Origin: Pseudomonas eutrophicaquae
GTDB taxonomy: Bacteria; Pseudomonadota; Gammaproteobacteria; Pseudomonadales; Pseudomonadaceae
DNA: 43,559 nt
NCBI RefSeq assembly: GCF_023544715.1
Contig: NZ_JAMJEZ010000019.1
Location: 1 to 43,559 of the forward strand
Direction of reading: 5' to 3'
This document shows positions 1-43,559 of this stretch, one piece after another. Numbering within the stretch: the stretch's first letter is position 1; every line of letters begins with the position of its first letter. Below the pieces are notes generated by a model that was not told the DNA's origin, made no database searches, and saw only the letters and a list, made by a program, of their open reading frames with translations. The position numbers and the translations under genes were made by a program.

Positions 1-995
1 TTGCCGCGCTTGATCTGGGCGATCTTCTTCATCACCTCGGCCATGAAGGCGTCGTAGATCGACTCCTGAATCAGCGCGCGCGACGGGCAGGTGCACACCT
101 CACCCTGGTTGAAGAACGCCAGCACCAGGCCTTCGGCGGCCTTCTCGATGAACGCAGGCTCGGCCTGCATGATGTCTTCGAAGAAGATGTTCGGGCTCTT
201 GCCGCCCAGCTCGACGGTGCTGGGGATGATGTTCTCGGCGGCGCACTTGAGGATGTGCGAGCCGACCGGGGTCGAGCCGGTAAAGGCGATCTTGGCGATG
301 CGCTTGCTGGTGGCCAGTGCCTCACCGGCCTCACGGCCGAAGCCCTGTACCACGTTGAGCACGCCCGGCGGCAGCAGGTCGCCGATCAGCTCCATCAGCA
401 CAGTGATCGACAGCGGGGTCTGCTCGGCCGGCTTGAGGACAATGGCGTTGCCCGCTGCGAGCGCCGGCGCCAGCTTCCAGGCGGCCATCAGCAGCGGGAA
501 GTTCCAGGGGATGATCTGCCCGACCACGCCTAACGGCTCGTGGAAGTGGTAGGCAGCAGTATTGTCGTTGAGCTCGGCGGCAGAGCCTTCCTGCGCGCGG
601 ATACAGCCTGCGTAGTAACGGAAGTGATCAACGGCCAGCGGTACGTCAGCGTTGAGGGTCTCGCGCACAGCTTTGCCGTTATCCCACGTCTCGGCGACGG
701 CGAGCACTTCCAGATTCTGTTCGATCCGATCGGCGATCTTAAGCAGAATGTTGGAGCGGTCCTGCACCGATGTGCGACCCCAGGCGTCAGCGGCAGCATG
801 TGCGGCATCCAGCGCCAGCTCGATGTCCTCAGCAGTGGATCGCGGGAACTCGGCGATCACCTCGCCGGTGACCGGCGAGGTGTTAGTGAAATACTGACCC
901 TTGACCGGTGCGACGAACTCGCCACCAATGTAGTTGCCATAGCGCGGCTTGAGAGAAAGGATGGCGCCTGCGGTACCCGGTTGTGCGTAGATCAT
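1..995 (-). CDS. exaC: NAD+-dependent (acet)aldehyde dehydrogenase, C-terminus beyond the window
   Basis: Cytoplasmic aldehyde dehydrogenase that would convert the aldehyde made by the periplasmic quinoprotein alcohol dehydrogenases to the acid (acetaldehyde to acetate). About 331 residues are present; the family is about 500 aa, so roughly one third is missing at the window edge. Reading from ATG at 995, the protein begins [10 protein letters not shown] and shows the ALDH fold landmarks: IIPWNFPLL, the cofactor-loop FTGSTPVG, the catalytic Glu in TVELGGKSP and the catalytic Cys in [20 protein letters not shown] lies about 8 bases upstream of the ATG. It lies just downstream of the PedH-type gene in the same orientation, but a terminator-like hairpin and a 256-base gap suggest its own promoter. 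Orthologues are called ExaC in P. aeruginosa and PedI/AldB-like in P. putida. The family assignment is secure; the substrate is inferred from context. Confidence 0.93.
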
Positions 996-1109
996 GCTCG
1001 TAGCCTCTCTTTTATTGTCGCTGTCCGACCTGATGCTTGCGTGGACTGTGAGTGGATGTTGGCAGTCCGCTCAGCGGCCCGGTATGCACCAATGGCACAG
1101 CGAAACTTG

Positions 1110-1119
1110 TTATTTGGTA
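1110..1119 (-). promoter_or_regulatory. Degenerate TACC-WW-GGTA operator upstream of exaC
   Basis: One half of the dyad (TTGGTA on the plus strand, TACCAA on the minus strand) is perfect; the other half is degenerate. It lies about 115-125 bases before the aldehyde dehydrogenase start. It is included because the same motif is found, better conserved, before other genes of the cluster. The remaining 996-1251 sequence holds no other convincing gene. Confidence 0.35.
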
Positions 1120-1183
1120 GTAAGTCGTCACCATTGGCCAATGAAGTTGTTGAAAATGGCCGCTGCAAACAGCCTGAAACGAC

Positions 1184-1209
1184 GGAAGCGGAGCCATCGC
1201 TCCGCCTCC
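1184..1209 (-). terminator. Hairpin terminator after the PedH-type gene
   Basis: GGAGGCGGAG and CTCCGCTTCC (minus strand) form a 10-bp stem with one mismatch around a 6-base loop, followed by GTCGTTTC. It sits 43 bases after the stop of the alcohol dehydrogenase. The T-tract is weak, so termination efficiency is uncertain. Confidence 0.5.
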
Positions 1210-1251
1210 ATCGGGTAGTCCAGATTCAGCCAAGCATCGCCGAGTGCCCGG

Positions 1252-3036
1252 TCAGCGCTTGGCCACCGCCGCCACTTCCTTGGGCAGCTTAAAGGTCCAC
1301 ACCATGCCGCCCTGGTTGAAGTCCTTGATGCGCTTGGCCACCTCGCCGCCCCACAGCGGCACCGCGCCGCCCCAGCCGGACAGCACCGAGACGTACTGCT
1401 CGCCGTCCATCTCCCAGGTGACCGGCGAGCCGATCACGCCCGAGCCGGTGTTGAACTCGTAGAGTTTCTTGCCGGTCTTGGCGTCGAAGGCCATCAGGTA
1501 GCCTTCCGGATTGCCGGTGAACACCAGGTTGCCCTTGGTGGCCAGCACGCCGCCCCACAGCGGCGCGTAGTTCTTGTAGCGCCAGACTTCCTTGCCGGTC
1601 TTCGGATCGATGGCGCGCAGCACGCCGATGTAGTCCTCGTTGAGCGGGTGGATGGTGAAGCCGGCACCCAGGTAGGCCGCGCCCTTCTTGTAGGCGGTGC
1701 CCTCGTTCCAGATGTCCATGCTCCACTCGTTGGACGGCACGTAGAACAGCCCGGTGTCCTGGCTGTAGGCCATCGGCATCCAGTTCTTGCCGCCGAGGAA
1801 CGACGGCGCCACGGTGACGGTCTTGCCCTGCGCGCCGGCGTCACTGGGCGAGCCCGGACGGTTGGCGTCGTCGTAGATCGGCCGGCCGTTCTTGTCCAGG
1901 CCCTTGGCCCAGGTGATCTTGTCGACGAACGGGAAGCCGCGGATGAACTTGCCGTTGGTGCGGTCGAGCACGTAGAAGAAGCCGTTGCGGTCGGCGGTGG
2001 CCGCCGCCTTCACGGTCTTGCCGCCGTCCTGGTAGTTGAACGACACCAGTTCGTTGACGCCGTCGTAGTCCCAGCCGTCGTGTGGGGTGGTCTGGAAGTG
2101 CCACTTGATGGTGCCGTCGTCCGGGTTCAGCGCCAGGCGCGAGGACGAGTAGAGGTTGTCGCCGGGGCGCAGGTGCGAGTTCCACGGCGCCGGGTTGCCG
2201 GTACCGAACAGCAGCTGGTTGGTTTCCGGGTCATAGTAGCCGCCCAGCCACGGCGCCGCGCCGCCGGTCTTCCACAGGTCACCCGGCCAGGACTTGCCGG
2301 CCTCGCCACCGGTGATGCCGTTCTCGACCTTCTTGCCGTCCTTCCAGACGTAGCCCATGTGGCCTTCCACGGTCGGACGGGTCCACAGCAGCTCGCCGTT
2401 CTTCGGGTTGTAGGCCTCGATCTTGCCGACCACGCCGAACTCGCCGCCGGACACGCCGGTGATCAGCTTGCCGTTGACCACCAGCGGCGCGGCGGTGATC
2501 GAGTAGCCGGCCTTGTAGTCGGCCACGGTCTTCTTCCACACCACCTTGCCGGTGTCCTTGTTCAGGGCGACCAGCTTGGCGTCGAGGGTGCCGAAGATCA
2601 CCAGGTCGCCGTACAGGGCGACGCCGCGGTTGATCACGTCGCAGCACGGCATGATGCCGTCGGGCAGGCGCGCGTCGTACTGCCACAGTTCCTTGCCGGT
2701 GCGCGCATCCACCGCGAACACCCGCGAGTAGGAGGCGGTCATGTACATCACGCCATTCTTGATCAGCGGCTGGGCCTGCTGGCCGCGCTGCTTCTCGCCG
2801 CCGAAGGAGAACGCCCATACCGGCCGCAGCTGGGTGACGTTGTTGGCGTTGAGGGTATCCAGGGTGCTGTAGCGCTGACCCTGCAGGCCGAGGCCGTTGG
2901 TGACCACCTCGCCGGGGGTCTGCGCGTCCTTGAGGATGTCCTCGTCGGTGACGGCCCAGGCGGACAGCCCGGACAGCGCCAGCGCGAGGCCCAGCGTGGT
3001 CCTGGCGAAGGAATGGGTGAGACCGGAGTGCTTCAT
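1252..3036 (-). CDS. pedH: Lanthanide-type PQQ-dependent alcohol dehydrogenase (PedH/XoxF-like)
   Basis: Periplasmic quinoprotein alcohol dehydrogenase, 594 aa. ATG at 3036 is chosen because an AGAGG ribosome site precedes it and because it opens a clear signal peptide (hydrophobic core about residues 13-28, AWA cleavage); an upstream in-frame extension looks non-coding. Visible family features are the vicinal disulfide Cys131-Cys132 (MPCCDV), the metal-binding Glu199 (GGEFG) and Asn281 (GNPAPW), and repeated W-motif beta-propeller blades. The catalytic Asp323 is in the string WDYDGVNE. Asp325, two residues on, is the extra acidic ligand diagnostic of lanthanide-dependent XoxF/PedH enzymes; calcium enzymes have a small neutral residue there. 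Electrons would pass from PQQ to the cytochrome c550 encoded at 9242. The lanthanide assignment follows from this residue and is not proven here. Confidence 0.93.
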
Positions 3037-3067
3037 TGCGGCTACCTCTGCGGGTTCATTGTTATTG

Positions 3068-3084
3068 CCGGGAATTTTTCCCGG
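3068..3084 (-). repeat. CCGGGAA/TTCCCGG palindrome in the pedH leader
   Basis: A 17-base inverted repeat with 7-bp arms and a 3-base centre lies 32 bases before the pedH start codon. It may be an operator or an mRNA hairpin. Related TTCCCG/CGGGAA segments occur before pedE. Confidence 0.5.
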
Positions 3085-3148
3085 TCTGTGACGAATTCTT
3101 CGCCGCAGGGGGTGGCGCAACAATTGATCGCGGGGAGCAAAGACCTGC

Positions 3149-3158
3149 TTCCTTGGTA
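3149..3158 (-). promoter_or_regulatory. TACC-WW-GGTA operator upstream of pedH
   Basis: TTCCTTGGTA on the plus strand matches the dyad consensus at 9 of 10 positions. It lies about 113 bases before the pedH start codon, a plausible activator position. Confidence 0.5.
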
Positions 3159-3203
3159 GCAATACCCGCCCGCCAGGCGGCAGGCGCCGCGCCAACGGCA
3201 AGA

Positions 3204-3242
3204 CGCCGCAACCGCCACCGGGGCACGGTGGCGGTTGCGGCG
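3204..3242 (-). terminator. Strong GC hairpin after pntB
   Basis: A perfect 16-bp stem (3204-3219 with 3227-3242) with a 7-base loop lies 31 bases after the pntB stop codon, between pntB and the pedH promoter. It lacks a good T-tract but is the obvious candidate for separating the two units. Confidence 0.6.
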
Positions 3243-3272
3243 CCGAGGGTCCGGGGCGGCCGAGGCCGGGGG

Positions 3273-4724
3273 TCAGCCGACCGCCTTGACCATGTCTTCG
3301 AGCACCTTCTTGGCGTCGCCGAACACCATCATCGACTTGTCCATGTAGAACAGCTCGTTATCCAGGCCCGCATAGCCGCTGGCCATCGAGCGCTTGTTGA
3401 CGATCACGGTTCTGGCCTTGTACGCGTCGAGGATCGGCATCCCGGCAATCGGCGAGTGCGGATCGGTCTTCGCCGCCGGGTTGACCACGTCGTTGGCGCC
3501 CAGCACCAGCACCACGTCGGTCTGGCCGAACTCGGGGTTGATGTCGTCCATCTCGAACACCTGCTCGTAGGGCACCTCGGCCTCGGCCAGCAGCACGTTC
3601 ATGTGTCCCGGCATCCGTCCGGCCACCGGGTGGATGGCGTATTTCACGCTGATCCCGCGGTGCGCCAGTTTCTCCGCCAGTTCCATCAGCGCGTGCTGGG
3701 CGCGGGCCACCGCGAGACCATAGCCGGGGACGATGATCACGCTGTCGGCGTTGCCCAGCAGGAAGGCGGCGTCGTCCGCCGAGCCGCTCTTCACCGGGCG
3801 CTGTTCCTGGCTGCCGTCCTGAACGCCGGCGCCGGCTTCGGCGCCGAAGCCGCCGAGGATCACGTTGAAGAACGAGCGGTTCATCGCCTTGCACATGATG
3901 TAGGAGAGGATCGCGCCGCTCGAACCGACCAGGCTGCCGGCGACGATCAGCATCGCGTTGTTCAGCGAGAAGCCGATACCGGCCGCCGCCCAGCCCGAGT
4001 AGCTGTTGAGCATCGACACCACCACCGGCATGTCGGCGCCGCCGATCGGGATGATGATCAGCACGCCGATCACGAAGGCCAGCGCCACCAGCACGGCGAA
4101 GGCGGTCAGGTCACCGCTGAAGGTGAAGGCCAGACCGAGGCCGAGGATGGCCAGGCCCATGGCCAGGTTCAGCCAGTGCTGGCCGGCGAAGGTCACCGGG
4201 GCGCCCTGGAACAGGCGGAGCCTGTATTTGCCCGACAGCTTGCCGAAGGCGATCACCGAGCCGGAGAAGGTGATGGCGCCGATGGCCGCGCCGAGGAACA
4301 GTTCCAGGCGGTTGCCGGCGGGGATCGGCTCGCCCAGTTGCGCGACGATGCCCAGCGACTGCGGCTCGACCACCGCGGCGATGGCGATGAACACCGCGGC
4401 CAGGCCGATCATGCTGTGCATGAAGGCAACCAGCTCGGGCATCTTGGTCATCTCGACGCGCTTGGCCATGAGCGTGCCGGCCGTGCCGCCGAGCAGCAGG
4501 CCGAAAATCACGTAGCCGAGGCCGGCGGTGGTCCCCCCTTCTTGTAGGGAGAGCGCGCCGAGCTTGTAGATCAGGCCGACGGTGGTGAGCACGGCGATGG
4601 CCATGCCGACCATGCCGAACAGGTTGCCGCGGCGCGAGCTGGTCGGGTGGGAGAGGCCCTTGAGGGCCTGAATGAAACATATGGAGGCAACCAGGTAGCA
4701 GCTGGTGATCAGGTTCATGCTCAT
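3273..4724 (-). CDS. pntB: Proton-translocating NAD(P)+ transhydrogenase, beta subunit
   Basis: Inner-membrane beta subunit, 483 aa, the usual length. It carries the NADP(H)-binding domain III and, with PntA, couples hydride transfer between NADH and NADP+ to proton movement. The N-terminal 270 residues are a run of hydrophobic helices (for example around residues 6-20, 35-52, 88-105, 163-180). The C-terminal domain shows the nucleotide-binding string [25 protein letters not shown] and [14 protein letters not shown], all classic PntB sequences. The start codon at 4724 lies within a couple of bases of the preceding pntAB stop, so translation is probably coupled. It is the last gene of a three-gene operon. 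Confidence 0.97.
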
Positions 4725-4725
4725 C

Positions 4726-5040
4726 TCAACGACCCTCCGCCGGGGCTTTCGGCGCCTTTTTCTTGAACATGTCGAGCATCCGCCGGGTGACCAGGAAGCC
4801 GCCGAACACGTTGACCGCGGCCAGCGCCACGGCCAGGGTGCCCATGGTCTTGCCCAGGCCGGTTTCGGTCAGCGCCGCGGCCAGCATGGCGCCGACGATG
4901 ACGATGGCGGAGATGGCGTTGGTGACCGCCATCAGCGGGGTGTGCAGTGCGGGGGTGACGTTCCACACCACGTGGTAGCCGACGTAGATCGCCAGCACGA
5001 AGATGATCAGGTTGTAGAGACCGTCGGAGATCGGATCCAT
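4726..5040 (-). CDS. pntAB: NAD(P)+ transhydrogenase, alpha subunit part 2 (membrane segment)
   Basis: Small membrane protein, 104 aa, corresponding to the C-terminal transmembrane domain of PntA in organisms where that subunit is split. Starting at ATG 5040 (MDPISDGLYN) it has three to four hydrophobic helices (about residues 8-25, 36-60, 62-84) and ends in a basic tail, MFKKKAPKAPAEGR. A TAGGAGG-type ribosome site lies just upstream. In-frame sequence further upstream is non-coding in character and overlaps the preceding gene, so it was not included. It sits between pntAA (47-base gap) and pntB. Confidence 0.95.
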   Translation of the reverse strand: MDPISDGLYNLIIFVLAIYVGYHVVWNVTPALHTPLMAVTNAISAIVIVGAMLAAALTETGLGKTMGTLAVALAAVNVFGGFLVTRRMLDMFKKKAPKAPAEGR

Positions 5041-5087
5041 GGTTGTTGTCCTTGTAGGAGGTCCGCGAAGGGGGCTGACGGGCGGGC

Positions 5088-6212
5088 TCAGGCGGCGTTG
5101 CGGCGCAGCACCTGGCCGCCTTCGCACATCAGGCAGGCGGCGACGATGTCGTCGTCGCGGTCGAGGTGGAAGCGGCCTTCGCCGTCGAGCACCAGCTTGA
5201 GGAAGTCCAGCAGGTTGCGCGCGTAGAGGGCCGAGGCGTCGGCCGGCAGCAGCGCCGGCAGGTTGGTGTGGCCGACCAGGGTCACGCCGTGGCGCACCAC
5301 CACCTCGCCGGGCACGCTCAGCGGGCAGTTGCCGCCCTGGGCGGCGGCCAGGTCGATGATCACCGAGCCGGGCTTCATCTCGGCCACGGTGGCCTCGTGC
5401 AGCAGGGTCGGCGCCTGGCGTCCGGGGATCAGTGCGGTGGTGATGACGATGTCGGCCTGCCGGGCGCGCTCGTGCACCGCCTGGGCCTGGCGCGCCATCC
5501 ACGAGGCCGGCATCGGCCGCGCGTAGCCGCCGACGCCTTCGGCGCATTCGCGCTCCTCGTCGGTCTCGCAGGGCACGTCGATGAACTTGGCGCCGAGCGA
5601 CTCCACCTGTTCCCTGACCGCTGGACGCACGTCCGAGGCCTCGATCACTGCGCCGAGGCGCCGCGCGGTGGCAATCGCCTGCAGCCCGGCGACGCCGGCA
5701 CCGAGCACCAGCACGCGGGCGGCCTTCACCGTACCGGCGGCGGTCATCAGCATCGGCATGAAGCGCGGGTAGTGGTCGACGGCGAGCATCACCGCCTTGT
5801 AACCAGCAACATTGGCCTGCGAGGACAGCACGTCGAGGCTCTGCGCCCGCGAGGTGCGCGGCGCCGCCTCCAGGGCGAAGGCAGTGATGCCCTGCGCGGC
5901 CATGCGCTCGATCTGCGCGCCGTCGAAGGGGTTGAGCATGCCAACCAGTACCGCACCCGGACGCATCTGCGTCAGCTCGGTGGTACTGGGGGCGGCGACC
6001 TTGAGCACCAGCTCGGCACTGAGGGCGGCGCCGGCATCGGCCAGGCGGGCGCCGGCAGCCTCATAATCACCGTCGGTAATGCAGGCGGCGCGCCCGGCGC
6101 CGGCCTCAACGACGACCTGATGGCCTTGGGCGACAAATTTCCGGACCGTCTCCGGGGTGGCGGCCACGCGGGTTTCGCCATCGTGGGTTTCGCGGGGTAT
6201 ACCTATCTGCAC
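5088..6212 (-). CDS. pntAA: NAD(P)+ transhydrogenase, alpha subunit part 1
   Basis: Cytoplasmic NAD(H)-binding subunit (domain I), 374 aa. It begins IGIPRETHDGETRVAATPETV, the hallmark of the alanine dehydrogenase/PNT family, and has the Rossmann motif VLGAGVAGLQAI. Start choice: a GTG at 6212 is preceded by GGGAGA at 7 bases; a TTG two codons earlier (6218) is too close to that site. The product would form the transhydrogenase with PntAB and PntB, regenerating NADPH from NADH. Its presence between the PedH-type gene and the quinoprotein accessory genes is unusual compared with the P. putida layout I remember. Confidence 0.95.
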   Translation of the reverse strand: MQIGIPRETHDGETRVAATPETVRKFVAQGHQVVVEAGAGRAACITDGDYEAAGARLADAGAALSAELVLKVAAPSTTELTQMRPGAVLVGMLNPFDGAQIERMAAQGITAFALEAAPRTSRAQSLDVLSSQANVAGYKAVMLAVDHYPRFMPMLMTAAGTVKAARVLVLGAGVAGLQAIATARRLGAVIEASDVRPAVREQVESLGAKFIDVPCETDEERECAEGVGGYARPMPASWMARQAQAVHERARQADIVITTALIPGRQAPTLLHEATVAEMKPGSVIIDLAAAQGGNCPLSVPGEVVVRHGVTLVGHTNLPALLPADASALYARNLLDFLKLVLDGEGRFHLDRDDDIVAACLMCEGGQVLRRNAA

Positions 6213-6357
6213 GGGCAAGTCTCCCTAGACAATTTCATAGTTCCCGGGGGGCGTGCCGCAGGGCCGGAGAAGGCCGGGCGTTGCGGCCGGAGCATTGTGC
6301 AAAGCTCTCGAACAGGCCGGCAACGCCTTGATTTGAATACGGTACGATAATTGCAAT

Positions 6358-6400
6358 GCGACTTTAGCCATAGGGATAAGGCATCCGACCGGAAAGTCGC
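6358..6400. other. Inverted repeat in the pnt upstream region
   Basis: GCGACTTT and AAAGTCGC (8-bp arms, 27-base spacer) flank the start of the 185-base gap between the metallohydrolase and pntAA. It could be a terminator of the metallohydrolase or an operator. The AT-richer block at 6330-6358 next to it is the likely pnt promoter; no confident -35/-10 pair is assigned. Confidence 0.3.
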
Positions 6401-6403
6401 AAA

Positions 6404-7339
6404 TCAGTCGCTGTTGACCTGCCGGAACACCTGCGCCTCGTACTTCGGGTACAGGTGAGTGACCGTGCGGGTCAGCTCGAAACGACTCTGGCTGATGGCT
6501 GCAAAGCGCTCGGGAATCGGCGTGTTCATCACCTCGTTCATGTCAAGGCCAGCGGCGGCCGAGTCGCGCAGCAGGCCGTCGAGCCAGCCGAGGTAGTCGC
6601 GCATCTGCGCAAAAGGCTCGCGCCCGCTGGCCACCGGGCCATGGCCGGGCACCAGCAGCGCATAGGGCAGCTTCTCCAGCGCAGCCAGATCGTCCAGCCA
6701 GACCTGCAGCCCCAGCGCCTGCGGGGTGGTCAGGGCGCGCTGGTAGAACACCAGATCGGCGGCGAACAACACCCCAGTGGTCTCGTCGAGGATCGCCAGA
6801 TCGGCACCGGTATGCCCGCTGAAGGCCAGCATGCGCAGGCGATGACCACCAATTTCGCGCACGCCGGGTTCCAGCGTCTCGCCCGGCAGCAGCACCTCGG
6901 TGCCGCGCATCCAGTCGCCGAGCAGGCGATACAGGTTGTCGGCGAACGCTGGCCCCTGCTCGGCGAGCAGCTCGCGGGTGCGCGCCAGCGAGGCGATGGG
7001 CAGATCACTGAAGGCCTGATTGCCGAACACATGGTCGGGGTGATGGTGGGTGTTGATCACCAGGACGATCGGCCGCTCGGTGACCCGGCCGATGGCGGCG
7101 CGCAGCGCCTCGCCGTAGCGCCTGGAGATGCCGGTGTCGATCAGCACCACCCCGGCCTCGGTGACGATGAACGCCACGTTGACGATGTCGCCACCGTTGC
7201 TCATGGCGAAGTTCTCGGTGCTGCCTTCCAGCAGCCAGGTGTTTTCGGCGATCCGGCGCGGTTCGAGAGCGTAGACCAGCTCGGCCGCCGCCAGCGGCAG
7301 GCTGAGGAAGAGCGCCACAAACAGGCTGAACAGACGCAT
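6404..7339 (-). CDS. Quinoprotein-associated zinc metallohydrolase (metallo-beta-lactamase fold)
   Basis: Exported MBL-fold protein, 311 aa, with a signal peptide (MRLFSLFVALFLSLPLAAA). The zinc-site motif HxHxDH is present as THHHPDH (His98, His100, Asp102, His103), followed by SGHTGADL, the metal-bridging Asp in LFAADLVF and the C-terminal VPGHGPV. It matches the family that co-occurs with PQQ dehydrogenases and SoxYZ-like carriers (quinoprotein relay system zinc metallohydrolase); the substrate is unknown. Start at ATG 7339 is backed by GGAGA five bases upstream. It is followed by pnt and preceded by the SoxYZ-like gene (147-base gap). Confidence 0.88.
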   Translation of the reverse strand: MRLFSLFVALFLSLPLAAAELVYALEPRRIAENTWLLEGSTENFAMSNGGDIVNVAFIVTEAGVVLIDTGISRRYGEALRAAIGRVTERPIVLVINTHHHPDHVFGNQAFSDLPIASLARTRELLAEQGPAFADNLYRLLGDWMRGTEVLLPGETLEPGVREIGGHRLRMLAFSGHTGADLAILDETTGVLFAADLVFYQRALTTPQALGLQVWLDDLAALEKLPYALLVPGHGPVASGREPFAQMRDYLGWLDGLLRDSAAAGLDMNEVMNTPIPERFAAISQSRFELTRTVTHLYPKYEAQVFRQVNSD

Positions 7340-7486
7340 GGTGTCTCCTTTGCGGGATGGGGGAGCGCGGCCCGCCCGGCGCCCGCGCACCGCGCCCGGG
7401 AGACCCACCGCGCCGAACGTCCGGATCGGGCGGGGCGAACCGCAGGGAAGCGCCGCGCGCAGCGGCGCGGCGCCGGATGGCGAAGC

Positions 7487-8242
7487 TCAGAACGCCGCTT
7501 CGAATTCGTTGCCGTTGTTGTCGCGCAGCCACAGGCGCTGGCCGGCCTCGCGGTCGCCCAGCTGTAGGGTCAGGGTCGGGTTCTCGCTCACCGAGGGGTG
7601 CAGCTCCAGGCTGGCCAGCACCTCGCCGGCCTCGCTGCGCAGCTCGGCACGCTCAACGAAGAACTCGGGGATGCCACTGGACAGGCCGTTGTCCATCGGG
7701 TGTGACACCCGCAGCCGCAGGCGGCTGCCCTCGCCCATCGGGAAGCGTGCGCCGAACACCTCGCCGAGGTGGTCTTCCCAGCCGCCCTGGGCGCGTACCG
7801 CACTGGGCGCAGTACAGCCGCCGCCGGCGGCATCGATACGGGTCGAACCGATATGCCAGACGCCGTCGCGGGTCAGCACCGCAGCGCGGATCGGCGTGGA
7901 CTGCTCGACGCGGATATTCAGAGCGATACGCGGCGCCACCGGCCCCGTAGGGACGAAGCTGAAGATCTGCGGAATCGGATTGAGTTCGGCCCAGGCGAGG
8001 ATGCGCACCACCTCGCTGCCCAGCGCCGTAGCATCGATGCTGATCGGCACCTGGCGGGCATCCTCGGCGAACGGCGGCGCACTCAGGCGCACCCGCTCGT
8101 CGAACTCGTAGGGCGCCGCGCCGAGAAAGCGCGTCTGGTGGAAGCTCCACATCGGCGACTGCAGCGGATCGCTCTCGCCGGCCCACAAGGGGCCGCTCAA
8201 CAGCAGCCAGCCCAGCGCCAGACCCATGCTTCGGATCGTCAT
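7487..8242 (-). CDS. Quinoprotein dehydrogenase-associated SoxYZ-like carrier
   Basis: Periplasmic protein, 251 aa, with a signal peptide ending near WAGES. It resembles a fusion of SoxY and SoxZ, the sulfur-oxidation carrier pair. The SoxY-like half (about residues 40-147) ends in GGGCTAPS with Cys143, the counterpart of the SoxY swinging-arm cysteine. The SoxZ-like half (about 155-251) contains SHPMDNGL, as in SoxZ. The family is recurrently found beside PQQ alcohol dehydrogenases and an MBL hydrolase, as here. The cargo is unknown; a covalent carrier role in maturation or electron transfer is inference. GGAGGCAGGG precedes the start. Confidence 0.88.
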   Translation of the reverse strand: MTIRSMGLALGWLLLSGPLWAGESDPLQSPMWSFHQTRFLGAAPYEFDERVRLSAPPFAEDARQVPISIDATALGSEVVRILAWAELNPIPQIFSFVPTGPVAPRIALNIRVEQSTPIRAAVLTRDGVWHIGSTRIDAAGGGCTAPSAVRAQGGWEDHLGEVFGARFPMGEGSRLRLRVSHPMDNGLSSGIPEFFVERAELRSEAGEVLASLELHPSVSENPTLTLQLGDREAGQRLWLRDNNGNEFEAAF

Positions 8243-8260
8243 TCCCTGCCTCCTTCCCGT

Positions 8261-8281
8261 GTAGGGTGCGCCGTGCGCACC
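8261..8281. repeat. REP-like palindrome, copy 1
   Basis: Contains GGGTGCGCCGTGCGCACC, an imperfect palindrome typical of Pseudomonas extragenic repeats. The complete 21-base unit recurs in exact inverted form at 11991-12011. It lies in the 90-base gap between the substrate-binding-like gene and the SoxYZ-like gene. Confidence 0.75.
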
Positions 8282-8332
8282 GATAGCGCTCCGGCGCTCG
8301 CAAACAGGGACGCGGAGCGTGGGAGCGATCGC

Positions 8333-9238
8333 TCAGTCGCCGCGGGTCTGCGCCTGCACCTCGCCCTCGTACAGTTCCGGCACCTCGTAGCGCAGCCCGT
8401 AGCGGGCGTAGATCTTCGCCAGTTCGCCGGCGCCGATCAGCTCGACCAGCCCGCCCTCCAGGGCGTAGGCCAGCTGGCGGTTGCTCTCGTGCACCGCCAT
8501 GCCGATGTCCCACTGCTGGCGACCCATCTCCGGATAGGCGTTGTCGGCGGCCTTGAGCTGAGGATCGCCGGCCTCGTGGAGCAGCCAGTCGATCTCGCCG
8601 CGCATGGCCATCACCGCATCCACCTGCCCCTCGCGCATCGCGGCGAAGGCCAGCGGCGGGCTGGCGAAGTGGCGGGTGTTGCGGCTCATCCGTCCGCCGA
8701 ACACCGAACTCATGTAGAACGACGGCACGCTCTCCAGCTCGACGCCGATCGGGTGGTAGCCGAACACCGCGACGCTGGGCACCTCCGCAAGCCGGCGGGT
8801 GTCGTGGGCGACCTGCCAGCGCTCGCGCTGGTAGGGGCCGAACATCACCACCAGTTCGTTGACCAGCTCGCCCAGCTCGTTGCGCTTGTAGGAAAACTCG
8901 CGGTCGTAGGGCACCCGCAGCATCACGTCGGCCAGCACGTCCGGGCGCAGGTAGTGGCCCTTCCAGACGAAATTGCGCAGGTCGTCTTCGAGCTTCTCGC
9001 CCGGCGCGACCCACAGCAGTTCGAGGGCCAGGCCCTGGCTGTCGGCCAGCTTCTGCGCCAGCTCGACGTCGACGCCCCGCGCCTGGCCGTCGGCGCGGAA
9101 GCTGTAGGGGGGGAAGTCTTCGTACACCGCCACCTTGAGCACGCCCGAGGCGACGATGTCGTCGAAGGCACGTACCTGTGCTTGGGCCGTTCCCAGCCCG
9201 ACCAGGCACAGCAACAGCAGGAACAGGCGCGCCATCAT
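8333..9238 (-). CDS. Quinoprotein dehydrogenase-associated periplasmic substrate-binding-like protein
   Basis: Exported protein, 301 aa, with a signal peptide (ARLFLLLLCLVGLGTAQAQ). It has the family 3 solute-binding fold: an N-terminal string SGVLKVAVYEDFPPYSF and lobe-connecting residues through to GELAKIYARYGL. It belongs to the family always found near PQQ dehydrogenases (MxaJ/XoxJ/PedG-like), thought to assist activation of the apo-dehydrogenase rather than to feed a transporter. MxaJ/XoxJ homology is family knowledge and not directly shown. Two ATG codons are adjacent (9238 and 9235); either could start. The cytochrome c550 stop lies three bases upstream, so the two are co-transcribed. 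Confidence 0.87.
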   Translation of the reverse strand: MMARLFLLLLCLVGLGTAQAQVRAFDDIVASGVLKVAVYEDFPPYSFRADGQARGVDVELAQKLADSQGLALELLWVAPGEKLEDDLRNFVWKGHYLRPDVLADVMLRVPYDREFSYKRNELGELVNELVVMFGPYQRERWQVAHDTRRLAEVPSVAVFGYHPIGVELESVPSFYMSSVFGGRMSRNTRHFASPPLAFAAMREGQVDAVMAMRGEIDWLLHEAGDPQLKAADNAYPEMGRQQWDIGMAVHESNRQLAYALEGGLVELIGAGELAKIYARYGLRYEVPELYEGEVQAQTRGD

Positions 9239-9241
9239 GGC

Positions 9242-9682
9242 TTACTGCGCCGCTTCGGCGCGGCTTTCGATGTAGGTGCGGATCGCCCACAGCGCTTCCT
9301 GGCTGAGGTGATCGGCCATGCGTGGCATGTACACCGCACCATCGCGTACTGCACCATTGATTACCCGCTCCTTATACCACTCGTCGCCATCGATGCTGGC
9401 CTCCAGCTCGCGCAGGTCAGGGGCGATGCCGCCGGAGATGGCTTCCAGACCATGGCAGCGGGCGCAGTTCTGGTTATAGGCCGAGGAGCCAATCTCCACG
9501 GCCTTATCATGATCGGCGTGGGGCTTGCGGTACGGGTTCTCGTCGCGCCATTCCTCACCCAGCTGTTCGAGGCCGGCGGTGTTCACCACCTGCGGGGTGA
9601 CGTCGCCGTGGGCCAGGGCCTGGGTGGCAGCTCCCAGGGCCAGGGAAGTCAGCAGGGCGCTCAGCAGTTTCTTGTTATTCAT
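9242..9682 (-). CDS. pedF: Cytochrome c550, electron acceptor of the quinoprotein dehydrogenase
   Basis: Small periplasmic c-type cytochrome, 146 aa (ExaB/PedF). Signal peptide MNNKKLLSALLTSLALGAATQALA; one haem-binding motif CARCH (Cys73, Cys76, His77); the distal methionine is in YMPRM (Met119 or Met122). It would take electrons from PQQ in the alcohol dehydrogenases and pass them to a terminal oxidase. ATG 9682 is chosen because it gives the signal peptide directly and is preceded by a GAGGTCCCGTC ribosome region; upstream in-frame codons run into the divergent promoter region. It is the first gene of the minus-strand unit. Confidence 0.92.
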   Translation of the reverse strand: MNNKKLLSALLTSLALGAATQALAHGDVTPQVVNTAGLEQLGEEWRDENPYRKPHADHDKAVEIGSSAYNQNCARCHGLEAISGGIAPDLRELEASIDGDEWYKERVINGAVRDGAVYMPRMADHLSQEALWAIRTYIESRAEAAQ

Positions 9683-10004
9683 GACGGGACCTCGTTTCAG
9701 ATGCGGTGCAAGGCGATGCACTCCGGGACGGGAGTGTGTTGGCCGCATCTTAGGGAGGCCCCGGCCACCGCCAGTATCCTGCTTTGGTGTCCGCGCCCTA
9801 CTCCCTTGGTACAAGACTTTCGAAGCAGTGTTGCAGTGCCTTCGGACAAGGCCCTTGGTAGCAGAGCAATTCATTGTTTAGAAAGGGATTTTTTCCCGGA
9901 GAGCGCGGGAAGGCTTCCCTATCCCGGGAATCGGTGCGCAGCCACCATCGGGGTGAGCGGCTGCTTCGCGGCAGCCTTCCACCACCGATCAGGGATACCG
10001 CCCC
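9683..10004. promoter_or_regulatory. Divergent promoter region between pedF and pedE
   Basis: A 322-base intergenic region with no gene. It holds two copies of the cluster dyad (9802-9811, TCCCTTGGTA, 9 of 10 to TACCTTGGTA; 9851-9860, GCCCTTGGTA, 8 of 10), 49 bases apart. Between 9881 and 9932 is a set of TTCCCG/CGGGAA repeats (for example 6-bp arms at 9893-9898 and 9906-9911) close to the likely pedE transcription start. Two dyads in a divergent region suit one activator serving both genes. Confidence 0.6.
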
Positions 10005-11879
10005 ATGACAACAACAACGTTCCTGCCATCCACCCCGCACCTGCTGGGCCGCACCATCCATTGCCTGGTTCTGGCCGCCGGCCTCGGCCTCAGCGTGCCG
10101 GCCATGGCCAAGCCGGTGACCTGGGAAGACATCGCCAACGACCACGTCAGTACTCAGAATGTGCTGCAGTACGGCATGGGCACCCATGCCCAGCGCTACA
10201 GCCCACTGGCCCAGATCAACGCGGATAACGTGTTCAAGCTGACTCCGGCCTGGTCGTTCTCCTTCGGCGACGAGAAGCAGCGCGGCCAGGAGTCCCAGGC
10301 CGTGGTCCATGACGGAGTGATCTATGTCACCGGCTCCTACTCGCGGGTGTTCGCCCTCGACGCCAAGACCGGCAAGCGCCTGTGGAGCTACAGCCACCGC
10401 CTGCCCGACGACATCCGCCCGTGCTGCGACGTGGTCAACCGCGGCGTGGCCATCTACGGCGACAAGGTCTACTTCGGCACCCTGGACGCGCGCGTCGTGG
10501 CGCTGAACAAGGATACCGGCAAGGTGGTGTGGAACAAGAAGTTCGGCGACCACGGCGCCGGCTACACCATGACCGGCGCGCCGACCATCGTGAAGGACGG
10601 CAAGAGCGGCAAGGTGCTGCTGATCCACGGCAGCTCCGGCGACGAATTCGGCGTGGTCGGCCAACTGTTCGCCCGCGATCCGGAAACCGGCGAGGAAGTC
10701 TGGATGCGCCCGTTCGTCGAGGGCCACATGGGCCGCCTCAACGGCAAGGAAAGCACCCCGACCGGCGACATCAAGGCGCCCTCCTGGCCGGACGATCCCA
10801 ACCACCCGACCGGCAAGAAGGAAGCCTGGAGCCAGGGCGGCGGCGCGCCGTGGCAGAGCGCCAGCTTCGATGCCGAAACCAACACCATCATCATCGGCGC
10901 CGGCAACCCGGCGCCCTGGAACGGCTGGGCGCGCACCGCCGACGGCGGCGATCCCAAGGACTACGACAGCCTGTACACCTCCGGCCAGGTCGGCGTCGAC
11001 CCGACCACCGGCGAGGTGAAGTGGTTCTACCAGCACACCCCCAACGACGCCTGGGACTTCTCCGGCAACAACGAGCTGGTGCTGTTCGACTACAAGGACA
11101 AGTCCGGCAAGACCGTCAAGGCCACCGCCCACGCCGACCGCAACGGCTTCTTCTATGTGGTCGACCGCGCCAACGGCAAGCTGCAGAACGCCTTCCCGTT
11201 CGTCGACGGCATCACCTGGGCCAGCCACATCGACCTCAAGACCGGCCGCCCGGTGGAAGTCGAAGGCCAGCGTCCGCCGCTGCCCGAGCCCGGCCAGAAG
11301 CACGGCAAGTCCATCGAAGTCTCCCCGCCGTTCCTCGGCGGCAAGAACTGGAACCCGATGGCCTACAGCCAGGACACCGGACTGTTCTACGTGCCGGCCA
11401 ACCACTGGAAGGAGGACTACTGGACCGAGGAGGTCACCTACAAGAAAGGCTCCGCCTACCTCGGCCAGGGCTTCCGTATCAAGCGCATGTACGACGACCA
11501 CGTCGGCATCCTGCGCGCGATGAACCCGACCACCGGCAAGGTCGCCTGGGAGCACAAGGAGAAGCTGCCGCTGTGGGCCGGCGTACTGGCCACCAAGGGC
11601 AACCTGGTGTTCACCGGCACCGGCGACGGCTACTTCAAGGCCTTCGACGCCAAGACCGGCAAGGAGCTGTGGAAATTCAACGTCGGCACCGGAATCATCT
11701 CCCCGCCGGTCACCTGGGAGCAGGACGGCGAGCAGTACATCGGCGTGACCGCCGGCTACGGCGGCGCGGTGCCGCTGTGGGGTGGCGACATGGCCGAGCT
11801 GACCAAGCCGGTCGCCCAGGGCGGCTCGTTCTGGGTGTTCAAGCTGCCGAGCTGGGATAGCAAGACCGCCCAGCGCTGA
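10005..11879 (+). CDS. pedE: Calcium-type PQQ-dependent alcohol dehydrogenase (ExaA/PedE-like)
   Basis: Periplasmic quinoprotein ethanol/alcohol dehydrogenase, 624 aa, the usual ExaA length. Signal peptide spans about residues 16-35 (LSVPAMA). Family residues: vicinal Cys140-Cys141 (RPCCDV), metal ligands Glu214 (GDEFG) and Asn301 (GNPAPW), and catalytic Asp351 in AWDFSGNNE. The position two residues after the catalytic Asp is Ser353, not Asp, which marks this as the calcium-dependent counterpart of the enzyme at 1252. The longer lid insertion around residues 245-280 ([14 protein letters not shown]) is also ExaA-like. It is divergent from the cytochrome gene and followed by a strong hairpin. 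P. aeruginosa nomenclature would call it exaA. Confidence 0.95.
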
Positions 11880-11916
11880 GCAACGGCCCCGGACGTCTCT
11901 CCGCCGCCCGGGGCCG

Positions 11917-11939
11917 ACGGGGGCGCGCTGCGCCCCCGT
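11917..11939 (+). terminator. Intrinsic terminator after pedE
   Basis: ACGGGGGCGC and GCGCCCCCGT make a perfect 10-bp stem with a 3-base loop, 37 bases after the pedE stop, followed by TCCTTG. Confidence 0.65.
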
Positions 11940-11961
11940 TCCTTGTCGCCCACCGCCCGCC

Positions 11962-12011
11962 GGGTGCGCCATGCGCACCCATTCCCCCTCGGTGCGCACG
12001 GCGCACCCTAC
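11962..12011. repeat. Pair of inverted REP-like palindromes (REPIN-like)
   Basis: Two palindromes in inverted orientation, at 11962-11980 (GGGTGCGCCATGCGCACCC) and 11991-12011, separated by 10 bases. The second is the exact reverse complement of the unit at 8261-8281. They lie just before the pentapeptide-repeat gene. Confidence 0.75.
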
Positions 12012-12023
12012 AGGAATGCCGCC

Positions 12024-12668
12024 ATGAAACGACTCCTGCCTCTCGCCCTGCTGCTCGCCCCCCTCGCCCAGGCGGTCGCCGACGACGGCGTCACCGTCAT
12101 CAACGGCTGCCGCCTGGAAGCGGAAAGCCAGTGCCCCGGCGCCGACCTGCGCGGCGCCGACCTGCGTCACCTGGACCTGCGCCGCATCAACCTGGCCGGC
12201 GCTGACCTCTCCGGCGCCGACCTGCGCCACGCCAACCTCGACCTGGCCAACCTGGAAAAGGCCAAGCTGCACCAGGCCGACCTGACCCGCGCCAGCCTGC
12301 AGCAGGCCAACCTGCGCCTGGCCGACTTTTCCGCCGCGCGGCTGGTGGCGATCAACGGCTGGGCCGCGCACGGCCAGGCCACCCGCTTCACCGGCGCCGA
12401 CCTGACCGGTGCCAACCTGGAGTTCGCCCGCCTGTCCGCGGCGCGCCTGCACGACGCCAACCTCACCGCCGCCAACCTGGAAATGGCCTGGCTGAACAAG
12501 GCCGACTTCAAGGGCGCGACCCTGCGCGACGCCAACCTGCAGGAAGCCAAGATCAACGACGCCAACCTGGAGGCCGTCAACCTTGCAGGCGCACGTCGGC
12601 ACTACGCCACCTTCCAAGGCACCAACATGGAAGGCTGCAGTGCCTGCCCGCAAGACTGGGAAAACTGA
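12024..12668 (+). CDS. Exported pentapeptide-repeat protein
   Basis: Protein of 214 aa with a signal peptide (MKRLLPLALLLAPLAQAVA). From about residue 30 to the end it is a string of A(D/N)LxX pentapeptide repeats (GADLRGADLRHLDLRRINLAGADLS and onward in that style), broken by a short segment around LVAINGWAAHGQATRF, which predicts two right-handed quadrilateral beta-helix blocks. It ends in CSACPQDWEN, a possible disulfide pair. An orthologous gene sits between the alcohol dehydrogenase and the sensor pair in other pseudomonads. Role unknown. The start at 12024 avoids an upstream extension that would run through the REP pair. Confidence 0.85.
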   Translation: MKRLLPLALLLAPLAQAVADDGVTVINGCRLEAESQCPGADLRGADLRHLDLRRINLAGADLSGADLRHANLDLANLEKAKLHQADLTRASLQQANLRLADFSAARLVAINGWAAHGQATRFTGADLTGANLEFARLSAARLHDANLTAANLEMAWLNKADFKGATLRDANLQEAKINDANLEAVNLAGARRHYATFQGTNMEGCSACPQDWEN

Positions 12669-12696
12669 AAAAAATGTACAGGATTGGCAACTCGCA

Positions 12697-12734
12697 CAGC
12701 AATTGCCTACCGCAGGGGCGGTGGAAAATTGCTG
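12697..12734. terminator. Bidirectional hairpin between convergent genes
   Basis: Outer arms CAGCAATT/AATTGCTG (8 bp) and inner arms ACCGC/GCGGT enclose AGGG, located between the pentapeptide-repeat gene and the end of the response regulator. It is followed by TTTT about 7 bases on the plus side. Confidence 0.6.
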
Positions 12735-12765
12735 CGCGGGTTTTCTACCCTGCGATACTGCGTCC

Positions 12766-13410
12766 CTACGCACCCACCTGCCCCACCCGCAGCAGCCCGG
12801 TGTCGATGGCCAGATGCACCAGCTCGCTCTGACTGCCGACCTGCAGCTTGTTCTTCAACAGGGTCTGGTAGTTGGACACCGTCTTGGCGCTGATGCACAG
12901 CTTTTCGGCGATCTGCCGCAGGGCGACGCCGCGGGCCAGCAGCACGAAGATCTCCAGTTCGCGCTGGGTCATGCCGCGCAGGCGCGGGTCCTGGCCTTCC
13001 TGGCCGGCGCAGGCCAGCGCGGTGGCCAGACCGTGTTCGATGTAGGTATGCCCGGCCAGCACCTTGCGCACCGCCTCCAGCAGCACCTGCGGCGGCGCAC
13101 TCTTGGTCAGATAGCCCCGCGCGCCGGTCTCCAGCGCCTTGCGCACCACCGGCAGCTCGTCGTGCATGCTGAAGAACAGCACGCGCAGCTGCGGCTCGCG
13201 GGCCAGCAGGCGCCGGGCGGTTTCCAGGCCGCTGATGCCGGGCAGGCCGACGTCGAGGATCAGCAGGTCCGGGCACTCGCGGGCGACCCGCTGCAGCACG
13301 TCCTCGCCGTTGTCCGCCTCGCTCACCACGACATCATCGAGCAGGGTCGCCAGCAGGCTGGCATAGCCCTGGCGCACCACCGCATGGTCGTCGACGATCA
13401 GGATGTTCAT
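12766..13410 (-). CDS. pedR2: LuxR/NarL-family response regulator (PedR2/EraR type)
   Basis: Two-component response regulator, 214 aa. The receiver domain (residues 1-120) has the acidic pair in LIVDDHA, phosphoacceptor Asp53 in LILDVGLPG and the Lys in YLTKSAPP. The C-terminal LuxR-type helix-turn-helix (about 145-205) contains TQRELEIFVLLARG and IAEKLCISAKTVSNYQ. Its start overlaps the kinase stop by four bases, so the pair is translationally coupled. In P. putida the equivalent pair governs the reciprocal, lanthanide-responsive expression of the two alcohol dehydrogenases; position and partner genes here match, but the metal response is inferred. Confidence 0.9.
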   Translation of the reverse strand: MNILIVDDHAVVRQGYASLLATLLDDVVVSEADNGEDVLQRVARECPDLLILDVGLPGISGLETARRLLAREPQLRVLFFSMHDELPVVRKALETGARGYLTKSAPPQVLLEAVRKVLAGHTYIEHGLATALACAGQEGQDPRLRGMTQRELEIFVLLARGVALRQIAEKLCISAKTVSNYQTLLKNKLQVGSQSELVHLAIDTGLLRVGQVGA

Positions 13411-14672
13411 GCAGTCCACTCCCGCCAAGGAATCTCCACGCACAGACGCAGGCCGCGCGGCGCGGCGTCGTGCAGTTGCAAGGCGGCGCCGAGGCAGCGC
13501 GCCCTCTCGCGCATCGAGCGCAGGCCGACGCCCTCGCGCAGCGGCGTCGGCAGGCCATGCCCGTCGTCGCACACCTCCAGGCGCAGGTCGGCGCCGCGAC
13601 AGGTCAGGCGCACCTCGGCGCGCTGCGCGCCGGCATGCCGGGCGACATTGGTCAGCGCCTCCTGCAGCAGGCGGAACACGTGCGCGCGCGCCTCGTCGCG
13701 CAGGCGCGGCAGCGCCTCGTCCAGCTCCAGCGCGCAGGGCAGCCCCTGCTGCGCCTGCCACTGCTCGACGTGCTGGCGCACCGCCTCGCCGAGGCCGAGG
13801 TGCTCCAGCATCACCGGATAGAGATCGCGCACCAGACGGCGGAAACTCTGCTGCATCTGCTCGCTGGTGTCCTGCAGGCGCCGGCTGATCGCTGCGACCT
13901 GCTGCGGCTGGTCGTGGCAATGGCCGAGCAGGTAGAGCTGGGCGCGCATGCCGGCGAGGATCTGTCCGACATCGTCGTGCAGCGCCTGGGCCAGGCGGGT
14001 GCGCTCGCGCTCCTGGGTGTCCAGCAGGGCGGCGGTCAGCGCCTGGTTGTCGGCGCCGGCCTGCTGCAGGGCCTGGGCCATGGCGTTGACCTGCCCGGCC
14101 AGGCGCCGCGCCTCGGGCTGCGCGTACTCGGGCAGGCGGGTGTCCAGCGCGCCGCCGGCAATCGCCTGCAGGGCGCGCAGCACCTCAGTGAGCAGGCCGA
14201 GGCCGCGCCCCACCAGCCAGGCGCTGGCGCCCAGGCACAGCAGCCAGGCAACCAGAAACAGCACCAAGAGCTGCAGCAGCGACTCCCACACCTCGTCCAG
14301 CTCGTCGAGCGGGCTGACGCGGATGCTCAGGCTGCGCCCGTCGCTCAGCGCCACCCGATATACCGGCAGGTCAGCAAAGCGCCCGGCCAGCCAGTGCGCC
14401 AGGGGATTGTCCACGGCGCCAGCGCGGACTCCGTCGCCCCAGTCCAGCTCCAGATGGCGCAGGTTGGCGGTCAGGCTGGCGTCGAGCAGCGCCGGATCGT
14501 CCGCCGCGCGCAGGGCGAGGAAGCGCGCCACGCTGTCGGCGGCCTGCAGTTCGCGGCGGATGTCCAGCTCGGCCTGGCGCAGCACCAGCGCCAGACAGAC
14601 CAGCAGCACGGCGAGGAACAGGGCGCTGACCAGCAGGCTGGCGCGACCCAGGGCGGAAAGCGGCGCGGCCAT
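13407..14672 (-). CDS. pedS2: Membrane sensor histidine kinase (PedS2/EraS type)
   Basis: Sensor kinase, 421 aa. Helix about residues 11-31, a periplasmic domain of about 100 residues (32-130), a second helix about 133-155, a HAMP-like linker, then a HisKA_3 dimerisation domain with His232 in QALHDDVGQILAG. The ATPase domain shows the N box (LLQEALTNVARHA) and G boxes (VCDDGHGL, GVGLRSMRERA). It overlaps the response-regulator start by four bases. The periplasmic domain has several acidic residues (for example DELDEVWE near the membrane), where a metal ion might bind; that is speculation. In P. putida the counterpart represses pedH and supports pedE when lanthanides are absent. Confidence 0.88.
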   Translation of the reverse strand: MAAPLSALGRASLLVSALFLAVLLVCLALVLRQAELDIRRELQAADSVARFLALRAADDPALLDASLTANLRHLELDWGDGVRAGAVDNPLAHWLAGRFADLPVYRVALSDGRSLSIRVSPLDELDEVWESLLQLLVLFLVAWLLCLGASAWLVGRGLGLLTEVLRALQAIAGGALDTRLPEYAQPEARRLAGQVNAMAQALQQAGADNQALTAALLDTQERERTRLAQALHDDVGQILAGMRAQLYLLGHCHDQPQQVAAISRRLQDTSEQMQQSFRRLVRDLYPVMLEHLGLGEAVRQHVEQWQAQQGLPCALELDEALPRLRDEARAHVFRLLQEALTNVARHAGAQRAEVRLTCRGADLRLEVCDDGHGLPTPLREGVGLRSMRERARCLGAALQLHDAAPRGLRLCVEIPWREWTA

Positions 14673-14697
14673 GGCTCAGGCCTCGACAGTCGGGTTC

Positions 14698-15135
14698 TCA
14701 GCGCACCACGAAGGTGCCCTGCATGCCCTTGCCTTCCAGCCCCTTGTTGTAGAAGCGGAACTTGCCGGGCTTGATCGGCACGAAGTAGATCTCCGCCTCG
14801 CCGACATCCTCGAACTCCAGTTCGGTGAGGGTCACCGCCTTGATCTCCACGCCGCCGGCCTCGACCTTGCGCAGGTAGATGGCGGTGGCGAATTCCGGCG
14901 CCTGGAAGGCGTACTCCTTGCGCCCGGTGGAAACGATCTTCAGCTGGTAGGCCTTGCCGGTCTCCAACTGGTACTCGGTCTGCGACAGGCTGTAGTCGCT
15001 GGCTTCCGAGCCCATCACCAGATCGGGTAGCGCCTCGGTGCGGCGGGTCAGGTCGCCGGCGGCGTGGCTGGTGTCGAAACCGACCATGCCGAGAATCAGC
15101 AGGACGGGCAGGCACAGGGTTCTGAGCGAAGACAT
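14698..15135 (-). CDS. Exported cupredoxin-like protein without obvious copper ligands
   Basis: Periplasmic protein, 145 aa, signal peptide MSSLRTLCLPVLLILGMVGFDTSHA. The remainder has the look of a cupredoxin beta sandwich: GKAYQLKIVSTGRKEYAF, then FYNKGLEGKGMQGTFVV at the C-terminus, where blue-copper proteins have the C-x-x-H-x-x-M loop. No Cys and essentially no His are present in the mature chain, so a type 1 copper centre cannot form. It is 25 bases upstream of the kinase gene and co-directional, so it probably forms one unit with the sensor pair and may be its periplasmic partner; that is inference. Confidence 0.75.
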   Translation of the reverse strand: MSSLRTLCLPVLLILGMVGFDTSHAAGDLTRRTEALPDLVMGSEASDYSLSQTEYQLETGKAYQLKIVSTGRKEYAFQAPEFATAIYLRKVEAGGVEIKAVTLTELEFEDVGEAEIYFVPIKPGKFRFYNKGLEGKGMQGTFVVR

Positions 15136-15188
15136 GGCGGGGTTCCTTATTGTCGTTGTAGGCCCATCCTAAAAGCCGCATCCCGCCG

Positions 15189-15216
15189 CCGGACCAGTAC
15201 CTTGGTACCGGTCCGG
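15189..15216. promoter_or_regulatory. Perfect operator dyad in the divergent region before the ABC set
   Basis: A near-perfect 28-base palindrome. Its core is GTACCTTGGTAC (15197-15208), containing TACCTTGGTA with no mismatch; outer arms CCGGACC/GGTCCGG extend it, with one mispair between core and arm. It lies between the cupredoxin-like gene (minus) and the binding-protein gene (plus), about 70-95 bases from each start, so it could control both. TACTTTCT at 15220-15227 may be a further half-site. Confidence 0.7.
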
Positions 15217-15286
15217 CGCTACTTTCTGCATATTTGCCCAGCCTCCCGCCCTTCCTAAGCTGGCAGCATCCCCAAGGAGGCTGTCC

Positions 15287-16459
15287 ATGCGCACACTGCT
15301 GCCCTGCCTGATCACCACCCTCGGCCTGCTGGCGGCCGGCGTCGCCCAAGCCGCGCTGGACATCCGCATCGGCTACCTGGAGCACACGCCCGAGCGCGGC
15401 CCTGTGCTCTCCAACGTCATTCCCGAGCCGGAGGACGCCGGCCTGCGCGGCGCCGAACTGGCCATCGCCGACAGCAACAGCACCGGGCGCTTCCTCAAGC
15501 ACAGCTACCGGCTGGAGAGCGCCGAGGCCAACAGCCCCGCAGCGCTGCTGGAGCGGGCGCGCGCTCTGCACGCGGCCGGCCTGCGCCTGTTCGTGGTCAA
15601 CGCCCCGGCCGACAGCCTGCGCGAACTGAGCGCGGCGCTGCCCGACAGCCTGCTGTTCAACGCCGGCAGCGCCGACGATGGCCTGCGCACCGACGCCTGC
15701 GCGAGCAACGTGCTGCACACCCTGCCCAGCCGCGCCATGCTCGCCGACGCCCTCGGCCAGTTCCTCGCCGTGCGCAAGTGGAACCGCGCCCTGCTGATTC
15801 CCGGCCCGACCGCCGACGACCAGGCCTACGCCGACGCCCTGCGCCGCGCCGCCAAGCGCTTCGGGGTGAAGATCGTCGCCGAGAAGCCGTGGACCTTCGA
15901 CAACGACCAGCGCCGCAGCGCCCAGGCCGAGATGCCGCTGTTCACCCAGACCGCCGAGTACGACGTGGTGCTGGTCGCCGACGAGCGCGGCGACTTCGGC
16001 GAGTACGTGCCCTACCACACCTGGTACCCGCGCCCGGTGGCCGGCACCCAGGGCCTGACCCCGACCGGCTGGCACAAGACCGTGGAAACCTACGGCGCCG
16101 CCCAGCTGCAGAAGCGCTTCGAGGAGCACGCCAAGCGCTGGATGAACGACCGCGACTTCGCCGCCTGGATCGCCGTGCGCAGCGTCGCAGCCGCAGTCGG
16201 CAAGCTGAAGAGCAGCGATCCGGCAGCGATCCGCCAGCTGGCGCTGTCCGGCGAACTGCCGCTGGACGGCTTCAAGGGTCGCAAGCTCAGCTACCGCGAC
16301 TGGAACGGCCAGCTGCGCCAGCCGATCCCCGTGGTGCACCCGCGTGCGCTGGTCACCACCTCGCCGCAGGACGGCTTCCTGCACCCGCTCACCGACCTCG
16401 ACAGCCTGGGCTTCGACCGCCCGGAAAGCCGCTGCAACCTGGCCGCCAACGGCGGCTGA
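15287..16459 (+). CDS. PQQ-associated ABC transporter substrate-binding protein
   Basis: Periplasmic protein, 390 aa, with a signal peptide (LLAAGVAQA). The fold is that of branched-chain amino acid/amide binding proteins (type I periplasmic fold): IRIGYLEHTPERGP at the N-terminus, GAELAIADSNSTG as in LivJ-type proteins, and two alternating lobes. It belongs to the subfamily tied to PQQ-dependent alcohol catabolism rather than amino acid uptake. AAGGAGG precedes the start codon by 8 bases. It is followed by the YVTN protein, ATPase and permease in one direction, and by a REP-like repeat. The ligand is unknown; in P. putida the set has been linked to phenylethanol-type alcohols. Confidence 0.85.
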   Translation: MRTLLPCLITTLGLLAAGVAQAALDIRIGYLEHTPERGPVLSNVIPEPEDAGLRGAELAIADSNSTGRFLKHSYRLESAEANSPAALLERARALHAAGLRLFVVNAPADSLRELSAALPDSLLFNAGSADDGLRTDACASNVLHTLPSRAMLADALGQFLAVRKWNRALLIPGPTADDQAYADALRRAAKRFGVKIVAEKPWTFDNDQRRSAQAEMPLFTQTAEYDVVLVADERGDFGEYVPYHTWYPRPVAGTQGLTPTGWHKTVETYGAAQLQKRFEEHAKRWMNDRDFAAWIAVRSVAAAVGKLKSSDPAAIRQLALSGELPLDGFKGRKLSYRDWNGQLRQPIPVVHPRALVTTSPQDGFLHPLTDLDSLGFDRPESRCNLAANGG

Positions 16460-16490
16460 AGCCAGCCCATACCCTGCGACTGCGGCCTTG

Positions 16491-16510
16491 CAGGGTGCGC
16501 CGCGCGCACC
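16491..16510. repeat. REP-like palindrome, copy 4
   Basis: CAGGGTGCGCCGCGCGCACC, one more member of the palindrome family seen at 8261 and 11962-12011, between the binding-protein and YVTN genes. Confidence 0.65.
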
Positions 16511-16546
16511 CATGAACCGCCCGACAACCACAACAAGAGGCCCACC

Positions 16547-17514
16547 ATGCACAAGACCCTGCTCGCCACCCTGATCGCCGCGCCGCTGCTGGGCGCCGCC
16601 GGCCCGCTGCTGGCCGCCACAGCCTACGTGTCCAACGAGAAGGACAACACCCTCAGCGTGATCGACCTCGACAAGCTGGAAACGGTGGAAACGCTGGAGG
16701 TCGGCATGCGCCCGCGCGGCCTGACCCTGTCCAGCGACCACAAGCTGCTGTACATCTGCGCCAGCGACTCCGACCGCGTGCAGGTGATGGACCTGGCCAC
16801 CCGCAAGATCGTCAAGGAGCTGCCCTCCGGCGCCGACCCCGAGCAGTTCGCCCTGCACCCCAACGACAAGTGGCTGTACATCTCCAACGAGGACGACGCG
16901 CTGGTCACCGTGGTCGACGTCGACAGCGAGCAGGTGCTGGCGCAGATCGACGTCGGCGTCGAGCCCGAAGGCATGGCGGTCAGCCCGGACGGCAAGTGGG
17001 CGGTGAACACCAGCGAGACCACCAGCATGCTGCACTGGATCGACACCGCCAGCCACGAGTTGGTCGACAACACCCAGGTCGACCAGCGCCCGCGCCACGT
17101 CGAGTTCAGCCACGACGGCAAGCTGCTGTGGGCCTCGGCGGAAATCGGCGGCACGGTGACGGTGATCGACGTGGCCACCCGCCAGCCGGTCAAGGTGCTC
17201 AACTTCGCGATCAAGGGCGTGCACCCGGACAAGGTGCAGCCGGTCGGGGTCAAGCTGACCGCCGACGGCAAGTACGCCTTCGTCGCCCTCGGCCCGGCCA
17301 ACCACGTGGCGGTGGTCGATGCCAAGACCTACGAGGTGCTCGACTACCTGCTGGTCGGCCGCCGCGTCTGGCACATGGCCTTAACCCCCGGCGAGAAGCA
17401 GCTGCTGACCACCAACGGGGTCAGCGGCGATGTCTCGGTGATTGACCTCGCCAGCCTCAAGGTCACCAAGTCGATCAAGGTCGGCCGCTACCCGTGGGGC
17501 GTGGTGGTGACGCC

Positions 17515-17518
<4 letters not shown>
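16547..17518 (+). CDS. Exported YVTN-family beta-propeller protein (PQQ ABC-associated)
   Basis: Periplasmic beta-propeller, 323 aa, signal peptide ending LLAATA. Seven repeats of about 42 residues are visible, each with a YVSNE/DNTLSVIDL or related string, for example AYVSNEKDNTLSVIDLD, LYICASDSDRVQVMDLA, LYISNEDDALVTVVDVD and FVALGPANHVAVVDAK. The family is a constant companion of PQQ-dependent dehydrogenase ABC clusters. It may act as a periplasmic scaffold or binding partner; no enzymatic residues are evident. Its stop overlaps the ABC ATPase start (ATGA), so the genes are coupled. Confidence 0.87.
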
Positions 17519-18233
<715 letters not shown>

Positions 18234-18237
<4 letters not shown>

Positions 18238-19025
18238 CCGCCTACCTGGAATGCCTGCGCGGCATCGTGCTGCGCGAATGGCTGCGCTTCGTCCAGCAGC
18301 GCTCGCGCTTTCTCAGCGCGCTGGTGCGCCCGCTGCTGTGGCTGCTGGTGTTCGCCGCCGGCTTCCGCGCCGCACTGGGCATATCGATCATCGAGCCCTA
18401 CGACACCTACATCACCTACGAGACCTACATCGTCCCCGGTCTGGCCTGCATGATCCTGCTGTTTAACGGCATGCAGGGCTCGCTGTCGATGGTCTACGAC
18501 CGCGAGATGGGCAGCATGCGCGTGCTGTTGATGAGCCCGCTGCCGCGGCCGTTCCTGCTCGCCGCCAAGCTGCTGGCCACCAGCCTGCTGTCGCTGCTGC
18601 AGGTCTACGCCTTCCTCGCCATCGCCTGGCTGTACGGCGTGCAGCCGCCGGCCTGGGGCCTGCTCTGCGCGTTGCCGGCGCTGCTGCTCGCCGCGCTGAT
18701 GCTGGCGGCGCTGGGGCTGCTGCTGTCCAACGGCATCCGCCAGCTGGAGAACTTCGCCGGGGTGATGAACTTCGTGATCTTCCCGCTGTTCTTCCTGTCC
18801 TCGGCGCTCTACCCGCTGTGGAAGATGCGCGAGGCCAGCGAATGGCTGTACTGGCTGTGCGCCCTCAACCCGTTCAGCCACGCGGTGGAGCTGGTACGCT
18901 TCGCCCTCTACCAGCGCCTGAGCGTCACCGCCCTGCTGGTCTGCCTGGGCGTCACCGCGCTGTGCAGCCTGCTCGCCGTGCTGACCTTCAACCCGCAGCA
19001 CGCCGCGCTCAGGCGCAATGCCTAG
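18234..19025 (+). CDS. pedC: ABC-2 type transporter permease (PQQ-associated, PedC-like)
   Basis: Inner-membrane permease, 263 aa, with six predicted helices (about residues 30-48, 66-84, 108-132, 143-165, 175-195, 230-252). It carries the ABC-2 signature region around PLPRPFLLAAKLLATSLLSLLQ and the pattern ALNPFSHAVELVRFALYQ, as in NodJ-like exporters. The start overlaps the ATPase stop (ATGA). The family is annotated as the PedC permease of phenylethanol catabolism; export rather than import is the usual assumption for ABC-2 permeases, although a periplasmic binding protein is encoded beside it, an odd pairing. Confidence 0.87.
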
Positions 19026-19061
19026 GGCGCGCCATGGATGACGGACTTTTCGCGAAATTAC

Positions 19062-19071
19062 TACTTTGGTG
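19062..19071 (+). promoter_or_regulatory. Operator-like dyad before the CXXCW gene
   Basis: TACTTTGGTG matches TACCTTGGTA at 8 of 10 positions and lies about 84 bases before the start at 19155, in a 129-base gap. AT-richer TAAATAGTCG follows at a plausible -10 position. Confidence 0.45.
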
Positions 19072-19154
19072 CCGCCTTTCGCCTCCATCGTAGAATTCCC
19101 AAAGCACTGCGCCTGGCCGATAAATAGTCGCAAACAACAAGGGAAACCCCTGCC

Positions 19155-19700
19155 ATGTCGCGACTGCTCGCTGCCGTGCTCTGCCTGCCGCTGCTGTGCG
19201 GCCTGCTCTCCGCCCAGGCCGGAGAGGATGCGCTGTTCTCCACCGACGGCTATCGCCTGGACCGCTACCGCAGCCCCACCCCGGCCACGGTGGACGGTGC
19301 GCGGACCGTCGATACCGCTACCCTGCAGCGCCTATTGGACGGCACCGAACAACCGGTGCTGATCGACGTGTTCCGCCGCCCCTGGCTGCACGGCCAGTTC
19401 GCCAGCGACGAGCCGCACCAGAACATCCCCGGCAGCCTGTGGCTGGCCAACGTCGGCGAGGGCCGTCTGGAATCTCGCTGGTCGAACTACTTCGTCCACT
19501 ACCTCAAGCAGGCCAGCGGCGGTGACCGTAGCCGCGCGCTGGTGTTCTACTGCAAGTCCGACTGCTGGCTGTCGTGGAACGCCAGCAAGCGCGCCGCCGC
19601 GCTGGGCTATACCCGGCTGTACTGGTACCGTGACGGCGTCGATGCCTGGCAGCAGGCCGGACTGCCGCTGCAGGGCGCCACCCCCGCACCGCTGCCTTGA
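19155..19700 (+). CDS. PQQ-dependent catabolism-associated CXXCW-motif protein (rhodanese-like)
   Basis: Exported protein, 181 aa, signal peptide MSRLLAAVLCLPLLCGLLSAQA. The fold is rhodanese-like (VLIDVFRRPWLHG, NIPGSLWLANVG, then LGYTRLYWYRDGVDAWQQAGLPL). In place of the usual single-cysteine active-site loop it has FYCKSDCWLSW, giving Cys133-x3-Cys137-Trp138. This motif defines a family restricted to organisms with PQQ alcohol oxidation. A redox or sulfur-transfer role toward the quinoprotein system is inferred; the function is unknown. It is followed directly by the regulator gene and probably co-transcribed with it. Confidence 0.88.
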   Translation: MSRLLAAVLCLPLLCGLLSAQAGEDALFSTDGYRLDRYRSPTPATVDGARTVDTATLQRLLDGTEQPVLIDVFRRPWLHGQFASDEPHQNIPGSLWLANVGEGRLESRWSNYFVHYLKQASGGDRSRALVFYCKSDCWLSWNASKRAAALGYTRLYWYRDGVDAWQQAGLPLQGATPAPLP

Positions 19701-19742
19701 ATGCCGCACCCCATCGATAACGACAAGAATCTGGTGAAGGCC

Positions 19743-20408
19743 ATGTACAAGATCCTGATTGCCGACGACCACCCGCTGTTCCGCGAAGCCATCCACAACG
19801 TCATCAGCGACGGCTTCGAGGGCTGCGAGGTGATGGAAACCTCCGACCTCGACAGCGCGCTAGCTCTGACCCAGGAGCACGACGACCTCGACCTGATCCT
19901 CCTCGATCTGAATATGCCCGGCATGCACGGTCTCAACGGTCTGATGACCCTGCGCAACGAGGCGCCGACCATTCCGGTGGTGATCGTCTCCGCCGAGGAA
20001 GACAAGCAGATCGTCCTGCAGGCCATTACCTACGGCGCGGTCGGTTTCATCACCAAGTCTTCGCCGCGCGCGCAGATGACCGAGGCCATCGAGCAGATCC
20101 TCAACGGCAACGTCTACCTGCCCTCGGAGATTATCCGCTCCAGCAAGCCCAGCGCCCGACGGACCGGCCATGACGAGTCGGGCATCCCGCCGGAACTGCT
20201 GCAGGCGCTGACTCGCAAGCAGCTGCTGGTATTGGAGCGTATGACCAAAGGCGAGTCCAATAAGCAGATTGCCTATATCCTCAACATCGCCGAGACCACG
20301 GTCAAGGCCCACGTCTCCGCCATCCTGCGCAAGCTCGGCGTGCACAACCGTGTGCAGGCAATCCTCAGCGCCGGCGACATCGACTTCAGCGCCTATCTGC
20401 GCCGCTGA
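19743..20408 (+). CDS. pedR1: LuxR/NarL-family response regulator (ErbR/AgmR/PedR1)
   Basis: Response regulator, 221 aa. Receiver: [12 protein letters not shown], phosphoacceptor Asp55 in [10 protein letters not shown], Lys in [34 protein letters not shown] and [18 protein letters not shown]. This is the glycerol/ethanol-metabolism activator known as AgmR or ErbR in P. aeruginosa and PedR1 in P. putida. The start is placed at ATG 19743, preceded by GGTGAAGG; an ATG at 19701 directly after the upstream stop would add 14 residues not expected for the family. No cognate kinase is adjacent; the hybrid kinase downstream on the other strand is a candidate. It is a good candidate to bind the TACC-WW-GGTA dyads. 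Confidence 0.92.
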
Positions 20409-20417
20409 GTCCACAGT

Positions 20418-20449
20418 GCGGTGCGACCCGTCGCAACGGGCCGCACCGC
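20418..20449. terminator. Bidirectional terminator between convergent genes
   Basis: Nested perfect arms GCGGTGCG/CGCACCGC and CCCGT/ACGGG with a CGCA loop fill the 42-base gap between the regulator stop and the oxidoreductase stop. Confidence 0.7.
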
Positions 20450-20450
20450 C

Positions 20451-21461
20451 TCAGAACTCCAGGCAGATCTTGCCGAAGTGGCGGTTGCTTTCCTGATAGC
20501 GGAAAGCCGCGACGATCTCTTCCAGCGCGAAGCGGCGGTCGATCTGCGGACGCAGACCGCTGGCCTCGATGGCGCGAATCATGTCCTGCTGCTGCACACG
20601 GCTGCCGACCAGCACACCCTGCAGGCGGATCTGCTTGAGCAGTGCCGGGATGATCGGCAGCTCGCCGCCCAGGCCGGTGAGAATGCCGATCAGCGAAATG
20701 TGCCCGCCGACCCGTACCGCCTCCATCGACTGCGCCAGGGTGCCCGGCCCACCAACTTCGATGACATGATCGACGCCGCGCCCGCCGCTCAGCTCGCGCA
20801 CCCGCGCGCCCCACTCCGGCGTGCGGCGGTAATTGATGGTAGCGCTGGCACCCAACGCCCGCAGGCGCTCCAGCTTGGCGTCGCAGGACGAGGTGGCGAT
20901 CACCGTGGCACCGGCCAGGTGGGCGAACTGTAGGGCGAACACCGAGACCCCACCGCTGCCCTGCACCAGCACGCTGTCGCCCGGCTTCAGGCCGCCGTCA
21001 GCCATCAGCGCGCGCCAGGCGGTAAGCCCTGCGGTGGTCAGGGTCGCCGCCTCGGCATGGCTCCAGCCGCGCGGCGCACGGGTGAAGGCGCTCGCCGCCG
21101 CGGTGACGAACTCGCGGGCATAACCGTCGACGCCATCGCCCGGCACCGTGGCGAAGCCCTCGACCGGCGGCTCGCCGGCCAGCCAGGTGGGGAAGAAGGT
21201 ACTGACCACCGCATCGCCGACGGCGAACTCCTCGACGCCCTCGCCCACCGCGATCACCTCGCCGGCGCCGTCGGCCATCGGGATGCGCGGCTCGCTCGGC
21301 CCCCACATGCCGCTGACCACCGCGAAGTCGTGATAGTTGAGCGAACTGGCGTGCAGCCGCACGCTGATCTCGCCCGCCCGCGGCGCGGCGGCCTGCGACT
21401 GGCCGACCAGCACCCGCTCGTAACCGCCGCCCACCTGAACATGGATTGCCTTGCCTTGCAT
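20451..21461 (-). CDS. Quinone-oxidoreductase-like medium-chain dehydrogenase/reductase
   Basis: Cytoplasmic MDR-family enzyme, 336 aa. The N-terminal GroES-like domain has the ASSLNYHDF and IPMADGAGEVIAVGEGV strings; the Rossmann domain begins near GDSVLVQGSGGVSVFALQFA. The four structural-zinc cysteines of zinc alcohol dehydrogenases are absent, placing it with NADPH:quinone reductase-like (QOR) members, though annotation pipelines often label it zinc-dependent alcohol dehydrogenase. It is convergent with the regulator and separated by 102 bases from the hybrid kinase stop. Substrate unknown; a role in alcohol or aldehyde metabolism is only suggested by context. Confidence 0.83.
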   Translation of the reverse strand: MQGKAIHVQVGGGYERVLVGQSQAAAPRAGEISVRLHASSLNYHDFAVVSGMWGPSEPRIPMADGAGEVIAVGEGVEEFAVGDAVVSTFFPTWLAGEPPVEGFATVPGDGVDGYAREFVTAAASAFTRAPRGWSHAEAATLTTAGLTAWRALMADGGLKPGDSVLVQGSGGVSVFALQFAHLAGATVIATSSCDAKLERLRALGASATINYRRTPEWGARVRELSGGRGVDHVIEVGGPGTLAQSMEAVRVGGHISLIGILTGLGGELPIIPALLKQIRLQGVLVGSRVQQQDMIRAIEASGLRPQIDRRFALEEIVAAFRYQESNRHFGKICLEF

Positions 21462-21563
21462 CGCTCGACTCCTCGTCTCGCTCTCGGGAAATGCCTGCTG
21501 TCGAGCCGCAGCGCCGCCACGCCAGGGTGAATAGGCGGCTGCGCGCTTATCCAGCCCGCCGCC

Positions 21564-24203
21564 TCAGCAGCGACTGCGCTCCAGCAGATGGCTCATCGCC
21601 GTCTTCAGCTTCATCGGCCGCACCGGCTTATGCATCAGCACCTGGCCCAGCTCACGCATCTGCAGCTTGAGGTCGTTGCTGTAGTTGGCGGTGATCATCA
21701 GCACCGGCAGCGGCGCGCTGCGCCGGGCGTTGAGTTCGCGCACCAGCTCGGCGCCGGTGTGGCCGTTGTCCAGGTGGTAGTCGACGACCAGGATGTCCGC
21801 CTCGCCCTGCACGGTGTCGACCTGGCGCGCCAGGTCGTCGCCGGACAGCGCGGTGACCACGTTGCAGCCCCAGCCTTCGAGCAGGGTGCGCATGCCGGCG
21901 CAGATCGCCGCGTCATTGTCGACCACCCAGACCCGCGCACCCCGCAGGTGCTCGCCGGGCGGCGGCGGCAGCTCGCTCTGCTCGCGCACCCGCGACACGC
22001 TGCGCGCGTAGGGCACCTCGACGGCGAAGCAGGAGCCGAAGCCCTCGCGCGAGTGCACGCGGATGCGGTGGCCGAGCATGCGCACGATCTTCTCGACGAT
22101 GGCCAGCCCCAGACCCAGGCCGCGATCCTGGGTGCTGCGCACCGGGGCGCCGCGCTTGAACTCCTGGAAGATCTCCTCGCGGCGGCTTTCGGCGATCCCC
22201 GCGCCGGTATCCCACACCTCGATGGACAGCCCGCCCGGCCGCCGCCGGCAGCCGAGCAGCACGCGGCCGCTGGCGGTGTAGCGGATCGCGTTGCTGAGGA
22301 AGTTGCGCAGCACCCGCGCCAGCAATTGGGTGTCGCTCTTGACCAGCGCCGAGCAGGGCACGAAGTCAAGAGTCAGGCCCTCACTGGCGGCGATCTGCCG
22401 GTACTCGGCGGCGAGGTTGTCGAGCAGGTCGGCGACCGCGAAGGCGCCGACATCCGGCTTGATCACCCCGGCGTCGAGCTTGGACACATCGACCAGGGTG
22501 CCGAGTAGGCTCTCCACATCCTCCAGCGAGTTGCTGACGTTGCGGATCAGGCTGGCGCCGGGGGCTGGCACCGCCTGTTCGAGCAGCGCACTGGTGAACA
22601 GGCGTGCGGCGTTGAGCGGCTGCAGCAGATCGTGGCTAACCGCGGCGAGGAACTTGGTCTTCGACAGGTTGGCCTGCTCGGCCTCGCGCTTGGCCTCGCG
22701 CAGACGCGCCTCAGCGCGGGCGCGTTCGGCGATCTCCTCACGCAGCTGGCTGTTCACCGCAGTCAGCTCGGCAGTGCGCTCGCGCACGCGCTTTTCCAGA
22801 TTCTGGTAGGCCTGGTGCAGCGCCTCGGCGGTGCGCCGGCGCTCGGTGATGTCACGGATCAGCACGAAGATGCCCAGCACCTCGCCGCCCGGCCCGCGAT
22901 TCGGCACATAGGAACGCAGCATGTAGCGCTCCTGGCCGCCGAGGCTGCGCTCGGCCACCTCGAAGGTGACACTCTCGCCGGCAAAGGCACGTTCGATATA
23001 GGGCTCGAGCAGGCGATAGTGCTCCGTGCTGTGCACCACCTGGATGCTGCGCCCGAGCATGGCGCCGCGTGGCCAGCCGTACCACTCGTCGTAGACCTTG
23101 TTGGTGAACTCGTAGGCCAGCTCGCGGCTGATGTAGGCGATCAGTGCAGGCACCTGGTCGGTGATCAGCCGCACCCAGCGCTCGCTCTCGCGCAGGGTTT
23201 CGGCGTAGCGGTAGCGCTCGGTGATGTCGCTGTAGGTGTTGACGAAGCCGCCGGCGGGCATCGGGTGGGTGCGGATCTCCAGCACCCGGCCGTCGCCCAG
23301 GCGCTGCTCACGCTCGTGCAGCGGGCGGCCGCCGGCGTCGCGGCTGGTCGGGGTGAGCAGGGCCACCTCGCTGGTCGCCATCACCTCGGCGAACGGCAGG
23401 TGCGGCTCCATCGGCGCCAGCCCGGTGAGTTCGAGGAAGCGACCGTTCCACAGCTCCAGCTCGCCGGCGGCATTGATCACCGCCACGCCCTGCGACAGGT
23501 TGTCCATGGTGCGCTGCAGCAGGCGCGACTTCTGCGCCACCGCCTGCTCGCGGCGCGCCATCTCGTGATTCTTCACCTCGGTGATGTCGGTATAGAGGAT
23601 CACCAGCCCACCCTCGCGGGTCGGCCGCTCGCTGACTTGCACCCAGCGGTCGTCGTGCAGGCGGTAGAGAGTACGCTCCTGGTCGCTGCCGCCCTGCTCC
23701 CCGACCAGCAGCCGCGAACTGCGCGCCAGCCGCTTCACTTCGGCCAGCGGCATACCACGCCGCACGCGATGCTGCAGATCGCCCCACAGCGCGAGGAAGC
23801 GGCGGTTGCACAGCAGCAGGCGCTGCCCGGCGTCGAACAGCACGAAGGCGTCGGAGATGCTCTCGATGGCATCGATCAGGTGCTGGTGGGCGGTCTCGGC
23901 GCGGCCGCGTGCCTCGATCAGCAGCGCATTGCTGGTCTGCAGCTCGGTCATCGCCCGGTTCAGTGCATCGGTGCGCTCGCGCACCTGCTCGGCGAGCACC
24001 GCCGAGTGCTGGAAGGCCGCATAGGCCTCGGCCCCCTGGGGACCGGCAGCCTCGACCCGTTCGATCAGCGCGGCGTTGATCCGCTCCAGCTTGGCGTTGC
24101 GCGCCTCCAGTTCGGCGAGCCGCGCGCGCAGCTCAGCGGCACAGGCCCCGTCCGGATCGGCCGATGGCGACGCCGGTGAAGGTCTGGTTGATGTGCATGC
24201 CAT
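21564..24203 (-). CDS. nahK: Multi-PAS hybrid sensor histidine kinase (NahK/ErcS' type)
   Basis: Soluble hybrid kinase, 879 aa. In order: N-terminal coiled coil (about 25-105), three PAS domains (about 110-215 PAS-PAC ending in VILYTDITE; about 225-340 ending in YSDITERYR; about 345-455 ending in VLIRDITERRR), a second coiled coil, HisKA with His524 in AAVSHDLLQPLN, HATPase with RNFLSNAIRYT and GLGLGLAIVEK, and a C-terminal receiver (about 755-875) with Asp808 in LVVDYHLDNG. No membrane segment. The ATG at 24203 lies 71 bases inside the FIST gene; the first 25 or so residues, which read through the overlap, look non-globular. P. aeruginosa has the same FIST-kinase neighbours next to the exa region (NosP-NahK). 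Targets are probably HptB or ErbR-like regulators; inferred. Confidence 0.88.
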   Translation of the reverse strand: MACTSTRPSPASPSADPDGACAAELRARLAELEARNAKLERINAALIERVEAAGPQGAEAYAAFQHSAVLAEQVRERTDALNRAMTELQTSNALLIEARGRAETAHQHLIDAIESISDAFVLFDAGQRLLLCNRRFLALWGDLQHRVRRGMPLAEVKRLARSSRLLVGEQGGSDQERTLYRLHDDRWVQVSERPTREGGLVILYTDITEVKNHEMARREQAVAQKSRLLQRTMDNLSQGVAVINAAGELELWNGRFLELTGLAPMEPHLPFAEVMATSEVALLTPTSRDAGGRPLHEREQRLGDGRVLEIRTHPMPAGGFVNTYSDITERYRYAETLRESERWVRLITDQVPALIAYISRELAYEFTNKVYDEWYGWPRGAMLGRSIQVVHSTEHYRLLEPYIERAFAGESVTFEVAERSLGGQERYMLRSYVPNRGPGGEVLGIFVLIRDITERRRTAEALHQAYQNLEKRVRERTAELTAVNSQLREEIAERARAEARLREAKREAEQANLSKTKFLAAVSHDLLQPLNAARLFTSALLEQAVPAPGASLIRNVSNSLEDVESLLGTLVDVSKLDAGVIKPDVGAFAVADLLDNLAAEYRQIAASEGLTLDFVPCSALVKSDTQLLARVLRNFLSNAIRYTASGRVLLGCRRRPGGLSIEVWDTGAGIAESRREEIFQEFKRGAPVRSTQDRGLGLGLAIVEKIVRMLGHRIRVHSREGFGSCFAVEVPYARSVSRVREQSELPPPPGEHLRGARVWVVDNDAAICAGMRTLLEGWGCNVVTALSGDDLARQVDTVQGEADILVVDYHLDNGHTGAELVRELNARRSAPLPVLMITANYSNDLKLQMRELGQVLMHKPVRPMKLKTAMSHLLERSRC

Positions 24204-25296
24204 TGAACTGCTCCCCGTAGGTGTTGAAGCCGATCACCCGCTGGTCGACCAGCAAGCCGGCGGTGTCGGCCACCAGGCCGCGCGCTTCCACCTCCATGCG
24301 GCGCAGGAAACAGTCGCAGCCGATGGTCAGCAGCAGCGGACCGAGGCGCCGTTCGAGCCGCTCGAACAGGCCGCGCAGGTTGGGCAGCAGCGGCCCCGGC
24401 TGCATGGCGGTGAGGACGATGCCGTTCTCCACCGCGCAGTAGAAGGTCAGGCTCAGGTCGGCGTTGACCCGCTGGATCGAGCGCATGTAGTACTGCCCGC
24501 CGAGACGCACCGCCAGCGGGTGCAGGGCGAAGGTCTTGAGGTCGAGCTGCTGCGGGTCGAGGCCGAGCAGGCGCGCGTACTCCAGCGCCGCCGGCTCGGC
24601 GTTCAACTCGAACACCGTGCGGCTGGCCGGGTCGGCGGCGGTGACCACCAGCTTCTCCTCGCGCGGCTGGATGTGGTGGGTGGTGAATACCTCGAAGTCC
24701 AGCGCGGTGTGCACCAGCACCACCACCGCGGCGCCGGTGTGGAAGCGGCCGTCGTGGTAGACGTGGGTGCGGGTCAGATGGTTGTCGTCGCCGGCCGAGC
24801 CGCCGAAGTGCGGAATGCGGCCAAAGGCGGCGTTCAGCGCGGAGAGCACCAGCTCCTCGCGGCTGGACAGGCCGTCGAGCAGGGTCAGCGCGAAGCTGTG
24901 CCCGGTGATCGGCTCGCGGCGGCTGCCGCGGCATTCCTCGGTTAGCTGGGCGACCACCTGTTGGGCGTCGAGCAAGCTGAAGCTGTCCAGCGCATCGATG
25001 CGCGCGGCGGCGATGGAGAAACTGCGGTGATCGAAGCCCACCGCGCTGACGCAGCCGCGCCCGTAGCCCTGCGGGGTGATCTCGCCGGCGGTGGTGCAGC
25101 CGACCAGGCGCACGCCACCGAAGTACTGCTCCAGCGCGGCGGCCAGCGCCGGCAGGTCGTATTCGGCGCTGCAGAAGAACAGCACGCAGCCCAGGTGCGG
25201 GTGCATCAGCTGGCGGGCCAGGTCCTGGGCCACGCTTTCCGCATCGCTGGATTCGGACAGGGCCATGCGGACGACGTCGTTCAGATCTTCTTCCAC
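24133..25296 (-). CDS. nosP: FIST-domain sensor protein (NosP-like)
   Basis: Cytoplasmic protein, 387 aa, composed of FIST N (about 30-225) and FIST C (about 235-370). Typical strings are GCTTAGEITPQGYG, GGSAGDDNHLTRTHVYHDG and VIGFNTYGEQFNGMHINQTFTG. The P. aeruginosa orthologue is a haem protein that senses nitric oxide and inhibits the kinase encoded next to it. GTG at 25296 is chosen because GGAGG precedes it by 4 bases; an ATG 30 bases in (25266) is an alternative. It overlaps the kinase gene by 71 bases, ensuring coupled synthesis. Haem binding cannot be confirmed by eye, although several histidines are available (for example TTHHIQPRE). Confidence 0.87.
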   Translation of the reverse strand: MEEDLNDVVRMALSESSDAESVAQDLARQLMHPHLGCVLFFCSAEYDLPALAAALEQYFGGVRLVGCTTAGEITPQGYGRGCVSAVGFDHRSFSIAAARIDALDSFSLLDAQQVVAQLTEECRGSRREPITGHSFALTLLDGLSSREELVLSALNAAFGRIPHFGGSAGDDNHLTRTHVYHDGRFHTGAAVVVLVHTALDFEVFTTHHIQPREEKLVVTAADPASRTVFELNAEPAALEYARLLGLDPQQLDLKTFALHPLAVRLGGQYYMRSIQRVNADLSLTFYCAVENGIVLTAMQPGPLLPNLRGLFERLERRLGPLLLTIGCDCFLRRMEVEARGLVADTAGLLVDQRVIGFNTYGEQFNGMHINQTFTGVAIGRSGRGLCR

Positions 25297-25364
25297 GTCG
25301 CCTCCGGGCCGGTAGAACAGACAGACAGGCGCATTCTAGAAAGGCGCAGACGGCGGGCTAATGC

Positions 25365-25374
25365 TACTTGGGTA
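25365..25374 (-). promoter_or_regulatory. Operator-like dyad upstream of the FIST gene
   Basis: TACTTGGGTA (plus strand) matches the dyad at 8 of 10 positions, about 70 bases before the GTG start. A second weaker half-site, TTCTTTGGTC, follows at 25388-25397. Confidence 0.45.
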
Positions 25375-25440
25375 CTGGCCGCGCCCCTTCTTTGGTCGCG
25401 GCGATCCCGCCCCGCCAGCCGAGCACGCACCCACACGTAC

Positions 25441-25470
25441 GAAGAGGAAAGCCTTACGGCTTTCCTCTTC
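25441..25470 (-). terminator. Perfect 13-bp hairpin after the porin gene
   Basis: GAAGAGGAAAGCC and GGCTTTCCTCTTC pair without mismatch around TTAC, 61 bases downstream of the porin stop and upstream of the FIST gene promoter. Confidence 0.75.
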
Positions 25471-25530
25471 GGTAGTCGACGGGAGTTCAGGCTGGCGCGG
25501 GCGGAGTCGGGCTCCGGCCCGCGCACGATC

Positions 25531-26697
25531 TCAGAAGGCCAGCACCGCACCCACGGCGAAGGTGCGGGTGTCCTCATCGAGGGCGGGGTTATTCTTGCCG
25601 TCGATCTCGAACTGGTTCAGCTCGGCGACCAGCTTGAGGTTGTCGTTGATATCGCGGAAGTAGGCGACACCACGGGTTTCGTAGTCGGCCGCACTGCCCA
25701 GGCCGTTGCCGTCATCCTTGGTCTTGCCGTAGGACAGCGCCACGCGGTTCTTGCCGAAGCGGTAGGAGCCCTGCAGCAGGTAGCCGTCGCTGTCGACTTC
25801 ACGCAGGGTCGGCTCGGTCAGGTTGTTGGTGAAGAACGGGTTGATGCCCTCGGCCTGGAAGCCCGAGGCGGTCAGGGTCAGGCCGCCCATCTTGGCCTGC
25901 ACGCCGTAGCCGAGACCTTTGGAGGTTACGTCCTCGACGCTGCGGTCGGTGTTCTCCGAGTTCTGCTGCATTCCGTTGATCCAAGAGTAAATCTGCGCGC
26001 CGGCGAGGTCGAACTGGTAGGTGATCTCGGTCTCGAAGCGCGGGTTTTCCTGGTAGGCCTTGCCGGTCGCGCTGCTGTCGTTGGTGTCCACCGGGTCCAT
26101 GATGCCGGCGGCGATGCGCAGGCCGCCCATGTTCGGCGAGCGATAGGTGATCTGCGAGGTCGGGAACGGGTACGGGTAGCCGCTGCCGATGTTGCCGAAG
26201 GACACGCCGCCGCCATCGACCAGGCCCAGGGTGTCGCTGACCTGGCCATAGCCGGCCAGCAGCTCGTCGAGCAGGATGTTGGAGCGGGCGAACAAACCGA
26301 AGTCCTTGCCGAACAGCACCTCGCCCCACTGGTCGTTGCTGGCGGTGGCGTAGAACTGACGCACGTCGATGGCGGTACCGGTGCCGTTCTGCTCGCTGTC
26401 GTTGATGGTCACCCAGAACGAGGAGCGGCCGCCGAGCTTGAGATCATCGACCTGCTTGCCGAAGTTAAAGCCAATGTAGTTGGGCAAAAAGCCCATCTTG
26501 ACCCGCGACTGCTTGCGATCGAACTGCTCGCCGGCACGATCCACGTCGCTGCTGACATAGAAGGCATTAAAGTAGCCATCGGTAGAGAAAGTGGTGCCAT
26601 CCTTGTCGTATAGAACGATTTCGGCAGCAGCCGGCAAACTGAATGCCAAGGCGGTTGCAGCCGCCAGAAGGGAGTAGCAGGCTTTGTTCTTGTTCAT
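25531..26697 (-). CDS. Gram-negative outer-membrane porin
   Basis: Outer-membrane beta-barrel, 388 aa, signal peptide MNKNKACYSLLAAATALAFSLPAAA. The mature part alternates short polar turns with amphipathic strands and ends in AVGAVLAF, the C-terminal aromatic signal for barrel assembly. The general-porin pattern is present: LYDKDGTTFSTDGYFNAFY at the start, the PExFG-like loop region (QWGEVLFGKDFGLF), and TSQITYRSPNMGGLRIAAG. The mature chain is rich in Asp and Asn. An operator-like half-site lies upstream, so it may serve alcohol uptake within the same regulon. Specificity cannot be told. Confidence 0.88.
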   Translation of the reverse strand: MNKNKACYSLLAAATALAFSLPAAAEIVLYDKDGTTFSTDGYFNAFYVSSDVDRAGEQFDRKQSRVKMGFLPNYIGFNFGKQVDDLKLGGRSSFWVTINDSEQNGTGTAIDVRQFYATASNDQWGEVLFGKDFGLFARSNILLDELLAGYGQVSDTLGLVDGGGVSFGNIGSGYPYPFPTSQITYRSPNMGGLRIAAGIMDPVDTNDSSATGKAYQENPRFETEITYQFDLAGAQIYSWINGMQQNSENTDRSVEDVTSKGLGYGVQAKMGGLTLTASGFQAEGINPFFTNNLTEPTLREVDSDGYLLQGSYRFGKNRVALSYGKTKDDGNGLGSAADYETRGVAYFRDINDNLKLVAELNQFEIDGKNNPALDEDTRTFAVGAVLAF

Positions 26698-26828
26698 ATT
26701 GGTCTCCGCTTACGTCAGGACGACTGCCTGATCCAACAGTCGCAGCGATTATCGGGAGCCGGCCGGCACGCTACGTATTCTGCGCAGGACCCGGATCGCT
26801 CGTACTTTCGGAAGACCACAGGGCCCAA

Positions 26829-26838
26829 TACCAAAGGC
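26829..26838 (-). promoter_or_regulatory. Operator half-site upstream of the porin
   Basis: TACCAAAGGC carries a perfect TACCAA half-site about 132 bases before the porin start, in a 254-base gap with no gene. The other half is poor, so confidence is low. Confidence 0.3.
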
Positions 26839-26951
26839 GCTCATCCCCTGCCACCATGGAACACTCAGGTACACCGCTGCGCCCAGCGCAGACGGTCGCC
26901 GGGCGAATGAGCGAGTGGGAGAATGAGCCGCCGCCGCAGCCGGGTAGAGCC

Positions 26952-29477
26952 TCAGTGGCCGAACAGCCAGTACCAGCTCGTCTCAGGCCCGTGCAGCGCC
27001 GTGGCTGCCTGGCACAATTCGGCCTGCGATAGTTCCGCCAGCGCCGTACGTACGGCAGCGGTCCAGCCAGCAGGCTCAGCGTTCAGCCAAGCCTGGCAAG
27101 CGCGCAGGCGGCGGGCGCGCTGCCCGTCTGCCTCAGCCAGACTGTCAAGCACGGCCTGACGCGCTTGCTGCAGGCGCTCCTCGGGCAGCGTCGCCAGTGC
27201 CGCTGCGCCCACTGCGACAAAACGGCGGATAGCCTCCTGCAGTTGCTCGGCGGAGGCGTGGGGAGACTGCACGCCGAACTGCAGCTCGATCCCCGCCTCC
27301 CCCGCCTGGAAGCGGCTGAACAAGGCGTACCCCAGCCCCTGCTCGACCCGCAATGCCTGATAAAACGCGCCCTGGCGCAATACCGCCAGCAAGCGCCAGG
27401 CAGCTTCCTCGCGCGGCGCGATGCGCGGTGCCAGCAGTCGCAGCAGAACCGCCTGCTCGTCGCCACCCAGGCCAAGATGGCGGCGGTGCACGCCAGGCTT
27501 GGGATGCGCGGATGCGGGCGGCGGCGCCGGCGCAAGCCTCCCCCAACCCTGCAGCACCTGTCCGACCTCCTCCGGCACCGCACCAAAATCCAGGCGATGC
27601 AGCGCCGAGTCGCGCAGGAAGCCGCGCAGTAACGCTGGCAGAGCCTCGTCATCAATCTGCGCCAGTACGGCAGCGGACAACGCCTCGTCGCTTGGCCGAC
27701 ATTGTGCCGCCGGATGGTTCAGCATCCGCCGCAACAGCATCTGCTGTGCATCCTCAGCCTCCTGACGCCGCAACGCCGCTCGCCAGGCCCCACCGTCGCG
27801 GCAGTTCAGTGCCGCCAGCAGCATCGACAGGACCGGCGCCAGCAACTGCACCGGACCGCTCAGACAGAAGCGCAGCTGGCTGGGATGCGCCAGCGACCAC
27901 CAATCACAACCCGCCTGTCGCGCATCCGCCAGTGCCTCACGCCAGTGCTGCGTCAGCGCCGCCTCCGCCAGCGGCGCACCCGGCAGGACCACACCCTGCG
28001 CATCTTCGCCACGCCAGCACAGCAGCACCGCCGCATATCCCGGGCGTATTGAGGACGAGCTGCCCGGCAGCACCGATGCTGGAGGGGGGCTGAACGGCAG
28101 GAAGGGGTTAGGCGGCGGTGCCTGCCAACTCAGCGACTGAAGGGCCGGCAAGCCGGCCAGCGGGCGAGCCTGCCAACGGACGGGGAACCAGTGCGTGGTT
28201 ACTGCGCAGGGCAGATGGGGCCGGGCGTACTGCACGATCATCCGTCGCCGCTCTAGCCGAGCCAGACACGCCGCCAAGGTTTTCAGCATCACCGGTGCCC
28301 AAGGTCGCCATTCGCCAACGCCCTGCCGGCGCCAGCGCTCGGCCCACAGAGCGGCGCGCTCGAAGGCTGGCAGTTCGTACTCCTGCCAAGCCTGCTCGCG
28401 GCAAATGGCCTGCCAGACCGGCTCGTCTGCCAGCAGTCGAGGATTCGCGGCGCAGCTTTCGAGCCAGTCGCAGCAGAGCGCGGCGATGGCCCGCTCCTGG
28501 TTCGCGCCGGCATCCAGCAGGTCGATATGCAGGATCAGAAGAACGCTGCCGGCATCCGCTGGCTGCACCTGTACCGCGAGTCGCTGTGCCCAGCCCCGTG
28601 CGCGCAGCTCGCCTACCAGGCTGCCAGCGTCGGCACGTTGCAGTGAACGATCCAACAGGGTCTGTAAGGACTCTTGCAGCTCCGGCTCCAACACCATCGG
28701 CCACCACAGACTCATGCGCCGAACCGCTTCAGGTTGCTGCAAGATCAGTTCACGCGCCGGCTGCTCGGTCGGCCAACAGTCGGGCCAGTCGGGTATGGGC
28801 TCGGGCGGATCGGCCGACAGTGCGCTCAAACGCTCGCGCACTTGACGTTCCAATACATCGAGCGGCTGGGGGCCGCTGATCAGCAGGCACAGATTCGACG
28901 CCCGATAGTGACGGGCATGCCAGTCGCACAGGTCGATCATGAACTGCGTACTCTGCGGCTGCAAAGTGTCCTGCGCGCCGGCATGAAAGCGCGACAGCGG
29001 ATGCCCGGGATGCAGCTGCTCAGCGATGGCAGCCTGCACCTGCTGCGCGCCATCGACGCAACGCGCCAGATACTCGGCGTGCAGGACCGCACGCTCGCGC
29101 AGCAGGCGTTCGCGGCAGAACAGCGGACGGAACAGCAGATCATCCAGCGCAGCGAGCGCCGCCGGCCACTGGCGGGCGGGCATTTCCAGCAAGTACAGGG
29201 TCTGCAGGGCCAGCGTGCGGGCGTTGTAGCGCCCACCGTGGGCATGCACATAGTCGGCGAAGTCGCTCGTCCCGGGACATCCGTGGCTGCCGAGAAACAG
29301 TGCATGCTCGATGAAATGCGCCAAGCCCGGCCAGCTCGCAGGCTCATGGAAACTACCCGCCGCCAGACTGGCGGCTAAAGCGATGCGCGTCGTCTGCGGG
29401 TCGTGGAGCAGCGCAACCTGCACGCCGTTTTCTAAGTGCAAGGTACGCTGCGCCAGGGAGGGAAACTCGCAGCCCAT
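26952..29477 (-). CDS. pqqF: PQQ biosynthesis zinc protease PqqF
   Basis: M16 (insulinase/pitrilysin) family metalloprotease, 841 aa. The inverted zinc motif HxxEH is present as His54-Phe-Ile-Glu57-His58 in WPGLAHFIEHALFLGS, and the third ligand Glu is 77 residues after His58 in VLHAEY, the usual spacing. PqqF takes part in trimming the PqqA peptide from which PQQ is made. ATG at 29477 is chosen: it gives the typical short PqqF N-terminus, whereas a TTG at 29546 would start only 14 bases from the perfect operator palindrome. None of pqqA-E is in the window. The C-terminal half is less conserved, as is usual for the family. Confidence 0.87.
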   Translation of the reverse strand: MGCEFPSLAQRTLHLENGVQVALLHDPQTTRIALAASLAAGSFHEPASWPGLAHFIEHALFLGSHGCPGTSDFADYVHAHGGRYNARTLALQTLYLLEMPARQWPAALAALDDLLFRPLFCRERLLRERAVLHAEYLARCVDGAQQVQAAIAEQLHPGHPLSRFHAGAQDTLQPQSTQFMIDLCDWHARHYRASNLCLLISGPQPLDVLERQVRERLSALSADPPEPIPDWPDCWPTEQPARELILQQPEAVRRMSLWWPMVLEPELQESLQTLLDRSLQRADAGSLVGELRARGWAQRLAVQVQPADAGSVLLILHIDLLDAGANQERAIAALCCDWLESCAANPRLLADEPVWQAICREQAWQEYELPAFERAALWAERWRRQGVGEWRPWAPVMLKTLAACLARLERRRMIVQYARPHLPCAVTTHWFPVRWQARPLAGLPALQSLSWQAPPPNPFLPFSPPPASVLPGSSSSIRPGYAAVLLCWRGEDAQGVVLPGAPLAEAALTQHWREALADARQAGCDWWSLAHPSQLRFCLSGPVQLLAPVLSMLLAALNCRDGGAWRAALRRQEAEDAQQMLLRRMLNHPAAQCRPSDEALSAAVLAQIDDEALPALLRGFLRDSALHRLDFGAVPEEVGQVLQGWGRLAPAPPPASAHPKPGVHRRHLGLGGDEQAVLLRLLAPRIAPREEAAWRLLAVLRQGAFYQALRVEQGLGYALFSRFQAGEAGIELQFGVQSPHASAEQLQEAIRRFVAVGAAALATLPEERLQQARQAVLDSLAEADGQRARRLRACQAWLNAEPAGWTAAVRTALAELSQAELCQAATALHGPETSWYWLFGH

Positions 29478-29559
29478 ACCGATCACCGTGTGCTGGAAAC
29501 ACGCTCTAGCCTGCGTGCCAGAGTGGCACCAGGCAATCCTGCTCAAGTAGCGTCTGACA

Positions 29560-29575
29560 CGCTACCAAGGTAGCG
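29560..29575 (-). promoter_or_regulatory. Perfect operator palindrome upstream of pqqF
   Basis: CGCTACCAAGGTAGCG is a perfect 16-base palindrome containing TACCAAGGTA without mismatch. It ends 82 bases before the pqqF start codon. Together with 15198-15207 it defines the consensus. Confidence 0.75.
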
Positions 29576-29583
29576 GTGAACCA

Positions 29584-29600
29584 CTCCGGGAATTCCGGAG
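29584..29600 (-). terminator. Small hairpin after the 88-aa gene
   Basis: CTCCGG and CCGGAG pair around five bases, 18 bases after the stop of the small gene at 29618. It is short and without a T-tract, so it is a weak terminator candidate. Confidence 0.35.
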
Positions 29601-29617
29601 TTCCTGGGGCGGCTCAA

Positions 29618-29884
29618 TCACCGCGCCTCCCACAACGTCACGATTTCATGTTGCAGGTCATCAGCGTTATCGGTTTCCAGGTGCCCGACCGACTCGAGGG
29701 CGTCGACCCAGGCCACCAGCCGGTTGGCTGCCCAGTCACGTTGCTGGGTCAGTAACGCAGGGCGTTCAGGCTGTGGAATTTCCAGCGCGTCATAGTCGGG
29801 TTCACGTTGACCGCGCAGGTACTCCAGTGCCACAGCAAAGTGGGATGAAGTGGCGGCCAGATCGTCCAGGGTCTTGTGAGTCAT
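29618..29884 (-). CDS. Small protein of unknown function, last gene of the CobN-like cluster
   Basis: Predicted 88-aa soluble, acidic protein with no membrane segment, signal peptide or recognised motif. It contains alternating helical stretches (for example ATSSHFAVALEYLRGQ and NRLVAWVDALESVGHLE). ATG 29884 is supported by GAGGAG about 10 bases upstream; an in-frame extension to 29935 is possible but has no ribosome site. It lies 120 bases downstream of the 173-aa gene on the same strand and may be the last member of that unit. I do not recognise the family. Confidence 0.6.
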   Translation of the reverse strand: MTHKTLDDLAATSSHFAVALEYLRGQREPDYDALEIPQPERPALLTQQRDWAANRLVAWVDALESVGHLETDNADDLQHEIVTLWEAR

Positions 29885-30004
29885 TGCTTTGGGCTCCTCG
29901 GGGCGGGCGTTGCGCTTGACGTATTTTGCCACCACCTACCCGATCAGTTCTCGCCCTGCGGGCCTCTGTAGTACCGGGCACCAGGCGCTGAGGGTGCCCA
30001 CCAC

Positions 30005-30526
30005 TCAGTGCAGCAGGCTACGATGGGGTTCCGGTGCCGCCTCAGCGGGTGTCATCCATGCCGGCCACACGCTGGTCGGCCATTCGCCACGCAGGCACTG
30101 CTCGTACACGATCCCCAGCCACTGGCGCAGCGGCTGTGCAGCGAGGGGTAGCGTCACACGGGCCTCGGCGGCGCCCTTGAAGGTGAGCACTACCCCCTCC
30201 TCGCGCGGGGTGATCTCGATCGAGTCCACGCGCCATCCAGGGTCTGAGTCAGCGGCCCGCACCGGTGGCTCGGCCCCCAGCCGAGCACGGGCCGCTTGCT
30301 GGGCAAAGCCCTGGACCAGCTCCTGATGGGCGGCCTGTATCGAGGGACGGCTCGAGGCCGGCGCCACCTGCCGCTCCAGCCAGGCGGTGAGGTGTGGCAC
30401 CAACCGATTCACCAGCCGCTGGGTGAGCCACAGCACCACGGTGTCGCCGCTGGCCAGCTCGCCGGTCAGACGGATGCGATCTTCAAGACCGACGTATTCG
30501 AGGGTGACGCGCTGCAGAGTGCCCAT
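30005..30526 (-). CDS. Protein of unknown function in the CobN-like cluster
   Basis: Predicted 173-aa cytoplasmic protein without signal peptide. The N-terminal part, RVTLEYVGLEDRIRLTGEL followed by VVLWLTQRLVNRLVPHLTAWLE, is a beta hairpin then an amphipathic helix; the middle is low in order; the C-terminal part (SIEITPREEGVVLTF) is again beta-rich. I do not recognise a named family. ATG 30526 is preceded by AAGGA; an alternative start at 30565 overlaps the DUF2149 stop. Position between DUF2149 and the 88-aa gene suggests it belongs to the same operon. Confidence 0.7.
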   Translation of the reverse strand: MGTLQRVTLEYVGLEDRIRLTGELASGDTVVLWLTQRLVNRLVPHLTAWLERQVAPASSRPSIQAAHQELVQGFAQQAARARLGAEPPVRAADSDPGWRVDSIEITPREEGVVLTFKGAAEARVTLPLAAQPLRQWLGIVYEQCLRGEWPTSVWPAWMTPAEAAPEPHRSLLH

Positions 30527-30564
30527 TTCTCTACATCCTTGATCCACAACTGTGCGGACGCACA

Positions 30565-30900
30565 TTACTGCAGAGCGGCGTCCTCCGGTACATAGATCAT
30601 ACTGCCGTCATCCAGGCGATAGGCCGTCCCGGCCTTGCTGCCCTGCCCTTCGCCCATGCTGCCGGTCGATTTGAACTGCTTGAGCTCCTTGCCCTCCTGT
30701 ACCAGCATCTCCATGTTCGGCTGCCCCGGATTCTTGATCACGATGACCTCCTCGGCCTGTGTGAACGGGTTCAGGGGGTTGGACATCACGATGATCAGCA
30801 GCACCGCGATGATCACCAGAAACAGATCGACCAGATTGACCACGCTGATGATCGGGTCATCGTCCTCGTCTTCCAGGATGTTCAGGCCGATGCGCTTCAT
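30565..30900 (-). CDS. DUF2149 protein, ExbD/TolR-like membrane protein
   Basis: Protein of 111 aa with a short acidic cytoplasmic N-terminus (LNILEDEDDDP), one membrane helix (about residues 20-42, VNLVDLFLVIIAVLLIIVMS) and a periplasmic domain of about 65 residues. The Asp in NLVDLFLV sits near the start of the helix, as the proton-carrying Asp does in ExbD and TolR. DUF2149 genes recur beside CobN-like and MotA/TolQ-like genes. The start overlaps the preceding MotA/TolQ-like gene by four bases. Together they would form a small proton-driven motor that energises the receptor or the periplasmic chelatase-like protein; this is inference. Confidence 0.85.
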   Translation of the reverse strand: MKRIGLNILEDEDDDPIISVVNLVDLFLVIIAVLLIIVMSNPLNPFTQAEEVIVIKNPGQPNMEMLVQEGKELKQFKSTGSMGEGQGSKAGTAYRLDDGSMIYVPEDAALQ

Positions 30901-31370
30901 GCCACCGCCCCCTGATGCAGCAACTGCTTGAGCTCCTCAAGCAGCCAGCGGCGGCGCACCGAAAGCATCCAGAACGCCATCGAGGCCGCCATCAGGGCAA
31001 TGATCACCGCAGCAAACGCCACGGTCAGCGAGTCGGCCACCGCCGCAAAATCGCCATTGGCCACCGACATCAGCGCCGGCCCCATGGGAATCATGGTGGC
31101 GACCAGGCCGAGCATGGGCGCGACCCGGCTGACCAGTCGAAGCGGTTCCAGACGCCTGAGCAGATGCAGCTCAATGTCTTGCGCATCGGCCTGCGGATGG
31201 CGGCGGTGAAAGGCCGCCAGTGGCCGGGCACGGCGCGCGCCCTGCACCAGCTCCAGCATGAAGCGCCCCCACTCGAACAGCGCATAGACGAACATCGCCG
31301 CCAGCATCAGCAGGACCGGGCTGAGAAACAGGCCGGCCACTTCGGACATCAGTTGTTCCAGTGCATTCAT
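30897..31370 (-). CDS. Short MotA/TolQ/ExbB-family proton channel protein
   Basis: Inner-membrane protein, 157 aa, three helices (about residues 10-33, 84-104, 112-137). The region LRLVSRVAPMLGLVATMIPMGPAL is the classical MotA/TolQ/ExbB signature (APMLGLLGTV in ExbB). It is shorter than ordinary ExbB (about 240 aa). It starts 13 bases after the CobN-like stop and overlaps the DUF2149 start, so the three genes are one unit. Predicted role: proton channel of an Exb/Tol-like motor dedicated to this system. Confidence 0.87.
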   Translation of the reverse strand: MNALEQLMSEVAGLFLSPVLLMLAAMFVYALFEWGRFMLELVQGARRARPLAAFHRRHPQADAQDIELHLLRRLEPLRLVSRVAPMLGLVATMIPMGPALMSVANGDFAAVADSLTVAFAAVIIALMAASMAFWMLSVRRRWLLEELKQLLHQGAVA

Positions 31371-31383
31371 AAGGATCTCTCGT

Positions 31384-34300
31384 TCAGGGATGAAGGGTGC
31401 GCCGGGTATACCAGGCCTGATAGAGCAGGCCGCACAGCCCGAGCAGCAGCAGGCCGAGCCAGTACCAGGTACGGGGCTGTGGTGCCGGTGGCTGGACCTC
31501 CTGCATCAGTTGTCCCTGCACGACTGGCAGGTCCTGACTGGCTTCGGCCGCGGGAGTTTCCGGCATGGCGGCGGGCTTTGACGCGGCAGAGAGCGCCGCC
31601 TGCTGTGGCGCCGGGCCAGTCAGGCCATAGCCGGCCGAAAGCTCGGCGACATAGCGCTTGAACGCCTCGTTGCGCGTGTGCAGATCATGCTTGGCCGCCA
31701 GCTCCTGGTAGAGCTGTACCAGCTGGCGCTGGGTTTCTTCGCTGGCCTGCCAGTACCCCTTGCGGATCGCCTCCAGCATCCGCTCGGCAATCTGCCCCAT
31801 GGCATCGGCGTTGTGCTGCTCGAACCACTCGCGCGTCCCCAGCGCATATTTATCGGCCATATAGACCTGATGAAATTCCTCCCACTGGTCATCGCGCACC
31901 ACATTGCGATCCATCACCTGCCAGCCCCAGAAATTGTTGATCGCACTGAGCAGCTCCAGCGTGCCGGCATATCCCTCCTGCTGCATTTCCTTGATCCAGT
32001 TGGGATGCTGGTAGACCGCACGCAGCTCGGTGGCCATGAAGCGCTCGGCGCTCTGCAGGCGCGCCTTGTCGGGGTTGCGCAAATTGGCGATGTACAGCTG
32101 CGGCGCCTTGCCCTCCAGATGCTGCAAGGCCAGGGAAATGCCCCCGAGGTATTCAAAGGGATGGTCGGTATCGAGCAGCCCGCGCAGGTTCGAGGAGCGC
32201 GAGAACATCGCCGCATCCGTGCCTTTAAGCTGCTCGGCATAGACGTTCAGGGCGCGACCATTAGCCCCCGCAGGCTTGCGGCTCCACTGCGTCGTGTCCG
32301 GTCCATAGGCCCAGGACATCCGCGACAGATACAGCTCGGCCAGTTTGCCGTCCTTCTCGTCCCACTTATCCGACGCCAGCGTGGCATCCGGCAGCTGGGT
32401 GCCGTAATCACCACTTTCCGTGCCAAAGACCCGGGTCAGCGCAAAGTTGCGGGCGTCCTGCGCAGGCATTCCGTCTGCCAGCAACTGCTGCTCGATACGC
32501 AGCGTATTGGCCCTCACCGGGTTCTGCTCAGGCGGCTCATCCAGCGCAGCCACCAGCGCAATCGCCTCGTTGAAGCGCTCCATGACGTTAGGGAACTGAT
32601 CGCGGTACAAGCCGGTGAGGGAAATCACCACATCGACCCGCGGACGGCCCAGACGCTCCAGCGGAATCACCTCCAGTCCAATCACCCGCCCGCCGCTGTC
32701 CCAGCGTGGCTGCACGCCCAGGGCATGGAAGATCTGCGCCTCGAGCATGCCCAGATGACGCAGGGTTTCCGTGCTCCACATGCTGAAGGCTAACCTGCGC
32801 GGCGCCTGCCCCTGTGTGGCGCGATGGCTCTCCAGCAGGCCCTCGAGAGCCTCGACGCCGGCAGCGTGCGCGGCCCGAGTGGGTACCCGTGACGGATCAA
32901 AGCCGTACATATTGCGCCCGGTCGGCAGCGCGTCGGGGTTGCGGATCGGATCACCGCCGTAGGATGGATCAATCCAGCGCGCACTGAGGCCATCGATCAG
33001 GGCCTGCGATTCACGGGCAGCCTTGAGGTTTTCCAGGTGACGCCGCCCCTTTTCCAGCACCGCCTGCTGGGCCGCGCTGGGGGCGTCGAGCGGTGTGCCC
33101 TGCACCAGATGCCGCAGCACGAAACGATAGGGCTCACTGTCACGGATCTGCCGATAGTCGGCGCGCCGCAAATCGTTGGCGGCGTCACTGCCCAGCACCT
33201 GCAACAACTCATCCCCCAGGATCAGCATCAGATTCAGGGCCAGATGCTCATCCGGCGCCGTCTCACCGAAGGTGTGCAGCCCCAAGGGCTGCATGGCCGC
33301 CCCCAGATCCTCCAGGTAATCCTCGACCCCCCGCAGGAAGGCCGGGAACTCGGCATCAGTGGGCAGCGTCTCGCGGTCCAGATCCTTGAGCACCTGCATC
33401 GCCGTGACCTGCTCGAGGATCGCGCGGCGGGTGTTGGCCCGCACCAGCCCCTCATCCAGGGCGTGGTATTCGCGGATCTGCTCATTGAGGGCCACGAAGT
33501 CATCGGACAATCCCGCCGGCGAGAACGCCGGGGTCTGATGGCTGATGACCACCCCGCGCCCCCGGCGCTTGACGTGCAGCGCCTCGCCGATGTTGTCGAC
33601 GATGTAGGGATACAGTACCGGCACATTCCCGACGGCCAGGTTCGGTGCATCGAACGCCCACAAGCCACGCTCCTTGCCCGGATGCCACTCCTGGGAGCCG
33701 TGGGTGCCGAAGTGGATGATGGCATCACTGGCAAACTGCTCACGCGCCCAGAGATACACCGCGGCGTAGTAGTGATTCATGACCTTCTTGGTGTCGTGGA
33801 GCAGATCCTTCTCCTGCTCGGCACTGCTGCCACCCCGAGCCGGCTGCGGCAGGATGACCAGATTGCCCAGCGCCAGGCGCGGAATCACGAAGCCATCCAC
33901 GCCGTTATGGGTGACCCGTTGCGGACTGTCCTCGGCACGTCCCCAGTGCGCGTCCATCTCCTGGGCAACGGCGGGTGGCAGGGTTTTCAGCCAGCCTTTA
34001 TAGGTGCTGAGCGGCAGAAAATCCCAGAGATCGCCGCGCATCAATTCACTCAGCGCTTCGGGCCGGTAGGCCGGGCGCAGCATCTGCGCCACCGCATCGA
34101 TCATCTGCTGCTCGGCGACCGGACTCAACGCGTAACCTTCGGCCTGCAGATCACGGGTCAGGCGCGCCAGCGAGCGCGGCACATTCATGTTCGACGCCCC
34201 CTGGTTGTTTTCGCCCGGTGGCGAATTCCAGAAGAACAGCGCCACCCGTTTCTGGGCATTGGGCAGGCGCTGCAGACGGGCCAGGGCGAGTGCCTTGCCA

Positions 34301-35445
34301 ACCAGCAGATCCAACTGCTCGGGCAGGCTGCGCTTTTCGCCCTGTGCATTGACCGTGAGGATCACCGGGTCCTGAATCCCGATGTATTCCGCATTGGTCA
34401 GGGTGAACGGCAAACGGAAGGCATCCACACCGGCCAGATCCTCACGATAGGCGGCGGCATCGCCCTGGGTGTAATGCAGCACGTTGAGCACCGGAATCCC
34501 CAAGGCCTGATAACGCGCCTTGCGTCCCTCGACATCCCCGCCGAGGAAGGTGTTGACCAGCAGCACATTCGCCAGCGGCCGCCCTTCCAGGGTCAGCAGC
34601 GGCTCGGATGACACCGCGCGCTGCACCGCCTGCGGATTGGGGAATGGACTGCTCGCCGCAGGCTCAACCGCTGCCGGCCGCGCACCCGCAGGCGCGACCC
34701 ACTCGCGCCGCTCACGCGACGCCTCGCGGTAGAACACCACGGGGACCGCGCCGGCGGTTTCCAGCGCCTGAATGACCTCATCCAGATGCCGCTCCTGCCC
34801 GTCGGCCAGGTAGCTGGAGGTGGTTTCCATCGCCACCACCGGCTGCTGCAGCGGATCGACGCCCTGACGGCTGCGCCACCAGTCGAGATAAGCCGGTAGC
34901 GCAGTGAACAGCTGCTGTGGCGCCGCCGGGTGGTAAATCGCCCCGGCGGGCAGCGGCTGGGCGGCCGCCACGGCGTTGAGGTCACGCGCCTCCATCCATG
35001 CCCGCAGATACGTGAACAGCCGCTGCCGGTTGACCGGCATGCCGTTCAGGTAATACTCGGCAATCCGCTGCGCGACTTCCTGCGGCGCGTTGATGGCCAC
35101 CAGACGGGCCTGCGGCGTCATGCGGTTGATCTGCACGATCGGGACGCGGGTTTCACGCAGAAAGGCGCCAGCCGCGGCCTCGACCTTGGCCTGATCATCC
35201 GGGCGCGGCGTATCGATCAGGATGCGCTCGGCCCCCTGCAATGCCGCCTGCAGTTGCTCGGCAGGTGCGGCATCAACCTGCACCCAGGCCAGCTCCACCC
35301 CCTGCTCGCGGGCGGCCGCCTCCATCAGGGTGAACTTGTGGGACATCACAAACCCCGTGGACAGCAGCGCCACCTTGGGCGCGGCCTGCAACAGACCGGC
35401 CGATCCGCACCAGGCGATCAGCAGGATGCTCAACAGTCGTTTCAT
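31384..35445 (-). CDS. Exported, C-terminally anchored CobN/Mg-chelatase-H-like protein
   Basis: Large protein of 1353 aa with CobN/BchH family character: HFGTHGSQEWHPGKERGLW, YPYIVDNIGEALHVKRRG, RVDVVISLTGLYRDQFPN and the FWGWQVMDRNVVR region. Unlike cytoplasmic CobN of B12 synthesis it starts with a signal peptide (MKRLLSILLIAWCGSAGLLQA) and ends, after a proline-rich linker, with one membrane helix (about residues 1326-1344, WYWLGLLLLGLCGLLYQAW) and a basic tail. The bulk should therefore be periplasmic. No CobS/CobT or ChlI/ChlD partner is nearby. ATG 35445 is preferred because GGGAG lies 5 bases upstream; a GTG at 35448 is too close. It follows the receptor stop by about 10 bases. Possible roles are metal removal from, insertion into, or binding of a corrinoid or other tetrapyrrole, or metal capture. 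Confidence 0.9.
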   Translation of the reverse strand: MKRLLSILLIAWCGSAGLLQAAPKVALLSTGFVMSHKFTLMEAAAREQGVELAWVQVDAAPAEQLQAALQGAERILIDTPRPDDQAKVEAAAGAFLRETRVPIVQINRMTPQARLVAINAPQEVAQRIAEYYLNGMPVNRQRLFTYLRAWMEARDLNAVAAAQPLPAGAIYHPAAPQQLFTALPAYLDWWRSRQGVDPLQQPVVAMETTSSYLADGQERHLDEVIQALETAGAVPVVFYREASRERREWVAPAGARPAAVEPAASSPFPNPQAVQRAVSSEPLLTLEGRPLANVLLVNTFLGGDVEGRKARYQALGIPVLNVLHYTQGDAAAYREDLAGVDAFRLPFTLTNAEYIGIQDPVILTVNAQGEKRSLPEQLDLLVGKALALARLQRLPNAQKRVALFFWNSPPGENNQGASNMNVPRSLARLTRDLQAEGYALSPVAEQQMIDAVAQMLRPAYRPEALSELMRGDLWDFLPLSTYKGWLKTLPPAVAQEMDAHWGRAEDSPQRVTHNGVDGFVIPRLALGNLVILPQPARGGSSAEQEKDLLHDTKKVMNHYYAAVYLWAREQFASDAIIHFGTHGSQEWHPGKERGLWAFDAPNLAVGNVPVLYPYIVDNIGEALHVKRRGRGVVISHQTPAFSPAGLSDDFVALNEQIREYHALDEGLVRANTRRAILEQVTAMQVLKDLDRETLPTDAEFPAFLRGVEDYLEDLGAAMQPLGLHTFGETAPDEHLALNLMLILGDELLQVLGSDAANDLRRADYRQIRDSEPYRFVLRHLVQGTPLDAPSAAQQAVLEKGRRHLENLKAARESQALIDGLSARWIDPSYGGDPIRNPDALPTGRNMYGFDPSRVPTRAAHAAGVEALEGLLESHRATQGQAPRRLAFSMWSTETLRHLGMLEAQIFHALGVQPRWDSGGRVIGLEVIPLERLGRPRVDVVISLTGLYRDQFPNVMERFNEAIALVAALDEPPEQNPVRANTLRIEQQLLADGMPAQDARNFALTRVFGTESGDYGTQLPDATLASDKWDEKDGKLAELYLSRMSWAYGPDTTQWSRKPAGANGRALNVYAEQLKGTDAAMFSRSSNLRGLLDTDHPFEYLGGISLALQHLEGKAPQLYIANLRNPDKARLQSAERFMATELRAVYQHPNWIKEMQQEGYAGTLELLSAINNFWGWQVMDRNVVRDDQWEEFHQVYMADKYALGTREWFEQHNADAMGQIAERMLEAIRKGYWQASEETQRQLVQLYQELAAKHDLHTRNEAFKRYVAELSAGYGLTGPAPQQAALSAASKPAAMPETPAAEASQDLPVVQGQLMQEVQPPAPQPRTWYWLGLLLLGLCGLLYQAWYTRRTLHP

Positions 35446-35455
35446 CACTTCTCCC

Positions 35456-37729
35456 TCAGAACCGCAGCGCTACACCGGCCTGCCAGACGCGGCCGGGATC
35501 CACGACAATCGACAGATCTTCGCGGTTGTAGACGCCATTGGCGTCGGAGTCGTAGAACCCGCGCGCGCTGGAATAGAAGCGCTCATCCAGCAGGTTGTCG
35601 ACTTTGAGGAAGGCGGTGAACTGCAGCGGGATGTCACCGGGCGCCATGAAACGCCGCTGATGGGACAGCGCCAGATTGAACAACGTGCGCGAGGGCAGCG
35701 TTTCCTGGTTCAGCTCATCGGCATAGCTGGTGCCCCGATAGTCCATCTCGCCACTCAGCTTCCAGTGCTCGACCGGGAACCAGTTCACCCGCAGGTTGAG
35801 CAGATGGCGCGGTGTGCGCGGCACGCTGTTGCCGCTGTTGTCATAGCGCAGGAACAGCACCTGACTGGCCGGGTTGCTGAACTGGGCCGGATCACTGACC
35901 AGGGCGCCATAGGGGTTGCCCAGGGCCAGGAAGTAGTTGTCGTAATCCTTGAAGCGGCTCTGCAGGAAGGTGTAGGCCAGATCGAAGGACAGGCGGTGGC
36001 GCACCTCGGTACTCAGCGCCAGCTCAAAGCCACGACTGGTCACCCCGCCGATGTTTTCCGGGCGCGGCTCCTCGATATCGGCTGCAGCACTGGCCGCCTT
36101 GTCATTGACGTACTGACCGACGTTGCTGGTGATGAAATCGCGCCGGTCAATGTAGAACAGCGAGGCGTTGAGGCGGGTCGGCCAGCCCAGCCACTGGCTG
36201 TCCTGGTGCAGGCCGATTTCGTAGGTGTAGGCGGTCTCCGGGTCCAGATCCGGGTTATCGGCATACTGACTGACGGTGGGATTGCGGAACCCGGTGGAAA
36301 CCGCACCGTACAGCGACAGATCCGCACTCAGCGCCTTGTTGAAGCCCAGGCGCCAGGAGTGGTTCTGGTACCTGTCACCGGTGTGCAGCCCGCCGGCCAG
36401 GCGATCCAGACCATCCAGATCGGTACTGTCGAAACGGTAGTTGGCCACCAGCGTCAGCCCCTTATCCAGCGACAGCTGCGCCTCGCTGTAGAGGGCTCGG
36501 GTGCGCTCCTCGGTCAGGTAGTCCGACTTGAGCGTGCCCTGCTCGACGACGATCAGGCGGGGGCGGATCGTGGTTGCGTAGCTTTCTTTGGCGGTGGCTT
36601 GCTCATCGAAGGTATTACGGCGCACCTCGGCTCCGCCCATCAGCCCGAGGCGACCGAAGGTTTCCCGGATCTCGAATTTGAGCCCCTGCTGCACCTGGGC
36701 ATAGTCATTGTCGTTCTGGTACTGATCGACCTGATTATCGCTGACCGGACGCCCCTGGGCGTCGTAGCGGATGGGGGCCGACCAGTAGCGGGTGTCATCG
36801 GTGTATTGATAGCCCAGCAGCTGCAGCGTGCCGGTCGCGGAAAAATCCCGCGAGTAGGTGAGATTGTAGCGAGACAGCTCCACATCGAACTGGCGGGTGT
36901 AGCCACGCCCCTCGCTCACGCCGCGCGGGTCGTATTTCGCCATCGTGGCGCCCGATACCGAGCCCTCGCGATCCCGAAAGCGCTCGCTCACCTCGAAACC
37001 GAATGTCAGATCGCTGACATCATCGAGAAAATACTGCAGGTTGCCGGAGAGGCTGGTAGTGTCGCGCTCCGACAGCTCGTAATAGCCATCGCTGCGACGC
37101 GAGACCCATTGCAGGTGTCCTGCCAAGTGTTCGCTGGCAAAGCCGCCGCGCAGGCTGTCACGCTGATAGCCAAAGGAGCCGCGATCGTGCTCGATCGCCA
37201 CGCCCTCGTGACCGGCGCCGCGCTTGGTGGTGATGATGACGGCGCCGGCCAGCGCGTCCTCACCAAACAGGTACGAGGCCCCGCCCTTGACGACACGAAT
37301 CGACTGGATATTGTCGAGATCCACGCTGACCTTGCCGGTCCGCTCGAACACCGGCACGCCGTCGATGACGATGGCCACGCCCGGCTTTTCGCCCATGTAG
37401 CGCTGGTTCTCGATCCCCCGCAGCTTGATCTTGATGCTGTCACCTTCGCCAGACAGATCCGCAGTCACCCCCGGGACAGCCCGCAGGACCTCGATCAGGT
37501 TCGTGGCATGCCGCTCGCTGATTTCCTCATGCTCGATCACCGTTGTGCTGGAGACGACTCGGCTGTCGGCGGCAAAGCGATCCGAAATCGTCGAGCCCGT
37601 GACGGTCAGGCTCTCAAGCTGCACCGGCTCTGCGGCGTACAGTGAGGGGACGGTGCTCGCCAGTAACCATGTGATGGGCGTGCGCAGGGCCTGACTCCGG
37701 AGGTGGAGCCATTGCAGGCGGAAGGACAT
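35456..37729 (-). CDS. TonB-dependent outer-membrane receptor
   Basis: Receptor of 757 aa with a signal peptide (about residues 12-32, ending SLYAAE), a TonB box (VQLESLTVTGS), a plug domain (VLRAVPGVTADLSGEG, GVAIVIDGVP, IQSIRVVKGGASYLFGEDALAGAVIITTK) and a 22-strand barrel ending GVALRF. The plug resembles catecholate/haem/cobalamin receptor types (COG1629); substrate specificity cannot be told from sequence. It is the first gene after a structured leader and is followed almost immediately by the CobN-like gene. AGGA precedes the ATG. No TonB gene is in the window. Confidence 0.93.
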   Translation of the reverse strand: MSFRLQWLHLRSQALRTPITWLLASTVPSLYAAEPVQLESLTVTGSTISDRFAADSRVVSSTTVIEHEEISERHATNLIEVLRAVPGVTADLSGEGDSIKIKLRGIENQRYMGEKPGVAIVIDGVPVFERTGKVSVDLDNIQSIRVVKGGASYLFGEDALAGAVIITTKRGAGHEGVAIEHDRGSFGYQRDSLRGGFASEHLAGHLQWVSRRSDGYYELSERDTTSLSGNLQYFLDDVSDLTFGFEVSERFRDREGSVSGATMAKYDPRGVSEGRGYTRQFDVELSRYNLTYSRDFSATGTLQLLGYQYTDDTRYWSAPIRYDAQGRPVSDNQVDQYQNDNDYAQVQQGLKFEIRETFGRLGLMGGAEVRRNTFDEQATAKESYATTIRPRLIVVEQGTLKSDYLTEERTRALYSEAQLSLDKGLTLVANYRFDSTDLDGLDRLAGGLHTGDRYQNHSWRLGFNKALSADLSLYGAVSTGFRNPTVSQYADNPDLDPETAYTYEIGLHQDSQWLGWPTRLNASLFYIDRRDFITSNVGQYVNDKAASAAADIEEPRPENIGGVTSRGFELALSTEVRHRLSFDLAYTFLQSRFKDYDNYFLALGNPYGALVSDPAQFSNPASQVLFLRYDNSGNSVPRTPRHLLNLRVNWFPVEHWKLSGEMDYRGTSYADELNQETLPSRTLFNLALSHQRRFMAPGDIPLQFTAFLKVDNLLDERFYSSARGFYDSDANGVYNREDLSIVVDPGRVWQAGVALRF

Positions 37730-37783
37730 GCAGTTTTCCTGTTCTTATCCGGTCGAAGGACGGTGCATGCGCTGAGGGCCGGC

Positions 37784-37811
37784 AAAAAAAGCCCCCCTGT
37801 TTCCAGGGGGG
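37784..37811 (-). terminator. Strong intrinsic terminator/attenuator before the TonB receptor
   Basis: On the minus strand CCCCCCTG and CAGGGGGG form a perfect 8-bp stem with a 4-base loop followed by seven consecutive U. It ends 54 bases upstream of the receptor start codon and has no good promoter after it, so it either ends the upstream operon or acts as an attenuator. Confidence 0.88.
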
Positions 37812-38003
37812 ACAGTGCCAATCTGCAGTCCCTGCAGCGAGCGGAGAACCTCGAACCCGTTGTGGAACCCCTAAGCTCCGGTTCGAGGCCGGCGCAGTCT
37901 CCGCAGGCGGCGCCCTGCGCTCAACTGCGACAATCCGCCCCAAGCTTGCCACAGACCGCCGGGGCACAAGGCCTGCGTCAGGGTGTGGCAGCCTGTCGCA
38001 GAC
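37812..38003 (-). ncRNA. Candidate structured leader RNA upstream of the attenuator
   Basis: The 192 bases before the terminator are not coding and hold two extended pairings. Domain 1: CTGCGACA (38001-37994) with TGTCGCAG (37932-37925), enclosing TGCCACA/TGTGGCA. Domain 2: GCGGAGA (37904-37898) with TCTCCGC (37847-37841), enclosing CCTCGAACC (37888-37880) and GGTTCGAGG (37857-37849), all perfect. A CTGCAG/CTGCAG hairpin (37823-37837) lies between domain 2 and the terminator. This is riboswitch-like in size and layout, but I could not fit the conserved cobalamin-riboswitch core, so the ligand is left open. Confidence 0.5.
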
Positions 38004-38543
38004 TCAGAGCGGCAACCAGCGACGAAATCCTGTGCTACCCCGCGAAGCCAGCGGGCACCAGGCGATATCCCAGGGGGTCGGGGGCAGCTCTTCCTGTTCG
38101 ACCGCCAGTGGCAGGCGGGATGCCACATGCTCCTTCCATTCAAAGACCCGGACACCGCTGTCGCGACAAGACAGCACAACGCCCAGCGCCTGGGTGTCGT
38201 CACTGACGGCCCAGCGGGCGGCAGAGGCAATCATCAGCGCTTCGACCTGCTCCTCCGTCAGGCGATCGCGGTATTCCGAGGCCAGCAACCAGCGGCAGGC
38301 CTGAAGGTGAAAGGTCCAGTTCAGCGGGACGCGCTGGCGATAGGCCCAGCGCATGAAATGGCGAAATAGCTCGATGCCCTCGCAGGCATCGAGCTTGAGC
38401 AGACTGGGACAGATATCGAACAGGGCATGCCAGTAGGGCATCAGCCGGGCGTCGAGCTGTACAAAGGAATGAGCATTGCCGGGGTAATCGGGGAAGGGTT
38501 GTATAGCCGGCCGTTTAGCAGGCAGACGAGCCAGTTTTTCCAT
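38004..38543 (-). CDS. Protein of unknown function upstream of the TonB receptor
   Basis: Predicted 179-aa soluble protein, rich in Trp, Leu and Arg, with several helices (MPYWHALFDICPSLLKLDACEGIELF, WTFHLQACRWLLASEYRDRLTEEQVEAL). Some cysteines and histidines are scattered, not in a recognisable metal site. The start is uncertain: ATG 38543 lacks a clear ribosome site, and a GTG at 38624 would lengthen it by 27 residues to lie seven bases from the previous stop. I do not recognise the family; the position between DUF1826/DUF2946-like genes and the receptor suggests a shared role. Confidence 0.65.
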   Translation of the reverse strand: MEKLARLPAKRPAIQPFPDYPGNAHSFVQLDARLMPYWHALFDICPSLLKLDACEGIELFRHFMRWAYRQRVPLNWTFHLQACRWLLASEYRDRLTEEQVEALMIASAARWAVSDDTQALGVVLSCRDSGVRVFEWKEHVASRLPLAVEQEELPPTPWDIAWCPLASRGSTGFRRWLPL

Positions 38544-38630
38544 GCGCAAACATCCAGAGGAACCAGAAACGAAGACACCTGCCACGGGCGATGGCAGGCG
38601 AACAAACGAACGTGCAGCGGGCACGCTGGT

Positions 38631-39002
38631 TCATGGGGCGCGGGGATTGAGGGCGGGCCGGCTTCGGCGCGGGGGTGATTTGTTGCAGGGCTGACGCCAG
38701 GGTAGCGCCCGGACTGGACGACGTGGCCACCAGCAGACCAGCAGGAGCAGCCCCGGTATCAGGACCAGGGCACTGCAGACCGGACAGTCGAGCAGGTTGA
38801 GCGAGGGATCATCACCGGGCAGGGTGCCGAGCGAGGCAACGCGACCGTCCTCACCGGCACACCAGGCGGCATCCAGCAGCACGTCACTCAACAGCATGGC
38901 CAGGCGGTGCTGAGGGCAGGCCAACAGCGTCAGCAGCACACTCATACAGAGCAGGCTGGCCAGCAGGGCGCGATGTGGGTGGCGCAGGAACATCCCTGTC
39001 AT
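38631..39002 (-). CDS. Small exported or membrane protein, DUF2946-like
   Basis: Protein of 123 aa with an N-terminal hydrophobic segment (about residues 12-29, signal or anchor), a central part with CAGEDGRV and LDCPVCSAL, a second hydrophobic helix (about 78-93, LVLIPGLLLLVCWW) and a basic proline-rich tail. The Cys-x-x-Cys near a membrane helix after a CxxxG segment is typical of DUF2946 proteins, which accompany TonB receptors and metal genes. The function is unknown. ATG 39002 is used; ATG 38993 is an alternative. It begins 27 bases after the DUF1826 stop. Confidence 0.65.
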   Translation of the reverse strand: MTGMFLRHPHRALLASLLCMSVLLTLLACPQHRLAMLLSDVLLDAAWCAGEDGRVASLGTLPGDDPSLNLLDCPVCSALVLIPGLLLLVCWWPRRPVRALPWRQPCNKSPPRRSRPALNPRAP

Positions 39003-39029
39003 GTACCGAGCAGTTGCAAAAAAGTCGCC

Positions 39030-39665
39030 TCACTCCAGCCAGTCGAGCGTCAGCAGCAAGCGTCGTTCGTCGTCACTGACGGGGGGTGAGCGGTGGATGA
39101 TGGCGCCGTGCTCGTTGCCCTCCCACCGTTCCCCCTTGAGCAAGGCTACATCCCCGGTACGCATCGAGTGGATCATATCTTCAGCCACTTCAAGAGCCAG
39201 ATTACTCAGCTGCAGGCGTGCCAGGGGCGTGTCTGCCAACCACTGACTGCCCGCCCCAACGTAGGTGGTCACCAGACGTAGCGGTACGCGGTCGACATGG
39301 AAGCGCGGACACATGGCCTTGTCAAGCAAACGCAGGCGCAGGCCAACGCGCCGCGCATCCAGCAGGCAGGCATAGGCCTGTAGAAGCCAGCTCACGTCCG
39401 CGATAAAGGCGGCATAACCCGGCAGATTCGAGAACTCACTCGCCAAGTGATGGAGTTCCGGCTCGGCATCGGTGATCTCGAGGCTCAGGGAGTCCGCCAG
39501 CGGCCGGCCACACGCCACCAGCGCGGCGGTAAATTCAGATACCTCCTGTGAGAGGGTGCGCTGCCAGACCGCTAGGTTGACGCCATCGTGCAGCACTTCA
39601 GTGAGCACCTCTGGCGAGTCCCCGCAGACCTGACGCGGTGGCGCCATGAGTTTCAAAGCCCGCAT
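39030..39665 (-). CDS. DUF1826 family protein
   Basis: Cytoplasmic protein of 211 aa. It shows the DUF1826 pattern: an opening with NLAVWQRTL, then CPRFHVDRVPLRLVTTYVGAGSQWL in the middle and the C-terminal segment GDVALLKGERWEGN followed by AIIHRSPP. The spaced CPxFHxD residues, His in the C-terminal half and the beta-rich character suggest a metal-binding cupin-like fold. DUF1826 genes often sit beside Zur-regulated COG0523 metal chaperones, so a link to zinc limitation is plausible. ATG 39665 is selected over 39722 because it has AGAGGAGGG about 7 bases upstream. It is the first gene of the minus-strand series leading to the receptor. Confidence 0.78.
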   Translation of the reverse strand: MRALKLMAPPRQVCGDSPEVLTEVLHDGVNLAVWQRTLSQEVSEFTAALVACGRPLADSLSLEITDAEPELHHLASEFSNLPGYAAFIADVSWLLQAYACLLDARRVGLRLRLLDKAMCPRFHVDRVPLRLVTTYVGAGSQWLADTPLARLQLSNLALEVAEDMIHSMRTGDVALLKGERWEGNEHGAIIHRSPPVSDDERRLLLTLDWLE

Positions 39666-39811
39666 CAAACGCCCTCCTCTGCCAGCAATCTGTCCCGGCT
39701 TGCCAACCCGGTGGGGCGGCACATGCCGCGGCCATGCCCTTTGCCGCGGGCTCCAGCGCCCCGTGAGTCAAAATAGTTCATCGGCGCACCTCACGCGAGC
39801 CCATTAAAAAC

Positions 39812-39828
39812 TTGTTATAACGTAATAA
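39812..39828 (-). promoter_or_regulatory. Zur-box-like AT-rich dyad upstream of DUF1826
   Basis: TTGTTATAACGTAATAA resembles the gammaproteobacterial Zur site (TGTTATAnTATAACA, about three mismatches over 15 positions) and is the only strongly AT-rich block in the neighbourhood. It lies about 147 bases before the DUF1826 start. The 345-base gap 39666-40010 otherwise contains only a possible transposon-end relic at 39884-39902. Confidence 0.45.
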
Positions 39829-40010
39829 ATTATCCAAAACCGGTGGTTGCGTCCACAGATCTCAGCAATGCTGTAGAAGGTATTGATGTGTACAAAAGGC
39901 AGGATCAGGGGCAGCAAGTAGGGACGCCGGCGTGCCTCTTGACCGCCCGCGGTGATGGAGCCCACCCTGTGAGTCTTTCGTTTTGGTCGACCCTTCAGGA
40001 GCGCTTACGC

Positions 40011-40226
40011 ATGATCATCGATCTTTCCGGCAAGACGGCCCTTGTGACCGGATCCACCAGCGGCATCGGACTGGCCATTGTCCGAGGGCTGGCCGAGGCC
40101 GGCGCGACCGTCATCATCAGCGGTCGCCAGCAGGCACACGTCGATGCCGCACTGGCAGGGCTGCGCACCACGCGGGCCGGTGCAGCGCTGCGCGTTGAAG
40201 GTGGCATCGTCGAAAGCATCGCCTGA
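40011..40226 (+). pseudogene. Truncated short-chain dehydrogenase/reductase fragment
   Basis: Starts with [20 protein letters not shown], the Rossmann nucleotide-binding segment of SDR enzymes (TGxxxGIG), continues through [10 protein letters not shown] and stops after 71 residues where the family runs to about 250. The catalytic Ser-Tyr-Lys part is missing. The last residues ([10 protein letters not shown]) depart from the family pattern, so the break lies near 40190. CAGGAG lies 11-16 bases before the ATG. Best read as the remnant of a gene cut by deletion or insertion; a short functional peptide is unlikely. The following 239 bases (40227-40465) hold no gene. Confidence 0.8.
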
Positions 40227-40247
40227 TCCGCCCACCACAACCCTATG

Positions 40248-40276
40248 CCACACCGCCCGCACAGCGCTGTGTGGCG
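40248..40276. terminator. Hairpin after the SDR fragment
   Basis: GCCACAC and GTGTGGC (7-bp arms, 15-base loop) lie 22 bases after the fragment stop. No T-tract is present. Confidence 0.3.
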
Positions 40277-40465
40277 TATGGTTGCAGGGCGTACGCGATG
40301 CAGGGAGCCTGACCCATGTCGCAATACGGATAAACCTTGATTGATCGGCAGTGAAGTTCATCACAAAATGCCGGCCAGCTGATATCAATGGCTGGATGTG
40401 TAAGGAGTGGCTGCACATCATGTTCGGCTGATTCCCTCGGTACCCGCCCCCCCACGAGACCGTGC

Positions 40466-42136
40466 ATGAGCCTTAAGACCCGCTTCCTGCTGATTGCTGC
40501 CGCCATCGTGACCACCGCCTCACTGGCCAGCTGGGCCGTATTACCACAGATTACCGGGCGTATTGCAGAGAACTGGGCGCAGCGCATGGCCGAGCTTCAG
40601 GTACGCCATGACAGTGCCCGCCTGCTGCAGTTGGTAGAGCGTGAAATGGCACTGGCCCGTCAGCTAGCGGACTCGCCACTGATGCAGCAGTGGATGAACT
40701 CGACACAACGCGAAGCGCTGGAAGCGCAGATGCTCGAGGAGCTGGAGCGCTATCGGCGCAACTTCCGCGATGGCAGCTACTTTGTGGCCCGTCTCGACGA
40801 CGGTGCGTACTACTACGACAGCGCGGACTCTGCCCAAGAAACGCTGCGCTATCATCTGGTTGCTGATACGCAACGCGATGCCTGGTTCTACTCGCAGATC
40901 CAGCAGCAGCAGGAACTGCGGGTCGGGGTCAATTTTGATGAAACCGTGGGCACAACCAAGCTGTGGATCAATGCACTGGTCCGCACTGAACAGGGTATCG
41001 CCGGCGTCGTTGGAACCGGACTGGAGCTGCAAAAGCTGCTACGCGACATCGTCGATACGGATCATCCGGCGGTCACCACGCTGTTCGTCAACCGGGAGGG
41101 TGCGATTCAGCTGCATCGCGATCCGGATATCATCGATTATGCGAGCGTGGTGCGCCACGAAGGCATGCAGCATACCCTGGACTTGCTGTTCACCGATGCA
41201 GACGATCGCCAGCGCATCCGGCAGATGATGAATACCCTGGTCAAGCCCTCGAGTGATGCCACCAAGGTGCTCAGTGCCCGCGTACAGTTTGACGAACAGC
41301 GCCATTTGGCCGGGATCACCTACCTGCCCAGCATCGACTGGTTTGAAATCACCCTGATCAATACCGGGGAATTGATCCCGGCAGATAGTTTTAGGCCATT
41401 GATGCTCGCACTGGGCATCGTGCTGCTGTTGACCCTGTGGCTGATGCAGCAGACGTTGCAGCGCCTTATCTTCCACCCGCTGCATACCCTCGATGCGGCG
41501 ATGTATCGTGTGCGTAATGGCGAGCCTTTGGCGGGAAGCCTGCCGGCCCGGCAGAATGAAATCGGCAGCCTGATCCAGCACTTCGAACACATGGCGCACG
41601 CCGTACAGGACAATACCCGCCAGCTGGAGAACATGGTTGAGCAGCGTACGGAGACCCTGCAGCGACTGGCACGTATCGACCCGCTGACCGAATTGCATAA
41701 CCGCATCGGCCTGCATGAACGCATGGTTGAGGAATATGCGCGGAGTAACCGACAGGGCACGCGCTTTGGTCTGCTCTGGCTGGCTATCGACGATTTTCAA
41801 GCACTGCCGCAGTCGGGATTGGGGCACGCGCGGTTGCAGATCGAGATGGCCCATCAACTGCGGCGCAATGTACGCCCTTACGATATGGTGGGTTACTGGG
41901 CGGCGGGAGAGTTCCTGCTCGTAATCGCCGCTTGCGAGCATGCAGACCTTGGCAAGATCGCTGAACGCCTGCACCACGCCATCATGTCGTCAATGTCGCT
42001 GCCTTTGACCCTCAGCATCGGCGCCTGCATGGTTGATCAAGGGGAACATCTCGAGCACTCGCTGGCGCGTACCGAACAGGCACTAGAACAAGCCCGCCAA
42101 CTGGGCGGCAACTGCGTCTACCTGCAGGAAAACTGA
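40466..42136 (+). CDS. Membrane sensor with degenerate GGDEF domain
   Basis: Protein of 556 aa: N-terminal helix (about 6-26), a periplasmic dCache-like sensor (about 30-300; YFVARLDDGAYYYDSAD, RVGVNFDETVGTTKLWINALVR, GIAGVVGTGLEL), second helix (about 309-330), HAMP (LIFHPLHTLDAAMYRVRNG), coiled coil, then a GGDEF domain beginning RIDPLTELHNRIGL. The signature site reads AAGEF (about residues 479-483) instead of GGDEF/GGEEF, so the two glycines and the metal/catalytic Asp are altered; diguanylate cyclase activity is doubtful and a receptor or regulatory role is more likely. ATG 40466 opens the first helix; upstream codons look non-coding. It stands alone and is convergent with the UbiB-like gene. 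Confidence 0.88.
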   Translation: MSLKTRFLLIAAAIVTTASLASWAVLPQITGRIAENWAQRMAELQVRHDSARLLQLVEREMALARQLADSPLMQQWMNSTQREALEAQMLEELERYRRNFRDGSYFVARLDDGAYYYDSADSAQETLRYHLVADTQRDAWFYSQIQQQQELRVGVNFDETVGTTKLWINALVRTEQGIAGVVGTGLELQKLLRDIVDTDHPAVTTLFVNREGAIQLHRDPDIIDYASVVRHEGMQHTLDLLFTDADDRQRIRQMMNTLVKPSSDATKVLSARVQFDEQRHLAGITYLPSIDWFEITLINTGELIPADSFRPLMLALGIVLLLTLWLMQQTLQRLIFHPLHTLDAAMYRVRNGEPLAGSLPARQNEIGSLIQHFEHMAHAVQDNTRQLENMVEQRTETLQRLARIDPLTELHNRIGLHERMVEEYARSNRQGTRFGLLWLAIDDFQALPQSGLGHARLQIEMAHQLRRNVRPYDMVGYWAAGEFLLVIAACEHADLGKIAERLHHAIMSSMSLPLTLSIGACMVDQGEHLEHSLARTEQALEQARQLGGNCVYLQEN

Positions 42137-42147
42137 GCACTATCGAC

Positions 42148-43428
42148 TCATGCGGATTGGGCGAGCAAGGCCTGCTCCAAACGATCCGCCAAGGGGATCG
42201 GCACACCCAGGCGCAGGAAGTTCCAGTAGTGCCCTTCCAGGGTGCGGTTGAGCATCAGCACACTGGGCGAGGGCTGTAGGCTGCTCAGCATGCTGGTGAC
42301 CTGGCTCGATAGCGCAATGGCTTCTTGATGCAGAAGGCTGGTGGCAAAATCCCACTGCGCGTCAGGTTGCAAGACAGGCTGCAGCAATGTAATCAGGCGT
42401 CGGTAGAGTTCCCAAGGAGGAGCTGAAGCCGGTTGCCTTGATCCCATGTGCTGAAAGGCCTGCTCCAGCGCCTCGGGCCGGCCTTGCTGCAAAGCTCGAT
42501 AGGTCGAGGTATACGCACTGAGCGTCTGCATCGTGAGTGGCTGGATGCAGCCAAAATCATAGATGACCAACGCCCCCTCGGGCGTATAGGCAAAGTTGCC
42601 TGCATGGGGGTCGGCGTGTAGCAGCTTCAGTTCAAAGGCTTGCTCTGTCAGCCAGCTCAACAGTGTATTCGCCAGACGCTGACGGACGATGGCGCTGGCT
42701 TCATGCACCTGAGCCATGGGCAGCCCCTGAACCTCACTCAACACCAGGATACCCGGGCGGCACAAATCCTCACGGGGAATCGGCATGCGCAGGTTTGGCC
42801 AGTCCGCGAAATGCTGATGAAAACGCTGCAGATGATGCAGTTCGAGGACGTAATCCAGCTCTGTAGTGATGCTGCGCTCCAGCTCCTGATATACCGCTTC
42901 AAGCTGAGCGGATGGCACCTTAAGCAGGCGTGCCAGTGGCAGTAGGCGGCGCAATTGCTGAAGATCGGCCTTACAGATAGCCGCCATCCCGGGATACTGC
43001 ACCTTGAGGATGACCGGCTGACCATCGACGGTGATGGCACGATGCACTTGTGCCAATGAGGCGGCAGCGAACGGCTCCTCGTCGATATGACGAAAATAAT
43101 CGCTCAAGTTTGAGCCATAGCAGGCGCGTAAGTGCTGTTGCAGGTGATCGAAGGGTAAGGCAGGTACCTGATTCTGTAAGCGCTGCAGTGCTTGCAGGAT
43201 TGGCTCTGGCAATATGCCCTGCCACTGCGAGCTCATCTGACCCAGTTTGAGCACGGGCCCTTTCATATTGCCCAGCACTTCACCTAAGAGATCGCCAATG
43301 GGCTGCCAGTCAATACCGCTACGGCCTTTCAGGATACGCTGCCCGGCCACACCACCTGCAATACGGGCAGTCATACCGGCTAATGTCAGGAAGCGCCCAA
43401 ATGCAGAACGGGAAGGAAGATCAGGCAT
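42148..43428 (-). CDS. ABC1/UbiB-family atypical kinase-like protein
   Basis: Protein of 426 aa of the UbiB/ADCK group. The diagnostic KxGQ motif is Lys61-Leu-Gly-Gln64 in GPVLKLGQMSS; the Ala-rich loop replacing the glycine-rich loop is AAASLAQVHR (121-130); the VAIK-type Lys142 is in VILKVQYPG; the catalytic loop is LLHADPHAGNF and the metal-binding DFG follows in VIYDFGC. The family supports ubiquinone synthesis or lipid handling as an ATPase rather than a protein kinase. It is shorter than the housekeeping UbiB (about 530 aa) and lacks its C-terminal membrane helices, so it is a paralogue. Only 11 bases separate its stop from that of the convergent GGDEF gene. Confidence 0.9.
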   Translation of the reverse strand: MPDLPSRSAFGRFLTLAGMTARIAGGVAGQRILKGRSGIDWQPIGDLLGEVLGNMKGPVLKLGQMSSQWQGILPEPILQALQRLQNQVPALPFDHLQQHLRACYGSNLSDYFRHIDEEPFAAASLAQVHRAITVDGQPVILKVQYPGMAAICKADLQQLRRLLPLARLLKVPSAQLEAVYQELERSITTELDYVLELHHLQRFHQHFADWPNLRMPIPREDLCRPGILVLSEVQGLPMAQVHEASAIVRQRLANTLLSWLTEQAFELKLLHADPHAGNFAYTPEGALVIYDFGCIQPLTMQTLSAYTSTYRALQQGRPEALEQAFQHMGSRQPASAPPWELYRRLITLLQPVLQPDAQWDFATSLLHQEAIALSSQVTSMLSSLQPSPSVLMLNRTLEGHYWNFLRLGVPIPLADRLEQALLAQSA

Positions 43429-43559
43429 GGTGATGTTGATCCGTGAACAACCGCTATTCTGGCGGTGAGTTTAAAGATCATGGTAACCGATCCATGAACC
43501 CCATCTGCTAATAACCGGCGCATCCGCCGATGCTGTGCTCCCGATCATTTTCAGGAGCC
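43429..43559. other. Intergenic end of window with a ribosome-site-like sequence
   Basis: The final 131 bases hold no gene. They must contain the promoter of the UbiB-like gene on the minus strand. The last bases (TTTTCAGGAGCC) look like a ribosome-binding site for a plus-strand gene starting just past the window. Confidence 0.3.

Follow-up and report, generated by a model that had tools for sequence, protein, structure and literature searches.

Background

CobN of the cobaltochelatase and ChlH of the magnesium chelatase are cytosolic and work with ATP-dependent AAA+ partners. Systems built around an exported CobN-like protein are already known as well, namely that of HmuS in Bacteroides and PA1922-PA1925 in Pseudomonas aeruginosa; what is new here is comparative evidence. 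For HmuS, conversion of ferroheme into PPIX by the recombinant protein is reported (EMBO J). In P. aeruginosa, PA1922-PA1925 is reported to be induced by zinc starvation, PA1923 being 122-fold up in a znuA mutant; the DUF1826 gene PA5534 of this species is listed in the Zur regulon. Among the CobN-related proteins of Rodionov 2003, BtuS is described as a third CobN type outside B12 synthesis, and metalloporphyrin salvage is suggested for it (PMC6460266). Here, we compare with these systems a locus of Pseudomonas eutrophicaquae, which is located on a stretch of 43,559 nucleotides (contig NZ_JAMJEZ010000019.1), in the following called the window. All genes described below are on the minus strand.

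Results

The CobN-like gene (31384..35448) comprises 1354 codons if read from a GTG and 1353 if read from the next ATG. Its product is matched by PF02514 with 957 bits (residues 131-1239), and the gene is the sole PF02514 match in this genome (2.55 Mb, completeness 99.85). As predicted originally, the protein carries a signal-peptide-like N-terminus, VMKRLLSILLIAWCGSAGLLQAAP, judged by hydropathy only, and a C-terminal membrane helix, WYWLGLLLLGLCGLLYQAW, which is followed by a basic tail. Both features were assessed by hydropathy scanning, in which cytosolic-type CobN served as the control. Among the 57 exported-type proteins that are complete at the 3' end (the one of the window included), the C-terminal value was at least 1.32 in all cases, whereas none of the 27 controls exceeded 0.55. 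The N-terminal segment separates the types less well, because the value of at least 1.75 seen in 55 of the 57 proteins was also reached by 3 of the 27 controls; the two proteins below 1.75 (L048, L049) depend on the choice of the start codon. These export and anchor features suggest that the body of the protein is periplasmic.

The best solved match of the CobN-like protein is the heme de-chelatase HmuS (PDB 9D26, E 2.5e-122); ChlH and CobN rank below. In a quick tree with long branches, computed without the PA1923 sequence, the exported types and HmuS cluster apart from cytosolic CobN (SH-aLRT 96). A CobN-like protein of this build had been regarded as unexplained, which no longer holds, because HmuS has the same build and has been solved as a heme de-chelatase. 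The chelatase cavity motifs are conserved, and H583, H1096, and E1099 correspond to H538, H1209, and E1212 of HmuS, i.e. site 2 is kept. For site 1 (Met79/His254), the N-terminus of HmuS did not align; among the positions between 22 and 380 that 85% of the 46 exported relatives conserve, there is no Met.

Downstream of the CobN-like gene follow a short ExbB/TolQ/MotA-like, proton-channel-like protein (157 aa, 30897..31370; PF01618 with 31.7 bits, cut-off 22.9) and a DUF2149 protein (111 aa, 30565..30900; PF09919 with 100 bits), which has one membrane helix and is ExbD-like in position. Their overlap, which had been anticipated, amounts to 4 nt, but both genes lie beyond the interval 31384..37729 to which the set had been assigned. 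The model of the ExbB-like protein is a three-helix fold, for which the best 45 Foldseek matches are all TolQ/ExbB, with a top E-value of only 0.016; the top PDB match of its profile is MotA, with E only 0.034. For the DUF2149 protein the structure model is poor (pLDDT 65.5, pTM 0.28); in a weak profile match (probability 45%, 26 columns) Asp25 of its membrane helix aligns with the Asp of ExbD. This Asp25 and Thr92 of the ExbB-like protein are invariant in 26 sequences. Three canonical ExbD genes exist elsewhere in this genome. An ORF of 186 aa (30005..30565), which overlaps the DUF2149 gene at its end by a single nucleotide, is probably not part of the core set, since no homologue was found in the 69 loci scanned.

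The linkage of the three genes is tight and specific. In 398 genomes of the same phylum, DUF2149 was found in 17 genomes at 18 places; at all 18, an ExbB-like gene is close and a PF02514 gene is within about 2.5 kb, and no DUF2149 gene was detected away from PF02514, which itself is present in 134 of these genomes. Similarly, exported-type CobN occurs in 14 of 57 genomes (the own one plus 56 relatives), all of which possess DUF2149, as opposed to none of the other 43. At L048 and L083, no ExbB-like gene was within reach on the respective contigs. Among 14 control genomes, only Methanosarcina acetivorans gave a DUF2149 match, and PF02514 also occurs there (co-occurrence at the genome level).

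The TonB-dependent outer-membrane receptor (757 aa, 35456..37729) ends 7 bp before the start of the CobN-like gene, in line with the tight packing that had been proposed. Further upstream follow an intrinsic-terminator-like hairpin with a T-run (37792..37811, minus strand, at a distance of 63 bp from the start of the receptor), an ORF whose membership is doubtful (38004..38624), a small CruR-like (DUF2946-like) ORF that is a candidate copper-sensing leader gene (38631..39002), and a DUF1826 gene with an uncertain start (39030..39722). A Zur-box-like site, TGTTATAACGTAATA (39813..39827), is located upstream of the DUF1826 gene and agrees with TGTTATANTATAACA in 11 of 14 positions. It is about 2 kb away from the receptor with the terminator-like hairpin in between, and in the receptor's own upstream region (37730-38004) the best Zur-type site reaches only 7/14. 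The CruR-like ORF contains CPVC, 44 residues, and RAP at the stop codon; thus the spacing fits, but the final Pro of RAPP is missing. Its match to DUF2946 (PF11162; E 0.027, 15.7 bits) is below the cut-off of 23.7, and the ORF is absent from the match list of our own CruR profile at E<=0.05. A B12 riboswitch was not found in the window.

Discussion

We give an even chance to the reading that the locus encodes a HmuS/BtuS-like system for scavenging metal under metal starvation, in which the CobN-like protein demetallates an imported complex and is driven by its own proton motor. The receptor would import a metal complex into the periplasm; the cargo is probably a tetrapyrrole or another chelate that holds copper or zinc. 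There, the CobN-like protein, which would be held in the membrane by its C-terminal helix and expose its body to the periplasm, would take up this cargo in its conserved cavity and release the metal. His583 and His1096/Glu1099 would act as ligands and acids, the roles that have been proposed in HmuS. In the inner membrane, the ExbB-like protein and the DUF2149 protein would make up a small stator that is driven by protons, acts on the CobN-like protein, and replaces the ATP-driven AAA+ partners of cytoplasmic CobN and ChlH.

That the protein is instead an ordinary cobaltochelatase subunit of B12 synthesis, membrane-bound by chance, is highly improbable. NCBIfam NF004644, whose name is cobaltochelatase CobN, does match it with 1598 bits (cut-off 1248); however, besides the signal-like N-terminus and the C-terminal helix, it has His1096 and Glu1099 where 25 of 27 cytosolic CobN carry Asp and Gln. 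In addition, this genome gave no match to CbiC/CobH, which supports a function outside B12 synthesis, and CbiC is missing from 10 of the 14 genomes that encode the exported type, versus 2 of the 23 that encode just the cytosolic one. CobT is missing from this genome, too, which is a weak test, because most relatives also lack it (only 5 of 57 genomes carry CobT). A different question is whose motor the ExbB-like/DUF2149 pair is. In the reading published for B. thetaiotaomicron, HmuU/HmuV is assigned to the receptor; the pair of the window might likewise power the TonB-dependent receptor, while the CobN-like protein demetallates motor-free. Receptor genes usually adjoin the set, and the ferroheme conversion by recombinant HmuS fits this view: if that protein was prepared without HmuU/HmuV, as we assume, the motor would be dispensable in vitro. 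We nevertheless regard this alternative as doubtful. No TonB gene was detected among the window ORFs scanned, and 14 of the 56 loci carrying the ExbB-like gene hold a second, canonical TonB/ExbB/ExbD set, for which reason the motor more probably belongs to the chelatase. Moreover, the receptor type varies among loci, whereas CobN, ExbB-like, and DUF2149 genes stay together, as is also evident from the 398 genomes; the claim that the set has its own receptor thus holds only in part. Finally, M. acetivorans is an archaeon without outer membrane and TonB receptor, so that its DUF2149 protein cannot serve one.

With respect to the metal, sister lineages are under differing signals: a B12 riboswitch controls members of a sister clade of about 1450 aa (L036, L037, L038, L040), and others show Zur-type boxes or a leader gene of the copper-sensing CruR type. 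Judged by these regulators, the metal is copper or zinc in the case of the window, whereas they suggest different metals for its sister clades. Quite possible, if somewhat below even odds, is a narrower form of our preferred explanation, according to which the system imports and strips a copper complex and supplies periplasmic copper chaperones. ORFs with the pattern CxxC-N41..49-R[AG]P, counted within 1.5 kb upstream of a receptor on the same strand, occur at the loci of 10 relatives and in the window, out of 70 sources scanned; the gene order at L088 is DUF2946-SCO1-PCuAC-receptor-CobN, NosL is found at L066 and PCuAC at L048 and L076, and the subclade of the window includes nitrifiers, methanotrophs, and a Denitrificimonas. 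Against copper stand the weak match of the window's CruR-like ORF, the lack of a CruR match in the nearest relatives (Thiomicrorhabdus and Denitrificimonas), the low number of copper-type neighbours in a wider survey (PCuAC 3/95, DUF2946 2/95), the lack of a NosL match in this genome, and the presence of a Zur-like box. Zinc import as proposed for PA1922-PA1925, where the receptor and a Zn-binding CobN-like protein would pass Zn2+ inward under Zur control and no tetrapyrrole chemistry takes place, would account for this box and the DUF1826 gene, for the Zur-type boxes directly upstream at L042 (14/14), L032 (12/14), and L096 (12/14), and for the reported induction of PA1923. We consider it unlikely: the cavity motifs and HmuS-type histidines are conserved, the hairpin separates the Zur-like unit from the receptor, part of the window's subclade shows copper signals instead, and only 3 of 50 upstream regions tested contain such a box.

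A broader reading, which we put forward tentatively, is that the exported CobN relatives form a family of proton-driven proteins that strip metals in the periplasm. These class I chelatases would have left the cytoplasm a single time, swapped the ATP-driven AAA+ motor for a dedicated ExbB-like/DUF2149 stator, and later diverged by metal: iron from heme in HmuS, cobalt or corrinoids in the clade with B12 riboswitches, zinc in the one with Zur boxes, and copper in the CruR-headed clade, into which the window falls by tree. The residue at the position of HmuS His1209 may follow the metal, with His in HmuS, L032, L034, L042, and the copper-signed clade, as opposed to Asp in the B12-riboswitch clade. 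Not neatly covered by this rule are L096, where a Zur box goes with an Asp or a degenerate position, and a clade that has Asp but no known signal. Should the chelatase indeed be driven by the small motor, proton motors of the TonB/Tol/flagellar type would have a new kind of client, and chelatase chemistry would be possible without ATP. Tetrapyrroles or similar chelates would then serve bacteria as periplasmic sources of non-iron metals, and many database entries named cobaltochelatase CobN would be metal scavengers. This bears on the power source of HmuS-type de-chelation and on the role of PA1922-PA1925.

Comparison with known systems

Cytoplasmic CobN and ChlH share with the window protein the homology of the body and the HFGTHG-type motif, but lack the anchor; in 25 of 27 CobN, Asp/Gln replace His1096/Glu1099. 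BtuS is, like the window protein, a CobN type outside B12 synthesis; the corresponding B12-riboswitch control is found in the sister clade and not in the window. In Bordetella pertussis (bp2923-bfrG-bp2921), the CruR/DUF2946 leader ORF has CxxC and R-A-P about 45 residues apart and precedes a receptor, as in the window, which differs by RAP-stop instead of RAPP and by the extra ORF and the terminator-like hairpin before the receptor. The parallel with PA1922-PA1925 drawn in the original prediction stands: receptor, CobN-like, ExbB/ExbD-type, and DUF2149 genes occur in the same layout, PA1925 being the DUF2149 protein. A Zur site is, however, assigned to that operon, whereas the box of the window precedes a DUF1826 unit that looks separate. 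In Bacteroides/Porphyromonas, the hmu operon (HmuYRSTUV) likewise combines a receptor with MotA/TolQ/ExbB-type and DUF2149 genes; HmuY had no match among the ORFs scanned, and an HmuT was not recognised with the profile libraries used. HmuS and the window protein have in common the CobN-family body, the signal peptide (signal-like in the latter), membrane helices, and the His/His/Glu of site 2. In contrast, the methionine-rich insertion of HmuS domain IV is missing in the window protein, where 73 instead of 240 residues separate the aligned blocks (limits 738-812 in the query and 692-933 in HmuS), and the signs of regulation are of the copper/zinc type in the window and of the iron/heme type in the hmu system.

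Gene cluster and topology of the CobN-like protein

The cluster lies on the minus strand. The TonB-dependent receptor gene (35456-37729) is transcribed first, followed by the gene of the CobN-like protein (31384-35448), that of an ExbB-like protein (30897-31370) and, last, the DUF2149 gene (30565-30900). The gaps are 7 bp between the receptor and CobN-like genes and 13 bp between the CobN-like and ExbB-like genes; the ExbB-like and DUF2149 genes overlap by 4 nt. The tight packing of the original prediction, with the last two genes overlapping, is thus borne out. In the own genome (2.55 Mb, nearly complete), the CobN-like gene is the only match to PF02514. A 186-aa ORF of the window could be assigned to no family and has no homologue across 69 loci. 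A plasmid search gave 159 records, every one of which stayed below 60% identity. Located 3' of the cluster are a PqqF-like M16 peptidase (26952-29546), scoring just below the NCBIfam cut-off, and the nitric-oxide-sensing protein NosP (24133-25296).

The CobN-like protein possesses a signal-peptide-like N-terminus and, at its C-terminus, a hydrophobic helix followed by a short basic tail; a Pro/Ala-rich linker lies between body and helix. All 57 exported-type proteins with a complete 3' end reach a C-terminal hydropathy of 1.32 or more, and none of the 27 cytosolic-type controls exceeds 0.55. Hydropathy sets the postulated C-terminal membrane helix clearly apart from the controls. At least two Lys or Arg residues occur within the first 12 residues of the tail in 55 of 56 proteins. 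Given this basic tail, the positive-inside rule suggests that the chelatase body is periplasmic, as predicted from sequence. For HmuS of P. gingivalis, fractionation in E. coli is consistent with a protein of the inner membrane that faces the periplasm, a result which its authors regard as supporting evidence only (PMC13227078).

The putative motor proteins

The ExbB-like protein scores above the Pfam cut-off for PF01618. Its structural model is confident and comprises three long helices; the best 45 Foldseek matches are all TolQ or ExbB, with E-values of at least 0.016. Thr92 is invariant in a helix that aligns with the ExbB helix at 60% probability. In the DUF2149 protein, Asp25 is invariant in the lone membrane helix and was aligned to the ExbD aspartate at 45% probability. 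The rest of the DUF2149 structural model is poor, and it gave no Foldseek match at E ≤ 0.001. The single PDB match of the DUF2149 profile below 0.001 was the designed protein 8qag and was discarded. We use ExbD-like as a working label for DUF2149.

Genomic linkage of the putative motor pair to the CobN-like gene

Among 57 genomes (the own one and 56 relatives), DUF2149 is present in exactly those 14 that contain an exported-type CobN; it occurs in none of the 23 genomes with cytosolic-type CobN alone and in none of the 20 lacking PF02514. CobN types were set by score and length, the sequences being checked for the loci scanned; one genome (G046) contributed a fragment. CobT was considered as a marker of cytosolic CobN and proved poor in this genome sample. 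A sample of 398 genomes from the phylum, 134 of which contain PF02514, yielded DUF2149 at 18 places in 17 genomes. At all 18 an ExbB-like gene is nearby, and at 17 a piece of CobN lies within 1.5 kb; at the 18th, one is found on the contig some 2.4 kb away. For five of the 18 places, CobN adjacency was taken from a separate search. Within 64 exported-type loci, 56 contain an ExbB-like gene. In six of the remaining eight, at most 124 bp separate the CobN gene from the end of its contig; L048 and L083 are the two others in which none was found. Loci L027-L031 were excluded from the locus scans. Gene order varies, the ExbB-like/DUF2149 pair being upstream in L041, L044, L067, L087, L094, L095 and L096. 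The best similarity to the window receptor amounts to 629-961 bits where a complete receptor of the window type is present and to 23-48 bits in other loci in which CobN nevertheless exceeds 1600 bits. Thus, of the proposed self-contained set with its own receptor, the union of pair and CobN holds, but the receptor type differs between loci.

The pair could serve either the receptor or the chelatase. The published reading of the related Hmu system gives HmuU/HmuV to the receptor (PMC12583661, PMC10100974), and PMC13227078 allows that HmuT, HmuU and HmuV may influence the activity of HmuS. In 14 of 56 loci, the dedicated pair is accompanied by a same-strand canonical TonB/ExbB/ExbD set no more than 4.5 kb away, representative proteins of which were verified by Pfam. 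As one motor suffices for a receptor, the best explanation of the second one in these loci would, on gene content, be that it belongs to the chelatase. Of the 14 control genomes, only that of Methanosarcina acetivorans gives a DUF2149 match, and PF02514 also matches there (as presence in the genome). Being an archaeon, this organism should have neither an outer membrane nor a TonB receptor, and consequently its DUF2149 protein cannot serve one.

Regulators of related loci

A cobalamin riboswitch is located directly 5' of the CobN-like gene in all four ~1450-aa-type loci that were tested (L036, L037, L038, L040) and in none of the 23 other exported-type loci scanned; in L032, one is found 3' of the cluster. 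A perfect Zur-type palindrome precedes the receptor of L042 by about 60 bp, and 12/14 sites precede the clusters of L032 and L096 by about 51 and 40 bp, respectively. None of 200 resamplings was as good as these three sites, and 47 of the 50 upstream regions tested contain no Zur-type site of that quality. The neighbourhood of L096 additionally contains a Fur-family gene, a COG0523 gene and DUF1826. In P. aeruginosa, PA1922-PA1925 belongs to the Zur regulon (PMC4542158); PA1925 is a DUF2149 protein and PA5534 a DUF1826 protein (PMC9431628). According to a review, Zur control of PA1922 is apparently unique to P. aeruginosa within Pseudomonas (PMC10393844; compare the strong Zur-type sites directly 5' of the receptor in the two same-family genomes of L042 and L032). 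Two sRNAs were noted at relatives' loci, PrrF in L042 (same family) and Pseudomonas P15 in L046 (same genus).

CruR (DUF2946) is described as a copper-sensing leader ORF with a CxxC motif and a terminal RAPP about 45 residues apart, which heads operons containing receptor, Sco and PCuAC genes (PMC9426467). Scanning 70 sources, we found such ORFs in the window and at 10 loci of relatives, each no more than 1.5 kb 5' of a receptor gene on the same strand. The CruR motif is matched by 19 of 9198 ORFs, 13 of the 19 being upstream of a receptor, compared with 9 matches for the reversed-residue control; this count is a fairer test than the CruR profile, which was trained partly on its own matches. 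L088 shows the order DUF2946, SCO1, PCuAC, receptor, CobN; NosL adjoins the cluster of L066, and PCuAC lies near those of L048 and L076. A survey of copper neighbours in 95 of 134 preselected genes gave modest numbers (PCuAC 3/95, DUF2946 2/95, TonB_C 7/95). PepSY_TM genes, whose family includes a siderophore-reductase member (PMC9426467), occur within some clusters (L049, 11246-13012; L070, 8598-9869).

Regulatory signals of the window and choice of metal

The window contains a CruR-like small ORF (38631-39002) with CPVC, 44 residues and RAP plus stop, its DUF2946 score being under the cut-off. Upstream of the DUF1826 gene that precedes this ORF lies a Zur-like site (39813-39827; 11/14). The pattern derived from it has one other exact match genome-wide, between a FolE2-like and a COG0523-like ORF, as named from their translations. 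When up to two mismatches are allowed, it occurs scarcely more often than the reversed pattern used as control (14+18 vs 13+16), and at this tolerance it is absent from the presumed zur/znuA promoter. Support for a Zur motif thus comes only from the two exact sites, one of which is the source of the pattern.

A terminator-like hairpin (37792-37811) is located between the CruR-like/DUF1826 genes and the receptor, so that any cotranscription of these genes with the receptor is only putative. The hairpin ends a GC-rich leader (37780-38003, minus strand; z = -3.7, 0/200 shuffles folding as well), which is unique in the genome and has no Rfam match. Throughout 26000-43559, no Rfam family, the cobalamin riboswitch included, matched at E ≤ 1. 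An attenuator was considered and rejected: a 230-nt cut gave z = -1.7, compared with -2.5 for another window region used as control. The leaders of 12 relatives ranged from +1.7 to -2.7. Most simply, the hairpin terminates an upstream unit.

The window carries copper-type and zinc-type regulatory signs together. In the tree, it falls within the clade that includes the copper-signed loci, although its nearest neighbours there have no CruR matches. On account of the mixed signs and this placement, we rank copper first as the metal of the system, a tentative choice, and zinc second, which we consider rather improbable.

Comparison with known systems

The solved structure closest to the CobN-like protein is the Bacteroides heme dechelatase HmuS (9d26), ahead of ChlH and CobN. 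In a quick tree of 60 rows, the exported types and HmuS form one group with cytosolic CobN outside (SH-aLRT 96, with long-branch warnings); the alignment omitted 17 incomplete or duplicate loci and proteins shorter than 1100 aa, and the tree a further 20 close relatives. The window protein scores over the cut-off of the NCBIfam equivalog NF004644 (cobaltochelatase CobN), yet CbiC/CobH has no match in the own genome; exported-type proteins are probably misnamed cobaltochelatase in annotated genomes. L096 has tandem CobN-like genes (5132-9094 and 9098-13168), the first of which may be a non-catalytic copy, as its HFGTHG and DHxxE motifs have been lost. CobN-like genes are split across several frames in L073 (9938-14033, with L052), L087 (9635-13750) and L097 (9035-14070); as L073 and L052 are both from Nitrosomonas europaea, this species has two CobN-like loci.

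In the passages of the literature examined, no paper links PA1923, the CobN-like member of the P. aeruginosa set, to HmuS, assigns the ExbB-like/DUF2149 pair to a chelatase or proposes a copper clade of exported CobN. The residues His538, His1209 and Glu1212 named for HmuS (PMC12583661) correspond to H583, H1096 and E1099 of the window protein, which, unlike HmuS, has no methionine-rich insertion. The H583 position is conserved in 45/46 exported relatives, in 4/4 proteins of the B12-riboswitch type and in 27/27 cytosolic ones. At the H1096 position, 36 of the 46 exported relatives have His, as do HmuS and ChlH, nine have Asp and one Met; Asp is found in 25/27 cytosolic CobN and 4/4 B12-type proteins. 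The E1099 position is Glu in 36/46 exported, Gln in 25/27 cytosolic and Asp in B12-type proteins. The type of machine is already known; what is new is to read it as a family that is sorted by metal and has a dedicated motor.
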